Source of the DNA: Urechis unicinctus
Taxonomy: Eukaryota; Annelida; Polychaeta; Xenopneusta; Urechidae
NCBI GenBank assembly: GCA_034190875.2
Contig: CM067354.1
Location: 2,601,539-2,665,538 of the forward strand
Reading direction: 5' to 3'
Length of the DNA: 64,000 nucleotides
Part shown: piece by piece, positions 1 to 64,000 of the stretch
Position numbering within the stretch: the stretch's first letter is position 1
Layout of the letters: the number at the start of each line of letters is the position of its first letter
Made by a program: the position numbers and the translations under genes
The notes under the pieces: model-generated
Database searches by the model: none
The model's input: only the letters and a program-made list of their open reading frames with translations
Told to the model about the DNA's origin: nothing

Positions 1-174
1 AGGTATCATCAAGTATTGGTATGAATTTCCTTTAGTGCCATACCATTTCATAGCAGAGCAAATGCATATACAGCACAGACAAGACAGACCATTGACATTA
101 CTCACAAGGCTTGAAGCTAGAGTGATCAATTTGATGTCAATAAATTCACCAATATAGTCGGATATACGATGAGA

Positions 175-557
175 TTATATATATAAATACATGTATACAT
201 AGATATTTATAGTTATATTTATATATTTATATATATATATGTAAATAAATAAATAAATGCATATATATATAAATATGTATATATATATAAACAAGATATA
301 TATATAAATATATATATTATATATATATATATATATATATGCGTGTGTGGGTGTATACATATATATAATATATATAAATATAAATTCATCATATACACAT
401 ATATATATATGTATTTATATATATATATATTCATATATAAATATATATATATAATTACATATATTTATACACACATATATATGTAAATGTAAAATTATAT
501 ATGTGTATTTAGATAAATATATATAATATATATTTTTGCATATATATGTTTAAGTGC

Positions 558-629
<72 letters not shown>

Positions 630-687
630 ATTATATATATATAAATATCTATATATATATATATCTCTATATATATATATATATATA

Positions 688-766
<79 letters not shown>
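175..766. repeat. TA/TG microsatellite tract
   Basis: AT-only sequence with (TA)n, ATA-rich variants and a pure (TA)n run from about 570 to 733, followed by (TG)n to 766. Open frames across it are only Tyr/Ile dipeptide translations and are not genes. Confidence 0.95.
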
Positions 767-767
<1 letters not shown>

Positions 768-879
768 AATGCCAATAATGGGATATAAGATCGGCTCGTG
801 CATGCCATTATAAAAATTTAAAGGTAGAAAATGAGGTTTAAAGACACAGTTGCTTTCTTCCCCTGCAGACTTATACAGC

Positions 880-1525
880 TTCTTACTGTCCTTGCATATT
901 TGCACAGCTGATGGTTGTACCAACACACTTTACACTTGCTTGTGTCTAAACATATCGTTAATTCTGTCAGTTATTAACGCATATCTTAACAGCGGCTCGT
1001 TATCCATTCATATCTTAAGCGCTGCTAGTTGTCCATATTGATATTTCCTAACGCTAGTTGTTCGTACATACTCTGTAGTTACTTTCTGTCTCTACAAATC
1101 ATTACATAGGCTAGTTTTCCAAACTTACATGCTAATTGTCCGTAGGAATCATCGCATCTGTCAGTGCTTCATGCAGATCTTTATAGCTACCGGTTTTTCA
1201 TGCTGCTATTTATAGCTCCTAGTTTTCCATGAAGATATAATCGGATGCCAGATGTCCATAATGACATTTACAAGTGATAGTTTTCCATACTCACCTTTAC
1301 AGCTACTAGCGGTCCCTGCTACTTGTCCACACAAATATAAACAGTTGCTTGTTGTCTTTGCAGACCATCACAGCTGTTATTGGTCCTAGCTGACCAGTTT
1401 CAGCTGATAGTGGTCGATACAAAATTTGACGGCTGATAGATGTTCATACTGACATTAACAGCTGCCAGTTGTCCACACAGACCTCTCCAGCTGTTAGTTT
1501 TTCATGTAGACCTATGCAGTTTTTG
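880..1525. repeat. Degenerate ~30-bp tandem repeat
   Basis: Diverged copies of a motif like CAGCTGCTAGTTGTCCATAC recur about every 30 bases (for example near 905, 1010, 1180, 1300, 1385, 1460 and 1490). The array is old and has lost exact periodicity. No gene is seen here. Confidence 0.55.
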
Positions 1526-3059
1526 TAGGCTTGAGTGGCAATGGGCTCAAAGTCAGACAACATGTGTGTATACCATGATCAGGAGAATAGAATAATCCCC
1601 CAAAAATTGGGACATAAAATGCTGTCGGACAGACCTTCACTTCACAGTACATTTTGGAAGTTAAACTATACTGTTTACTTGACCCTCGGGATCGTTACGT
1701 CATGCAGTGGCGCCCCTTTTTGCGCTGCGTCAGTTTATTGAAATTCTGTCAACATTGATGCGGTATTTGAGCCGTTGAAAAAACATGTCCTATACATATT
1801 GATATATGTTTGTAAGGCAAGGTAAATGTAGGTACTAATGGTGCCTACAAAGGTGGACGGAAACAGGAATAGATCTGAATAAATACAGAAGCAAAACAAC
1901 TCAAATGTTTATTATTTCATTAAATGAGTTGATATAAGCGATATCCCTTTATAATTGCTTTTATTGCTTATAATCTGTATCAATCCAATATATCTAATAT
2001 AATCAAATATTTGAGATGGATCAACTATTGAGAACAATTACGAAAGACTTTCAACTCATAAATGATTGAAGCGCTTTCAATGAGAATGTGCTGGACATTA
2101 GATGTGTTTTGGGAGGAATGGATATTAAACTTTGATTGCCTACACACAATAATTGACGCTTAGAACGAAAACGGCCTACATGGGTGGCCCATAGGCGCGT
2201 AGGACATGTGGGTTGTATGATTTGATGCTGCTGATGACTGAAACACTATTCACCACCTCCTACCCGCCACCCACCCGCCTCGATGACAAATATCACAAGT
2301 CTAGTAAGGAGAAGATTGATTGACCAATAAGGGATCGACTGATTTTCTTTATATTAAGAATAAAACCGGCTTATCGGGGTTAAAACGAACAATGGCCTTC
2401 TCAACATATACCAACATTAACATACCAGCCCATACCACCTCAATAAATCAAACCTGTTTACTTGGTGATGTGAGCACGAGGTTCACTCCGATGTTTATCC
2501 GTTAGCAAATAACAATTACCGATTTTTGCTTTAGTTACTTAAAATTTTTCACAGCTGAGTAGAGCATCGGTTATTTGTGTGAGATGTGGTTAGAGACGAG
2601 CCTTAGAAGTAAGATCAGTAAATGCTTGGCCGGAAAATTTCTAATCAAGCTTCCTGTTCAGTTTGAAGTTGTTCAAAATTTTGATGATTGTCCGCTTGCT
2701 GTTTTGAGGGAGGGGTTTGCACTGTCCCCTACTGACTCTGGAGAGAGGGGGTTACGCTGTCCGCCACCGACCCTAGTGAGAGGCGGCTACGCAGTGTGCT
2801 ACAGACCATAGATAGAGGGGGAGACACTTCTGTCAACTGAATGAGATTACAATATCATGGACTTCACTCAATTATTGATTATATTTCCCGTTTTTTGAAG
2901 ACGGTGAGAACTATAGTTAGGATGGTTTCCCCGTTTTTTCGAAAGCTTGGTCTGGTGCTGATTTCAAAGTCGCCCCATTTGTGTGGTATGACGTCACAGG
3001 CACAAACCGCCCCAGCAAGTGGTTCCCATGTTTGCTGGCAGTTCATTGAAAATCAATAA

Positions 3060-3940
3060 CTTGCTTTGCGAGTGGTAAGAATAAGGCTTGGTGCAGACAA
3101 ATTTTACCCATTATGTAGCGGTTCTACCTTGTAAATTCGAGACAGAGAGGAAAACGTTTGGTTGTGAAAAACGAAAACGAAATGTTAGTGAAGGAGGTAG
3201 TGACTATGAAAGCCCACAGATTTCAAAATGAATGGACAAAGACCATGAAACATTGTCACGGCGATCTTGCGTAAAATTATTCGAGAGAACCTGTGCAATG
3301 GGTTATACACGCAACCTTGAATGTGCGCTCTTACTCAGGCTTTATTGTTTGTCATAGTTTGCCTCTCACCAGCTGTATTATGCACTGATTCTATGAACAG
3401 ATCCTGTTGCAAGAAACAAAACATTCAAGGATATCTTAACGAATCTTGGTTGTTCCCATTTTTCTTATTTTAACAAAGCTGTCAAGCACAAGATGCACGA
3501 TATTCAGTAGACAAGATAAAAATCAATCCTATCGTCTTTTTCCATGTCATATGGTTCATACTGTTACACTCATAGAGCAATTATGTGATGATTTAATATG
3601 TTCAGGGCTCGGAGTCTGACCCTTTATCAATGCACTTGGATAAATCAGGTGTGGTGGTGTCAATCCATTGCAGGGCTTGACAACCACTTTCCATGTTGGA
3701 TAAATGAAGCATCTGTTTTGAGGAGACATAAAACATTGACAGCATTGTGGGATATCCCTGACAAGTCACCCACCATAAGTACGACCATAGCCAACGTATG
3801 CGATAGCTTCACAATACCTGCATATTAGACTTACATGCTCTTCAGGGTAGAATGAAAGTGATATTTACTGTTTAATGACACATGGCATAAACATCTAATA
3901 ATCATAATGATTGAACATGGAAGTTCTAATGGAAATGAGA
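3060..3940. other. No recognisable gene
   Basis: Single-copy-looking part of composite repeat A. Only short open frames with no recognisable motif are seen. Confidence 0.4.
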
Positions 3941-3943
3941 AAT

Positions 3944-4273
3944 TTATTCACTGTCACTGCTTGATGAGCCGTTTCCCGTCAGCGTATTCATCAGTGTCGT
4001 CACATTCACTTGGAAAACCAGACCCTTTTGGGACTTTCGGTGATCAAATACCCTAATAAGCTGCCTCAAATGTTCATATGTGTGGATACATCGATGGCTG
4101 TACTTCGACGCAACAAACAGCGAGACTTCGGTGACAAATTCCTTAGCTCGCAGCAAGATTTGATTCGCTGATGTCATTATAATGTGCACGTAAACATGGC
4201 CGCACCAGACGAAGGGAGCACTCATTGTTGTAATATAGCACAACAATATCAATGACCGAAGTATCACTTGCAA
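3944..4273 (-). CDS. Hypothetical 109-aa ORF with hydrophobic N-terminus
   Basis: I do not recognise this ORF. It begins with ATG and has a hydrophobic, signal-peptide-like first 24 residues (MQVILRSLILLCYITTMSAP), a basic middle and a Ser/Asp-rich C-terminus (SSSSDSE). The same N-terminus recurs at 21947-22150 in composite repeat copy B with later frame damage, so the ORF belongs to the repeat, not to a unique host gene. It lies antisense to, and directly beside, the G-rich minisatellite. No transcription signal is visible; it may be a chance ORF kept by shared ancestry. Confidence 0.25.
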   Translation of the reverse strand: MQVILRSLILLCYITTMSAPFVWCGHVYVHIIMTSANQILLRAKEFVTEVSLFVASKYSHRCIHTYEHLRQLIRVFDHRKSQKGLVFQVNVTTLMNTLTGNGSSSSDSE

Positions 4274-5240
4274 CTGTGCACTGGAGAGAGGGGGTTATGC
4301 TGTCCGCTACTGACCTTGGTGAGAAAAGCGTTTACATTGTCTGCTAACGACCCTAGAGAGATAGAGGTTTACATTGTTTGCTGACGACCCTAGAGAGAGG
4401 GGGGTTACGCTGTCTGCTGACTAGCCTAGCAGGAGGAGGTTACGCTGTCTGTTGACGACCTTAGAGAGGGGGTTATGCCGTCTGCTGACAACCCTAGAGA
4501 GAAAAGGGTACGCTGTCTGCTGACGACCCTAGAGAGAGGGGTTTACGCTGACTGCTGACGACCCTAGAGGGAGTAGGTTACGCTGTTTGCTGACGACCCT
4601 AGATAAAAGAGGTTACGTTGTCTGCTGGCTACCCTAGAGAGATGCGGTTACGCTGTCTCCTGACGACTCTAGAGAGAATAGGTTACGATGAGGGTTACGC
4701 TGTTTGCTGACGACCCTAGAGAGAGAGGTTACACAGTCTGCCGCCAAAGATGGAGAGCGGGGCATATGTTGTGTACTATCTGTCTTTTGAGTGGAGGGGA
4801 AAAACTGTACACAACCAAACCTAGAGAGAGGGGTTGACGATGTGTGGAGCAAAAACTACAAAGAGGTTGCTGGGTGCTACCGATTGACGCTGGAGAGAGG
4901 TGTTTACACTGTCCACTAACGACCTTGGAGCGGGAGGTTTACCGGCCTTGGATAGAGGGGTTTACATGGTCCCCTGTCGACCCTAGAGAGAGGGGTTTAC
5001 ACTGTCCTCAGAGAGGGGGTTACGCTGTGCGCTACCGGCCTGGGAAAAATGTAGTACGTTGTGTGCTACTGATCCTAGAGACAGGGGGTTACGAAGTCCG
5101 CTACCGATCCTGGAGAGAGGCATTTATCTGTTTGCTGACAACCCTGGAGAGTTGGAATTAAGATGTGTGCTGACAACCCTTGAGATGGGGCTTTACACCG
5201 TGCCCAATCGACCCTGGAGAGAGGGATTTACGCTGGGTGC
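4270..5240. repeat. G-rich ~35-bp minisatellite (copy A)
   Basis: Imperfect tandem units built on GAGAGAGGGGTTACGCTGTC followed by TGCTGACGACCCTA, of variable length (33-36 bp). Related arrays occur at 2710-2830, 22150-22510 and 49245-49700. Repeats read through as short frames in both strands, which are artefacts of the array. Confidence 0.85.
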
Positions 5241-5279
5241 TACTATACATTAGTCCAATCTTACTCTGCTCCATCGAAA

Positions 5280-7400
5280 CATGTCTCTCTCTTTTTAAGT
5301 TTCAGACATTGTTGGTTTTACAATATATGGAATTGCAGATGCAGTAATGACCATGTATAGGAAAGGCCGACTGAGCCGTTAGCTGATGAACAATTTGCGG
5401 TTCTAGTTGTCAAGGTTACAGTTAGCTGGATTGACAAAACTATTCACCAACTTAGTGACAGGCCAAATAAAGATGGGGTTGGTGAATAGTACATTATATT
5501 GTGTGGAAGGTCACATATTCTGTGATATAAATTATCTATATCTAATGATACATTGGGATACTATGGATGGGAGGGATGGGGGTATACTCGTTTACATTAG
5601 ATTGTCTATATAGGCAACACCGTGTGCAACACGTGATTGTTGTGGTGACTTTGCATCACATATGTGGCGTAAAATCAGCAATGTTTTGATTGAGGAAGGC
5701 ATGACTACGAATGTCACCCACAGAGGAAAATAAAGGGCAAGTGACCATACTAGTCTGGAATTGGACATTGTTCTAGACGTATCCAATAAACGATCAAGCA
5801 AACGGGTCAAACTTAGTGGTCTAAGAGGATGTATTAGTACAATTGATTCGACGAATATTTTGGAAGGAAGTGTACAGCAACAGTGGAATGCATTTATAAA
5901 TATAGCTGCAGATGCAACCTGAAAATATATATCATTTAGAAAAGGCCAGAGTATTAATAAACATAGATGGTTCAATATCAAAGTCAAGAATGCTATCAGA
6001 AAGGTCTTCTGTGGCAGAAGTTTACATTAACAGAACTACATCAAGCTATTATATTATTAACAAAAATAGCAGCGTATTAGTTCAACAAACATAAGATAAA
6101 CGAATAGATCATTTTTTTTAGAAGATCATACAGAAAAAAAACGTAATCATTTTACGGCTATGCAAGCTCAACACTGAAAATAAAATAAACCATAGGTCTT
6201 CTATTTGACAGCGCAAATAATAATCATTTTGCAGTTGTATTTTCTAACTCTGGGAATCAGTTAGATTATTCAACGATGGTAGTGACAAACAATTAGAGAG
6301 AGTACCTTTAAGGCTCAAAGTGTTAACTTCGTTAAACCCAAAGAACGGACCTGGCACAGATAAACTCGCCACAGAGGAACTCGCCACAGAAACATCTTTA
6401 CCGCTCTTTATCATATTCAACTAATCCATTAATAAAGAAACAGTCAAGATGACTGGAAAAATGTTAACGTTAAACCAATATTCACACAAGCAATCGCAGG
6501 CAGCAAGCCAATTCCGGGACAACAGCTTAACATCCATGGTAAGAAAAATAATGGAAACACTTGTTAGCGACAATGTGACATAACACTAACTTAAAACAAA
6601 ACTAATCAAATAAACCTCAGCATGGTTTTCTGTGTAAGCGGTCATGTCTGCCTAACCGTTTGGAATTTCTAGAGGACATTACTAAAATATTAGCTCACAA
6701 ACTCATGGCCCACCACATCATCGGCATCGAATTATCGGTGGTGATAAATGGCTTTGAAAACACAGCTTAAACACAGCTTAAACATAAAGTTAGACGTGGG
6801 AAATGATTGGCAAATGCTTTTCAATATAAGCAAATGCAAAGTACTGCATACAGGTCGGGCAAATGAAAAGTTTGAATACAGAATGGGCATTTCTACTGTA
6901 GATGGTGTGTTTGGTCCTATTTGGTCAGCATTGGTTCAATGTGACATAATTATATTAGCAAGTGCTTCTAAACTCGTAGCCGGAATGTTTGAGTATGGCA
7001 ATGAAAGAAGATTTGACAACTCTCACAACACGGTCTGTCTCTGTGGGAACCTTATCCAGGTATAACAAATGTTCAGTGGATTAGATAATATCTTATAAGG
7101 TTTCAACTTGATTGAATTAGTAATCAGATGTTTCTGACCATTGACAGGGCATGCATGCACAAACTATGGCGGCTCGTAACATTTATAAAATGCATTTGCT
7201 TATATGCACTAGGCACATACCCACACATCTCTGCGACCTAATTACATCCAACAACCACAATGTACGAATCGCAATTCACCACCACCATTTCAAAAGCATA
7301 AGCTAGCGATTACACCAATATAAAGAGGCAGGCCAAATGCAATAAACGCTACACAAAATTGAAAGTTGTTCGGCAGAATTAAGTAATCTGTATAATTGAA
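5280..7400 (+). mobile_element. Non-LTR retrotransposon fossil (EN-RT), copy A
   Basis: Broken plus-strand coding remnants of an APE-type non-LTR retrotransposon. Near 5564-5610 the frame reads DGRDGGILVYIRLSI, resembling the GGV-hYVRDS motif of APE-type endonucleases. Reverse transcriptase pieces follow: a KNGPGTDKL-type segment near 6340-6370, a VRKIMETL-like segment near 6540, and the palm-to-thumb piece WQMLFNISKCKVLHTGR near 6810-6860. Many stops and frameshifts show it is dead. The clade (CR1/L2/Jockey-like) is inferred from motif wording only. Confidence 0.75.
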
Positions 7401-8383
7401 TGGTAATAGAGACACCCTCGAATAACATAGCATTATTTCGTTTCAGTATTAATTCCATTATTGTCAATAAATGTGGCTGCCTGAAATATATTACCATATT
7501 CAAAATAGGCGTCATATTTATTGGTATCAATAAATATATTGAAGGCTATTGCAAATTGGATATATAACATTATATATGTCGTATTGTCAATATTGGTATT
7601 TCAACAGCAGTCTTTGATAAAGATGAGTTGCAATGGGTAAGATGGGCTTTTTAAAATCAATTATTATTGATTATATTCGAAGGTATGTTTAAGGAAGTAT
7701 TTCATTTGTATTATTATCCTTACACTAGACTGACTAAAATCTAAGTCCGCCTAATATACATTCAGAGTATGGATAGTTTGCATTCAACTTCGTTATCATG
7801 TGAAAGCAAAAGTGTGGAGAACAGAAAGCAGCCGCAGTGACGAGTCAATGCCTTATTAATGGCGTCAGTCGACGCACAGCACCTGTGTTACGTCACGTGA
7901 CTAAAACAGCACACAAATTCAAGGTGCGATTTTATTATAATAGGAACATGTAACTAGCAAACCTATACAGAGGGATATTACAACGAAAAGTGTTGCTGAT
8001 CATTTGATATCATTCCAACATCTAGATATTCTCGGAGCAATACCACGTCTGGGTAATAAAGTATAAAAATAATTGACAAAGGTGTTGACAAAAGTCTCCA
8101 TTGCAACACAAAGAAACCTCTCACGCGGAGGCTGCACGGTAACATCCACTGCTAAAAAGTGACAGCGGATAACATCAACAGCATCATTGTGGCTGGAGCC
8201 GCGCCATAAGCACGTGAAGAACCTGATTTGACTGTCAATGAACAGAAACACACAACAATGATCGCCAAGGGTAACAGCCCTGTGCTTCACGCAACTTGTT
8301 TGGACATCAATCACTTTATTATTATAATCATTCAAGAATCCTGTTCAACCCACAGCAACGAAGACGGCATGCACCAACCCCCC

Positions 8384-8405
8384 CCCCCCCCCCCACACAC
8401 ACACA
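8384..8405. repeat. Poly-C / (CA)n run
   Basis: Sixteen or more C residues followed by ACACAC. The homopolymer length is unlikely to be exact in an assembly. Confidence 0.85.
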
Positions 8406-8463
8406 CCCACAATCATGGCATAATACAAGCAATGCACATTGAGTCTACTGTACCCACCAGTAC

Positions 8464-8593
8464 CGGGTCCGAACTTATGTTGACTTGTTCCCAGACTGTT
8501 CGACGCTATCAGAGTGTATGTGAGTGCTGCATCATCCTCGGTCATAGAAGTAACTTCTACGTGTGTTCCATCCCAAGCTTGATTGACAGTGAA
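8464..8593 (-). CDS. Ig-domain gene, C-terminal half-domain exon
   Basis: Coding exon of an immunoglobulin-superfamily gene on the minus strand. After a TGTTGTCAG acceptor the frame opens in phase 0 with FTVNQAWDG and contains an Ig F-G strand pattern (DDAALTYTLIASNSLG, where Y replaces the usual Y-x-C surroundings). It ends in phase 1 before GTACTG, a weak donor. It joins in phase to the exon at 8940-9064. No downstream transmembrane or terminal exon could be found with confidence. Exon limits come from splice consensus and frame agreement, not from transcripts. Confidence 0.6.
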
Positions 8594-8939
8594 CTGACAA
8601 CACAAATAAGTAATGATCCCGCACCTAGGGATGTTGAACTTTCATCACAAATAAGGAATGATCCCTGGCTGACATGTTGAACTTTCAACACACATTACAA
8701 TGAACCCCAGCCAGACGAGCTTAAAACAGGCAGTACACATAGCGAATGATGCACAAATCGAAGATGGAGAAGTCTTGCTGCCTCTAGGTCGACTATCTTC
8801 TACCCGATACATATACTCAATAATATGCCCAACGTGTTGATTAAATGAGCTGCAAAACTTGTAAATCTGCCATAATAGCCTGAATATTCTATTATCAACT
8901 GGATGAATTAAAAATCCAGTTTGTGTATCACAGACGCAC

Positions 8940-9064
8940 CTGTGTGAGATTTGGTGATGCAACGTCATCTCGATCGTATGACACCTCTGCAAGAGGGTTG
9001 CCATACACCTTGCATATCGTGGTCACGTGGTTGTCCGTTGTCGAGCAGTTGATGCGAGGGGCGT
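8940..9064 (-). CDS. Ig-domain gene, N-terminal half-domain exon
   Basis: Minus-strand exon with acceptor TCTGTTAACAG and donor CAG|GTGCGT. It reads APRINCSTTDNHVTTICKVY then a GNPLAEVSYDRDD stretch: the C-strand Cys and NP-A-V pattern expected before the exon at 8464-8593, so the two exons make one Ig domain. It enters in phase 1 and leaves in phase 0. The preceding visible exon leaves in phase 0, so at least one exon between 9.1 and 11.4 kb is probably missing from this model. Confidence 0.6.
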
Positions 9065-9093
9065 CTGTTAACAGAGGGCAGTAATAATTAATG

Positions 9094-9606
9094 AAGGTAA
9101 ACACCTGACCGCAATCAGAGGGAAGAAACAGTTAGTGAAGGTAAACACCTAACAGCAATCAGAGGGAAGAAACAGTTAATGAACGTAAACACCTGACAGC
9201 AATCAGAGGGAAGTAACAGTTAATGAACGTAAACACCTGACAGCAATCAGACGGAAGAAACAGTTAATGACCGTAAACACCTGACAGCAATCAGAGGGAA
9301 GAAACAGTTAATGAACGTAAACACCTGACAGCAATCAGAGGGAAGAAATAGTTAATGAACGTAAACACCTGACAGCAATCAGAGGGAAGAAACAGTTAAT
9401 GAACGTAAACACCTGACAGCAATCAGAGGGAAGTAACAGTTAATGAAGGTAAACACCTGACAGAAATCAGAGGGAAGAAACAGTTAATGAACGTAAACAC
9501 CTGACAGCAATCAGAGGGAAGAAACAGTGAATGAACGTAAACACCTGACATCAATCAGAGGAAAGAAACAGTTAATGAACGTAAACACCTGACAGCAATC
9601 AGAGGA
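9094..9606. repeat. 44-bp minisatellite, ~12 copies
   Basis: Tandem units of GTAAACACCTGACAGCAATC continuing AGAGGGAAGAAACAGTTAATGAAC, with a few substitutions per copy. Units abut directly without unique spacers. It lies in an intron of the Ig-domain gene. Confidence 0.95.
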
Positions 9607-9769
9607 CGTACAGTAGGTATACAGCGTGGATGTTTTCATGGAGGTCACTCGCGCTGCTTAGCAAATCATGTGATTATAAAGTCGCATAACTTATAATTAA
9701 GGTAGCAACAATATATATAGCTGCATCAAGGATACCCTTCACAGGAAGGTGACCGACAACAAAAACAAC

Positions 9770-9936
9770 TTCTTTGGAGCAATACTTACACGTGACGTTA
9801 AGAGTGAAGCTAGACGTCATTACAACATCTTTGGAGCAATACTTACACGTGACGTTAAGAGTGAAGCTAGACGTCATTACAACATCTTTGGAGCAATACT
9901 TACACGTGACGTTAAGAGTGAAGCTAGACATCATTA
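9770..9936. repeat. 57-bp tandem repeat, 3 copies
   Basis: Three nearly identical 57-bp units beginning CTTTGGAGCAATACTTACAC. Because 57 is a multiple of three, open frames run through on both strands; these are not genes. Confidence 0.95.
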
Positions 9937-9938
9937 CA

Positions 9939-10803
9939 ACTGGGATGCTGTATGGTAGCGTTATGTTGTTAACTATGCGGTCCTCACCCTAAAAATCAGA
10001 CCACATTACAACTGGGATACTGTATGGTAGCGTTATGTTGTTAACTATGCGGTCCTCACCCTAAAAATCAGACCGCATTACAACTGGGATGCTGTATGGT
10101 AGCGTTATGTTGTTAACTATGCGGTCCTCACCCTAAAAATCACACCACATTATAACTGGGATGCTGTATGGTAGCGTTATGTTGTTAACTATGCGGTCTT
10201 CACCCTAAAATTCACACCACATTACAACTGGGATGCTGTATGGTAGCGTTATGCTGTTAATTATGCGGTCCTCACCCAAACAATCACACCACATTACAAC
10301 TGGGATGCTGTATGGTAGCGTTATGTTGTTAACTATGCGGTCCTCACCCTAAAAATCAGACCACATTACAACTGGGATGCTGTATGGTAGCGTTATGTTG
10401 TTAACTATGCGGTCCTCACCCTAAAAATCACACCACATTACAACTGGGATGCTGTGTGGTAGCGTTATGTTGTTAACTATGCGGTCCTCACCCTCAAAAT
10501 CACACCACATTACAACTGGGATGCTGTGTGGTAGCGTTATGTTGTTAACTATGCTGTCCTCACCCTAAAAATCAGACCACATTACAACTGGGATGCTGTG
10601 TGGTAGCGTTATGTTGTTAACTATGCGGTCCTCACCCTAAAAATCACACCACATTACAACTGGGATGCTGTATGGTAGCGTTATGTTGTTAACTATGCGG
10701 TCCTCACCCTAAAAATCACACCATATTACAACTGGGATGCTGTATGGTAGCGTTATGTTGTTAACTATGCGGTCCTCACCCTAAAAATCACACCACATTA
10801 CAA
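9939..10803. repeat. 72-bp minisatellite, 12 copies
   Basis: Twelve units of CTGGGATGCTGTATGGTAGC plus a tail ending ATCACACCACATTACAA. It follows the 57-bp array directly, and the two share the junction word CATTACAAC, so the second array may have started from the end of the first. Confidence 0.95.
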
Positions 10804-11029
10804 GGGAGGGCTATAGTTGGGCACTTTTGCTGCTGAACACAAGCAAGACTGGACCAGCGGATGTCAAGCAGTTCTCGTCAGACGATGTGGCGCAGACGAA
10901 GCTAATTATTTCATTCCCGTAACTGAATGTAACTAAATTGACGGTCGCTAGTAACGACAAATATGTAAGCTCATTTAATTGACGCCAACGTTTGGTAAGA
11001 ACGCTGCCTGATATGTTTCTAGTGCAGGA

Positions 11030-11405
11030 ACATCGACGTGCATATAGCCGTTATCACCATCAGCAACCTTACAGCCGTAATCACCATCAGCGCTCATGCA
11101 GCCGTAATCACCATCAGTGCGCATACAACAGTAATCAGCATCGACGTGCATACAGCCGTAATTACCATCAGCGTCCATACTCAATATCAGCGCGTACACA
11201 GCCGTAATCAGCATCAGCGCGCATCCACCGTAATCCGCATAAGCACGCATACTGCCTTAATCGACATTAGCATCCATACAGCCCTAATTAACAACAGCAT
11301 GGATGCAGCCTTTATCAATATAAGCATGGATACAGCCATACTCAATATCAGCATGCATTCATTTGTAATCAACATCGACATCAACATAGCCGTAATCAGC
11401 ATTAG
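11030..11405. repeat. Degenerate 27-bp tandem repeat
   Basis: About 14 diverged units of CAGCCGTAATCACCATCAGC followed by GCGCATA. The later copies drift to CAGCATGGAT variants. Reading frames across it are repeat artefacts. Confidence 0.85.
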
Positions 11406-11434
11406 TAGTAAATGATAGGAATTATCATACGAAC

Positions 11435-11769
11435 CTGTACAATGCTAGCCTGGCATACTAACTTGCGGCCGTTGTATCTGGGTTCTGCCTTGAATGTACG
11501 CAACGGTTTAACGTTGAAACTCCGCGACTGGATAGTGAACCCGTGATAATTGCCCGTTGAAATATCACAACAGTCATCCGTATTGAAATCACTGGTGACG
11601 TCCTCGTCGTCGACCCCGTCCGCCCCCGCCAGGTAGACGGATATGTCAGGTGTCACCGTGCTGAAGCTGACAAAACAGCGGATGTTCAGCAGATTGTTTT
11701 CCATGATGTCCAACTCTGTAATGTTACCCCTTATATCTCTTCTTTTCCACTGGACTCTCTCTAAGGGAC
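11435..11769 (-). CDS. Ig-superfamily gene, large extracellular exon
   Basis: Minus-strand exon with acceptor TTTTTATATTGCAG and donor CAG|GTTCGT. It enters in phase 1, which exactly matches the phase-1 end of the exon at 13016-13328; the joined codon encodes Ser. The 111 codons show an N-glycosylation site (NIT), two to four Cys residues (RCF, DCCD, LVCQ) and an Ig-like ending KLVCQASIVQ. No transmembrane segment is seen. The product is an extracellular recognition or adhesion protein by family, with the ligand unknown. Confidence 0.65.
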
Positions 11770-11898
11770 CTGCAATATAAAAACAATCCAACCTTGTCGC
11801 CTGTTCAAGAATACACTAGACATTGACCAAGTTACAAACATGATCGTGGCATTTGTCACTGCTGAGAAATGATCATTCATGACATGAGCCATTATTCA

Positions 11899-12390
11899 TC
11901 AACAGACCAACATCTTCCCCGTATCTTCTTCCAGCCAACAGAACAACATCTTCCCTGGATCAGCCTCCAGCCAACTGAACAACATCTTCCCTGGATCAGC
12001 CTCCAGCCAACTGACCAACATCTTCCCTAGATCAGCCTCCAGCAAACTGAACAACATCTTCCCTGGATCATACTCCAGCCAACTGACCAACATCTTCCCT
12101 AGATCAGCCTCCAGCAAACTGACCAACATCTTCCCTAGATCAGCCTCCAACCAACTGACCAACATATTCCCTAGATCAGCTTCCAGCCAACTGACCATCA
12201 TCTTCCCTAGATCAGCCTCTAGCAAACTGACTAATATCTTCCCGGGATCATCCTCTAGCAAACTGACCAGCATCTTCCCGGGATCATCATCTAGCAAACT
12301 GACTAATATCTTCCCGGGATCATCCTCTAGCAAACTGACCAGCATCTTCCCGGGATCATCATCGAGCAAACTGACTAATATCTAGCCTGG
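11899..12390. repeat. 36-bp minisatellite, ~13 copies
   Basis: Thirteen 36-bp units of AACTGACCAACATCTTCCCT plus AGATCAGCCTCCAGCC. On the minus strand it gives a 156-residue open frame of 12-residue repeats (LEADLGKMLVSW). There is no codon-level sign of selection beyond the unit length, so I annotate it as a repeat. Confidence 0.9.
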
Positions 12391-12469
12391 ATTATCTTCC
12401 CCTCCCACGAACCAACATATAACCTGTATCGTCTTCCCTGGATGACCCTTCCCATGGATGACCCTCTTT

Positions 12470-12530
12470 GCAATACTACACTGCCAACCAGACCAGAACC
12501 TCGCGAACCACACCCTACCCTTAACTGACC
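12470..12530 (+). repeat. Dispersed inverted repeat, left arm
   Basis: About 60 bases around ACTGCCAACCAGACCAGAAC are the reverse complement of 14830-14895. The arms lie about 2.3 kb apart and bracket the Ig-domain exon at 13016-13328. Confidence 0.7.
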
Positions 12531-13015
12531 ACTATCGTCTATGGATGATCTTCCAAATAATTAACCATTATCTTCCCTGGACCATCCTCCAGCCAAATGA
12601 CCAAAATTTTCCCCTATCCAACGACTCACCGATAACATTCCACTCATCCAGCGAATGCTCCTATTCAACCACTCTCCATCAAATCACTCGTCCAGTGAAT
12701 GCTTTATTTATTCAACCACTCTCGTTCGAGTCACTGATCCAGCGAATGTCCTATTTAACCACTCCTTGGTACTAACCTTTAACCATGAAGCCATGGATAC
12801 GTTCAACGCTGATTTGTTCGCTGATGTTGGTCGCAGACGCCACAATACAACCTACGGTACCGCTATCTTGTGGCTGGAGATCTAGCCAATCAGAAGAAGA
12901 GATTCATTGCTTGACGGACTAAATTGGTTTCATTATGTGTTGTCATAGGATTGGACTTTCCATTGGGTATAAATTACGGTCATGAATGGTGTTCTTTGTG
13001 ATATATAATCCTTAC

Positions 13016-13328
13016 TTGAGATAAGAAGACGAACGCGTCCTGTAGTAGAGTTGACTTCGCTGAAGCTGTAACGATCTCCATGAGGAAATTTTCCGAGTGC
13101 CTCCACGAAATCCGGATCAATGGTGTATCCCTTCGCCAGAACGAATAGTGACTTGCTGCCGAATTTGGACGGCAAGTCCGGGTTAGGGTTATCGGTCGAT
13201 CCTGTTCTGACAAAAATAAACAGCTGACTGTGGGTTGTCGGGATCGGGAGAGCACTCCATCTGCCACTGGCCGCCGCGTGGGTAAGGCTCGGTTTCCTTG
13301 GAATAAAATGTCTCGTAACTCTGGTACC
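13016..13328 (-). CDS. Ig-superfamily gene, V-like extracellular exon
   Basis: Minus-strand exon of 313 nt with acceptor ACATGTTACAG and donor A|GTAAGG. It starts in phase 0 and ends in phase 1, in agreement with the next exon at 11435-11769. It encodes about 104 residues including SQLFIFVRTG, a segment FGSKSLFVLAKGYTIDPDF and a DRYSFSEVNSTTGRVRLLIS tail that looks like the D-E-F strands of an Ig V-set domain. An N-glycosylation site (NST) is present. The exon that should precede it in phase 0 was not identified. Confidence 0.6.
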
Positions 13329-13680
13329 CTGTAACATGTAAACACAAAGGGATGACAGAACGGAAGGGACGTTAAAAAACGCCGTCATGGTTAATAGGCA
13401 AAGTGATTCGATATTCATGATTAACACTAAAATCCATGCAGTCATGCAGATAAAGCCTTGGTCAGTATAGCCATCACCAGAAACCAAACAAGCGAATTGC
13501 TTGGCGGAGTATGTATCTACATAAGCTGTTTAAACTGACTTAAATTACCAAAAACCTTGCTGGTTCTACTTTTCTGAGCAATTGTTGCATACTTCAGCAC
13601 AATCGTAAGCATAACCGTGTGGTTTCTTTGGCATGGTATACATGCTCGGATTGGATCATCTTGCAATTCACGGGAGTGAT

Positions 13681-13702
13681 GGAGGGGGGGGGGGGGGGGG
13701 GG
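13681..13702. repeat. Poly-G run
   Basis: About 20 G residues in an intron of the Ig-domain gene. The exact length is doubtful. Confidence 0.85.
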
Positions 13703-14149
13703 TAGAAAAAAGGCAAGTTTGGTGAAGCATAATTCGTGAAATTCATTCAAGATGAACTGACAGAGGGGCAAACAAAATTGAAGGATAGACGGACACAGGA
13801 GTGAAAGCATTAGAAGGGTTTGCCATACATAGCATACAAAGTTATTCCCCTAAGGGTTTTCATGATACAAAACATTGTTATACAGTGTTGATTATTATTT
13901 TTCAAGTAGGGTCAAGGTCACTGATAACTTTTCTAACCTAAACCTTGCGGGCAAAGTCACACATGTGTGGTTTTATTCATTTATATTTGAAGGAAGTGGT
14001 TTTCAGTTTGCAGTGATACATTAAGTTGGATCTGCACATGATTTGAGGCTGCTAGCTTGCATCCGGACAAACAGTGTCTTCAAAAGCTCCCAATTAGAGG
14101 GAAGGACGGCTAGAGAGGCGAACCAATCATGTTGGTGATAGGGTCACTG

Positions 14150-14665
14150 GAATGTTGTCACTTATCCATGGGTCCTAATGTTGTCACTTCTCAGTTGGTC
14201 TTTGTGTCATCATTCATATGTAGGTACCAATGTCTCCTCTCTATAAATCATAATGATCTCACCCCTCAGTAGGTTGTTATGATGTCACTTATCAATGGGT
14301 CGTACTGATGTCACCTCCCAATAGGTCCTAATGATGTCACTTATCAGTGGGTCGTGCTGATGTCACCTCCCAATAGGTCCTAATGATGTCACTTATCAGT
14401 GGGTCGTACTGATGTCACCTCCCAATAGGTCTTAATGATGTCTTTTATCAGTGGGTCGTACTGATGTCACCTCCCAAAAGGTCCTAATGATGTCAATTAT
14501 CAGTGGGTCGAATTGATGTCACTTCTCAGTAGGTCGTAATGGAGTCTTTTATCAGTGGGCCGTATTGATGTCACTTCCAGTAGGTCGTAATGGAGTCTTT
14601 TATCAGTGGGTCGTACTGCTGTCACTTCCAGTAGGTCGTTATGATGTCATTTCTCTGTTGATCGT
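14150..14665. repeat. 52-bp (2 x 26) tandem repeat
   Basis: Units of GATGTCACTTATCAGTGGGT plus CGTACTGATGTCACCTCCCA and ATAGGTCCTAAT. The two halves are themselves related (GATGTCAC-TT/CC-CA-T-GGTC), so the 52-bp unit arose from a 26-bp one. About eight full copies, diverging at both ends. Confidence 0.85.
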
Positions 14666-14829
14666 GATGATGTCACTTGTCTGCCAGACCATACATATCC
14701 CCGCCCTGTCCACTCGCCGTTTAGTCTTCAGTAGACTATGCTTGCTTCTGGTGTGGTCTCTTGTTGAGGCAGTTTTTTAGTACGATCCCAAGTGGTCTTT
14801 GAGTTGACCTGTTTATTGCCAGCTGCGGA

Positions 14830-14895
14830 ATGTATAATAGTCGTTAAGGGTAGGGTGTGGGTCGCGAGGTTCTGGTCTGGTTGGCAGTGTAGTAT
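14830..14895 (-). repeat. Dispersed inverted repeat, right arm
   Basis: Reverse complement of 12470-12530. It could be a transposon end pair or two SINE-like fragments in opposite orientation. Confidence 0.7.
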
Positions 14896-14999
14896 TGCAT
14901 ACCGCCACGGGTTACTCATGGAAAGAGGGTCATTCGACTATGTTTACCTTGCCACAGCTAACAACTTTCGCCTGGCCGATATTATTTGTTAGACAATGC

Positions 15000-15960
15000 T
15001 TCACATATTGGTATCCAAATTACCCTCGGTTATAGTCACACGGAGAATCAGTTCCTCTTTAATGATATAGCACCAGAAATTATGGTGGTATGTTTACTGA
15101 TACATTACATATTACTCTTAACTGATATGTTTACCTATAGATCGCTTGCTTCTCTTAAATTATAAATTCCCTTATACTCATCGATTGTGTTACAAATTTT
15201 GTTACTCATGCTTTAACAACTCAATCACTCATTACTTAATGCTCATCTGCTAACAGTTTAACTGCTCATCGGTTACTACTTATGTTTTCTAACACATCAC
15301 TCATTATTTAGTCATCATTGTTATGCACTCATCTAGTTGATGTCAATTTAGTCCATTAATATGCATCTTTTTACTGATAAATCACCCATTCTTCGGTACC
15401 CATCCGTTATATGATGAAACACCCATTTTTTATTCCCATCAGCTATCTGTTAATTCGCTCATTACGAAATACCCATCATTTTCTCTTTACTGATAATTTC
15501 ACTGAATTATATGCAGACTAAGTTATGGTAGCCAACTGGCGATGTGTTCCTTCAATGGTATGCATTTAATAAAGATATGGTACTCCACTGTGGTAAGCAA
15601 AGTCAAGGAACATAAACCATTTCGTTAAGGTGTTTTCCTCACCAGTGGCTTGGCACTTGACAATGTGCAAGGTTTGTCGATTCTAGATCGGAATAAACGA
15701 AGTTCCCCATGCACTGAGAATGCAGGGAGTTAGGGAAGACTAGGTAGTGCAAGGTATCTGGGAAGTGTATTATATGAAAGAAAATACAGTCGGGGCGTAG
15801 CCATTGATAAGCACTTACACACGTACGTAACATCAATTTGAAAAGTCCCTGACAGCCAAGAAAGTTTTCCTGATATGGCGTGAATGCACCTTTACCTGAG
15901 GTCACCATATGCGTTACAGGACGCCATGCAGCCAGGGGGAAATACGAGGACGTCTGCATT
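15000..15960. other. No gene; weak short repeats
   Basis: AT-rich intron-like sequence with scattered TTACTCATC / CACTCATTA words between 15180 and 15480, probably a worn-out short tandem array. No coding signal recognised. Confidence 0.4.
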
Positions 15961-15969
15961 CTGACTCAC

Positions 15970-16012
15970 CTGCAAAAAGCGTCCAGAAGACGAGCGCACC
16001 TGTCACACACAT
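15970..16012 (-). CDS. Signal-peptide exon of the Ig-domain gene
   Basis: ATG-initiated minus-strand exon encoding MCVTGALVFWTLFA, a typical hydrophobic secretion signal, followed by a strong donor G|GTGAGT. It ends in phase 1. It lies upstream of the Ig exons on the same strand and is the best candidate for their first coding exon. Phase shows that at least one more exon must lie between it and 13328. The assignment to the same gene is inference from order, strand and protein class. Confidence 0.45.
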
Positions 16013-17362
16013 CCTGACGCGACCCTTTCTTCTCTGATTATATTTTCCCAATCGGTGATGGTTCCGTGTCGTCACCCTTAATTCGGCTTATTCCAGCAAA
16101 GCTTTTTCAACCCAGTAGCTAAGATGCAAGGAGCAGTTAGCTTTATGGAAGTCTGCTGCTGTCGTTCTTTACCCAGAGATACAGAAATTGATTGCTACCT
16201 CTACCCCATTTGGTGTGTATGACGCACTGTTACAGTGGCTTTAGTAGGTAGCGAGTCATTTGGGTCATCAACATCAGCAGCGGCGTTGACGGGTGGGGGT
16301 ACTCGGTATATTTATGTGTGTAGACGAGGGTAGACGTGATTCACGCCATGACCCACCGTCCGCCGCATGGTACTAGCTGACATATGACATATGTGGTTAA
16401 CAAATTATTGGAAAGGATGAGAACATTGACCCTGTCATTGCCCAGCAGATTAGTCAAGTGCTAATACCACAAGGTCTTCCACGGAGAGTTATGAGTATCT
16501 AGCATGTAGCTGATGTTCCACGCTGCTCTGCACACGGCCAGTGGTTCTTGTAGAGCTAGAAAAGACGTGTTTGCTATTGCATGGTCACGTGGGCTATATG
16601 TGTACAAAATACAAGGCCACAGAGAGTCCAAGTGTTTTTCCCCTTATCATCATCGTCACCATGCGATAACATTCTAATTGCGACGGCACTTACTGTGAAC
16701 ATTATAATGCTGAATTATATATGCAACAATGCAAATTAAAAAACCTCGATTACCAATGATAAGTTATGTGGAACAAGTAAAATTACAATTTCTGTTAGTA
16801 GCGTTTCACTTAATCTTTGATGACGTCAATTTAATTTCCTGTTGCGTTTGTGGTTATTCATCAAAACTATTCTATGTAACTCTTGACTTTGGAATTCACT
16901 TGTAATGGTTCTTATTAAGTATAACCCAGGATTTGGTTTTGTCAGATTATTCATATTTTTAACGTAAACTATATGTGAAATAGAATATACTGCGATAATT
17001 TGTTGTGCTTGGGCCTCAACTGGATTCCAGGGAGATGGGATAATACTGTGTCTTCCTGGTGAGCGACAAGCAACTAGATTAACGGTTGGCGAGCAAAAGA
17101 CTCTTGAGAAAACCCCGTTATAACCTTCTCAAATCTGGGGGCAGCTAGGTAATATTGTGACACGGTCACAGTTAATGCAAAGCTAGCTGCGAGATTGAGG
17201 AGATATTGGGAAAAAAACCGAGCTTTTTGCTGATTGGCTGAGAGGAGGGTGCCATGCGATAAACAAGTAGAGCAAGCAGTGGTCTGAGCTGAGATGCCAG
17301 AGGAGATCAAGAACAAGCTGTTCTTCCGGTAAAATTGGCACGAACCGAGAACTGCGCAATAT
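16013..17362. other. Upstream/intergenic, no gene seen
   Basis: Non-repetitive sequence upstream of the signal-peptide exon. It should include the promoter of the Ig-domain gene, but no clear core element stands out. Confidence 0.35.
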
Positions 17363-17626
17363 TTGAGGGACATGGAGGTGTCACGTTCAAATTATGAGGT
17401 TTTTGCTTCAGTCAAGAAGCAGATAAAGCATGAAGCTATTATGATCCAAAAGGCACAGAAACCTCTCACTGTTGCGTTATCAGCAGCAGTGTACCTCCTT
17501 AATGCTTTTATTCAAGCAGAGAAGGCCGGGGTACATGCCTTCCAGTGTCAAATCCCTGACAGACTCTCCGATACTGTCATTTTACTTTACGACTTTTCCA
17601 TATCACATGTTTACCGAATGAGTTGA
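17363..17626 (+). CDS. Hypothetical 87-aa ORF, possibly gag-like fragment
   Basis: Unrecognised open frame that reads as plausible protein rather than repeat. It has an amphipathic helix-rich segment (SRSNYEVFASVKKQIKHEAI then MIQKAQKPLTVALSAAVYLL). The pattern of two helices around IQKAQKPL recalls transposon gag-like coding exons in invertebrates, but I cannot name a family. There is no start context or splice evidence, and the Met may be internal. Confidence 0.25.
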   Translation: MRDMEVSRSNYEVFASVKKQIKHEAIMIQKAQKPLTVALSAAVYLLNAFIQAEKAGVHAFQCQIPDRLSDTVILLYDFSISHVYRMS

Positions 17627-17910
17627 TTTGGACACCCATCACTAAGATGATGAAGCCAATTTATTCAAAGCCTAGACAATCAGGATATATCTAGAGTTGT
17701 ATTTGGATGACTCGTACCTTCATAGGGATAATGAATCCAAATCCCTTTATAATGTCAACGCCACTGCCCAGTCGTTTCATGATTTAGGGCTCAGTTTAAT
17801 GATACCTGTACAAACAATCTCGATTAAACCTCTATGACCTTCAATATTAGGCCACATCGAGTGACCAACATACAGTCACTCGCTAGTGATATAGTCCAGC
17901 TGCCAGAAGA

Positions 17911-18063
<153 letters not shown>

Positions 18064-18339
18064 GTACATATACACTCGAACTATTTTGAAAAGTGAGGGG
18101 TTGAGGGTGGAGCTGTCGGGAAGGGCTCCATTCCTCACTCACTCCGCCGAAGTGTATTGAATCAGCTGCATTATGCACACCAAGGCACTGAGAAGTGTTG
18201 GCTATTGGACAAAAGTTGAGTGTTATGGGACAGCGTTATTGAGCATGTTGTGCTGCCATGCAATCCAGTCGATATCAGACACGTTATTGCTCTGGTGACG
18301 TCGGTGAAAGATGATTTTATATGCAACCAAATATATACA

Positions 18340-18670
18340 TTTCTATTGTTACATATCATACTGCCGGTGCACGCTTGAGCGTCGCCTGTCACATTAAACC
18401 CAGCATCAGAGGTACAAAAGAACTACCGGACCGTTAGACAGATTGATTGATTCCCTGGCCCTCTCCGTCAGCGCCTGAAAACATCGTCATTGAAGTGATA
18501 CACTTTTTTCGGTCTGGAACTGGAGGAGAATTAAATGGAAGCACAACACGCACCGACACAGCGCGTCTGGTTTGATCCGCCTTGTAGCCCCGGTTACACT
18601 GACACAGGTGCGTGTTGTGCGTGTTGATGCAGTGATGACATCTACCCCGCCCCGTTCTCCAATGCACTCA
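18340..18670 (-). pseudogene. EGF-like domain exons, locus copy 1 (damaged)
   Basis: Minus-strand sequence with two EGF-like modules. The first is recognisable as HHCINTHNTHLCQCNRGYKAD. The second is damaged: its DAGFNVTGDAQACTG end is in a different frame from its start (DGEGQGINQS), with a stop between. The second module has a better preserved paralogue at 28370-28560. Together with 18804-19070 and 20700-20940 it forms locus copy 1 of an EGF/WSC-type secreted or membrane protein gene. Confidence 0.6.
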
Positions 18671-18803
18671 TGTAATCTGATGAAAAGACAGCATTAAATC
18701 AATCACACTCATACAGTTCGAATTAGCTGTTCAGACTACGCATTGAACCGTTTTACCTGACGTTCTCATTCCAACTGACCTATACATGTTTTGTTGTCCC
18801 TAT

Positions 18804-19070
18804 CTAGCCTGTATCCATCCTGACATCCCTGATCAGGTGAGATCCAGATGTGTAAGTAAAGTTGTTACATGATTCATCCACACCAGCGCCCTCTCCCACG
18901 CCCTCATCCTCATCTGGGGAGGTAACCATCAATGAGCCACCATCACACAAGCATAAAACCATTTTTGAACGTGAATATCCTAAATCACCACATGGAACGG
19001 ATTTGCCGACCAGCGATGCAAAGTAGCTCTTATCGCCTCTTGCAGTAACTAAGAAGGCTCTAGGAGGCAA
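18804..19070 (-). pseudogene. Unnamed extracellular exon, locus copy 1
   Basis: Minus-strand open segment whose end reads ESCNNFTYTSGSHLIRDVRM. The underlying DNA (about 18750-18960) is similar to 28790-28977, where the Polinton interrupts the paralogue. The domain is not recognised. It carries a glycosylation site (NFT) and Cys residues, compatible with an extracellular module. Confidence 0.4.
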
Positions 19071-19079
19071 GATTGTTCG

Positions 19080-20200
19080 TCATGAGACGATGAGATGGAT
19101 TGAAACACGATATGTGAATTGTCTTGGTGCAGTACGCTGATTACTGTCATATTGATGGCCGTTAACGCACAAGTGTTAGTGGGAAGTAACGTTCACTGGT
19201 TGACTGTCACAAAATTGATGACAATCCTCTTCACGCCCTTTGAACTAATGGGTAACCTCTACTAGCTACTTGTACCGCGTGGAGGTGTGCCACTTGACGG
19301 GAGAGTAGAAGCTGGATCTTAAGAGAAGATCGTTTAAAACAAGTGGAACCTAAAGACGCCAGAACATAGCAGAGCCATCTCATGGCTTAGAGGTAATTGC
19401 GAGTGCTATTCATCAGTCACCGAATTGACACGATACCAAATATCAAATTGGTGTTCAGTACATTGTCAAAAGACAATAAGTGTTGAATAATAGAGAAGTA
19501 TCACTGAATTTCCAGTAATATTTTATTAGTGCCAACATCCAATTGGATACATAATTCCAACATCTAGCATACTAGAGGTTATTCTTTTTCGTACTGTGGC
19601 ATCTAAAATCTGTCATTTCTATTGTAAGCATAGGATTAAACTCTGTCTTTTGATAAACGAGGAAAAACCCTGTAAAGACCAAGACTACCGCCCTCAGCTG
19701 ACTATGTATCTTGCGCCCGGTATCTCACTGTGTGATGCTTCTGGTGCAGGGATCACGTGATCACTGCTAATACACATGCTCCCCTTCCCGATGCTCTGTG
19801 TTGACAGGGAAATAGAGAAAGCTTAAGTGCGTGACATTGCTCATCTGCTGACACGCAAACAGTGTTAGGCACTCCTGTGATATGATGGACGCAAGAGTGG
19901 ATCATACCACAGGCTGTCTGGGCACACATTGTGGGTAAATGCCCAATACCTCTTGTGATAAGCGTTATATATAACTTACTATAGCGCTCCACGTGACCCA
20001 AACGCACTAGGTGGCGTTGCTATGTTTTGGGGGCATCCCCGTTATTGCGTTTTACCATTCCAATGTTAACAAGATAATAGTATTTGTGTAAAATATAGCA
20101 CCACCTCCATGATATCGCACTTCCAAAGTGCTTGCTGAGAAAAGTTCTGCATAACCCTGTGTATTGTAGCATTTGTGACACACTTATCTATTCATTGTAT
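19080..20200. other. No recognisable gene
   Basis: Unique sequence without long frames or repeats; probably intronic or intergenic to the EGF/WSC locus. Confidence 0.4.
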
Positions 20201-20208
20201 CACACTCT

Positions 20209-20394
20209 TCAATATCTGATACACAAAGGGGCGTGGTTTTTAGCGTGAATATTCATGTGTGCTTGAGTGCGAGACTGCGTCATCCACCGACCCTGACATA
20301 GCGATGCGTTGTTGTGGTCGACCAGGTATTTGTCATGACAGAAGCATTTATTCAGTGCATCTGCTCCATCGCTGAACTCACCCGGATCACACAT
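20209..20394 (-). CDS. Cys-containing extracellular exon candidate
   Basis: Minus-strand frame beginning MCDPGEFSDGADALNKCFCH, with five Cys in the first 34 residues or so (through SLCQG). It resembles a fragment of a small disulfide module of the same secreted gene as its neighbours. Splice sites are not convincing, so this is tentative. Confidence 0.3.
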   Translation of the reverse strand: MCDPGEFSDGADALNKCFCHDKYLVDHNNASLCQGRWMTQSRTQAHMNIHAKNHAPLCIRY

Positions 20395-20759
20395 TGGAAA
20401 CAGAGTGACCAGCAGGCTTTATCTAGAGGATGGCTGCAATGATATCGCCAAGTACGGGTATGATACATTGATAAATGTACTTGGATATTGTATCTGCTGG
20501 TTGCTTTTTCCAAGAATGTGCGAATCAAGGAATTAACAGTCGTTTATGAAACGTTTAGTGAGATGGGGATATTTAAGTGACATCGAAAAAAACCCCCATA
20601 CCCGTATCCTTGTGCGTGATCGTGCAATGATTCTCGCAAGTCTGTACATTTTAATGATTGCGGCAGTCAAGTCAGATTGCACACAGTACTTGTAGATCAA
20701 TCAAATGAAAAAAATGTATGTAGCTAGATATGAAATACATAAAGTACAAGTCAAACAAA

Positions 20760-20930
20760 CATTGACACATTCCCTGATGATGTACCTATATAGACAGCGA
20801 ATCGGAGGTTACCATCGTAATGTTGGGGGCGTCACCTGCACATGGCGTCTCACATTCATTCCCTGCACGAACATCATCAAGCAATTTGTCTATGGACAGA
20901 AGTCCCGCTGTTGACACTGGGTGACACACC
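20760..20930 (-). pseudogene. WSC-domain exon, locus copy 1 (decayed)
   Basis: Minus-strand DNA that encodes ECETPCAGDAPN, matching the CETLCAGDASQ segment of the WSC exon at 44555-44720. The following CGG motif is lost and a TAG precedes the GTACAT donor position, so this copy looks dead. Confidence 0.55.
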
Positions 20931-22149
20931 TGGCCATCGTCTGTTCAGTTGCTATTGAGCAAATCTATCTCAAAGACTCGGTGTGTTATATGGCGCCTAA
21001 AAAGGTAGGAGGAAATAGGAATAGATCAGAATAAATACGGAAGTAAAATGTAGTCTAAAACAACTCAACTGTTTATAATTTCATTAAATGAGTTGATTTA
21101 AGCGATATCCCTTTAGAATTACTTTTATTGCCTAAAATCTGTATCAATCCAATATCTCTAATATAATCAAGTATTTGAGATTGATCAACTGTTTAGAACA
21201 ATTACGAAAGACTTTGTACTCATAAATGATTGAAGCACTTTCGATGAGAATGTGCTGACATTGGGGGGGGGGGGGGGAATGCATATTAAACTTTGATAGA
21301 CAATAATTGACGGGGAAAGGGGGGGGGGGAGGTGCCATAGGCGCGTAGGACATGAAGGCTGTATGATTTGATGCTACTGATGACTGACACACTATTCACC
21401 ACCTCCAACCCCCACGATGACGCTCTGTTTATGTATGACAAATATCACAAGTCTAGTATAGAGATGATTGATTGACCCATAAGGAATCGACTAATTTCAT
21501 TTATGTAAAGAATACAACCGGCTTATCGGGGTTAAAAAGAACAATGGCCTTCTGAGCTTATTCTAACATTAACATACTAGCCCATACCATCTAATAAATC
21601 ACACAAGTCAGTTTACTGGGTGATGTTAGCACGAGGTTCATTCCGATGTTGATCCGTTAGTAAATAAAAATTACCGATTTTTGCTTTAGTTACTTAAAAA
21701 ACTTCACAGCTGAGTAGAGCATCGGCAATGATTCACGGACAATAATGAATCACCAGTGTTGTATGGAGAGTTGTTGGAACCCACAAACCAATAGACGCTC
21801 AACCTTGAATGGGCGCTCTTACGTAGGTTTAATTAGTTCTCATAGTTTGCCTCTCGCCAGCTGTCTCATGCACTGATTATCACTTTCACTCGGAAAACAA
21901 GGCCCCATTGGGTCTGTTGGGGACTCAAATACCCTCATTCGCTGCCTCAAATGTTTATGTTTGTGGATGCATTCAAAAGCAATACTGCTACGCAACAAAC
22001 AGCTAGACTTTGGTGACAAAATCCTTTCCTCGCAGCAAGGTTGGAACCGCTGACGTCATTATAATGCGTGCGTAAACCGCACCAGACGAAGGGAGCACTC
22101 ATTGTTGGAATATAGCACAACAACATCAATGACCGAAGTATCACTTGCA

Positions 22150-22510
22150 ACTGTGCGCTGGAGAGAGGGGGTTATGCATGTACATTGTCTGTTGACGACC
22201 TTACAGAGAGAGGTTGACATTGTCTGTTGACGACCGTAGAGAGAGGGGGTTATGCTGTCTGCTGACAAGCCTAGAGGGAGTATGTTACGCTGTTGCCTGA
22301 CGACCTTAGTGAGAAGAGGATACGTTGTCTTCTGGCTACCCAAGAGAGATGAAGTTACGCTGTCTGCTGTCGACCCTTGAGAGAAGATGTTCCGTCGTCT
22401 GCTGACGACCCTAGAGAGATGAGGTTACGCTGTATGCTGACGACCCCATAGAGAAGGGGCTCTACATCGTCCATAATCGACCCCGGAGAGAGGGGTTTAC
22501 GCTGGGTGCT
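22150..22510. repeat. G-rich ~35-bp minisatellite (copy B)
   Basis: Same unit as at 4270-5240, with about ten diverged copies. Confidence 0.8.
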
Positions 22511-22549
22511 ACTATACGTCCAATCTGACTCTGCTCCATCGACACAAGT

Positions 22550-22775
22550 CTCTCTCTTCTTAGGTTTCAGACATTGTAGGTTTTACAATATATGGAATTG
22601 CAGATGCATTAATGACCATGTATGGGAAAGGCCGACGGAGCCGTTTGATGATGAACAATGTGCGGTTCCAGATTGCAATGTTTCAGTTAGCGGGATTGAC
22701 GAGCATGACGAAACTGTTCACCAAGTTAATGAGAGGCCATTAAAGATGGGGTGGGTTAATAGTACATTTTCCCTG

Positions 22776-22812
<37 letters not shown>

Positions 22813-24280
22813 CCATCATCATCATCACTATCATCATTACTGTCGTCATTACTTACCTCATTATTTATCAAGAGAGAGCAGCAAGAGAGTTAAACCGATA
22901 TTCACACAAGCAATCGCAGACAGCAAACATATTACCTGCAAATCATTTTCACATCCATGGTAAGAAAAATAATTGAAAAACTTGCTTGAGACAAAATGAC
23001 AGAACACTAACTTAAACATAACTTATCAAATAAACCTCAGTTTTCTGTGTTAGCGGTCATGTCTGCCCAACCTTTTGGAATTTTTAGAGGACATTGCCAA
23101 ATTGTTAGCTGACAAACTCATTGTCCACAACATCTTCAACATCGAATTAGCGGTGGTGATAAATGGCGTTGAGTCCGATAAGGTGTGTGTTATTAGTGCT
23201 GACGGTTGGGGTCGGCACTGGGACCCGCTCATTTCTTAATCTGCAAATGATCTAGACAGCCCTGTTGACATAATATTACAAAATGTGCATTTGACACCAA
23301 ACGTTATAGCTTTAAACACAGCTTAGATATAAAGTTAGACGAGGGAAATGATTGGCAGATATACGCAAATGCGAAGTACTGCATACAGGTCGGGCAAATG
23401 GAAAGTTTGAATACAGAATTGGCATTTCTACTGTGGTGGTGTGTTTGGTCCTAATTGGTTAGTATTCTTTGAATGTGACATAAATATATCAGCAAATGCA
23501 CAAATACGTGCTGCTTCTAATCTCGTAGCTGGCATGTCTGAGAATGGCTATGAAAGAAGATTACTATGGCTGACAACACACAACACGGTCTGTTTCTGCG
23601 GGACCCTCATTCGGGTATAAAAAATGTTCAGTGGATTAGATAATAATTGATCATGTTTCAACTTTATTTAATTAGTAATCCGATGTTGGTGACCATTGAC
23701 AGGGCATCTATATATCAATGGACCTAACAGGTTTTTTTTGCCCTTCTCACTCACCATCATTAGGTATTGGGTGGCCATCATTACAAATCATATAATGCTA
23801 TGGAGCAAACCCGTCAGTATATAAGTCAATAGAACAAGTCTCACGCGGACAAGCTGGAGGCGAGGTATAGACACGCAAAATGGACTTCGACACATGTTAA
23901 CACAAACGCTTTGTAAACATTTATACCAGGCAGTCGTAACACCGCACATTGAGATATGGTGCAATTCCAGAAAGACAAGGAGAAATGCAAAAATGGTCAT
24001 CTAAGCAATTACAATATACTACGGCGCTCGTAACATTTCAGGATATTTATAAAATGCATTCGCATATATGCCATAGGCAAATACCCACACATCTCTGCAA
24101 CTCTATTAAATCAGACAACCACAACGTACGAATTGCAATTCACATACGTCCACCACCATTTCAAAAGCATAAGCCAGCGATTACAAAAATATAAAGAGGC
24201 ATGTCCATGGAATGACATGCCAAATGCATAACGCTGCACAATATCAAAAGTTGTTCTGCAGAATTCATTAATCTGTATAA
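22550..24280 (+). mobile_element. Non-LTR retrotransposon fossil, copy B
   Basis: Plus-strand relic. An intact early stretch reads NDHVWERPTEPFDDEQCAVP then DCNVSVSGIDEHDETVHQ (22600-22740). An RT remnant lies at 22880-23230, and a C-terminal piece at 23950-24200 reads RQIPTHLCNSIKSDNHNVR then PPPFQKHKP. Frameshifts are frequent and an ATC trinucleotide run interrupts it. The C-terminal piece is shared with copy C at 56290-56430. Confidence 0.75.
22776..22850. repeat. (CAT)n trinucleotide run
   Basis: About 20 ATC/CAT units with interruptions, inside retrotransposon copy B. Confidence 0.9.
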
Positions 24281-24867
24281 TTGATTGGTAATATAGACAC
24301 ACTCGAATAACCGATAGCCTTATTTCGTTTCAGTATTAATTCCATTATTGTAAGTAAATGTGGCTGCCTGAAATATATTACCGTATTCAAAATAGGCGTC
24401 ATAATTAAGCAATCCTGTTGGGATCAATTAATATATTGGAGGTTATTGCAAATTGGATATTAACATTATATATGTCTTAATATCAATATTTGTGTTTCAA
24501 CAATAGTCTTTGATAAAGTCGAGTTGCAATGGGTAAGATGGGTTTTTTAAAATCAATTATTATTGGTTATATTTGTATAATTTGAAGGTATGATTAAGGA
24601 AGTATTTCATTTGCATTATTATTCTTAGACTAGACAGACAAAAGATAAACGCTTTGCTGGTGAGTGCCGAGCGTTGTCAAACAATCTGCCAGTCCGCCCA
24701 GTGTACATTCAGAGTATGGATAGTTTGCATTCAACAAAAGTGTGGAGAACAGAAAGCAGCCGCAGTGACGAATCTATTGAGTCAATGCCTCATGAATGGC
24801 GTAAGTCGACGCACAGCATCTGTGTTACGTCTCGTGACTAAAACAGCACACAAACTCACGGTGCGAT

Positions 24868-25085
24868 GTAACCTGGGAATGACTTGTTCAGTGAACGCTT
24901 CTTGGGACAGCAGGGGTGTAACGTGGGAATGGCATGTTCAGTAAAAGCTTCATGGGACAGCAGGGGTGTAACGTGGGAATGGCATGTTCAGTAAAAGCTT
25001 CATGGGACAGTAGGGGTGTAACGTGGGAATGGCATGTTCAGTAAAAGCTTCATGGGACAGTAGGGGTGTAACGTGGGAATAACTT
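24868..25085. repeat. 50-bp tandem repeat, ~4 copies
   Basis: Units of GTAACGTGGGAATGGCATGT plus TCAGTAAAAGCTTCATGGGA. The array starts exactly where composite repeat copy B ends. Confidence 0.9.
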
Positions 25086-25399
25086 GTTAAGTGACCGCCG
25101 TTTGGAAGAGTAAGAGCATAACGTGGGACAGACGTGTTGCGTGGGTTTATAGCGCGCATTGATGATTTGCATCCTCTACATGAGCCACCGCGGCGCTGCC
25201 AGCTCGTGATGCCGCGCCGCTCGATAGTCTCCCTTATTACGACTGCAACCACGCGCCCTTCTGGCAACACCAGGTTAAGCGCTGTGCCAAACGGGGAATC
25301 CCAGCTCTGACCCAGTTCGGAAATAATCGACAGATTCAGTTGACGCTACATGCGAAACTGAAAACTGTAAGTGCAGTGTACAACCGTCACAACAATTCA

Positions 25400-26125
25400 C
25401 ATCCTATGTGATGCGGGCTGTGTACAATCACCGCAACCACCACCATCTTATGTGATTAGGGTTATCTAATTTGATAAGGGCCGCGTATTATCACCAAAAT
25501 AGCCCTCATCTTATGTAACAGGGCGGCGAACGCTGACCCAATTAGCCGCCGTACACGGTAATAAGGACGATGTACAATCGCCTAAAGCATCCTCACCTAA
25601 TGATTCAAGCGATGTTCGAATCACTCAAACCACACTCATCTAATGTGATTAACGCTGTGTTTAATCACCCTAACCATCCTGGAATAATGTGATTAGGGAA
25701 GCGTTCGGTCCCCCAACAGTAACCCAAACCACCCTCATGTAATGTGATTTAGGCCATGTACAACAACCCAAATAGTCCATCGTCTAATGTGCTTAGGGCC
25801 GTGTACAACCACCCAAATAGTCTCCCATGTAATGTGATTAGGGCTGTGTACAGCCACCCAAATAGTCTCCCGTATAATGTGATTCAGACTGTGTACAACC
25901 ACCCAAATAGTCTCCCATGTAATGTGATTAGGACTGTGTACAACCTCCCAAATAGTGTCCCGTATAATGTGATTAGGACTGTGTACAACCACCCAAATAG
26001 TTTCCCGTGTAATGTGATTAGGACTGTTTACAACCACCCGAATAGTCTCCCGTGTAATGTGATTGGGTCCGTGTACAACCACCCAAAAAGTATCCCGTTT
26101 AATGTGATTAGGGCCGTGCATAATC
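25400..26125. repeat. 45-bp minisatellite with degenerate flank
   Basis: From 25740 about eight regular 45-bp units of GTACAACCACCCAAATAGTC plus TCCCGTGTAATGTGATTAGG. From 25400 to 25740 older, diverged relatives of the same unit are seen. Read-through open frames on both strands are artefacts. Confidence 0.9.
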
Positions 26126-26194
26126 ACCCAACCCATACCTATTTTAAAGGAGGCCACTGTCACTTTAAACTAGTATTCACACAGACGGTGGCAA

Positions 26195-26850
26195 CAGATT
26201 ACCATGACCATGACGGAATACCGTGAACATGACATAGAATTGACGTGACAATGACAGAGAATCACCATGACCACGACAGAGGATTACGGTGACAATGACG
26301 GAGAATCACCACGACCACGACAGAGGATTACCGTGACAATGACAGAGAATCCCCTCGACCACGACAGAGGATTACTGTGACAATGACAGAGAATCACCAT
26401 GACCACGACAGAGGATTACTGTGACAATGACAGAGAATCCCCACGACCACGACAGAGGATTACCGTGACAATGACAGAGAATCACCATGACCACGACAAA
26501 GGATTACTGTGACAATGACGGAGAATCACCACGACCACAACAGAGGATTACCGTGACAATGACAGAGAATCCCCTCGACCACGACAGAGGATTACTGTGA
26601 CAATGACAGAGAATCACCATGACCACGACAGAGGATTACTGTGACAATGACAGAGAATCCCCACGACCACGACAGAGGATTACTGTGACAATGACAGAAA
26701 ATCACCATGACCACGACAGAGGATTACTGCGACAATGACAGAGAATCCCCACGACCACGACAGAGGATTACGGTGACAATGACAGAGAATCCCCACGACC
26801 ACGACAGATGATTACTGTGACAATGACGGAGGATTATCGCGGGCATTACT
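26195..26850. repeat. 44-bp minisatellite, ~14 copies
   Basis: Alternating 22-bp halves GACAGAGAATCACCATGACC and ACGACAGAGGATTACTGTGA. A CACC/CCCC variant alternates between units, suggesting amplification of 88-bp dimers. Confidence 0.92.
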
Positions 26851-26859
26851 AAAGATTAC

Positions 26860-28360
26860 TCTGACCATGACGGGGGTATTCTCGAAGTATCACACTTGGA
26901 TGGTGCCGACGATTTGCGAATTGGAGCACGCGACCACGAGGTTAATCCCTATCGCGCTTGCGTCACGTTCTAGCGCGTTGTATGCAGTGCATTAAAGTCT
27001 TATCATTTACACTGGAAAATTATCAATTGCAATTTTTTTTTAATCAAGATTCAAACTAAAAAAATATATTAGCAAGCTGATTTTATATTTCCATGGGCAC
27101 AGTCGCGTTGATTAATTGCGAAATTATCGATGAATCAACATTTCACTCGTTTTCAACTTGATCCAACGTCTGTATGCTAACCGTTTGTAATGTTGAGCAA
27201 GTAGGCGGTTGGTGTCCTTTCCAATATGATCTAACGTGTGTATGCTTTCCGGTTTGGTTGGTAGTGTAGTGTTTGGCGAGATGAGGTTGGTAGCGTAGTG
27301 TTCAGGTAGGGGACGACCGCCGATTGAAGTGACATACGTCGATCGAAGGAAAACCCTTAGATCGAAGTGACTCTACAACGCAGAACTCATTGCACCAGCA
27401 AATCACCCCATCTGTTATAAAATACCCTTCGGTGCATATGTTAACATGTTTTCGATTGGTTGAGAGGTATAAACACAAGGGGCCATCTCCAAAATCGCAA
27501 AAGCACGTGCGTAGAACGAACAAACAACATTTTAATCGAAGTGAAAAGCGTCACCGGATGTGGGATCCTTACTTTCTATCGTTTCTGGAAATCTATCAAA
27601 TCATCGGTCGGAGTTGGGACTACTTTTATCGTAAAGGCGAGGCTTTCATCTGTAACTTTACCGACCTAAATTAAAATCTACCGTCCTATTACCGATATGT
27701 CATTCCTTCTAATGAGGCACCATCTCAAAACCCAGATGATTCCATATTACCCATTACCAGCACATGTACTTCATGATCACATGTTCAAGGCAAATCACAC
27801 ATCATTGGGCATGGAGTCCATCAACAGACCTAGCCATACATAATGGATGTCAGGCAGATATAGACGATGGAAACGGGGTGAAAAGCGATGCCGAATTACA
27901 AAACGTTTCGGCTACAAATGATAATATCAGTAGCAGTTCATACTAGCTAGCTTCTATGTTAGCACGCATGCTATTGTGTGGTCTACAAGCAGTCTACCAC
28001 AAGGGTCTAATAAATACGAAGGCGTACACAAAGCCATATTAAGTAGAGCTCTACGTATTGTTCAGGCGGGCTTCACGCAAGTCAAACGTGACGCAGCAAG
28101 TAACGCTTACACCACCTTCCCACACCAATAGTAGCAATGCAAACGATGGTTTTTTTCACATAGCGCATTACTTATTCATACTCCATTTGGTGAAAGACGT
28201 GATCGGTCAATTCTCTACCCCTCTCGTGACACTCACACTCATCTGACAATAAGACCAAACAGAATTAACTGTAATCGAGTTTAGAGCTTGTTTCACCAGC
28301 ACACTCATCATAGTCTGATAACAAGACAGCATTCAATCCAACATACTCATAAGACAAAAG
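26860..28360. other. No firm gene; unclassified short ORFs
   Basis: Unique sequence. Overlapping open frames at 27302-27674 on both strands carry no recognisable motif; I do not call any of them a gene. Confidence 0.35.
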
Positions 28361-28369
28361 TGTGTGTCT

Positions 28370-28680
28370 ACTGGTTCATGTTATCAGTACACGTTTGAGC
28401 ATCGCCAGTAAGTTTAAACCCAGCATCACACGTGCAAAAGTAAGACCCGACGGTATTTGTACAGGTGTGGCGTGATTGATCGATGCCTTGGCCGTCCCTG
28501 TCAGCGCCTGAAGCGATACACTTTTTTCTGTCTGGGACCAGAGGAGAAGTGAAATGCAAGCACTACACGCACCGACTCAGCTCGCCTGATTTGTCACTGA
28601 CTTGTAGCCTAGGTTACACTGAGTCGGGGTGTTGATTGAAGTGATGATAGGATGCATCTACCCCGCCGCCGTCTCCACGA
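28370..28680 (-). CDS. EGF-like domain exons, locus copy 2
   Basis: Minus-strand coding sequence containing a well-formed calcium-binding type EGF module: DGQGIDQSRHTCTNTVGSYF followed by CTCDAGFKLTGDAQTCTD. The Cys spacing and the aromatic-Gly pattern match the cbEGF family, although the leading NEC is replaced by IDQS. A second, more damaged module lies just upstream (28580-28680). The region is paralogous to 18340-18670. The product is expected to be secreted or membrane-bound. The gene continues toward the Polinton insertion, which separates it from the WSC exon at 44.6 kb. Confidence 0.6.
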
Positions 28681-28972
28681 CACTATTGAAAAGACAGCAT
28701 GCAGGAAAACATACTGTTTATGATATTGATTAGATTTTACTGATATGAAAACCAGCGTTACGCATCAAATCGTTGCACAAGACGTCATAGCTCCAGCAGA
28801 CCTATACAGTACTGTTGTACAGCCTAGTCTGTATCCCTCCCGACACCTACACAGGTGAGATCCTAGTGTGTAGGTACAGGTGTGACATGACTCGTCACCA
28901 CCAGCGCTTCACATGCGCACTCATCCCCATCTGGAATGGTAATCATCATTAAACAACCATCATACACAATCA

Positions 28973-28977
28973 TAAAT
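28973..28977. repeat. Target-site duplication TAAAT (left)
   Basis: TAAAT directly abuts the left TIR and is repeated at 44352-44356. Maverick/Polinton insertions are known to make 5-6 bp duplications. Confidence 0.8.
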
Positions 28978-29253
28978 AGTAGTATAGGGAGTAGCGGTTC
29001 TGGCACACCAGTCTCATATGATTAAGACACCTATCTCATATGGTGCAACCCAGAAAACACACACACACACAGGCTGACTCACATGTGCGAGCGGTACTGG
29101 CACACCTGTCTCATATGATTATGACACACCTATCTCATATGGTGCAACCCAGAAAACACATATATAGGGTGACTCACATGAGCAAGCGAACCGCTCGCAC
29201 CTCCCCCCCACCATATGAGCCCAGCCCTTCCAGCCCCTATGGTATAGGCCCAC
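28978..29253 (+). repeat. Polinton TIR, left arm
   Basis: 276-bp arm matching the reverse complement of 44073-44351 at about 98%, with a few substitutions and length changes in (CA)n and poly-C. An internal ~97-bp direct duplication is present (units start at 29013 and 29110). The inner end is GGTATAGGCCCAC. Confidence 0.95.
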
Positions 29254-29288
29254 TAAAGAGGGCGACAGCAATGTCAACCATCTACAAC

Positions 29289-29474
29289 AGGACTCTGAGG
29301 AATAAGCTCTTCTAAACGACTCACGCGCTCCAAAAGGTCCTCATACTTCGATTCCAATTACCTCACCTTCTCCTCTACACCAGGACCCTGAGGAATAAGC
29401 TCTTCTAAACGACTCACGCGCTCCAAAAGGTCCTCATACTTTGATTCCAAATCCCTCACATCATTCTCAAGGTC
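29289..29474. repeat. 93-bp tandem duplication beside left TIR
   Basis: AGGACTCTGAGGAATAAGCT and its repeat start at 29289 and 29382. The period of 93 bp equals 31 codons of the coiled-coil gene on the minus strand. The outer copy carries the stop codon that ends that ORF. Confidence 0.85.
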
Positions 29475-29546
29475 CACCTTCTCCTCCCATATATGTTCCA
29501 CATCTGCTTGCAGCTCGGCCACCCCAATATGTTCATCGGTGCTCAT
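29358..29546 (-). CDS. Small acidic coiled-coil protein (Polinton)
   Basis: 62-residue ATG-initiated ORF, the last minus-strand gene before the left TIR. Residues 8-52 form a continuous heptad pattern (VAELQADVEHIWEEKVDLEN then LESKYEDLLERVSRLEEL), so it should form a coiled coil, perhaps a dimer. I do not recognise a family. A 93-bp duplication covers its 3' half and gives a TAA in the outer repeat, so the C-terminus may be altered from the ancestral one. It lies 23 bp from the stop of the polymerase gene. The function is unknown; a structural or regulatory role is only a guess. Confidence 0.55.
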   Translation of the reverse strand: MSTDEHIGVAELQADVEHIWEEKVDLENDVRDLESKYEDLLERVSRLEELIPQGPGVEEKVR

Positions 29547-29569
29547 TCTATACCTCAGCTATCATATGT

Positions 29570-32500
29570 TCAACATATCGACTCGTGCCCATAGGCCAGA
29601 GTGTCTACACCACCTGGAGCTATCCACCGCTTTGAGTCAAAGGGGGAGAGAGACACCTTGTTAACGTGGAGCCCATATATTTTATGGCAGTCACTCCTGA
29701 GCATGTTCATTCCGTGGCGAAACTGCTTCTGTTCGAACAGTGACTCCACATACTGAGCGTGTCGTAGATGCTTCTTCACCACCACCTTCTTCACACCCTT
29801 AGCTCTTTTTATCTCGCCCTCATCAGACATCAGGATAGAGTACATCTTAGGGCGCAAACCAACGTACTCCTTGATGGGCACGCCAGCGCACTCATCCTTC
29901 ATCTTACCCAGAACCTTTTTGTTTTTGTCACTGTGTAGGGCATGAGAAGGGTCAAAGTTACTAGTGTCAAAGAGATGCCCATCCTCCCTCATATCAGCAT
30001 AGACGTCAGTGGTACGGATCTCAAGCAGCAGCGAGTCTGTGTTTGTGTAAAGCAGGTTAATATTACTGTCATATCTAGCCTTCATGGTATTGTAGTAAAA
30101 GTCAAGTGCTTGGAGAGGTCCAGAATGCACATGCCAACGTAGACCGGGCGGTTCAGCACTAAGCGAGTCTTGTGCATATGCAGGGCAGCTAGATCATCGT
30201 CAAACACTTTTTGTCGAGCATAGGCGGGGCTGGCCACAAGCCCACGTATTTTTTCTTTTTCCGATGAGCGCACAATCTTAACGTCGACTTGCCTCCGGAG
30301 ATTCTCCATCGTTTTACCAAAGACGGAGTTATTCATAAGTTTATAGAGATCCTTCTCAAAGTCGCTGTTGGCGGCCTTGCGCAGATCTGTATTCATCCTT
30401 ATGTAAGGCTCCATCCATGGACTCTGGTCAAAGACAAGCGCACGATGAATCTTGGTGAGTCTCAACCCCAAAGACAGATATAGCTTGAGGTTCCTGTAGT
30501 GTACCACATACTTCTCCTTGTTCCGCAGGTTGGGCACCAGCTTTTCAACTCCATTTCCGGTGCTCCCCAATGCACCTAGGAGATCTTTCTGGTAGTCTGA
30601 CAACCACTCATTTTGCACAAGAAGCCGCTCCGGCACTAGGGGGTAATCGTTGTGTTCGTCATGAAGCGCAGCAGGATACTCCAAGTCAACCTCAAGTATA
30701 TACCCCGTTTCAGCATCATCGGGATGGTCCTGGATCTCTAGGTTCTCTGGCCGTTCCACCCACTCAATACCCGAAGTAGGTAGGGCTTGGCTCATCGCCC
30801 ACCCATACAGATTGTTGGCATCGAGGTACTGGATATAGCTCGCTGGCTTATCCTGCTCAAAGCCCTCCACGTATGGGTTGTTCGCTTTAGCGTGGCGATG
30901 TGATACCATGCTTATCCCACCGCGCAGCCCCTTCTCAATAAACAGGTACTTGTCATAATCGGTGAGAAGCTCGAGTTTCACCCCTGTGCTCTTAAGAAGC
31001 GCATCCCACGACAAACCGGGGCTGGTATAGTAGTGGGCCGGATCCAACCCGTATTGCTTAAGACAGGTTTTGCGGAATGTTTCAAACACATCGGCCAGGA
31101 GCAGTACATCCGTGCGTAAGTAAAGGTCATGGTAGTCCCCCATGTTTTTACAACCGAACGCATTCCAGACTTTCTGGGCGTGTTCATAGTCTGCAGCAGA
31201 TATACCCTGTTCAGAGAGCTTGCTGTAGAAATCATGGATCGGCGGCAGTGGAGCATCAAACTTATCCCAGCCATCCATGAACTCATAAGGATACACTCCC
31301 TTATGCAGCAGCAAGCGCCGCTTCATCTGGTCTGGCTCGTATTCCTCCGTCACAGCAAAGGCATCTGGGTTGTTAGCAGACACAAGCTTGTCGAGCGAGG
31401 CCAGGAGGAACTGTGCACTGTCAATGAAGCGCAACTGTCCGACAGACAGGGAGATATACTTCTCCATGTTATTTGGGATGCAGTTGATATTGCCCTCCAC
31501 TTTGCTTATACCCTGCATCAAGAGATGGGAGTCGTAGCCCCGCAGGTTATGGAACACCACAGGGATGGGTGTTGTCTTGGGACTCAGCCGAAGTTTCAGG
31601 TTACACACGTTATGGGCTGGCCCTCTGTACAAGCCTGTTATATGGCAGTGATCGCGAACAGAGTCACAGCCCAGTTTTTTCTTGCACACATGACAGTGAG
31701 TTGCAGCCTTATGTGCCCTTCTATCCTCCCGAGTCATCCGCATAGGGACAGGCTTGGACAGAACTGCTTTGATCTTTTGCTCCTCCTGCTGCAGAGCCTG
31801 TAAGAACTTCTCCACAACATCGCTTCCTCTATAAACCACAGGGGGTTGTCTGCCCATCACATCAGACAACCACATAGCCGTAACCACATGGCTCATGCTC
31901 CTGCGTTCTCTGCGTGTTGCTCTTACCAGGATTAGGCGCAGGTCCCGGAAGCTTCACTGTGAGCGCCTCAAAGTCGGCATAGATAAGATAGGGGGCAGCA
32001 AGCTGTTTCTGCCAGTTCTGGAAGGATAATATGTTCTTCCCTTCCTCAGGCATGTCAACTCGCACAGCAGCCTGCCCGATACCCATGCACTCAGGTTTGT
32101 GCGCCAGGAGCAGTTTCTCAGTGGTGTATCCATGCAAGCATCGCTCGCAGAAGAACTTGCGGTGCTCGTACTTACTCTGGTCATACAGCAGGCGGTTCAG
32201 GTCTTCGATCTGCGTGTAATGAAACCTACCGTCCTCCTCAATCAGCATGAGGTTTATACATGGACCAGGCTGTCTGCTGATACGGTGAACGATGGTGACC
32301 TTTCCATCCCAGCCAAAGACATTCAAGCCGCCTACTTTAGCATGTTTTTCTATCTTCTCAATCTGCGAGATAGGTGTTGGATAGTCCACGCCTTTTCCTT
32401 CTAAGAGTCTTAAGAGCGGCTTAATGTTATATTTTGATGGTCGCTGCGGGTTCTTGGCAACCGGGTGCAGAGCCGCTTCAATGGAATATAGAACGCAGTG

Positions 32501-33315
32501 TGGGTCATTTGTGTTTTTTTTACGTTTCTAATTGCCTTCTTTACCGCCAGCTTTCTCGGCAGTTTCAGGTAGGAGCCACCTTTCAATGGCTGGTAGTTGG
32601 CAATATCAATCCACAGAGTTGTGACCGCCTGAAACTCCCAGCCAGAACCTTGGTTGGTCCACTTCTCCAACCGCTCTTGGATATTAGCATTGCACTGGTC
32701 CAGCTCATTGTTAATATCTTCTAGGGAGAGAACCACCTGCTGCTTATTACGCAATACAGGCTCAAAATACTCAGTACTGTCATCATCTGAGTGCTTGGAG
32801 AGTCTTACCTTAAGTGCAAACTGACACTTGATTCCACCTAGCTCTTCCAGCTCACCAGTCAAAACTTTATGCATCTTCCGACGCATGCCCTTAAAGAACA
32901 TCATAAGGTCCGAGCTAAGGGGGTGAGACTCAGGAACGTTCATCACCCATCCACGCAAATAGTTTTTAACAGCCCACTTAGTGTTCTTGAAGGCAAGACG
33001 CGCTGTGGGGACTGGGGACAGGGTTGTGGGGATGCGTGGGGCAGGGACTGGTCTGCGTGGGGCAGCAGTGGGGATGCCTGGGGCAGGGACAGGTCTGCGT
33101 GGGGCAGGGACTGGTCTGCGTGGGGCAGCAGTGGGGACAGGGATGCGTGCCACCCCAGCCTTTAATCTAACAAACATCTCCTTGTATGTACGGTCATATT
33201 CATTACGCTCTTGGAGTGCTTTGAGTGCAACCTTAGAGTGTGGATAAGGAGGCTTAAAACCGTGAATTGAAACATAATCATTTTGGGCTTCACGTGCTCG
33301 CTGATTATGAGTCAT
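29570..33315 (-). pseudogene. POLB: Protein-primed DNA polymerase B (frame-broken)
   Basis: Family B polymerase that would copy the element from its TIRs by protein priming. Four frame segments are collinear: 33315 to about 32520, 32520-31862, 31896-30082 and about 30130-29570. Visible parts: a Pro/Arg-rich N-terminal linker; a C2HC zinc pattern (CERC...HKPEC); exonuclease motifs YADFEAL, FHNLRGYDSHLL and YLRTDVLLLADV; an endonuclease-VII-like zinc knot with DHCH and NVCNL; palm motif A DANNLYGWAMSQ; motif B LMNNSVFGK; and motif C, which here reads YTNTDS. The breaks are one-base slips in an A8 run (32513-32520) and near 31880, and a loss of about 7 bases near 30110 judged against copy 2. The N-terminal 300-residue ORF belongs to this gene. 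Full length would be about 1,230 residues. Inactive as read. Confidence 0.9.
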
Positions 33316-33329
33316 GTTTACTATACAGT

Positions 33330-33342
33330 TCCATTAGTCTAA
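33330..33342 (-). promoter_or_regulatory. Shared 13-bp element upstream of POLB
   Basis: Minus strand TTAGACTAATGGA, 14 bp before the polymerase ATG. The same 13-mer with one change precedes the Cys-rich gene (33824-33836). Candidate early-promoter motif; function inferred. Confidence 0.4.
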
Positions 33343-33491
33343 AAGGGAATTCGTTGATACACAAAAGGCAACAACAATACAGCAAGCGGACTTTGACCTA
33401 TGCAGTAAACACCCGTCTCTGACAAGGTGCCAAGCTTCGTCGCACATAGCCGACAAACCATGTTGTTGACAGCGCCACAAGATTTCTATTT

Positions 33492-33806
33492 TTATACAGT
33501 GGGGAATCCCCGTTCAGTGGCGCCGACTGGCGTGTCAGTGTCCCCAGCCATAGGCCGTTGTGAAACAATTTTTTGGGCAAGACGAAGACGACTGTGGTTG
33601 ACTTTATCGAACCCACAATCCATGCACAATCCTACCTTATTATTTTTTATAGCCTTCTGACAACCCGTACAAAGACGATTAATGACACCATGTTTTATCT
33701 TATATCTGTGTAAGTTACAAAACTCTTGCTCTTGCGTACAGGGCCTGTTACAGGGGACTTTCTTTCCGAGCAATATCCATGGGCACTTATTGTCAAATAC
33801 TACCAT
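33492..33806 (-). CDS. Cys-rich zinc-binding small protein (Polinton)
   Basis: 104-residue ATG-initiated protein between integrase and polymerase. The N-terminus (MVVFDNKCPWILLGKKVPC) carries C8, C19, C23, C30 and H33, followed by a zinc-ribbon pair C46-x2-C49 and C61-x2-C64. A basic, Arg/Lys-rich stretch follows. I recall similar small Cys-rich ORFs as recurrent companions of integrase and PolB in Polintons; their role is not established, and DNA binding or transcription control is a reasonable inference. The ORF is intact. An AT-rich leader with the shared 13-mer lies directly upstream. Confidence 0.7.
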   Translation of the reverse strand: MVVFDNKCPWILLGKKVPCNRPCTQEQEFCNLHRYKIKHGVINRLCTGCQKAIKNNKVGLCMDCGFDKVNHSRLRLAQKIVSQRPMAGDTDTPVGATERGFPTV

Positions 33807-33823
33807 TGTTATATATATAGATA

Positions 33824-33836
33824 TCTATTAGTCTAA
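33824..33836 (-). promoter_or_regulatory. Shared 13-bp element upstream of Cys-rich gene
   Basis: Minus strand TTAGACTAATAGA followed by TATCTATATATATAAC, 17 bp before the ATG at 33806. It overlaps the integrase stop codon. It matches 33330-33342 in 12 of 13 positions. Confidence 0.4.
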
Positions 33837-34828
33837 TTGATAATACCGTCTGGCGGCAACTGGGTATCAGACGGCACCACAAGCAACTCCTCCTTTACAA
33901 AGCCACGAAGAGGTCCATCCAGCAAATAGTATAGTACAGGCTCACCAGATTTAGTGACAGAGCTTCCAATCCGGTAAACATTGAGCGACCACACAGGGTC
34001 AGTGGCCCGCCGCCGGTGGTCTTGCTCTGCCTCACCAGGCTGGTAGAGGTAGCGAACGCCAACATCAGAGGGAAGCTTTTGCTCTTTAACCCCCAGAGGG
34101 CGCCCTGGTACGACTGCAGAGGGCTTTTGTGCAACTCGTTTTGCCTTTATAGCATCTTTAGGTTTTTTTCCAGTCAAGCGGGTCACCTCATTATTTATCG
34201 CAGAGACTACAGCCTGCAGTCGAGAAACCCACTCAGTCGATCGTTTTCCAGTATCCCTTAACTCTACGGCATACTGGTGACCAAAGAGTCGTTCAGCAAG
34301 GGTTCGGTTAAAGTGTTCCACTATACCCTGGTCTCGATGGATATTCACACGGCCACGCCTGACTGATACTCCATGTTTTACTAACAGCTGATTCGCTGCA
34401 CCCATAAACTCCCGTCCGGGGTCCACCTGAAGTAGTTTAGGCCAATGCAGCGGTCCTCGTTTGTATATCCTCTCAAGTGCACCTGCGACCTCCTTAGCCT
34501 CTTTTGTAGTCAATGGCTCAGCCGCTTTGTAGCGCGAGGCCACATCAACCAATGTTAGGGCATACTTGTAAGTCCGGCGCTTCACAACGTCATGAGGAAG
34601 AAATAAGAGATCGGCTTGGTGAATCTCATTGGGGACAGGGACATCAAACTTTGGCCTGGGAATGTGTTTTGGCACTGGCAGGTAGATTTGCCATATAGCT
34701 TGCTTTGTTAGCCACCCCTTGGCAACTTCCTCAGAAACCCTCGCTTCTGTCGCAAGCTTCTTGATAGCAGTAATGCCTTTCCAGTATCCCTTAGGACTAT
34801 AGTAGATCTCTTGCATGCGACGATCCAT
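33833..34828 (-). CDS. INT: RVE-family integrase (Polinton INT)
   Basis: 331-residue intact ORF starting MDRRMQEIYYSPKGYWKGIT. The retroviral-type integrase core spans about residues 58-200. The catalytic triad is visible as D73 (HQADLLFL), D136 (LLQVDPGREF) and E171 (DQGIVEHFNRTLAERLF), with near-DD35E spacing. A C-terminal SH3-like or chromo-like barrel is likely around residues 280-320 (DPVWSLNVYRIG ... GFVKEELLVV). There is no obvious N-terminal HHCC zinc domain, only a helical segment (KKLATEARVSEEVAKGWLTK). The enzyme inserts the element by acting on the TIR ends. A truncated relative is at 58574-59237. Confidence 0.95.
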   Translation of the reverse strand: MDRRMQEIYYSPKGYWKGITAIKKLATEARVSEEVAKGWLTKQAIWQIYLPVPKHIPRPKFDVPVPNEIHQADLLFLPHDVVKRRTYKYALTLVDVASRYKAAEPLTTKEAKEVAGALERIYKRGPLHWPKLLQVDPGREFMGAANQLLVKHGVSVRRGRVNIHRDQGIVEHFNRTLAERLFGHQYAVELRDTGKRSTEWVSRLQAVVSAINNEVTRLTGKKPKDAIKAKRVAQKPSAVVPGRPLGVKEQKLPSDVGVRYLYQPGEAEQDHRRRATDPVWSLNVYRIGSSVTKSGEPVLYYLLDGPLRGFVKEELLVVPSDTQLPPDGIIN

Positions 34829-34858
34829 ATACAGTAAACGTTCGAGTCTCCAAATGAC

Positions 34859-35281
34859 CTACTTAGCAAGCCTGTATGCAACCAGCCCAGTCGCAGCCAT
34901 ACCCAGTATAATGAACGCCACCTCACGCCCCCTCTGTTCATCTGAGGGCTCGTAGAAGTCTGAAAGTTGCGGCTCAGAGCCCAACGGGTCGATGGTTTTA
35001 TTCGTAATCAGGGAGTACTCACGCATAGCCTCGTCCGCATCCCTAAAAGTATGCTCGGCATGTCCCTGGCGGCGTAGTTGCTCATTGATGAAGTCTAAGC
35101 GCTCAGTTCTCTTCTTGGCCCATGCTGCCTGAGCATATTGAAGCTGCTCGATTGCCATATCATGGCGTTTACGTTCCGCGTCCACTTGGCTGCCTCGTAA
35201 TTTAGAGAATAAAAAGTTGCTCCCAGAGAATGCAAGGGCGTTAACAAGAGCACCCCCCACAAGTAGCGCGAGTGTGGCCAT
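34859..35281 (-). CDS. Coiled-coil protein with terminal membrane segments (Polinton)
   Basis: 140-residue ORF. Residues 2-24 are hydrophobic (MATLALLVGGALVNALAF), residues 30-80 are a charged helix rich in Gln, Glu, Arg and Lys (KKRTERLDFINEQLRRQGHA), and residues 122-138 are a second hydrophobic stretch (VAFIILGMAATGLVAYRL). The order suggests a membrane-anchored helical hairpin. I recall related proteins in invertebrate Polintons, always near the integrase, with no known function; a virion-membrane or minor virion role is inferred. Its ATG overlaps the stop of the upstream small gene (TAATG), a sign of tight coupling. Intact; a decayed copy is at 59260-59667. Confidence 0.75.
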   Translation of the reverse strand: MATLALLVGGALVNALAFSGSNFLFSKLRGSQVDAERKRHDMAIEQLQYAQAAWAKKRTERLDFINEQLRRQGHAEHTFRDADEAMREYSLITNKTIDPLGSEPQLSDFYEPSDEQRGREVAFIILGMAATGLVAYRLAK

Positions 35282-35519
35282 TACTTCAGTATATCAACTG
35301 GTAAGATTCCTTGTTTAATTAGCATATCCTTTGTGGCCATAGCTAGTGATACATCGACAACAGCCATAGCCAGGTCCCGTGGGGTGAAATCAAGACGTGG
35401 CACCCCCCCACCCAGAGCCATCTTAGCAAGCTTGGCATAGCCTATTGAAATACTGGAAACACTACACCGTGGTACAGAGCGTTTACGAGCATTTTTCCAT
35501 CAGTAATTGGTGTTGTCAT
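35281..35519 (-). pseudogene. Small conserved Polinton protein (one-base break)
   Basis: About 79-residue gene starting MTTPITDGKMLVNALY and ending FTPRDLAMAVVDVSLAMATK plus DMLIKQGILPVDILK. One base is missing around 35455-35475, which puts a TAG after VFPVFQ; copy 2 (59667-59863) reads through this region in frame. The protein has a Gly-rich hinge (ALGGG) and two amphipathic helices. Its stop overlaps the start of the next gene. Function unknown; conserved in gene order between the two copies. Confidence 0.7.
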
Positions 35520-35520
35520 C

Positions 35521-35899
35521 TTATTCCATATAAAACGGATCCTTTAAATGAGCGTCTGGAGGCTTTTGTACCACAACCTGTTTAGGGTGTGAGGCTACCA
35601 TCTGGTGCCTGTAGCAATACAATGCCAACACGCCAACACCACCGACAACTAAAGGCACAGCCCATGTTGGCCACGTCCACCTTTCCATAGGTTTGCTCGT
35701 TGATATTGGCTCGACAGCTTCGTCTCTACCATCCGCAAGCGCTGCCTTAGCCTCTCGGAGCTCTCTCAGAAGCTTATTTTGATTGGCTTTTCGAGCTGCA
35801 GCACCCTTTTCGTCCCTGCCGCAACCCTTTTAGCGTTTTTGTCACTGACGTTATCTCCACCGGTGTTGTCTCCCCTTGATTCGTGTTCGTTTCTTCCAT
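35521..35899 (-). pseudogene. Single-pass membrane coiled-coil protein (one-base break)
   Basis: ATG at 35899 opens a Thr-rich N-terminus (MEETNTNQGETTPVEITSVT). After a one-base slip near 35815 the frame continues through a heptad-like helix (ARKANQNKLLRELREAKAAL), a linker, one transmembrane helix (WAVPLVVGGVGVLALYC) and a basic tail ending HLKDPFYME. Total about 125 residues. It looks like a tail-anchored or single-pass protein. In copy 2 the helix has grown by a 21-bp (7-residue) repeat. No family name is known to me. Confidence 0.7.
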
Positions 35900-36016
35900 G
35901 TTTACTTACTAAATTTATTTGTCCAATTGACAGCTCTTAATAAGCACCTGTTATAGCGGAGTTAAGCACATGCTATAGCGGAGTTAAGCACATGCTGTAT
36001 CAGAGTTAAACACATA

Positions 36017-36462
36017 CTATAGCAAGGAAGTGGTGTCTTCCTCTCCACCGGCCCCTGTTGTTTCGGTGCTTGTTTTTCCAAATTGACAGTGCTTAACTGT
36101 TGTTAAAGCCGCAGTTAAGGGAGCTAAAAACATACCATAGTGATGATATAGCTCACAAGTGGCAGTGCTTAGCGCGTGTCCAACAAACGGGTCCGTCTCG
36201 AGGTCAGTAATTAGCCTTGGCTGGTGTTCTGGTGGGATTGGTAGAAACATACAAGCAATACCTGAGTACAGCTGTAGCAGTGTCTGACCTAGAGTACGTG
36301 TCATGCTGGCACCTAGCCGAGCCTCGTATTTCACATACAGCTTTATGATCTCTTCATCAGACATTGATTCAACCTGGTCAATTGTAAGGCGCTTCAAACC
36401 AAGGTACTGACGGCCTGACCGCCAGCTATGACGGCAACAAGCCTATCTCTCTTAGAAGACAT
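36017..36462 (-). pseudogene. Conserved Polinton protein, ~147 aa (one-base break)
   Basis: The likely start is MSSKRDRLVAVIAGGQAV at 36462. The frame slips by one base near 36405-36415 and continues as KRLTIDQVESMSDEEIIKLY through a hydrophobic middle (QLYSGIACMFLPIP) to a Thr/Glu-rich end. The intact part alone has no ATG at its beginning (TTG at 36397), which supports the longer model; copy 2 at 60385-60781 shows the same continuity over the junction (EYLGDQRLTIDQVE). The family is unnamed; probable virion-associated or membrane-active protein by gene position. Confidence 0.65.
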
Positions 36463-36481
36463 ATCTACACTGGGTGTGCAA

Positions 36482-36682
36482 CTAGGTTCCGCTCCCCCAG
36501 ACTTTGTCTCTGCTAGTCGAGTCCTGTTCAAGGAGTTTATCAATAATGGTATCAGGATCCATGAATATACGTATACGCCTTCGAGCTTCAAAATACTGCA
36601 CCGCTACCCAGATGAAGAACCCTAAATTGATTACTGAGGCAGCGGCTGCTATCAAGGCCAATATCACTTCAATCGACGGCAT
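36482..36682 (-). CDS. Small single-pass membrane protein (Polinton)
   Basis: 66-residue ORF, MPSIEVILALIAAAASVINL followed by GFFIWVAVQYFEARRRIRIF: one N-terminal transmembrane helix and a basic cytoplasmic-type stretch. Its ATG lies inside the last codons of the ATPase gene (14-bp overlap). The C-terminus may run on in another frame into the next gene, so the stop could be secondary. Function unknown. Confidence 0.6.
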   Translation of the reverse strand: MPSIEVILALIAAAASVINLGFFIWVAVQYFEARRRIRIFMDPDTIIDKLLEQDSTSRDKVWGSGT

Positions 36683-37319
36683 ATGCAGTAGGCTGATCAG
36701 TCTTCAGCAGCAGTTTTGTGTGCTTGGTCTTTGCTAGTAGTTGGCGTACTGTGGCTCGTTCCTCCTTTGTTGGAATTACATCATTTTCACGTAAGGCGTC
36801 TTCAAACGAGTCACAGTCCTTGGTGTGAAAGAGCACCATCCAGCGAGTCTGCTCACGTAAGTCCTTCAGCACAGAGTTGTACTTTTGGGTGAGGACCCAG
36901 ACACTTTGCTGCGCATGGCGGCCGCTAAAGGCCAGTTCGGATAACATGTCTTTCTTCTTGGTTAGGGCCTTTGTTGCCGAACAGTCATCAATAATGTACA
37001 GGTTTGGCTCGCCCTTAAAACAATGGTAGAAAGCCCTCAGGTGGTCATGGAGCCGCTCCCCTGGATCAACCACGTACACCTCTGAATCATCCCACACCCA
37101 TGACCGCGTCTGATAGGCCTCGTTGAAACGTATGGTAGGGCAGAGGATTACAATATGCTCGAAGGCACCAAAGAAGGGCCCTTCAAGTAGGTCGAGGATG
37201 AATGCGGTTTTCCCACATCCTGTCTGCCCACAAACAATTGCCGAACAGGGACCATCTGGAAATGTAAACTTAGTAGACTGCGCTGACGAACCTGCCATCT
37301 TTAATGTTAAGCTGTGCAT
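36669..37319 (-). CDS. ATP: Genome-packaging ATPase (Polinton ATP)
   Basis: 216-residue P-loop ATPase of the FtsK/HerA packaging type (A32-like) that would pump element DNA into capsids. The Walker A motif is GQTGCGKTAF (about residues 31-40), Walker B is LYIIDDCSA (about 107-115), and a sensor-like QQSVWVLTQKY lies near 137-147. The second Met (MAGSSAQSTKF, residue 8) is an equally good start. The 5' end overlaps the capsid gene's 3' end by 29-50 bp, and its 3' end overlaps the next small gene, so the block is read as a compact array. Intact. Confidence 0.93.
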   Translation of the reverse strand: MHSLTLKMAGSSAQSTKFTFPDGPCSAIVCGQTGCGKTAFILDLLEGPFFGAFEHIVILCPTIRFNEAYQTRSWVWDDSEVYVVDPGERLHDHLRAFYHCFKGEPNLYIIDDCSATKALTKKKDMLSELAFSGRHAQQSVWVLTQKYNSVLKDLREQTRWMVLFHTKDCDSFEDALRENDVIPTKEERATVRQLLAKTKHTKLLLKTDQPTAYAVD

Positions 37320-38565
37320 CCATTACAATATACATATAAACGTTCAATGTGCCCGCCGCCTCTGCCTTTTTTGTGATCTGTATGGTGATGCCCTCAGACG
37401 CATTCTCCACAGCCCTGCCACTACCGTGCAGCTGGTCGTCATCACTCGTCCTTAAGTCGAGCCACAGAGCATACTTGGTGGTTAGGTACTCTCCTAGGGA
37501 AACGTCTGACAATGACAGGTCTTTTAATGCTATTGCTACACTGGGGTCTCGTTTACTCGTTGCTGCACAGGCCTTCTTCACCTCGTCCCACTGCTGGTAG
37601 CCACGCATGCCCTGGGCATAGAGCTGATTGGGGATGCCCTCAATGGTCACCTCGACCTTCGTTATCTTTGGGTTGTAGAACGACTCTGTTTTCCTGGCGT
37701 ATGAGGCGTTGGTCGGGTCTTCAAAGAGCAGTAGGATGCCCTTCATGCTGCGAGCCGGCACGTTCAGGTTGATGTTCCACAGTGTATCTCTTTTATTGTA
37801 TACAAGCTTCCTGTGACGAAGCACACGGTCATACAGAATCGAGAGCCGACTTGTGTACTGTGTGCGTATCATGCGGGCCAACTCTGTGTGGGTAACCATG
37901 TCATACTCCAGCGAGATGCCATCAATTTTGTAGCTTGCAGCGGTGTCGCCTGTTGCGTGAATCACGCGGTTGTAGTCGTTGAATGTGAGCTCGTATTCCA
38001 GTCTGTCACTAAGCACACTTTGGTAGAATGGCATGTGGCTCTCGAGGAGTTCAAAATCAAGTGGAACGTAGAACCTGTTACCATACACATCGGCTACGGC
38101 CTTGTCCTCTTCCTCGGTATCAACCTTGTCTCCTGGCCCCACTCGTATCTTAGTTGCGTTTCTGTCATCTGATGTGTCAATGCCCTGATACTGGAGGCCC
38201 TGTCTCTCCTGTGCAGTCCGCCACAAGTCGTGGTAACAGTGGTACACATCGCTGTCATCAATAGACATGACCTCATTGCCAGAAATCTTGATTGTAAATT
38301 TTTTAACCACGGCGCGGCCCAGGTTTTGCACAACGCTGCGGTTAACATCAGTCGATGTCAGCGTGATTGTAAAGGACAGCCGTGCTGTCCCTGAAACAAT
38401 GACGTCGTCTGCGCCTAGATTGGGGAAGCGAACCAGCAGTTGTTGGTTCTGGTCAATAGTGCTTGGATTGTTTGTAACGCATACAGATTGTCGCACGGCC
38501 TTTACCACAAGGGGTTCGCGTATCCGGCGGTGTGGGTTTAGTTTGCGTCCGTAAGTACTCGTCAT
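37270..38565 (-). CDS. MCP: Major capsid protein, double jelly-roll (Polinton MCP)
   Basis: 431-residue intact ORF with a basic N-terminus (MTSTYGRKLNPHRRIREPLV) followed by beta-rich sequence. Landmark segments are LLVRFPNLGADDVIVSGTA, GRAVVKKFTIKISGNEVMSI, FYVPLDFELLESHMPFYQS and LEYELTFNDYNRVI, which I recognise as the Polinton major capsid protein, assigned in the literature to the double jelly-roll fold of adenovirus/PRD1-type capsids. It should form the trimeric capsomers. It is the first gene of the left minus-strand block, 40 bp from the divergent plus-strand gene. The C-terminus overlaps the ATPase start. A truncated paralogue is at 61030-61735. Confidence 0.93.
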   Translation of the reverse strand: MTSTYGRKLNPHRRIREPLVVKAVRQSVCVTNNPSTIDQNQQLLVRFPNLGADDVIVSGTARLSFTITLTSTDVNRSVVQNLGRAVVKKFTIKISGNEVMSIDDSDVYHCYHDLWRTAQERQGLQYQGIDTSDDRNATKIRVGPGDKVDTEEEDKAVADVYGNRFYVPLDFELLESHMPFYQSVLSDRLEYELTFNDYNRVIHATGDTAASYKIDGISLEYDMVTHTELARMIRTQYTSRLSILYDRVLRHRKLVYNKRDTLWNINLNVPARSMKGILLLFEDPTNASYARKTESFYNPKITKVEVTIEGIPNQLYAQGMRGYQQWDEVKKACAATSKRDPSVAIALKDLSLSDVSLGEYLTTKYALWLDLRTSDDDQLHGSGRAVENASEGITIQITKKAEAAGTLNVYMYIVMDAQLNIKDGRFVSAVY

Positions 38566-38605
38566 GTTGAATGTTTAATTACAATTATATCTTTAACACA
38601 CAGAC
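38566..38605. promoter_or_regulatory. Divergent AT-rich promoter region
   Basis: 40 bp between the MCP ATG (minus) and the ATG of the plus-strand coiled-coil gene. AT-rich, with TTTAATTACAATTATATC in the centre. It must hold start signals for both sides if they are separate transcripts; inferred. Confidence 0.45.
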
Positions 38606-40175
38606 ATGGAGTTTGATAACCCAGCATTTGACGACCCAGAGGAGGAGGGGGAGTGGGAGAGGAATGACACTAACTTTGATGATGAGGAGACTCTCCCAGA
38701 GGCCACTCTCCCACCTGTTACAGAAGGGGACATTGGGATGGATAGGTCTATACCACCGGAAGGCCGACTCGTTATAGGCGCTGTCAATGATTATTACGAT
38801 GCATTAGCTGAAAAAGGCCACACACCCTCCCTCGGCCGCGATTATACAAAGTTTGAACTTGTTAGAGGACAGTTACGTTTTAAGGACTACCCTGACTTAA
38901 GTATTACAAATTATCGTACTAAAGCCCCGCTTTCACTTGGAACAATAGGTAAAAGTAGAGGGGGGGGCTAAGGTTGTCCGTGATGGTTTGGGGTTCACTG
39001 AGTGGTCCTCACAAGTGGTGTCACAAAAGGAAGCAACAGCCCTCCAAGGCGTTGACCAAGCAGCTGCTAAAGCCGCAGAGAAATTAGAAATGAGGGGCCC
39101 TGAAGCCGTGACAGAGCAAGGTGGTGTGGAAGAAACAAGCTTCATAGAGGACGTTCATAACACCATCCAAGACCTAGGTACACAAACAGACAACGAACTA
39201 CCCCTCAGAGAGCTTATAGGGCTTGATAAGGCTATGCAGACCCAGAGGGGTGAGCTGGTCAACAACCTAGCTAAGATAACTGAGTTAGAAAGGGATATAA
39301 AACAGCGGGAAGCTAAAATGGCAAGCCTGGAGGAGGAAGGGAGGGGTGATAGTCGAGCATGGAGATTCCAAGCAAATGAGCTTGCAGAGCTGCAGGACCT
39401 GCGGAGTGCCCGTATTGAGGCTGCCTCTGAAAACCGTAACCGTCTAAGGACCCAAATTAACCGCATCAGGGAAACGATCAACAGACTTCTTAACGAGGAC
39501 ACAACACTAGCTGAGCGTGTACGCACTCTGTTCCGAGAGCAGGGTATAACAATCGCCTCCATACTCACTGCGATTGGATTGGCAATCTCGACCCTTGTAG
39601 TTGCTTTGACGGGCGGAGGGAGCACTAGTCCAACCCCGGCACCAACGCCGACACCAGCTGATAAGCCCGGTGTAAAGGAATGGATTAAAAAACAGCTGAA
39701 CTCCTTGGCAAACGTCCTGAAGGGCCTAGCCGGTAAGGCAGCAGCTGCCCTTCCAGGAATCATTGGCTCCATCGTATCATGGCTGCTTACGTCAGCTGCA
39801 AAGGTAGCTGGTTGGATGGCAGAACATGTATGGGGCGCAGTTGTGGCGGTGGGAGGAGTTATCCTCCTGATACTCCGTGACTTACTACGTAGCAAACCAA
39901 AGCACAGCTATGCCTATAGCGATTCCGCCTACAATAAGAGCGGTTTTCTCATCCTCGTGCGCCCCACGCAGACCGGTCTCGGTCATAGGGGCGGGCCCTG
40001 GAGAGGAGAGTTCCATATCTGTATCTGTATCTGGCGGAGGGTCAAAGCTTCCTCTATCTGGAACAACCGGAACCGCGTTGACATCAGTATTGCTGCCGAT
40101 CTGCTGCTCCTCAGTTGCGATAGTAATCAGATTGTTGTACCCAGCAACGTCTCCAATGGCGAGGCTCATATCTGA
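38606..40175 (+). pseudogene. Long coiled-coil/membrane protein of the Polinton (frame-broken)
   Basis: ATG at 38606 starts an acidic N-terminus (MEFDNPAFDDPEEEGEWERN) and a conserved block GDIGMDRSIPPEGRLVIGAV followed by NDYYDALAEKG. The frame slips in a G8 run (38960-38967) and continues from about 38970. Then come a long coiled coil (about 39100-39540), a hydrophobic segment GITIASILTAIGLAISTLVV, a TPTP linker, WIKKQLNSLANVLKGLAGKA and a C-terminal membrane segment (GAVVAVGGVILLILRDLL). The natural end is probably near 39900; the remaining frame to 40175 runs antisense through the convergent gene and looks like read-through. Likely a virion or membrane structural protein; no tested function known to me. 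Confidence 0.75.
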
Positions 40176-41176
40176 TGGAGCCATGTACAGGCCCGTTCCA
40201 AACACATAATCAACCTTTGAAGAGGCATTCTGGAGGACGTTCTGATACCGTCGGATAGATGAAGGAATATCCACTGGGTAGTTGATGGCATCCTCAACGT
40301 TGACCTTAAATTGCTTTTGGGCATCAAATGACGTTCCAACACCTAGTATATCTGAGCGGGTCTGCGCCTGAGCACTAAGAATGGCCCAGACATAGGTCCG
40401 AATGCTGTCGTTGATCCGTGAGATACCTGGGGATGTGAACCCCTCCGATTTTTCCAGGATGAAGGTGCTCCAGGCAATGTTTGCCCACTCTTGGTCTTGC
40501 TTTATGAAATCAATGTGCAGCTTGCCGCCCTGGAAAACAAAGCCGTTGGTTGATTTCTCAAAGGTTTGCCTTACGGATTCGTAGTTGTTGTGGTCTCCGT
40601 AATGAAAGATCACCCGTACCTTGTGTGTTTCGGGGTCGGTGAAGTAGATCCGCCCTAAGCCCTGGTTGCCGCCCTGCATCCTCCAGTCGCTGTTTTCGTC
40701 AACCCCAAACTCGTGGCAGAGCCAGTGGTAGATTCTCTTGTCGAAGGAATTGTTGGTAGCCGACCACGTGGCGTCATCTGGCAGTGCTATTCTCATTTCG
40801 TCTAAAAGTCTCTGGATGGTGTAGTAGACGTGGAACCTGTAGAGGTTACTTAGTGCTGGGGAGTCAGATCTGAGGTGTTCCAGGGCAGAAACTCCGCAGC
40901 CACTGGTTGCGCACCATACAACAAAGTTTACCTGGTTCTGCCAGTATTGCATGTGGTTGGTTCTCTCCAGCCAACTACAAGGCTGTCGTCGCTTATGTTT
41001 GGCACCACGTATTTATCAAACAGGTTGGAGAACTCTACACCAAACGCATCTGTGATATTATCCGATTTTACCTGGATGAGGAGATGTGTCAGATCCTCGC
41101 GGGCAATATGGGGTAGGTATACCGGCCCGGTTTTGTACCTTTTATTCGTATTGAATGTAAAGGCTTGTTTATTCAT
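39885..41176 (-). pseudogene. Conserved Polinton protein with C-terminal membrane anchor (one break)
   Basis: Start MNKQAFTFNTNKRYKTGPVY at 41176. One frame slip occurs near 40945-40955, and the sequence then continues WQNQVNFVVWCATSGCGVSA. Strongly conserved-looking stretches include LEKSEGFTSPGISRINDSIR, TYVWAILSAQAQTRSDILG and FGTGLYMAPSDMS. A Pro/Asp-rich linker leads to EDEKTALIVGGIAIGIAVLW, a C-terminal transmembrane helix. Total about 430 residues. I recall this protein as a regular Polinton component in invertebrates; its role is unknown to me (virion assembly or membrane protein is inferred). It is the only minus-strand gene in the right third and starts 6 bp from the plus-strand minor capsid gene. 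Confidence 0.75.
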
Positions 41177-41182
41177 AGTGCT
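41177..41182. promoter_or_regulatory. 6-bp spacer between divergent ATGs
   Basis: CAT|AGTGCT|ATG: the minus-strand ATG (41174-41176) and plus-strand ATG (41183-41185) are separated by six bases. Promoters and 5' leaders must therefore overlap the opposite coding sequence. Confidence 0.6.
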
Positions 41183-41869
41183 ATGTATCACACTCTGTCA
41201 AATGTTCAAAGCGGCGGCGCTGTGTCCCTGCAAAAACCTATTGACAACACTGCGGGCGATCTATGTGTTGGCCTAAGGTCAATCACGTATACTGTGGGCT
41301 GGTACAATCTAGAATCAGACGAGAGCATTGCATGGCGGTCAAGGAATTCAGAAGAGAGAGGATATGCTGCATTAAAACCAGGCCTCTGGAGCTTAAGCCT
41401 TCTTCAGGAGCATATTACACCATTAGGTATCGGTTTGGAGGTTGATGCTGTAAATGGGGTTATTACCCTAACAGTTCCAGACAATGTGGGTGCGCACATA
41501 ACAGGCGGAGTGTTAACAATGTTGGGTCTTGACGGCCTCAGTGGGGGGTGGATACCTTCAGGTACTTACATAGGTGACCGGCCCATCAACTTTAGCATCT
41601 TTAACACAATTTATGTTCACCTCGATAAAGTCAGTACCACACACAACATGCTAGATGGTGCGCCCACTACGCTTCTTGAAGTTGTTGGCTTAGAGGGTGG
41701 CTCTTTCGGTGATATTATAACCACGAACATCGCTAATCCTGTCTGTAAGCGTGTCACTAGTGGAACAGTGCATGAGTTAAAGGTTCAGTTACGCGATAAT
41801 AAAGGAAGGCTATTAGATAACCACGACTTACCTGTTAGCGTTGTTCTTAAATTTACAAGATGTCAATAA
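41183..41869 (+). CDS. Candidate minor capsid (penton-like) protein
   Basis: 228 residues from ATG at 41183 (an upstream TTG frame extension is ignored). Beta-rich throughout: MYHTLSNVQSGGAVSLQKPI, LRSITYTVGWYNL, a central GVITLTVPDNVGAHITGGVL and a C-terminal ELKVQLRDNKGRLLDNHDLP then VSVVLKFT. This organisation is compatible with a single jelly-roll minor capsid protein, the expected partner of the double-jelly-roll MCP at five-fold vertices; the assignment is by composition, position and memory of related Polinton proteins, so a fibre-base role is also possible. Its stop overlaps the next ATG (ATGTCAATAA). Intact. Confidence 0.55.
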   Translation: MYHTLSNVQSGGAVSLQKPIDNTAGDLCVGLRSITYTVGWYNLESDESIAWRSRNSEERGYAALKPGLWSLSLLQEHITPLGIGLEVDAVNGVITLTVPDNVGAHITGGVLTMLGLDGLSGGWIPSGTYIGDRPINFSIFNTIYVHLDKVSTTHNMLDGAPTTLLEVVGLEGGSFGDIITTNIANPVCKRVTSGTVHELKVQLRDNKGRLLDNHDLPVSVVLKFTRCQ

Positions 41870-42524
41870 AAACGAGTATTTATGGACCTAGGCAAAAACC
41901 GTCAGACACTGTTCAGGGCGCCGACCTCTCGGAATATGCCACAAAGACCTATGTATCTATTGGTGACTCAAAAAAATGGATAAAAGTGGCGGTACTATGA
42001 CTGGAGACCTTGAAATGGGAGATAATAAATCGTTGAGTTGGGAGACCCGACTTCACCGAAGGATGCTGTTCATAAAAAGTATATTGATGCTGAATATAGA
42101 CAGCAGAACAGGTACCTGAGACGATACGTAGATGAAAAGACGAAACCACTCATTACTATATGGGCAGAAGCAAGTGGCCCCTCTTCGCAGAGGATATGAG
42201 TGGTCGTTTGGCCATGGGGCTAGGGGTCGAGACTCACAAGACTCAAGCTGTGGATATACCATGTTATGTAATGGCAAGATCATTCGTATGGGGTTGTCTT
42301 CGGGTGTTGGTGCTGATGCTGGTCCTATATCAGTCGTTCCTGTTATTAATGGAACGAATCAAGTGGTAGGAATAAGTAAGCCTGCTAACCAACGGGCTGT
42401 TGTAATAACTTTAGACCAGTCTTTACAGCTAGAACAAGGCAACATTATTAACTTTTATACAACCACACAAAACAGAGGGGCGACTTGGTCTGTAGCTTCA
42501 CTCCTAATTGAACTTGATATATAG
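41860..42524 (+). pseudogene. Fibre-like protein with phage-type tail repeat (frame-broken)
   Basis: The start MSIKTSIYGPRQKPSDTVQG overlaps the stop of the upstream gene. The frame then slips in an A7 run (41970-41976), again near 42025-42040, and near 42185. Across these frames one sees a GGTMTGDLEMGDN-type segment followed by a DPTSPKDAVHKKYIDA-type segment, the pattern of phage tail-fibre repeats, then a coiled region (QQNRYLRRYVDEKTKP) and a beta-rich C-terminal knob ending WSVASLLIELDI. The likely role is receptor binding or a vertex spike. Broken as read. Confidence 0.7.
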
Positions 42525-42545
42525 ACTTATGTATACAAAGACAGT

Positions 42546-43100
42546 ATGAAACAACAACCAACGACTGCACCGTTAAATCCAGAGCCTCCTCTATGTGGTC
42601 TGGGGCACTCCTATCGGCTGAATGAGATCAGTCTTAAGAAGCAATACCTTGAGAAAGAAATTGAAAAATATGGTGCTATGTACAAAAAATATAGGTGTGC
42701 AGTAAACTCAGTGGACGCTGTAGACACTGCTTTAGTTGCTGTGGGTATGTGTCTTGGCGCAAGTGGTGTAGGTGTAATGTCTACAATAGTTGCCATTCCT
42801 ATTGCCACAGTGTTGGGTGCTACTGGAGCCGCATGTGGGCTACTTGTAATTGCTGGAAAATTCATCAGTAGGCGGCTGACCATTAAGTTAAAAAAGCATG
42901 ACAAGATCCGCGTTCTCGCTCAGAGCAAATTGAATACCATTGCTGACATTGTATCGGCGGCGCTTGAAGATGGGTATATCTCAGATGATGAGTTTAAGCT
43001 CGTTTCGGTCGAGATCATTAAATATAGTCAAATGAAAAATGACATTAAAGCAAAATGTTTGAAAGCGGCAGAATCGCCCCCTAGACCTGCTAAGGTATGA
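42546..43100 (+). CDS. Two-helix membrane protein with flanking coiled coils (Polinton)
   Basis: 184-residue intact ORF. A charged N-terminal helix (LKKQYLEKEIEKYGAMYKKY) precedes two hydrophobic helices separated by a short turn (LVAVGMCLGASGVGVMSTIV and IPIATVLGATGAACGLLVIA). A basic segment (SRRLTIKLKKHDKIRVLAQS) and a C-terminal helix (DGYISDDEFKLVSVEIIKY) follow. The same layout is familiar from other invertebrate Polintons; no function is established to my knowledge. It sits between the fibre and exonuclease genes. Confidence 0.75.
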   Translation: MKQQPTTAPLNPEPPLCGLGHSYRLNEISLKKQYLEKEIEKYGAMYKKYRCAVNSVDAVDTALVAVGMCLGASGVGVMSTIVAIPIATVLGATGAACGLLVIAGKFISRRLTIKLKKHDKIRVLAQSKLNTIADIVSAALEDGYISDDEFKLVSVEIIKYSQMKNDIKAKCLKAAESPPRPAKV

Positions 43101-43140
43101 CCCTGACAGTCCATTTGAAGTGTGGGGGTTGCTAGATATA

Positions 43141-44064
43141 ATGGAGGCGGCGATAAAATCTTTCTGCAACGATCATACTGGAGTCAAACAAAATACGGAC
43201 CAGTGGGAGACCATGAGGAAGGGCTGCGTTGGAGGAAGTGACTACTCCTCTATCATAGGGCAAAACTACTTCAGCAGCTATAGCAAGAAGCTGACAGAAA
43301 AAACTAGCAACGGGGGGGGTGTTCGCTTTAGCGCACCCTGCCTCTTTTTTGAGGAGGTTGCAATTGCGGTATTGGAGAAGGTGTACGACACCAAGGTCTA
43401 CGGAAATAATATCTATATTGATGGCGGCGCGACGGCCTACTCTCCGGATGGCTTTTGTGTGCTCCCAATCCGGCAGGCTGGAGTGGATGCTGTCTGTCTG
43501 GGGCATCCTGAGGAGGTTGTACTGCTCGAGATAAAGTGCCCCTACACTCGGAGTCCTGGGAGGGTGATTCCGAATATGTATAAGCCTCAGGTTCTGTTGG
43601 GGTTGCACCACAGTCCGGTGGCGACCATCGGGGTGTTTGTCGACTGCGTTTTCAGGTTGTGCTCCTTTGAGGACCTGGGGAAAGCTGAGACGTATAACCA
43701 GGTGTATCACAAGGATCAGAAGAAGTATAAGGAGACGGTGGCTTGGGGGTGGGCGGGGGTGGAGGGGCTTGAAGACGGCGACTATAGTGCGAACGGGAGA
43801 TTTAATAGTTGCCTGGGCTTGGAACAGGAGCATCACGGTCCTTGGTTGGGAAGACCGAGTGGGACCACAGAGAGGCCGACGGGGGCTTTCTACTGTTGGA
43901 AGCTCTTTACGATGAGATTGATAACCGCTCGTCCTGATCCCGACTTTATCGAGAAGAACGACGCTAAGGTTGCCCAGTTTATACAGGACCTCAACCGCGT
44001 GAAAAATGGAACTTACAGCGACGGTCGCAGATATTTATCACTCAATAACCTCTACGGTGACTAA
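43141..44064 (+). CDS. YqaJ/lambda-type alkaline exonuclease (Polinton)
   Basis: 307 residues from ATG at 43141 (the longer frame begins with GTG at 43120). PD-(D/E)XK nuclease signature: GCVGGSDYSSIIG (28-40) resembles the YqaJ substrate-entry motif, D103 (YSPDGFC), E130-x-K132 (LLEIKCPY) and the downstream YKPQ (147-150) complete the active site. Such enzymes make 3' single-stranded tails for recombination or resolve replication ends, so the role is probably in element DNA processing. The stop lies 8 bp before the right TIR. Intact. Confidence 0.88.
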   Translation: MEAAIKSFCNDHTGVKQNTDQWETMRKGCVGGSDYSSIIGQNYFSSYSKKLTEKTSNGGGVRFSAPCLFFEEVAIAVLEKVYDTKVYGNNIYIDGGATAYSPDGFCVLPIRQAGVDAVCLGHPEEVVLLEIKCPYTRSPGRVIPNMYKPQVLLGLHHSPVATIGVFVDCVFRLCSFEDLGKAETYNQVYHKDQKKYKETVAWGWAGVEGLEDGDYSANGRFNSCLGLEQEHHGPWLGRPSGTTERPTGAFYCWKLFTMRLITARPDPDFIEKNDAKVAQFIQDLNRVKNGTYSDGRRYLSLNNLYGD

Positions 44065-44072
44065 CTACTGGT

Positions 44073-44351
44073 GTGGGCCTATACCATAGGGGCTGGAAGG
44101 GCTGGGCTCATATGGTGGGGGGGGGAGGTGCGAGCGGTTCGCTGGCTCATGTGAGTCACCCTGTATATGTGTTTTCTGGGTTGCACCATATGAGATAGGT
44201 GTGTCATAATCATATGAGACAGGTGTGCCAGTACCGCTCGCACATGTGAGTCAGCCTGTGTGTGTGTGTGTTTTTCTGGGTTGCACCATATGAGATAGGT
44301 GTCTTAATCATATGATACTGGTGTGCCAGAACCGCTACTCCCTATACTACT
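44073..44351 (-). repeat. Polinton TIR, right arm
   Basis: 279-bp inverted copy of 28978-29253, with the same ~97-bp internal duplication and the (TG)n tract. The outermost bases are CCCTATACTACT. Confidence 0.95.
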
Positions 44352-44356
44352 TAAAT
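44352..44356. repeat. Target-site duplication TAAAT (right)
   Basis: Direct repeat of 28973-28977, immediately outside the right TIR. Confidence 0.8.
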
Positions 44357-44554
44357 CTTTAATTGAAGTCACATATTGATTTACATAAAACCACGGTAAA
44401 CCGATCCAGGCTTACATCTGTTCAAAGGAGCAATATTCGCCTCTTGCTGGGAAGATGATAGCTTTGGGGCATCCAGAGACGTTGAGACATTTGTAATGAG
44501 CGCCAGCATATTGTCATTCTATCATTCGAATATGTTAAACACAAACCAAAAAAA

Positions 44555-44754
44555 CATTGACTCATCTCCTGATTATGTACCTGTAAAGACAGCGATGCGA
44601 GGTTTCCACCACAATGTTGGGAGGCGTCACCTGCGCATAGCGTCTCACATTCACTCAGCGGCTTTCCGCCATGTCTGTTGTAATCATGACGGTATCCACA
44701 GTGACACGTGTTGTTATATGGCAGCATCATAATGGATATATGTCTGATCATCAC
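44555..44754 (-). CDS. WSC-domain exon, locus copy 2
   Basis: Minus-strand exon with donor CAG|GTACAT at about 44572 and a possible acceptor TTACTTTAG near 44770. It encodes NTCHCGYRHDYNRHGGKPLS and ECETLCAGDASQHCGGN: the C-x-CG ... C-x3-C-x-GD-x2-Q-x-CGG pattern of the carbohydrate-binding WSC domain. It belongs with the EGF exons at 28.4 kb, on the far side of the Polinton, as shown by the same EGF-to-WSC order at 18.4-20.9 kb. The upstream part has an alternative frame (SCDDQTYIHYDAA), so the 5' exon limit is uncertain. Confidence 0.65.
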
Positions 44755-44769
44755 ACGAACATCCTAAAG

Positions 44770-45450
44770 TAACAGCTTCTATGTATAGATGAGGCTGAAT
44801 CTGAGGTGAGCAGTTTATCTTAGGGGAAGTATTAACCTCTAGCTTAGCGTAGGTGAAGTCCAGCTGTTGACATTAGTCGACGCACCTGGTCATCTTCTGT
44901 TGATCGTTGCTGAGCAAATCCACCTCAAACATGCGGTTGTTGTCATCGTTACAGCATCCCAGTTGGCTGCCTGCTTAGAGTGGTACTAAATTAGGAAATG
45001 ACAGCTAAATTCTTCTGTCATATCATGCCATGCTGAGCTTAGCAAATGTTGCTAGCAATTAGGTATATCTGATCTTTAGCCGCCTTGCAACATTCTGTCT
45101 CACCAACAGCTAGTTGATAGATACATATACCTTTTTGTGGCACGAGTCGGCTTGCATGAAAGGGAAGACAGTGAAATTGACACTTACCCAAGGTCAATAT
45201 GAAACTTCCTGTATACTCACAAAGCATCAGAACCCAGGTCACTGCATCTGGGGTCATTGCTGTTGGTAGCAGTAACCAAAGTTATCCAGTTTTGACAAAA
45301 CAATAACACTGCAAATCGAACATCTTAGAACTCAAAACATTCCGGTCACACGAACAAGTACAATCATCATGTTACGATCATAACGGTCAACATCCCCCTT
45401 TCTTTGGCAAAAAAGAGATTATTCTCTGCTATATTAAATATAAGCCACTC
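44770..45450. other. No recognisable gene
   Basis: Unique sequence between the WSC exon and the Gypsy remnant. Confidence 0.35.
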
Positions 45451-45824
45451 CCTGATGTTTAAAAATCATCCAAATGTTTTGGTCTCTTGGTAGAAAGTCG
45501 GGTTCTCTCGACCAGTATTGGCAGCTTGGTATTTTTAATGTCAAGATCTTGTGGGGACGAGAACTCAGCAGGTGGGTTATCAGGTCCAGAGGTATCATGG
45601 GCCAGTGGATTATCGTTTAGTGTATCATTTGGTCGATCAATCCCTGGTTTTGGTTCAAACATTATTGCACTTGGTCTCAAGTCTCACCTATTTCTGGTAT
45701 ATTTTACACCATTTTCTGTTTGAATGCGATATGATAGTTCACCTTGAAGCGATAAGACCTGTTCCTTTTCCACTTGTGGTCATTAGGTCCACTTTTCCAA
45801 GTAATTGACTGTCCATCTCTGAGG

Positions 45825-46512
45825 TCATGCAGGCTGCAGCATTCTTATTATAATACCTATCAACTGTAGTCTGCCGTCTGTGTTTGTGCACCCTACAGCT
45901 AGGCTTTTCGATGGAGGTTGATTTTTAATACTCCTTCCAAACATGAGTTGGGCAGGACAGGCAGTGTCTTGCCTTTTAGCGTATTCCTCAGCTCCAACAG
46001 TGCTAGGTACATGTTTGATTTTTCCTGGAGACACTTTCTCATCATAGATTTCACGAGTTTGACCGCAGCTTCTGCCTTTCCGTTGCTCTGCTGGTGATAT
46101 GGTGATGCAACTTTATGCACTATTCCCCGCAAGGAAGTGAATTTATTGAACTCTCCCAATACAAATAGTGGTCCACCATCGGAAACCTGGACTTTAGGAC
46201 AGATGTCAGAGCTTTTCCAAGCCTGTGATTACTCGTCTAGTATTCAACTGTATGAAATGTAGTCAACCACTATCAGATAATTACGATTTTCAATGTTGAA
46301 TATGTCACAACCAATCTTTTCCCGTGGGTTTTAGCATTATCGTGAGGCATGAGCTTTTCTTTGGGGTTAGCAGGTTCGTTCTCCTGGCAAGAGGAACAAT
46401 GTTTACAGAGCTGTTCGACCTCATGTGCAATGCCTGGCCAGAATACAGTTTTTCGAACACGCCTCATTATACTATCAAAGCCAAGATGTGATGCATGAAG
46501 GCGCTTTTTCAT
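45825..46512 (-). pseudogene. Gypsy integrase fragment
   Basis: The zinc domain reads HASHLGFDSIMRRVRKTVFW then LCKHCSSCQ (H-H-C-C). The core follows in shifting frames: GCDIFNIENRNYLIVVDYIS, then SDGGPLF, then ASPYHQQSNGKAEAAVKLVK with the catalytic Glu. Stops and frameshifts lie between these pieces. Confidence 0.8.
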
Positions 46513-46590
46513 GTCAGGTCGGAGTTATGGAGGTATCACCACTCGTTCTCCCTTATAAACGACTCCATCTTCCACAGCTAGGGTGTCCCG

Positions 46591-47299
46591 TTAATCATAA
46601 ACAAATCGCCCTTCTTCTGGTACATTTCCACGTTTATCCGGCCGTCCATTTATGATAAGGCTCATCAAGATTTGTGAGCCCGGGTCAATGGAGGTAGCTT
46701 CACGGATTTCATTAATTCTCTGATCGGGTAACTTCATGGTCTCTATGGTAAGAATTTGTGTGTTTTGGATCTCAAGATAGGCACGGCTCAGTGTATCTGC
46801 TAAGGGGAGTTTCTCTCTTTTTATCCACTGGAAATCAAAATTGTAACGAAATAGTTTCATCATGAGCGCTTGAACACGTATTGTGGCTTGACTGAGGGGC
46901 TTACTCAGTATGCTTTCCAGTAGTTTGTGATCGTTACGGATGATCACCTTGCGTCCGTTAGTGTACTGGTGGAATTTCTCTGAACCGAATACCACTGCTA
47001 AGGTCTCCTTCTAATGTTGGGGGCCAGTTCTTCTCGTTGTTTCTCAGATTGTGGGAGGCATACTCAATTGGCTGTCCTTCCTGGAGAAGAACTGCTCCTA
47101 TTCTTTTTTTCTGAAGAGTCAACTTGTAAAACCAACGCTTTTGCAGGGTCGTAGCAAACGAGCACCGGTGTGCAGAAAGTTTGTTTTTGAGCCGCAGGAA
47201 TGAGTTCTCACATTCCTCTGACCGAATGAATTTCTCATCCTTCCTTGGCTCAAGGTCATCCGCAAGGTTTGGGGTGAAGCGAGCTAGGTACAGGATCAT
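46591..47299 (-). pseudogene. Gypsy RNase H fragment
   Basis: Two frames: RFTPNLADDLEP through GAVLLQEGQPIEYASHNLRN, then FHQYTNGRKVIIRNDHKLLE and FDFQWIKREKLPLADTLSRA. These are the conserved tether, HNDHK and ADTLSR motifs of Gypsy RNase H (an N replaces the usual T/S before DHK). Confidence 0.8.
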
Positions 47300-47311
47300 G
47301 CCACAGAGTCA

Positions 47312-47923
47312 TCATGCTCTAGATGCATCTTCAGGTGCTGGCATATCTTTAATTGTGCATACCTTCTCTGCAATGGCCTTTATACCATCTTTTGTTACAG
47401 TGTGAGCAAGGAACTCGATCTCAGTTTTTCTCAGCCACATTTTCTCAGTGTTGAGCATTATTTTCTTGCCTTTACATCTTTCCAATAAGTGTTTCAAGTT
47501 GTGCTCATGGTCTTTCATGGCCTCATTATGTGTGTCACCACAGCCAAACACAACGAAATCATCCGTGAAACATATGATACCATGTAAGTCATGCAAAGCT
47601 TTATGAAGGCGCTTCTGGAATATCTCCTCATCAAGTCGCACGTGCCAAAAAGCTTCCTTCACATCGAGCTTACTTAAAACATTTGCATTCAAAAGTTTTG
47701 GCATTAAAGCCTTGTTGAGAGGTTGAGGGTCAATGCATATGCATATGTCTTTGTTAGCCTTGCTGGTTGCTACCATCTGCGAAACTGTTGGATCTAACAC
47801 AAGGGTTACCTCTCCCAAGTCACCAAGACCCGTCACAGATACTGATGAAACAAATTGCCCTTCATTGACGGTTACCAGTCCCATCTTCCGGCATGTTTCA
47901 ACACCTAGTATGAAAAACAACAA
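47312..47923 (-). pseudogene. Gypsy reverse transcriptase fragment
   Basis: RT fingers and palm: ICIDPQPLNKAL, LSKLDVKEAFWHVRLDE and the catalytic FTDDFVVFG (FxDD). The segment between them is shortened: after RLDEEIFQKRLHKALHDLHG the usual RLPFG block is missing, so the domain is internally deleted. Confidence 0.8.
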
Positions 47924-48015
47924 ACTTTACCATGCAGATTTCTTTTGACAGTGGATTCCAAAACAGGCAGTTCAGTTTCACCAAGTGTCTTCTGCTGTCC
48001 ATGGTTCCACATATT

Positions 48016-48297
48016 TTAAGTGTGCATTGTATGCTTGAGCTGTGGCTTATGTACATGTTGCTTGCAAATGGCATTGGCAGTGGCACCAATGTCCAGCAGA
48101 AATCTGATGTTGCAGTCATTGGCTATCATTCTGGCATATGATCTCCTGTCCACTTTAGCATGTACAGCAGATAACCAGTCAGAGTCGTCACTGTCGGTGT
48201 GGTTTGGGTTTTCTGCATTTGGAGCTGAAATGATTCCGTCCTTTGCAGTTATTGCAAGTTTGACCCCAGGCACGGCAATGTTTTTTTTCTTTGACAT
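48016..48297 (-). pseudogene. Gypsy aspartic protease fragment
   Basis: CNIRFLLDIGATANAICKQ matches a retropepsin active-site loop with DIG in place of the common DTG/DSG. Confidence 0.65.
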
Positions 48298-49244
48298 GCA
48301 AAATTGCAGTTGTTGACGGCATTATTGCCTATCGGAAGTCAATTTCTTTTCTCGAACTTTGTTTCTCTAAGCAATAATTCCTGAACTTTTCTTTTAGCAG
48401 AAAATGCAATTTTATCGCAGATCATTCTGTCTCTCTCTTGAAAATTTCAGACATCAGCCTGCATGCGTAACTCAGTGAGAAATTTGTCGAAGGGAGTCCA
48501 AAGCCAGACAACATGTGTTTTTTCCAAAATCAGTAGCATAGAATGATTCACTATAAATGGAGATATAGAATGCTGTCTGATAAACCTTCACTTCTCAGTT
48601 CATATTGGAAGTTAAACTAAACTGTTTACTTAACCCCCGTGATCGTTACACCTGCTGTGGTGCGCCTTTTCCGCTGCGTCAATTAATGGAATTTCTGTCA
48701 ACATTGATGCGGTATTTGAAAAAAAAACCATGCCCCGTACATATTGATATAAGGTAAAGGGGAAGGGGGTGGGGGTGGGGGTGGGGTTATGATTAGAAAA
48801 GAATAAATACAGGAGCAAAATGGAGACTAAAACAACTAAACAATTTATCATTTCATTAATTGAGTTGACTTATGTGAAATTCTTTAATATTATTTTCGTT
48901 GCTTAAAATCTGTATTAATAAAATTTCTCTGATATAATCAAGTATCTTAGATGGATCAACCGTTTTGAACAATAACGCAAGACTTTGAACACCGAAGAAA
49001 CATTTCAAGCACATTCGATGAGAATGTGCTTGACATTGTATGAGCTTTAGCAAAGAATGCACAGTAACCTTTTCTTGCCTAAACATAATGTTTGACGCTA
49101 AGAACGGAAACGACCTCTTCATGCAGCCCATACCCGCATGGGACATGTAGTTAGCATGAATTGACGCTGCTGATGACTGACACACTATTCACCACCTCCT
49201 ACCCGCAACCCACCCACCTCAATGATGATTAACCCCTAAGAGGA

Positions 49245-49700
49245 CTGTGCACTGGAGAGAGGGGGTTACGCTCTCAGCAGCCGACCTTGGTGAGAAAGGC
49301 GTTTACATTGTCTGCTGACCACCCTAGAGAGAAGGTGTTGTGTTTGCTGCTGACGACCCTGGAGAGAGGTTATGCTGTCTGCTGACGACTATAGAGGGAA
49401 CGGTTTACGCTGTCTACTGACGACTCTAGTCGGAGGAGGTTAAGCTGTCTGCTGACGACCCTAGAGAGAGGTGGTTACATAGTCTGCGGACGACCCTAGA
49501 GAGAGGTGGTTACATTGTCTGAGGACGACCCTAGAGAGAGATGGTTACATTGTCTGAGGTGATATAGAGAAAGGGGGATCACATGGTTGTGCTCCTGATG
49601 ACCTTGGAGGCTAGAGGGGGCAAAACCCACGCAGTCTGTCGCAAGTCCTGACGACCTTGGAGAGAGAGGGTTATACGCTGTCTGCTGACGACCCGAGAGA
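49245..49700. repeat. G-rich ~35-bp minisatellite (copy C)
   Basis: Same unit as 4270-5240, about 12 diverged copies. Confidence 0.8.
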
Positions 49701-50524
49701 AAGAGGTTATGCCAACAGAGGGAACAAAGAAAGAAAAACCATCAAAGTTGGCAAATGCGGGGGATTTGCTGTGTACTCGCATATTTTATTGGACAACCTG
49801 CACTTATTTGGGGTTTTACGCTGGAGCTAAGCTCAGAACTTTAAGCGAGAGTTATTTTACACTGAATAAGCTCCCAAGCTCCAGAGAGAAGGGGCAGTTT
49901 ACGATTCACCAGTTGCAAAAACCGTAGAAAGTGGGTGTCACACTGGATGCTACCGACTGACCTTGGAGAGAGTGGTTTACGCTTTCCACTAACGATCTTG
50001 GAGCTAGAGGGTATATAATCATAACGAAAGGGCACGAACCAAGAATTATGGACATATCTGTAAGAAAATACATTTATTGCCCTTTTGATATCAATCAAAA
50101 TGTGTGAAAGGTAACTTATTCTGTGAAATAAATTATCAATATCTTGATATACGTCACTTTCAACAACGAGGTGATATCGAGACGGTGATGGATGAAGATG
50201 GTTGTGATGCTTGGGCAGCTACCACAATGCTGATGTCTAGACCGGGCTGCAAAACCCACGCAGTCGGGTCGCAAGTCCAGCAAGATACTATTTAGCTACC
50301 AGGAGAAACACAGATCTATTCAAAATATTACGGTGTTACATCACAGTAAATTGGCATTTAAACCAATCTTATGCCAACAGAGGGACTGTACTAGTAAACC
50401 AACTCGTGAAGTAGTAGTCTAAGTGAATGGGCGTTGCTTTCATAGGTACTCTCGCATATGACTTATCGATAAACCTGCAAATTATTTGGGGAGGTTAAGT
50501 GCACTGTAGCAAACGGGGAGTAGT

Positions 50525-53500
50525 AGATAAGTGTGTTATGTTACTAGTAAACGGGTCAATTGTAGTAGTCTGCGTGACTGTACTAGTAAACGGGTCAAAC
50601 GTAGTAGTCTAAGTGACTGTACTAGTAAACGGGTCAATTGTAGTAGTCTAAGTGACTGTACTAGTAAACGGGTCAAATGTAGTAGTCTAAGTGACTGTAC
50701 TAGTAAAACGGGTCAAATTGTAGTAGTCTAAGTGACTGTACTAGTAAACGGGTCAAAAACGTAGTAGTCTAAGTGACTGTACTAGTAAAACGGGTCAAAT
50801 GTAGTAGTCTAAGTGACTGTACTAGTAAACGGGTCAAGTGACTGTCACGGAGTCTAAGTGGGTCAAATGTAGTAGTACGGGTCAAAACGGGTCAAATGTA
50901 GTAGTCTAAGTGACTGTACTAGTAAACGGGTCAATTGTAGTAGTCTAAGTGACTGTACTAGTAAACGGGTCAAATGTAGTAGTCTAAGTGACTGTACTAG
51001 TAAACGGGTCAAATGTAGTAGTCTAAGTGACTGTACTAGTAAACGGGTCAAATGTAGTAGTCTAAGTGACTGTACTAGTACTGTAAGTAAACGGGTCAAA
51101 TGTAGTAGTCTAAGTGACTGTACTAGTAAACGGGTCAAATGTAGTAGTCTAAGTGACTGTACTAGTAAACGGGTCAATTGTAGTAGTCTAAGTGACTGTA
51201 CTAGTAAACGGGTCAAATGTAGTAGTCTAAGTGACTGTACTAGTAAACGGGTCAAATGTAGTAGTCTAAGTGACTGTACTAGTAAACGGGTCAAATGTAG
51301 TAGTCTAAGTGACTGTACTAGTAAACGGGTCAATTGTAGTAGTCTAAGTGACTGTACTAGTAAACGGGTCAAATGTAGTAGTCTAAGTGACTGTAGTAAA
51401 CGGGTCAATTGTAGTAGTCTAAGTGACTGTACTAGTAAACGGGTCAAAGTCTAAGGACTGTACTAGTAAACGGGTCAAATGTAGTAGTCTAAGTGACTGT
51501 ACTAGTAAACGGGTCAATTGTAGTAGTCTAAGTGACTGTACTAGTAAACGGGTCAATTGTAGTAGTCTAAGTGACTGTACTAGTAAACGGGTCAAATGTA
51601 GTAGTCTAAGTGACTGTACTAGTAAACGGGTCAAATGTAGTAGTCTAAGTGACTGTACTAGTAAACGGGTCAAATGTAGTAGTCTAAGTGACTGTACTAG
51701 TAAACGGGTCAAATTGTAGTACTAGTCTAAGTGACTGTACTAGTAAACGGGTCAAATGTAGTAGTCTAAGTGACTATACTAGTAAACGGGTCAAATGTAG
51801 TAGTCTAAGTGACTGTACTAGTAAACGGGTCAATTGTAGTAGTCTAAGTGACTGTACTAGTAAACGGGTCAATTGTAGTAGTCTAAGTGACTGTACTAGT
51901 AAACGGGTCAAATGTAGTAGTCTAAGTGACTGTACTAGTAAACGGGTCAAATGTAGTAGTCTAAGTGACTGTACTAGTAAACGGGTCAAATGTAGTAGTC
52001 TAAGTAAACGGGTCAATTGTACTAGTAAAAACGGGTCAATTGTAGTAGTCTAAGTGACTGTACTAGTAAACGGGTCAATTGTAGTAGTCTAAGTGACTGT
52101 ACTAGTAAACGGGTCAATTGTAGTAGTCTAAGTGACTGTAAGTAGTAAAGTAAACGGGTCAATTGTAGTAGTCTAAGTGACTGTACTAGTAAACGGGTCA
52201 ATTGTAGTAGTCTAAGTGACTGTACTAGTAAACGGGTCAATGTAGTAGTCTAAGTGACTGTACTAGTAAACGGGTCAAATGTAGTAGTCTAAGTGACTGT
52301 ACTAGTAAACGGGTCAAATGTAGTAGTCTAAGTGACTGTACTAGTAAACGGGTCAATTGTAGTAGTCTAAGTGACTGTACTAGTAAACGGGTCAATGTAG
52401 TAGTCTAAGTGACTGTACTAGTAAACGGGTCAATTGTAGTAGTCTAAGTGACTGTACTAGTAAACGGGTCAATTGTAGTAGTCTAAGTGACTGTACTAGT
52501 AAACGGGTCAATTGTAGTAGTCTAAGTGACTGTACTAGTAAACGGGTCAAATGTAGTAGTCTAAGTGACTGTACTAGTAAACGGGTCAATTGTAGTAGTC
52601 TAAGTGACTGTACTAGTAAACGGGTCAATTGTAGTAGTCTAAGTGACTGTACTAGTAAACGGGTAGTCTAAGTGAATGTACTAGTAAACGGGTCAATTGT
52701 AGTAGTCTAAGTGACTGTACTAGTAAACGGGTCAATTGTAGTAGTCTAAGTGAATGTACTAGTAAACGGGTCAAATGTAGTAGTCTAAGTGAATGTACTA
52801 GTAAACGGGTCAAATGTAGTAGTCTAAGTGACTGTACTAGTAAACGGGTCAATGTAGTAGTCTAAGTGACTGTACTAGTAAACGGGTCAAATGTAGTAGT
52901 CTAAGTGACTGTACTAGTAAACGGGTCAATTGTAGTAGTCTAAGTGACTGTACTAGTAAACGGGTCAATTGTAGTAGTCTAAGTGAATGTACTAGTAAAC
53001 GGGTCAAATGTAGTAGTCTAAGTGAATGTACTAGTAAACGGGTCAAATGTAGTAGTCTAAGTGACTGTACTAGTAAACGGGTCAATTGTAGTAGTCTAAG
53101 TGACTGTACTAGTAAAACGGGTCAATTGTAGTAGTCTAAGTGACTGTACTAGTAAACGGGTCAATTGTAGTAGTCTAAGTGAATGTACTAGTAAACGGGT
53201 CAAATTGTAGTAGTCTAAGTGACTGTACTAGTAAACGGGTCAAATGTAGTAGTCTAAGTGACTGTACTAGTAAACGGGTCAATTGTAGTAGTCTAAGTGA
53301 ATGTACTAGTAAACGGGTCAAATGTAGTAGTCTAAGTGAATGTACTAGTAAACGGGTCAATTGTAGTAGTCTAAGTGACTGTACTAGTAAACGGGTCAAT
53401 GTGTAGTAGTCTAAGTGACTGTACTAGTAAAAACGGGTCAATTGTAGTAGTAGTCTAAGTGAATGTACTAGTAAAAACGGGTCAAATGTAGTAGTCTAAG

Positions 53501-54245
53501 TGACTGTACTAGTAAACGGGTCAATTGTAGTAGTCTAAGTGACTGTACTAGTAAACGGGTCAATTGTAGTAGTCTAAGTGACTGTACTAGTAAACGGGTC
53601 AATTGTAGTAGTCTAAGTGACTGTACTAGTAAACGGGTCAAATGTAGTAGTCTAAGTGACTGTACTGTACTCAGTCTAAGTGACGGGTAAACAATTGTAG
53701 TAGTCTAAGTGACTGTACTAGTAAACGGGTCAATTGTAGTAGTCTAAGTGACTGTACTAGTAAACGGGTCAATTGTAGTAGTCTAAGTGACTGTACTAGT
53801 AACGGGTAAACGGGTCAAAAACGTAGTAGTAGTCTAAGTGACTGTACTAGTAAACGGGTCAATTGTAGTAGTCTAAGTGACTGTACTAGTAAACGGGTCA
53901 ATTGTAGTAGTCTAAGTGACTGTACTAGTAAACGGGTCAATTGTAGTAGTCTAAGTGACTGTACTAGTAAACGGGTCAATTGTAGTAGTCTAAGTGACTG
54001 TACTAGTAAACGGGTCAATTGTAGTAGTCTAAGTGACTGTACTAGTAAACGGGTCAATTGTAGTAGTCTAAGTGACTGTACTAGTAAACGGGTCAATTGT
54101 AGTAGTAGTCTAAGTGAAGTGTACTAGTAAACGGGTCAATTGTAGTAGTCTAAGTGACTGTACTAGTAAACGGGTCAAATGTAGTAGTCTAAGTGAATGT
54201 ACTAGTAAACGGGTCAAATGTAGTAGTCTAAGTGACTGTATTTGT
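50525..54245. repeat. 39-bp satellite array, ~95 copies
   Basis: Units GTAGTAGTCTAAGTGACTGT plus ACTAGTAAACGGGTCAAAT, with recurrent AAT/ATT and GACTG/GAATG variants and occasional truncated or fused units. Units abut directly. Because 39 = 3 x 13, long open frames appear on both strands (13-residue repeats such as VQSLRLLQLTRLL); they are not genes. Confidence 0.97.
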
Positions 54246-56525
54246 AAAGTTGATTGGACGAATACTTTGAAAAAACAAAGTGTTCAGTGGAATGCATTTA
54301 TAGATATAGCTGTTGATGCAATCTTACAATATATACCATTCATATACCAAGATGGTTCAATAACAAAGTCAAATAAGCCATCAACAGAAACAATACGCTG
54401 TTGCAGAAGTTTAGGAGAGCAGAACTACATCAAGCTCTCATATTATTAACGAAATAGCAACGTATTAGTAAAACAAAATAAGATAAACGAAAACGCGATT
54501 TTAGGACAGTATAGCAGATCAAATAGAAACAAAATCACAAGCATTTTACGGCTATGCAAGTTCATCACTGAAAACAAAACAAACCGTAGGTGTTCTATTG
54601 GACAGGACCAACTATGTAATTTCTGAGGACAAAGAAAGCACATGATGACGTAATAGTCACTTTGGATTTGTATTTACTTACCCTCGGAATCAATTAGATG
54701 ATTCAAAGATGGTGGTAAATAATAATTATTGCGAATACCTCGTGGTCTGAAATTGTTAACATCGTTTAACCCAAAGAAGGGACCTGGCACAAATAAACTA
54801 GCCACAGAAACATCGCTATCACTTTCTATCATACTCAACCGATCCATCAATGAAGAAACAGTTCAAGATGACTGGAAATATGCTAACGCTAAACCAATAT
54901 TCACAAAAGCTGTCGCAGGCAGCAAGTCAATTACAGCAAATCAGCTTAACATCCATGGTAAGAAAAATAATGGAATCACTTGTTATAGACAAAATCACAG
55001 AACACTTACTTAAACCTAACCAATTAGATAAATCTCAGTATGGTTTTCTGTGTAAGCGGTCACGTCTGCCTAAACATTTGGAATTTCCAGAGTACATTAC
55101 TAAAATGTTAGCTAACAAACTCATGGCCCACCACATCATCGGTATCAACCTATCGGTGGTGCTTAATGGCATCAACCTATCGGTGGTGCTTAATGGCATC
55201 AACCTATCGGTGGTGCTTAATGGCATCAACCTATCGGTGGTGCTTAATGGCATCAACCTATCGGTGGTGCTTAATGGCATCAACCTATCGGTGGTGCTTA
55301 ATGGCATCAACCTATCGGTGGTGCTTAATGGCATCATCCTATCGGTGGTGCTTAATGGCATTGAATGCGATAAGATGAGGGTTATAATTGCCGACCTTCT
55401 GGGGTCGGCACTGGGACCCGTTCATTTCTTAATCTACGAATGATCTAGATAGTGCTGTTTGAATACAGAATGGGTATTTCTACTGCAGATGGTGTGTTTG
55501 GTCCCATTTGGTCAGCATTTGTTCAATGTGACATATAAATATTAGCAATTGCAACAATGCGTGCATCTAATCTCGTAGCCGGCATGTTTAAGTAAGGCTT
55601 TGAAAGAAGATTGTTTGCGCTGACAACTCTTACAACACGGTCTGTCTCAGTGGAAACCTCATCCAGGTATAAATTTTTTTCAATGGATTAGATAACATTA
55701 GTTTTTCCTGTTTAGCGGTGCTGAGAACTTGTTTCTTCAGGAATATTTATACACCTAGACAAAACCTATGGCTAGGACAGGACGAAAAAGATAAAGCCCC
55801 ATGGAAGAGTTTACCAGCCGCAAAACTTTGAGGCAGTTTACTTAACTCTTTTAAGAACCAACTTGCTATAATGAATGTTTCAACTTTATTTGCTTGGTAA
55901 TCGAGTGTTGATGACCATAGACAGGACATCTATGTATCTATGGAACGAACGGTGTTTTTGCCCTGGTCACTCACCATCATTAGGTATTGGGTGGCCATCA
56001 TTGCAAATCATATAATGCTATGGAGCAAACCCAGCAGTATATCAGTCAATAGAACAAGTCTCACGCGGAGAAGTAGCTGGAGGCGAGGTATAGACACGCA
56101 AAATGCACTTTGACACACGTTACCACAAACGCTTCGTAAGCATATATACCACGCAGTCGTAACAACGCACATTGATTATGGTGCGATTCCAGCGACTAGA
56201 ATAAAGGTTATCTATCTGAGCAATTGCAATGCACAAATCTCATCCTAGTTGCACGAACTACGGCTCCTAACATGTAGGTATATTTATCAAATGCATTCGC
56301 TTATATGCACTAGGCAAATACCCACACATCTCTGCGACCCAATTACATCAGACAACCACAATATACGAATAACAATTCACATACGTCCACCACCATTTCA
56401 AAAGCATAAGCCTACGATAACACAAATATAAAGAGGCATATCCATGGAATGACGTGTCGAATGCAAAAAGCGCTGCACAAAATCAAAATTTGTTCTGCAG
56501 AATTTATAAATCTGTATGACTGATT
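54245..56525 (+). mobile_element. Non-LTR retrotransposon fossil, copy C
   Basis: Best preserved of the three. Pieces include KGPGTNKLATE (54780-54810), LTSMVRKIMESLVIDKITEH with LDKSQYGFLCKRSRLP (54950-55070) and DLLGSALGPVHFLIYE (55395-55440), matching RT blocks ending in the GS-LGP-LF-IY motif. A C-terminal region follows at 56290-56430. A 27-bp expansion interrupts the RT. Dead by multiple breaks. Confidence 0.8.
55145..55361. repeat. 27-bp tandem repeat inside RT fossil, 8 copies
   Basis: Eight units of CATCAACCTATCGGTGGTGC plus TTAATGG, giving nine-residue repeats INLSVVLNG in the RT frame. Copies A (about 6722) and B (about 23138) have the unit once. Confidence 0.95.
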
Positions 56526-57149
56526 GGTAATATAGACACACTCGAATGAAAAATAGCATTATTTCGTTACAGTATTAATTCCATTATTGTCAGTAAATGT
56601 GGCTGCTTGAAATATATTACCATATTTAAAATAGGCGTCATATTTAAGCAATCCTGTTGGTACAAATAAATATATAGGAGGCTATTGCAAATTGAATATT
56701 AACATTAATGTCGATACTGGTATTACAACAATAGCCTTTGATTAAGTATATTTGTAATGGGTAAGATGGGCTTTTTTAAAATTTATTATCATTGATCATG
56801 TTCGTATAATTTTAAAGTATGTTTAAGGAAGTATTTCATTTGAATTATTATACTTCGACTAGACTGACTAAAAAATATGTGCTCTGCTGGTGAGTGCCAA
56901 GCTTTGTCAAACAATCTGTGAGTCCGCCCAGCGTACATTTAGAGTGTTGGATAGTTTGTATTCAACTGGGTAATCATGTGCAAACATTAGTGTTGAGAAC
57001 AGAAAGCAGCCACAGTGACGAATCTATTGAGTCAATGCCTCATGAATTGCGTTAGTCGGCGCACAGCAACAGTAGTATACATAGTGGCGGTTCTCAGACA
57101 CCACCACCATCCATACTGTTCTCCCTTTTCTTAGGACCCGACCCCCCAA

Positions 57150-58572
57150 ACGGGGCCAAGGTGGCCCTGCTAGTTTGTAGTTAAACTTGTGTGCCCATAG
57201 GCTAAGGTGTCTACTCTGTTCGCGGCTATCTACCTCAAAGGGAGAGAGTGCTACCTTGTTGACGTGCAGCCAATATATCATATGACTATCACTGCGTAGC
57301 ATGTTCATTCCATGACAGAACTGCTTATTGGTGAACAGTGACGTCATGTACTGTGCATGGCGTAGGTGTTTTTTGACCACAACCTTCTTCACTGCCTTTG
57401 CTTTTTTAATCTCGCCCTCTTCAGACATCAGGATGGAGTGCATCTTAGGGCGCAAGCCTACATACTCCTTGATAGGCACACCAGCGCACTCTTCCTTCAT
57501 CTTCCCTAGCACCTTTCTTGTTTACGTTACTAAACAAGAAATGGGAAGGATCATAGTTGTTGGTATGGAAGAGCTCACCATCTTCTTTTACGTCAGCTGT
57601 GGGGATCTCCAGAAGCAGCGAGTCTGTGTCTGTTTATAGCAGGCCAAGGTCGTTATCATATCTTGACTTTATTGTGTTATAATAGAAGTCATACATCAGG
57701 TGCTTGGAGAGGTCGAATATGCACATACCTACATACACTGATGATTTAAAACTAAGCAAGTCTTGTGAGTATGCAGGGAGGCCAGGTCATCATCGAATAC
57801 TTTATGTCATGCTAAGGCGGGACTGGCCACAAGCCTGCATATTTTGTCCTTTTCTGCCAAGCGCACAATATTGACGTCGACTCGCCTTCTCTATGGTTTT
57901 CCAAACACTGAGTTAGTCCTTCTCAAAGTCGCTAGTGGCAACCTTACGCAGGTCTGTGTTCATGGAAATGTAAGGCTCCATTGAGATGCTCTGATTGAAT
58001 ACAAGCGCACGGTGTATCTAGGTAAGCCTCATTCCCAGAGATAGGTAGAGCTTGAGATTCCTTTAGTGGACCACATAATTCCCTTTATTGCGCAGATTGG
58101 GTACCAGCTTCACAAGTCCATTCCGATGCTCCCTAATGCACCTAGGAGATCCATCTGGTAGTCTGACAACCATTCATTCTGCACAGACATTTGCTCTGGA
58201 GCTAGTGGATAATCATTGTCATCAACATGTAACTCTGCAGGGTATTCCAGATCACATCTGAGTATATATCCGGTTTCGGCATTATCGGGATGGTACTGTG
58301 TATCTGTAGATCGGCCGGCTGATCCACCCACTCAATACCCCGGTAGGCAAAGGTTGACTCATCGCCCACCCAGACAGGTTGTTAGCGTCAAGGTACTGGA
58401 TATAACTCGCTGGCTTATGCTCAAAGGCCTCTATGCACGGGTTATTAGCTTTATCATGGCGATGTGATACCATGCTGATGCCACCGCGCAGGCCATTCTC
58501 AATGAATAGGTGTTTGTCATAGTCAGTGAGAAGCTCGAGCACCATTCCTGTGCTCTTACAAAGTGCGTCCCA
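57150..58572 (-). pseudogene. POLB C-terminal fragment (copy 2)
   Basis: Minus-strand remnant from the region before motif A to the C-terminus. Seen are YLDANNLSGWAMSQ (motif A with Y to S) and an end segment KKVVVKKHLRHAQYM. At motif C it has TDTDS preceded by a TAA where copy 1 has a Tyr codon, and it keeps the MYDFYYN segment that copy 1 lost. Several frameshifts. Confidence 0.85.
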
Positions 58573-58573
58573 T

Positions 58574-59237
58574 GTGCAAATTGTTTTGCCTTTATAGCAT
58601 CGTTAAGTTTTTTTCCCAGTCAAATGGGTCACCTCATTATTTATCACAGAGACTACAGCCTGCAGTTGAGGAACCCACTCAGTCGATCGTTTCCCAGTAA
58701 CCCTGTTCAGCAATTGTGCGGTTAAAGCGTTCCACTATAGTCTGGTCTCAATGGATATTCACATGGCCACACCTGACAGAGACTTCATGATTTGCTAGCA
58801 GCTGATTCACTGCTCCGATAAACTCCCGTCCAGGATCAACCTGAGCAGTTCAGGCTAATGCAACGACCTCGCTTGTATATCCTTTCCAGTGCACCCGCGA
58901 CCTTTTTAGCCTTTTTTTTGGTCAATAGCTGAGCCACTTTGTAGCATGAGGCTACGTCCACCACTGTTAGGGCATAATTGTAAGTCCAGCGTATCACAAC
59001 GTCATGACGAAGAAATGAGAGATCAGCTTGGTGAACCTCATTAGGCCCATACACATCAAATTATGGTTTAGAAATGTGCTTTGGCTTTGACAGGTTTGCC
59101 GTATAGCTTGCTTTGTTAGCCACCCCATGGCAACTTCCTTGAAACCTTTGCGTCTGTTGCAAGCTTCTTGATAGCTGTAATGCCTTTCCAATACCCCTTT
59201 TATGGCTATAGTAGATGGTTTGCATGCATCGATCAAT
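58574..59237 (-). pseudogene. Integrase fragment (copy 2)
   Basis: Corresponds to the N-terminal two thirds of the copy-1 integrase. The start codon is changed (CAT to AAT on the plus strand at 59235-59237), and frameshifts separate EVHQADLSFLRHDVV from the later parts. The deletion junction with POLB lies near 58574. Confidence 0.85.
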
Positions 59238-59259
59238 ATCAAGCAAACACTCAAGTCTC

Positions 59260-59667
59260 CTGCTTAGCAAGTCTGTATGCAACCAGTCCAGTCTCGGCCC
59301 TACCCAGTATAATGAACATCACCTCACGCCTCTTTTGACCATCTGAGGGCTCGTAGAAGTCGGAAAGCTGGGGCTCAGAGTCCAGCGGGTGGACTGATTA
59401 ACCCATAATCATGTAGTACTCACCCATAGGCTCGCCCACATCCCAAAACGTATGCTCGGCATGTCCCTAGCGGTACAGTTGCTCATTGATGAAGTCTTGA
59501 CGCTCAGTTTGTGCCTTGGCCCATGCTGCCTGTGCAGATCGAAGCTGCTTGATTGCCATATTATGGCGTTAACGTTCTGCGTCCACTTGGCTGCTTCGTA
59601 ATTAAGAGAATACAAATTTGCTCCCAGAGAATGCAAGGGCGACAACAAGTAGCGCAATTGAGGCCAT
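59260..59667 (-). pseudogene. Coiled-coil membrane protein remnant (copy 2)
   Basis: Relative of 34859-35281, with the stop codon changed and internal frameshifts. Confidence 0.75.
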
Positions 59668-59863
59668 TACTTCAGTTTATCACCTGGTGTAATCCCTTGT
59701 TTAATTAGCATATCATTCCTGGTCATGGCTAGAGATACATCGGAACTGCCCCACCCAGAGCCATCTTACCGAGCTTGGCATGACCTTTTGACAAACTGGA
59801 AACAACTGCACCTTTGTACAGTGCGTCAACAAGCATTTTTCCATCAGCTATTGGTGTTGTCAT
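59667..59863 (-). pseudogene. Small conserved Polinton protein remnant (copy 2)
   Basis: Relative of 35281-35519, starting MTTPIADGKMLVDALYKGAV. It is in frame where copy 1 slips, but about 40 bases are missing in its middle. Confidence 0.7.
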
Positions 59864-59864
59864 C

Positions 59865-60320
59865 TTATTCCATATAAAAAAGATCCTTTAATTGTAAGTC
59901 CTGAGCAACTAAGGGTTGCTGACTTTTGTGAGTTACCTGTTTAGGGTGTTGTTTGTGTCTGTACCTGTACCGATATCATGACATGCCAACCCAATGCTGC
60001 GGACAACCTAAGGTGGAGTCCATGTTGGCCCAGCCTGCCTTTCAGGAGGCTTGCTTGTTGGCAGCTTCGTCGTTAGCATCTGTAAGCGTGGCCTTAGCAT
60101 CTGTAAGCGTGGCCTTAGCATCTGTAAGCGTGGCCTTAGCATCTGTAAGCGTGGCCTTAGCATCTGTAAGCGTGGCCTTAGCATCTGTAAGCGTGGCCTT
60201 AGCATCTGTATCTGTAAGCGTGGCCTTGGCTTTTCAGAAGCTTATTCTGATTGGCTTTTGTAGGTCACTCACTGATTGGATCACCGCTTTTGCCCATGCT
60301 GTTTGTCAATTGACAGACAT
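59865..60320 (-). pseudogene. Single-pass coiled-coil protein remnant (copy 2)
   Basis: Relative of 35521-35899. The transmembrane part is shortened and the coiled coil is replaced by a 21-bp repeat array. Confidence 0.65.
60068..60232. repeat. 21-bp tandem repeat, ~8 copies
   Basis: AGCATCTGTAAGCGTGGCCT-T repeated about eight times. The 7-residue period equals one heptad of the coiled coil it lies in; copy 1 has one diverged unit at about 35727-35750. Confidence 0.95.
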
Positions 60321-60384
60321 TTAAAGGCGTTTCTTGTAGTGCTATGGTCACTCACTGGTCAAATGACGTATTGACGTTAAGCAT

Positions 60385-60781
60385 GCTCTAGCCAGCTTAG
60401 AGTTCCTCGTCTTCCTCTTCCCCTGCGGTGCTTACTACATTGGTTTTTCCAAATTGACAGCGCTTAACTGTTGTTTAAGCCTCGGTTAATGGAGCTAAAA
60501 ACATACCTAGCGATGATATAGCTCACAAGTCGCAGTGCTAAGCGCTTGCTCAACAAAAGGGTCCGTCTCAAGGTCTGTAATTAGCTTTGACTGGTGTTCT
60601 AGTGGGATTGGTCGAAGCATACAAGCAATACCTTAGTACAGCTGTAGCACGGCCTGACCTAGAGTGCGTTTCATGCTAGCGCCTAGTTGATTCTCATATC
60701 TCACACACAGCTTTGTAATCTTTTCATCATACATTAATTCAACCTGGTCAATTGTAAGGCGCTGATCACCAAGGTACTCAA
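60385..60781 (-). pseudogene. Conserved ~147-aa protein remnant (copy 2)
   Basis: Relative of 36017-36462: EYLGDQRLTIDQVE and GASMKRTLGQAV are readable. A deletion removes its N-terminus and the neighbouring small membrane gene. Confidence 0.75.
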
Positions 60782-60785
60782 GTGG

Positions 60786-61060
60786 TCATGATGCCGGATA
60801 AACCACGGTCACCTCTGAATCATCATACACCCATGACCGCAACTGATAGGTCTCGTTGAAACGTATGGTAGGGCAGAGGATTACAATATGCTTAAAGGCA
60901 CCGAATAAGGGCCCTTTAAGAAGGTCGAGGATGAATACGGTTTTCCCGCATTCTGTCTGCCCACAAACAATAGCCAAACAGGGATCATTTGGATATGTAG
61001 ACTGAGCTGACGAACCATCTTTAATGTTGAGCTCTGCATTCATAAAAGAAATAACATATA
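60786..61060 (-). pseudogene. ATPase N-terminal fragment fused to MCP end (copy 2)
   Basis: Reads VCGQTECGKTVFILDLLKGP (Walker A with Gly to Glu) and stops after the region of ILCPTIRFNE. A short deletion at about 61017 joins the capsid frame (NAELNIKDG) to the ATPase frame, so a single 115-residue ORF spans both genes. Walker B is gone. Confidence 0.8.
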
Positions 61061-61735
61061 GACGTTCAATGCACCGGCCGCCTGTGCATCTTTTTGTGAT
61101 CTGTATGGTGATACCCTCATACACATTATCCACAGCCCTGCCACTACCGTGCAGCTGGTCATCATCACTCGTCCTTAAGTCGCGCCATAGAGCATTCTTA
61201 CTGATAAGGTACTCTCCTAGGGAAAAGTCCCACTGGGGTTTTGTTTACTTGTTGTTGCAAAGGCCTTCGTCACCCCATCCCACTGCTGGTAGTCATGCAT
61301 ACTCTGGACAAAGAGTTGGTTGGGGATGCCCTCAATGGTCACTTCAACTTTAGTAATCTTTGGGTTGTAAAATGATTATGTGGACCGGGCGAATGAGGTA
61401 TTAACTGGGTCTTCAAAGAGCAGTAGGATGCCCTTCATGCTGCGAGCAGGCATGTTCAGATTGATGTTCTTTTTTATTGAATACAAGCTTCCTGTTATGA
61501 AGCACACGCTTATTCAGAATTGCAAGTCGATATGTGAAATGGGTGCGTCCTGGTTGGGTAACCAGGTAACCATGTCATACTCAAAGGAGACCCCATCAAT
61601 TTTGTAGCGTGCGTTGGGGTCGCTCATTGCGTGAATCACGAGGTTGTTGTCGTTGAATGAGAGCTCGTATTCCAGACTGTCACTAAACGCACTCTGGTAG
61701 AATGGCATCTGGCTCTCGAGTAGTTCATAAATGAT
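61030..61735 (-). pseudogene. MCP C-terminal fragment (copy 2)
   Basis: Matches the C-terminal 55% of the capsid protein, for example ELLESQMPFYQSAFSDSLEY and the terminal GITIQITK segment, with frameshifts between. Similarity to copy 1 ends near 61735. Confidence 0.85.
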
Positions 61736-62059
61736 ATCACATGTCAGCAAACCATCAGATAAAGACAAGCCGTTTACGAAATATATGCTATAATACGTGA
61801 ATGCTTACTAAAATAACCTAACTATACATGCTGTTCATAGGAATTCGATACATGCCCCAGATTACTTCCAGGGTAATTAGCTGATACTGGCTGGTGGTAA
61901 ATAATGCTGAGAAGTTTTCTTTTACTGTATTATTGCCAGTCCTTAATCTGTTATTCCTACATCCATCATTTCATCAGCTACTTCAGGTGTAAAGTTAAAT
62001 CACATTTACACAAAATGCAATATGTTTAGTTGAGCATGTATGTTGTCTCCATTATCAAT

Positions 62060-64000
<1,941 letters not shown>

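What the first reader, a model, noticed from the sequence alone, without database searches (positions are those of the whole stretch)
28978..44351. Near-complete Polinton with a readable virion gene set
Long TIRs, a direct TAAAT target duplication and about 16 genes in a compact layout are all visible. It holds integrase, PolB, packaging ATPase, capsid proteins, a fibre-like protein and an exonuclease. Integrase, ATPase, MCP, minor capsid candidate, Cys-rich, membrane and exonuclease genes are intact, so a recent, possibly virion-forming lineage is plausible.
Basis: partly seen in the sequence, partly recalled or inferred. Interest (0 to 1): 0.8.

Follow-up and report, generated by a model that had tools for sequence, protein, structure and literature searches.

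The report
Defective Polinton from an amplified family
This is a real but broken copy of a virus-like DNA transposon (a Polinton) that has spread to very many places in an animal genome, and this copy seems to have traded part of one gene with a distant relative.

Summary
Window 28978-44351 is a 15,374-bp Polinton/Maverick-type element with terminal inverted repeats (3 substitutions in 276 sites), AGTAGT...ACTACT ends, a 5-bp target duplication, and genes for PolB, rve integrase, A32-like ATPase, capsid protein, penton (fold match to mavirus penton) and a YqaJ nuclease. As a possible virus this copy fails: PolB and five other genes are broken (at least 10 breaks by my reading), and the number of intact genes is what random breaks would leave. 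No adenain-type protease was recognised. The family is large: capped lists gave 121 integrase, 97 capsid and 150 penton copies at 92-100% in the same genome, and 3 of 100 random 500-bp points hit it (about 2% of bases, wide error).

The parts
28973..28977 (.). left target-site duplication TAAAT (5 bp)
28978..29253 (.). left terminal inverted repeat, starts AGTAGTATAGGG; contains a repeated ~97-bp unit
29281..29546 (-). small coiled-coil ORF with a 93-bp (31-codon) tandem repeat; in-frame stop between the repeats
29570..33315 (-). PolB, broken into four ORFs (32410-33315, 31862-32389, 30082-31896, 29570-30130); DNA_pol_B_2 and a weak endonuclease-VII-like match in the third
33492..33806 (-). 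Cys-rich 104-aa ORF
   Evidence: no Pfam match
33833..34828 (-). rve integrase, intact, 331 aa; candidate D, D, E in order, the last two 35 residues apart
34859..35281 (-). 140-aa ORF; third-position excess of variants among 8 genome copies
35281..35905 (-). two small genes, each frame-broken (my reading)
36017..36397 (-). 126-aa ORF
36669..37319 (-). packaging ATPase (Pox_A32 family), intact, overlaps the capsid gene end
37270..38565 (-). major capsid protein, intact, 431 aa
38606..39894 (+). coiled-coil membrane gene, broken by one frame change
39885..41191 (-). u430: conserved ~430-aa protein with C-terminal membrane-type helix, broken by one frame change (ORFs 40928-41191 and 39885-40952)
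40475..41149 (-). diverged module within u430: 49% DNA identity to nine other copies, sharp borders
41165..41869 (+). penton (minor capsid protein), intact, 234 aa
41860..42524 (+). fibre-like gene, broken across three frames (my reading)
42546..43100 (+). 184-aa membrane-type ORF
43120..44064 (+). YqaJ / lambda-exonuclease family nuclease, 314 aa
44073..44351 (.). right terminal inverted repeat
44352..44356 (.). right target-site duplication TAAAT
57191..61730 (-). second, degraded collinear Polinton copy with large internal deletions; no TIR matched by blastn

Best explanation
A recently inserted, now defective copy of a large Polinton/Maverick-type family. Shown: the anatomy, the breaks, many near-identical copies, 5-bp duplications and a diverged module inside u430. 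Inferred from the gene families: PolB copies the linear DNA by protein priming; the rve integrase inserts it with a 5-bp stagger; the A32-like ATPase packages it into a shell of capsid and penton proteins. Also inferred: most copies decay freely after insertion, the lineages that spread keep at least some proteins under selection, and they recombine with distant relatives.
Against: No virion, transcript or transposition was tested. The double jelly-roll fold of the capsid protein was not predicted here; its profile is below the Pfam cut-off and no PDB sequence matched meaningfully. No adenain-type protease recognised. 5-bp instead of 6-bp duplication. Third-position excess in integrase and capsid sets is biased, because those copies were picked by protein similarity. 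The other four unpicked genes show no excess: ATPase 27 of 117 (below one third, P = 0.018, unexplained), 126-aa 18 of 55, membrane 9 of 26, Cys-rich 7 of 16. Against the second copy, the 140-aa, 126-aa and ATPase genes together also show none (P = 1.0).
Confidence: 0.85

Rival explanations
1. The frame breaks are sequencing or assembly errors and this copy is really intact, a live provirus.
For: Of the five breaks whose surroundings were printed, two lie in 8-base mononucleotide runs, and one fibre break lies in a 7-base run. Frameshifting indels elsewhere (10 in the ATPase and 5 in the 126-aa gene of the capsid loci) do not separate errors from decay.
Against: The other breaks printed are not in such runs, and one PolB break is a gap against the second copy. 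The TIRs predict about 76 substitutions per 14 kb (16-222); about 10 indels beside that many is a usual ratio (recalled).
Confidence: 0.1
2. The odd u430 segment is an assembly chimera or a one-off event, not exchange between spreading elements.
For: Only the window copy among the ten penton loci read carries it; reads were not available, and the search for further copies with this module did not complete.
Against: The segment is a homologous, collinear stretch of the same gene (43-46% protein identity over 134-141 residues to eight of the nine copies, 52% to the best of 120 foreign homologs), of nearly the same length, and its frame runs on into the 3' part of the gene.
Confidence: 0.2
3. The capsid genes no longer serve virions; the family spreads purely as a transposon and the capsid genes are passengers.
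For: ATPase variants among 30 copies show no third-position excess.
Against: The 120 capsid homologs listed are 67-78% identical, many on other assemblies, which suggests long-term constraint; 77 of 97 scored capsid copies have no stop, though picked for similarity.
Confidence: 0.2

Closest known systems
Vertebrate Mavericks (PMC8097293, passages read)
   Same: Size (12.7-24.6 kb there), TIR length (46-1447 bp there), (AGT)2//(ACT)2 end motif, PolB, integrase, ATPase, capsid genes
   Different: They have 6-bp duplications, a protease and mostly low copy numbers; here 5 bp, no protease recognised, and an estimated 480-6,600 element-equivalents
Polintons as Polintoviruses (PMC4028283, passages read)
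   Same: Capsid protein, penton and packaging ATPase
   Different: Protease was identifiable in 74% of Polintons there; not recognised here; a YqaJ nuclease is present here
Meldviruses and adintoviruses (PMC11071296, section 16 and passages read)
   Same: PolB and integrase combined with virion genes of various origin; mixing of modules between lineages
   Different: Membership by hexon or PolB BLAST was not tested; here the diverged stretch lies inside one gene of otherwise near-identical copies
13-kb Maverick burst in the snail Potamopyrgus antipodarum (PMC12596079, passages read)
   Same: Burst with hundreds of copies in a mollusc
   Different: About 3.5 Mb there; about 27 Mb estimated here, with a wide range

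Membership tests
Polinton/Maverick | 15-20 kb element with long TIRs | tested here: met
   15,374 bp, TIRs about 277 bp
Polinton/Maverick | AGT-repeat terminal motif | tested here: met
   Window ends are (AGT)2 next to the duplication. Five other copies show it too, one with (AGT)4 at one end, but one search used the motif to find the ends; the alignments agree
Polinton/Maverick | 6-bp target-site duplication | tested here: not met
   Exactly 5 bp in 6 of 6 copies with both ends found; 5 of the 10 end pairs fetched gave no usable pair
[quoted passage not shown]
   DNA_pol_B_2, E 6.7e-18, gene broken; the priming domain was not tested
Polinton/Maverick | rve integrase | tested here: met
   PF00665, E 3e-8
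Polinton/Maverick | FtsK/A32-like packaging ATPase | tested here: met
   Pox_A32, E 3.4e-11
Polinton/Maverick | double jelly-roll major capsid protein | tested here: inconclusive
   Capsid_N in 19 of 27 members at E <= 0.01, best E 2.2e-4, window member below cut-off; one listed homolog named Major capsid protein by UniRef; fold not predicted
Polinton/Maverick | single jelly-roll penton | tested here: met
   AlphaFold2 pLDDT 84; mavirus penton E 1.1e-8
Polinton/Maverick | adenain/Ulp1-type cysteine protease | tested here: inconclusive
   No protease match in 18 ORFs or 6 pieces of 35284-36102; short gaps such as 41870-42131 were not scanned; a divergent one is not excluded, and protease was identifiable in only 74% of published Polintons
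Adintovirus | hexon reciprocally recognisable by BLASTp; PolB with OTU domain | not tested
   no adintovirus sequences at hand

The most novel reading that the evidence does not exclude
A still-spreading, capsid-coding Polinton lineage of the order of a thousand copies in one (probably molluscan) genome, whose integrase cuts with a 5-bp stagger and which exchanges the N-terminal module of a conserved membrane-anchored protein of unmatched fold (u430) between lineages, as viruses exchange receptor-binding or host-facing domains.
Probability: 0.25. Interest if true: 0.7.

Novelty: new variant of a known kind. Interest (0 to 1): 0.45.

Why it matters
Whether animal Polintons make virions has been open since their capsid genes were recognised. 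A family with very many young copies, fuller and broken side by side, makes that testable by comparing selection on capsid genes and on transposition genes. Module exchange between distant lineages would imply that two elements met in one cell. u430 is a conserved gene (855 homologs) with a confident core model and no fold match found, a good target for finding an unknown virion or entry-type function.

Full report

What is broken. PolB lies in four ORFs; the coiled-coil gene, u430 and two small genes have one break each, and the fibre gene at least three (my reading of frames). A small coiled-coil ORF near the left end also has an in-frame stop but was counted as intact. With 10 breaks over 14.1 kb, 9.4 of 16 genes would stay intact by chance; 10 do (10 or more: P = 0.475). 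All five key genes staying intact has P = 0.02. TIR divergence predicts about 76 substitutions per 14 kb (16-222). This copy is defective and probably young.

The family. The genome (1.19 Gb, 926 contigs) holds, the window's own copy included, 121 scored integrase copies at 96-100% (25 with in-frame stops, my count from the table), 97 capsid copies at 94-100% (20 with stops), 150 penton copies at 92-100%, and 73 PolB copies at 96-100%. 8 of the 73 PolB copies are listed with open frames over 1,200 codons and no stop inside. At 100 random places of 500 bp, 3 hit the element (81-88% identity, 1141 of 50,000 bases), and the reversed element hit none. That is 2.3% of bases, about 27 Mb or 1,800 element-equivalents; from 3 of 100 points the 95% range is 7-101 Mb, or about 480-6,600. 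The sample drew from contigs C1-C17, with the far ends of C9, C15 and C17 left out because their lengths were then unknown.

Dating and selection. TIR divergence of other copies was 6/280, 6/715, 3/165, 6/174 and 6/734. Of 10 end pairs fetched, 5 gave both ends; four gave no pair, and L037/L038 aligned only from an AT-repeat (9/197, dropped). The 8 best integrase copies, the window among them, differ by 1.0% (35/33/217 changes by codon position over 28 pairs), and 19 of 20 spread copies by 2.05% (one of other length dropped), with private variants 41/32/48 and shared 7/2/15. Those sets were picked by protein similarity, so I rely on unpicked neighbours. The 140-aa gene in the 8 integrase loci has 20 of 28 variants at third positions (P = 4e-5). 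The other four show no excess: ATPase 27 of 117 with 10 frameshifting indels in 30 loci, 126-aa 18 of 55 in 27 of 30 loci, membrane 9 of 26 in 8 of 10, Cys-rich 7 of 16 in 8. So selection among young copies rests on one gene; most of what is seen is free decay. Between the window and the second copy, PolB shows strong silent bias (third positions 183 of 441 against 102 of 881 at the others), integrase plus capsid a modest one (90 of 448 against 118 of 902), and the other three genes none (42 of 315 against 86 of 637).

Five-bp duplications. In the 6 copies with both end motifs the flanks match over exactly 5 bases (TAAAT, CAAGC, CAAGA, AGTTT, ACCGG, GCCGG). Vertebrate Mavericks have 6.

A diverged module in u430. 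u430 has 855 homologs at E <= 0.001, and the contig lengths of listed capsid and u430 hits coincide 9 times against 0.97 expected, so the two genes seem to travel together. A full-length homolog (P0149) models with a confident core and a C-terminal helix, and no fold match was found. Across ten penton loci (the window and the nine next best), mean DNA identity of the window copy to the others per 100-bp bin is 93-99% over 39700-40399 and 94-100% over 41200-42299, and 49% over 40480-41140, where the nine agree at 94-100%. From about 42300 on, identity falls in some copies, which differ or are rearranged there. In protein, the window's N-terminal part is 43-46% identical to eight of the nine copies over 134-141 residues (58% over 48 residues in the ninth, whose frame is broken) and 52% to the best of 120 foreign homologs, whereas its C-terminal part is 88-93% identical to the nine and 63% to the best foreign one. 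The frame is open over 423-447 codons, stop to stop, in 7 of the 9, 402 in one, and broken in one. The natural reading is recombination with a distant lineage; a surface or host-facing role of the module is inference. How many copies share this module could not be asked, as the search did not complete.

Second copy. 57191-61730 is a collinear, deleted remnant without TIRs found by blastn, with 13-22% substitutions by block. Its PolB part seems to differ in history from the rest.

Verdict. Polinton-type in anatomy and, by inference, in mechanism; a variant by its 5-bp duplication and perhaps by lack of a protease. The finding as given is a correct but ordinary annotation with an over-hopeful reading of intactness; the family behind it is more interesting than the copy. 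On re-checking I raised the odds that the u430 module is a one-off or artefact from 0.12 to 0.2, and lowered the novel reading from 0.3 to 0.25, because the deciding search did not complete and selection among young copies rests on one gene of five.

Noticed in passing
57191-61730: Second degraded Polinton copy in the same window, with PolB and integrase/capsid parts of seemingly different divergence history.
   Followed up: partly
40475-41149: Diverged module inside u430 with sharp borders.
   Followed up: partly
29281-29466: 93-bp tandem repeat that encodes a duplicated 31-residue coiled-coil-like stretch.
   Followed up: partly
36669-37319 and 37270-38565: Capsid and ATPase genes overlap; a foreign homolog (P0099) carries both in one 643-aa frame.
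   Followed up: no
L039/L040 and L047/L048: Some copies have TIRs of over 700 bp instead of about 280.
   Followed up: no
L049-L078, ATPase: Third-position variants in the ATPase are fewer than one third (27 of 117, P = 0.018), unexplained.
   Followed up: no
50542-54248: 3.7-kb tandem array of a 39-bp unit.
   Followed up: no
46591-47926 and 54802-55443: Degraded retroelement-like ORFs (recalled resemblance, not searched).
   Followed up: no
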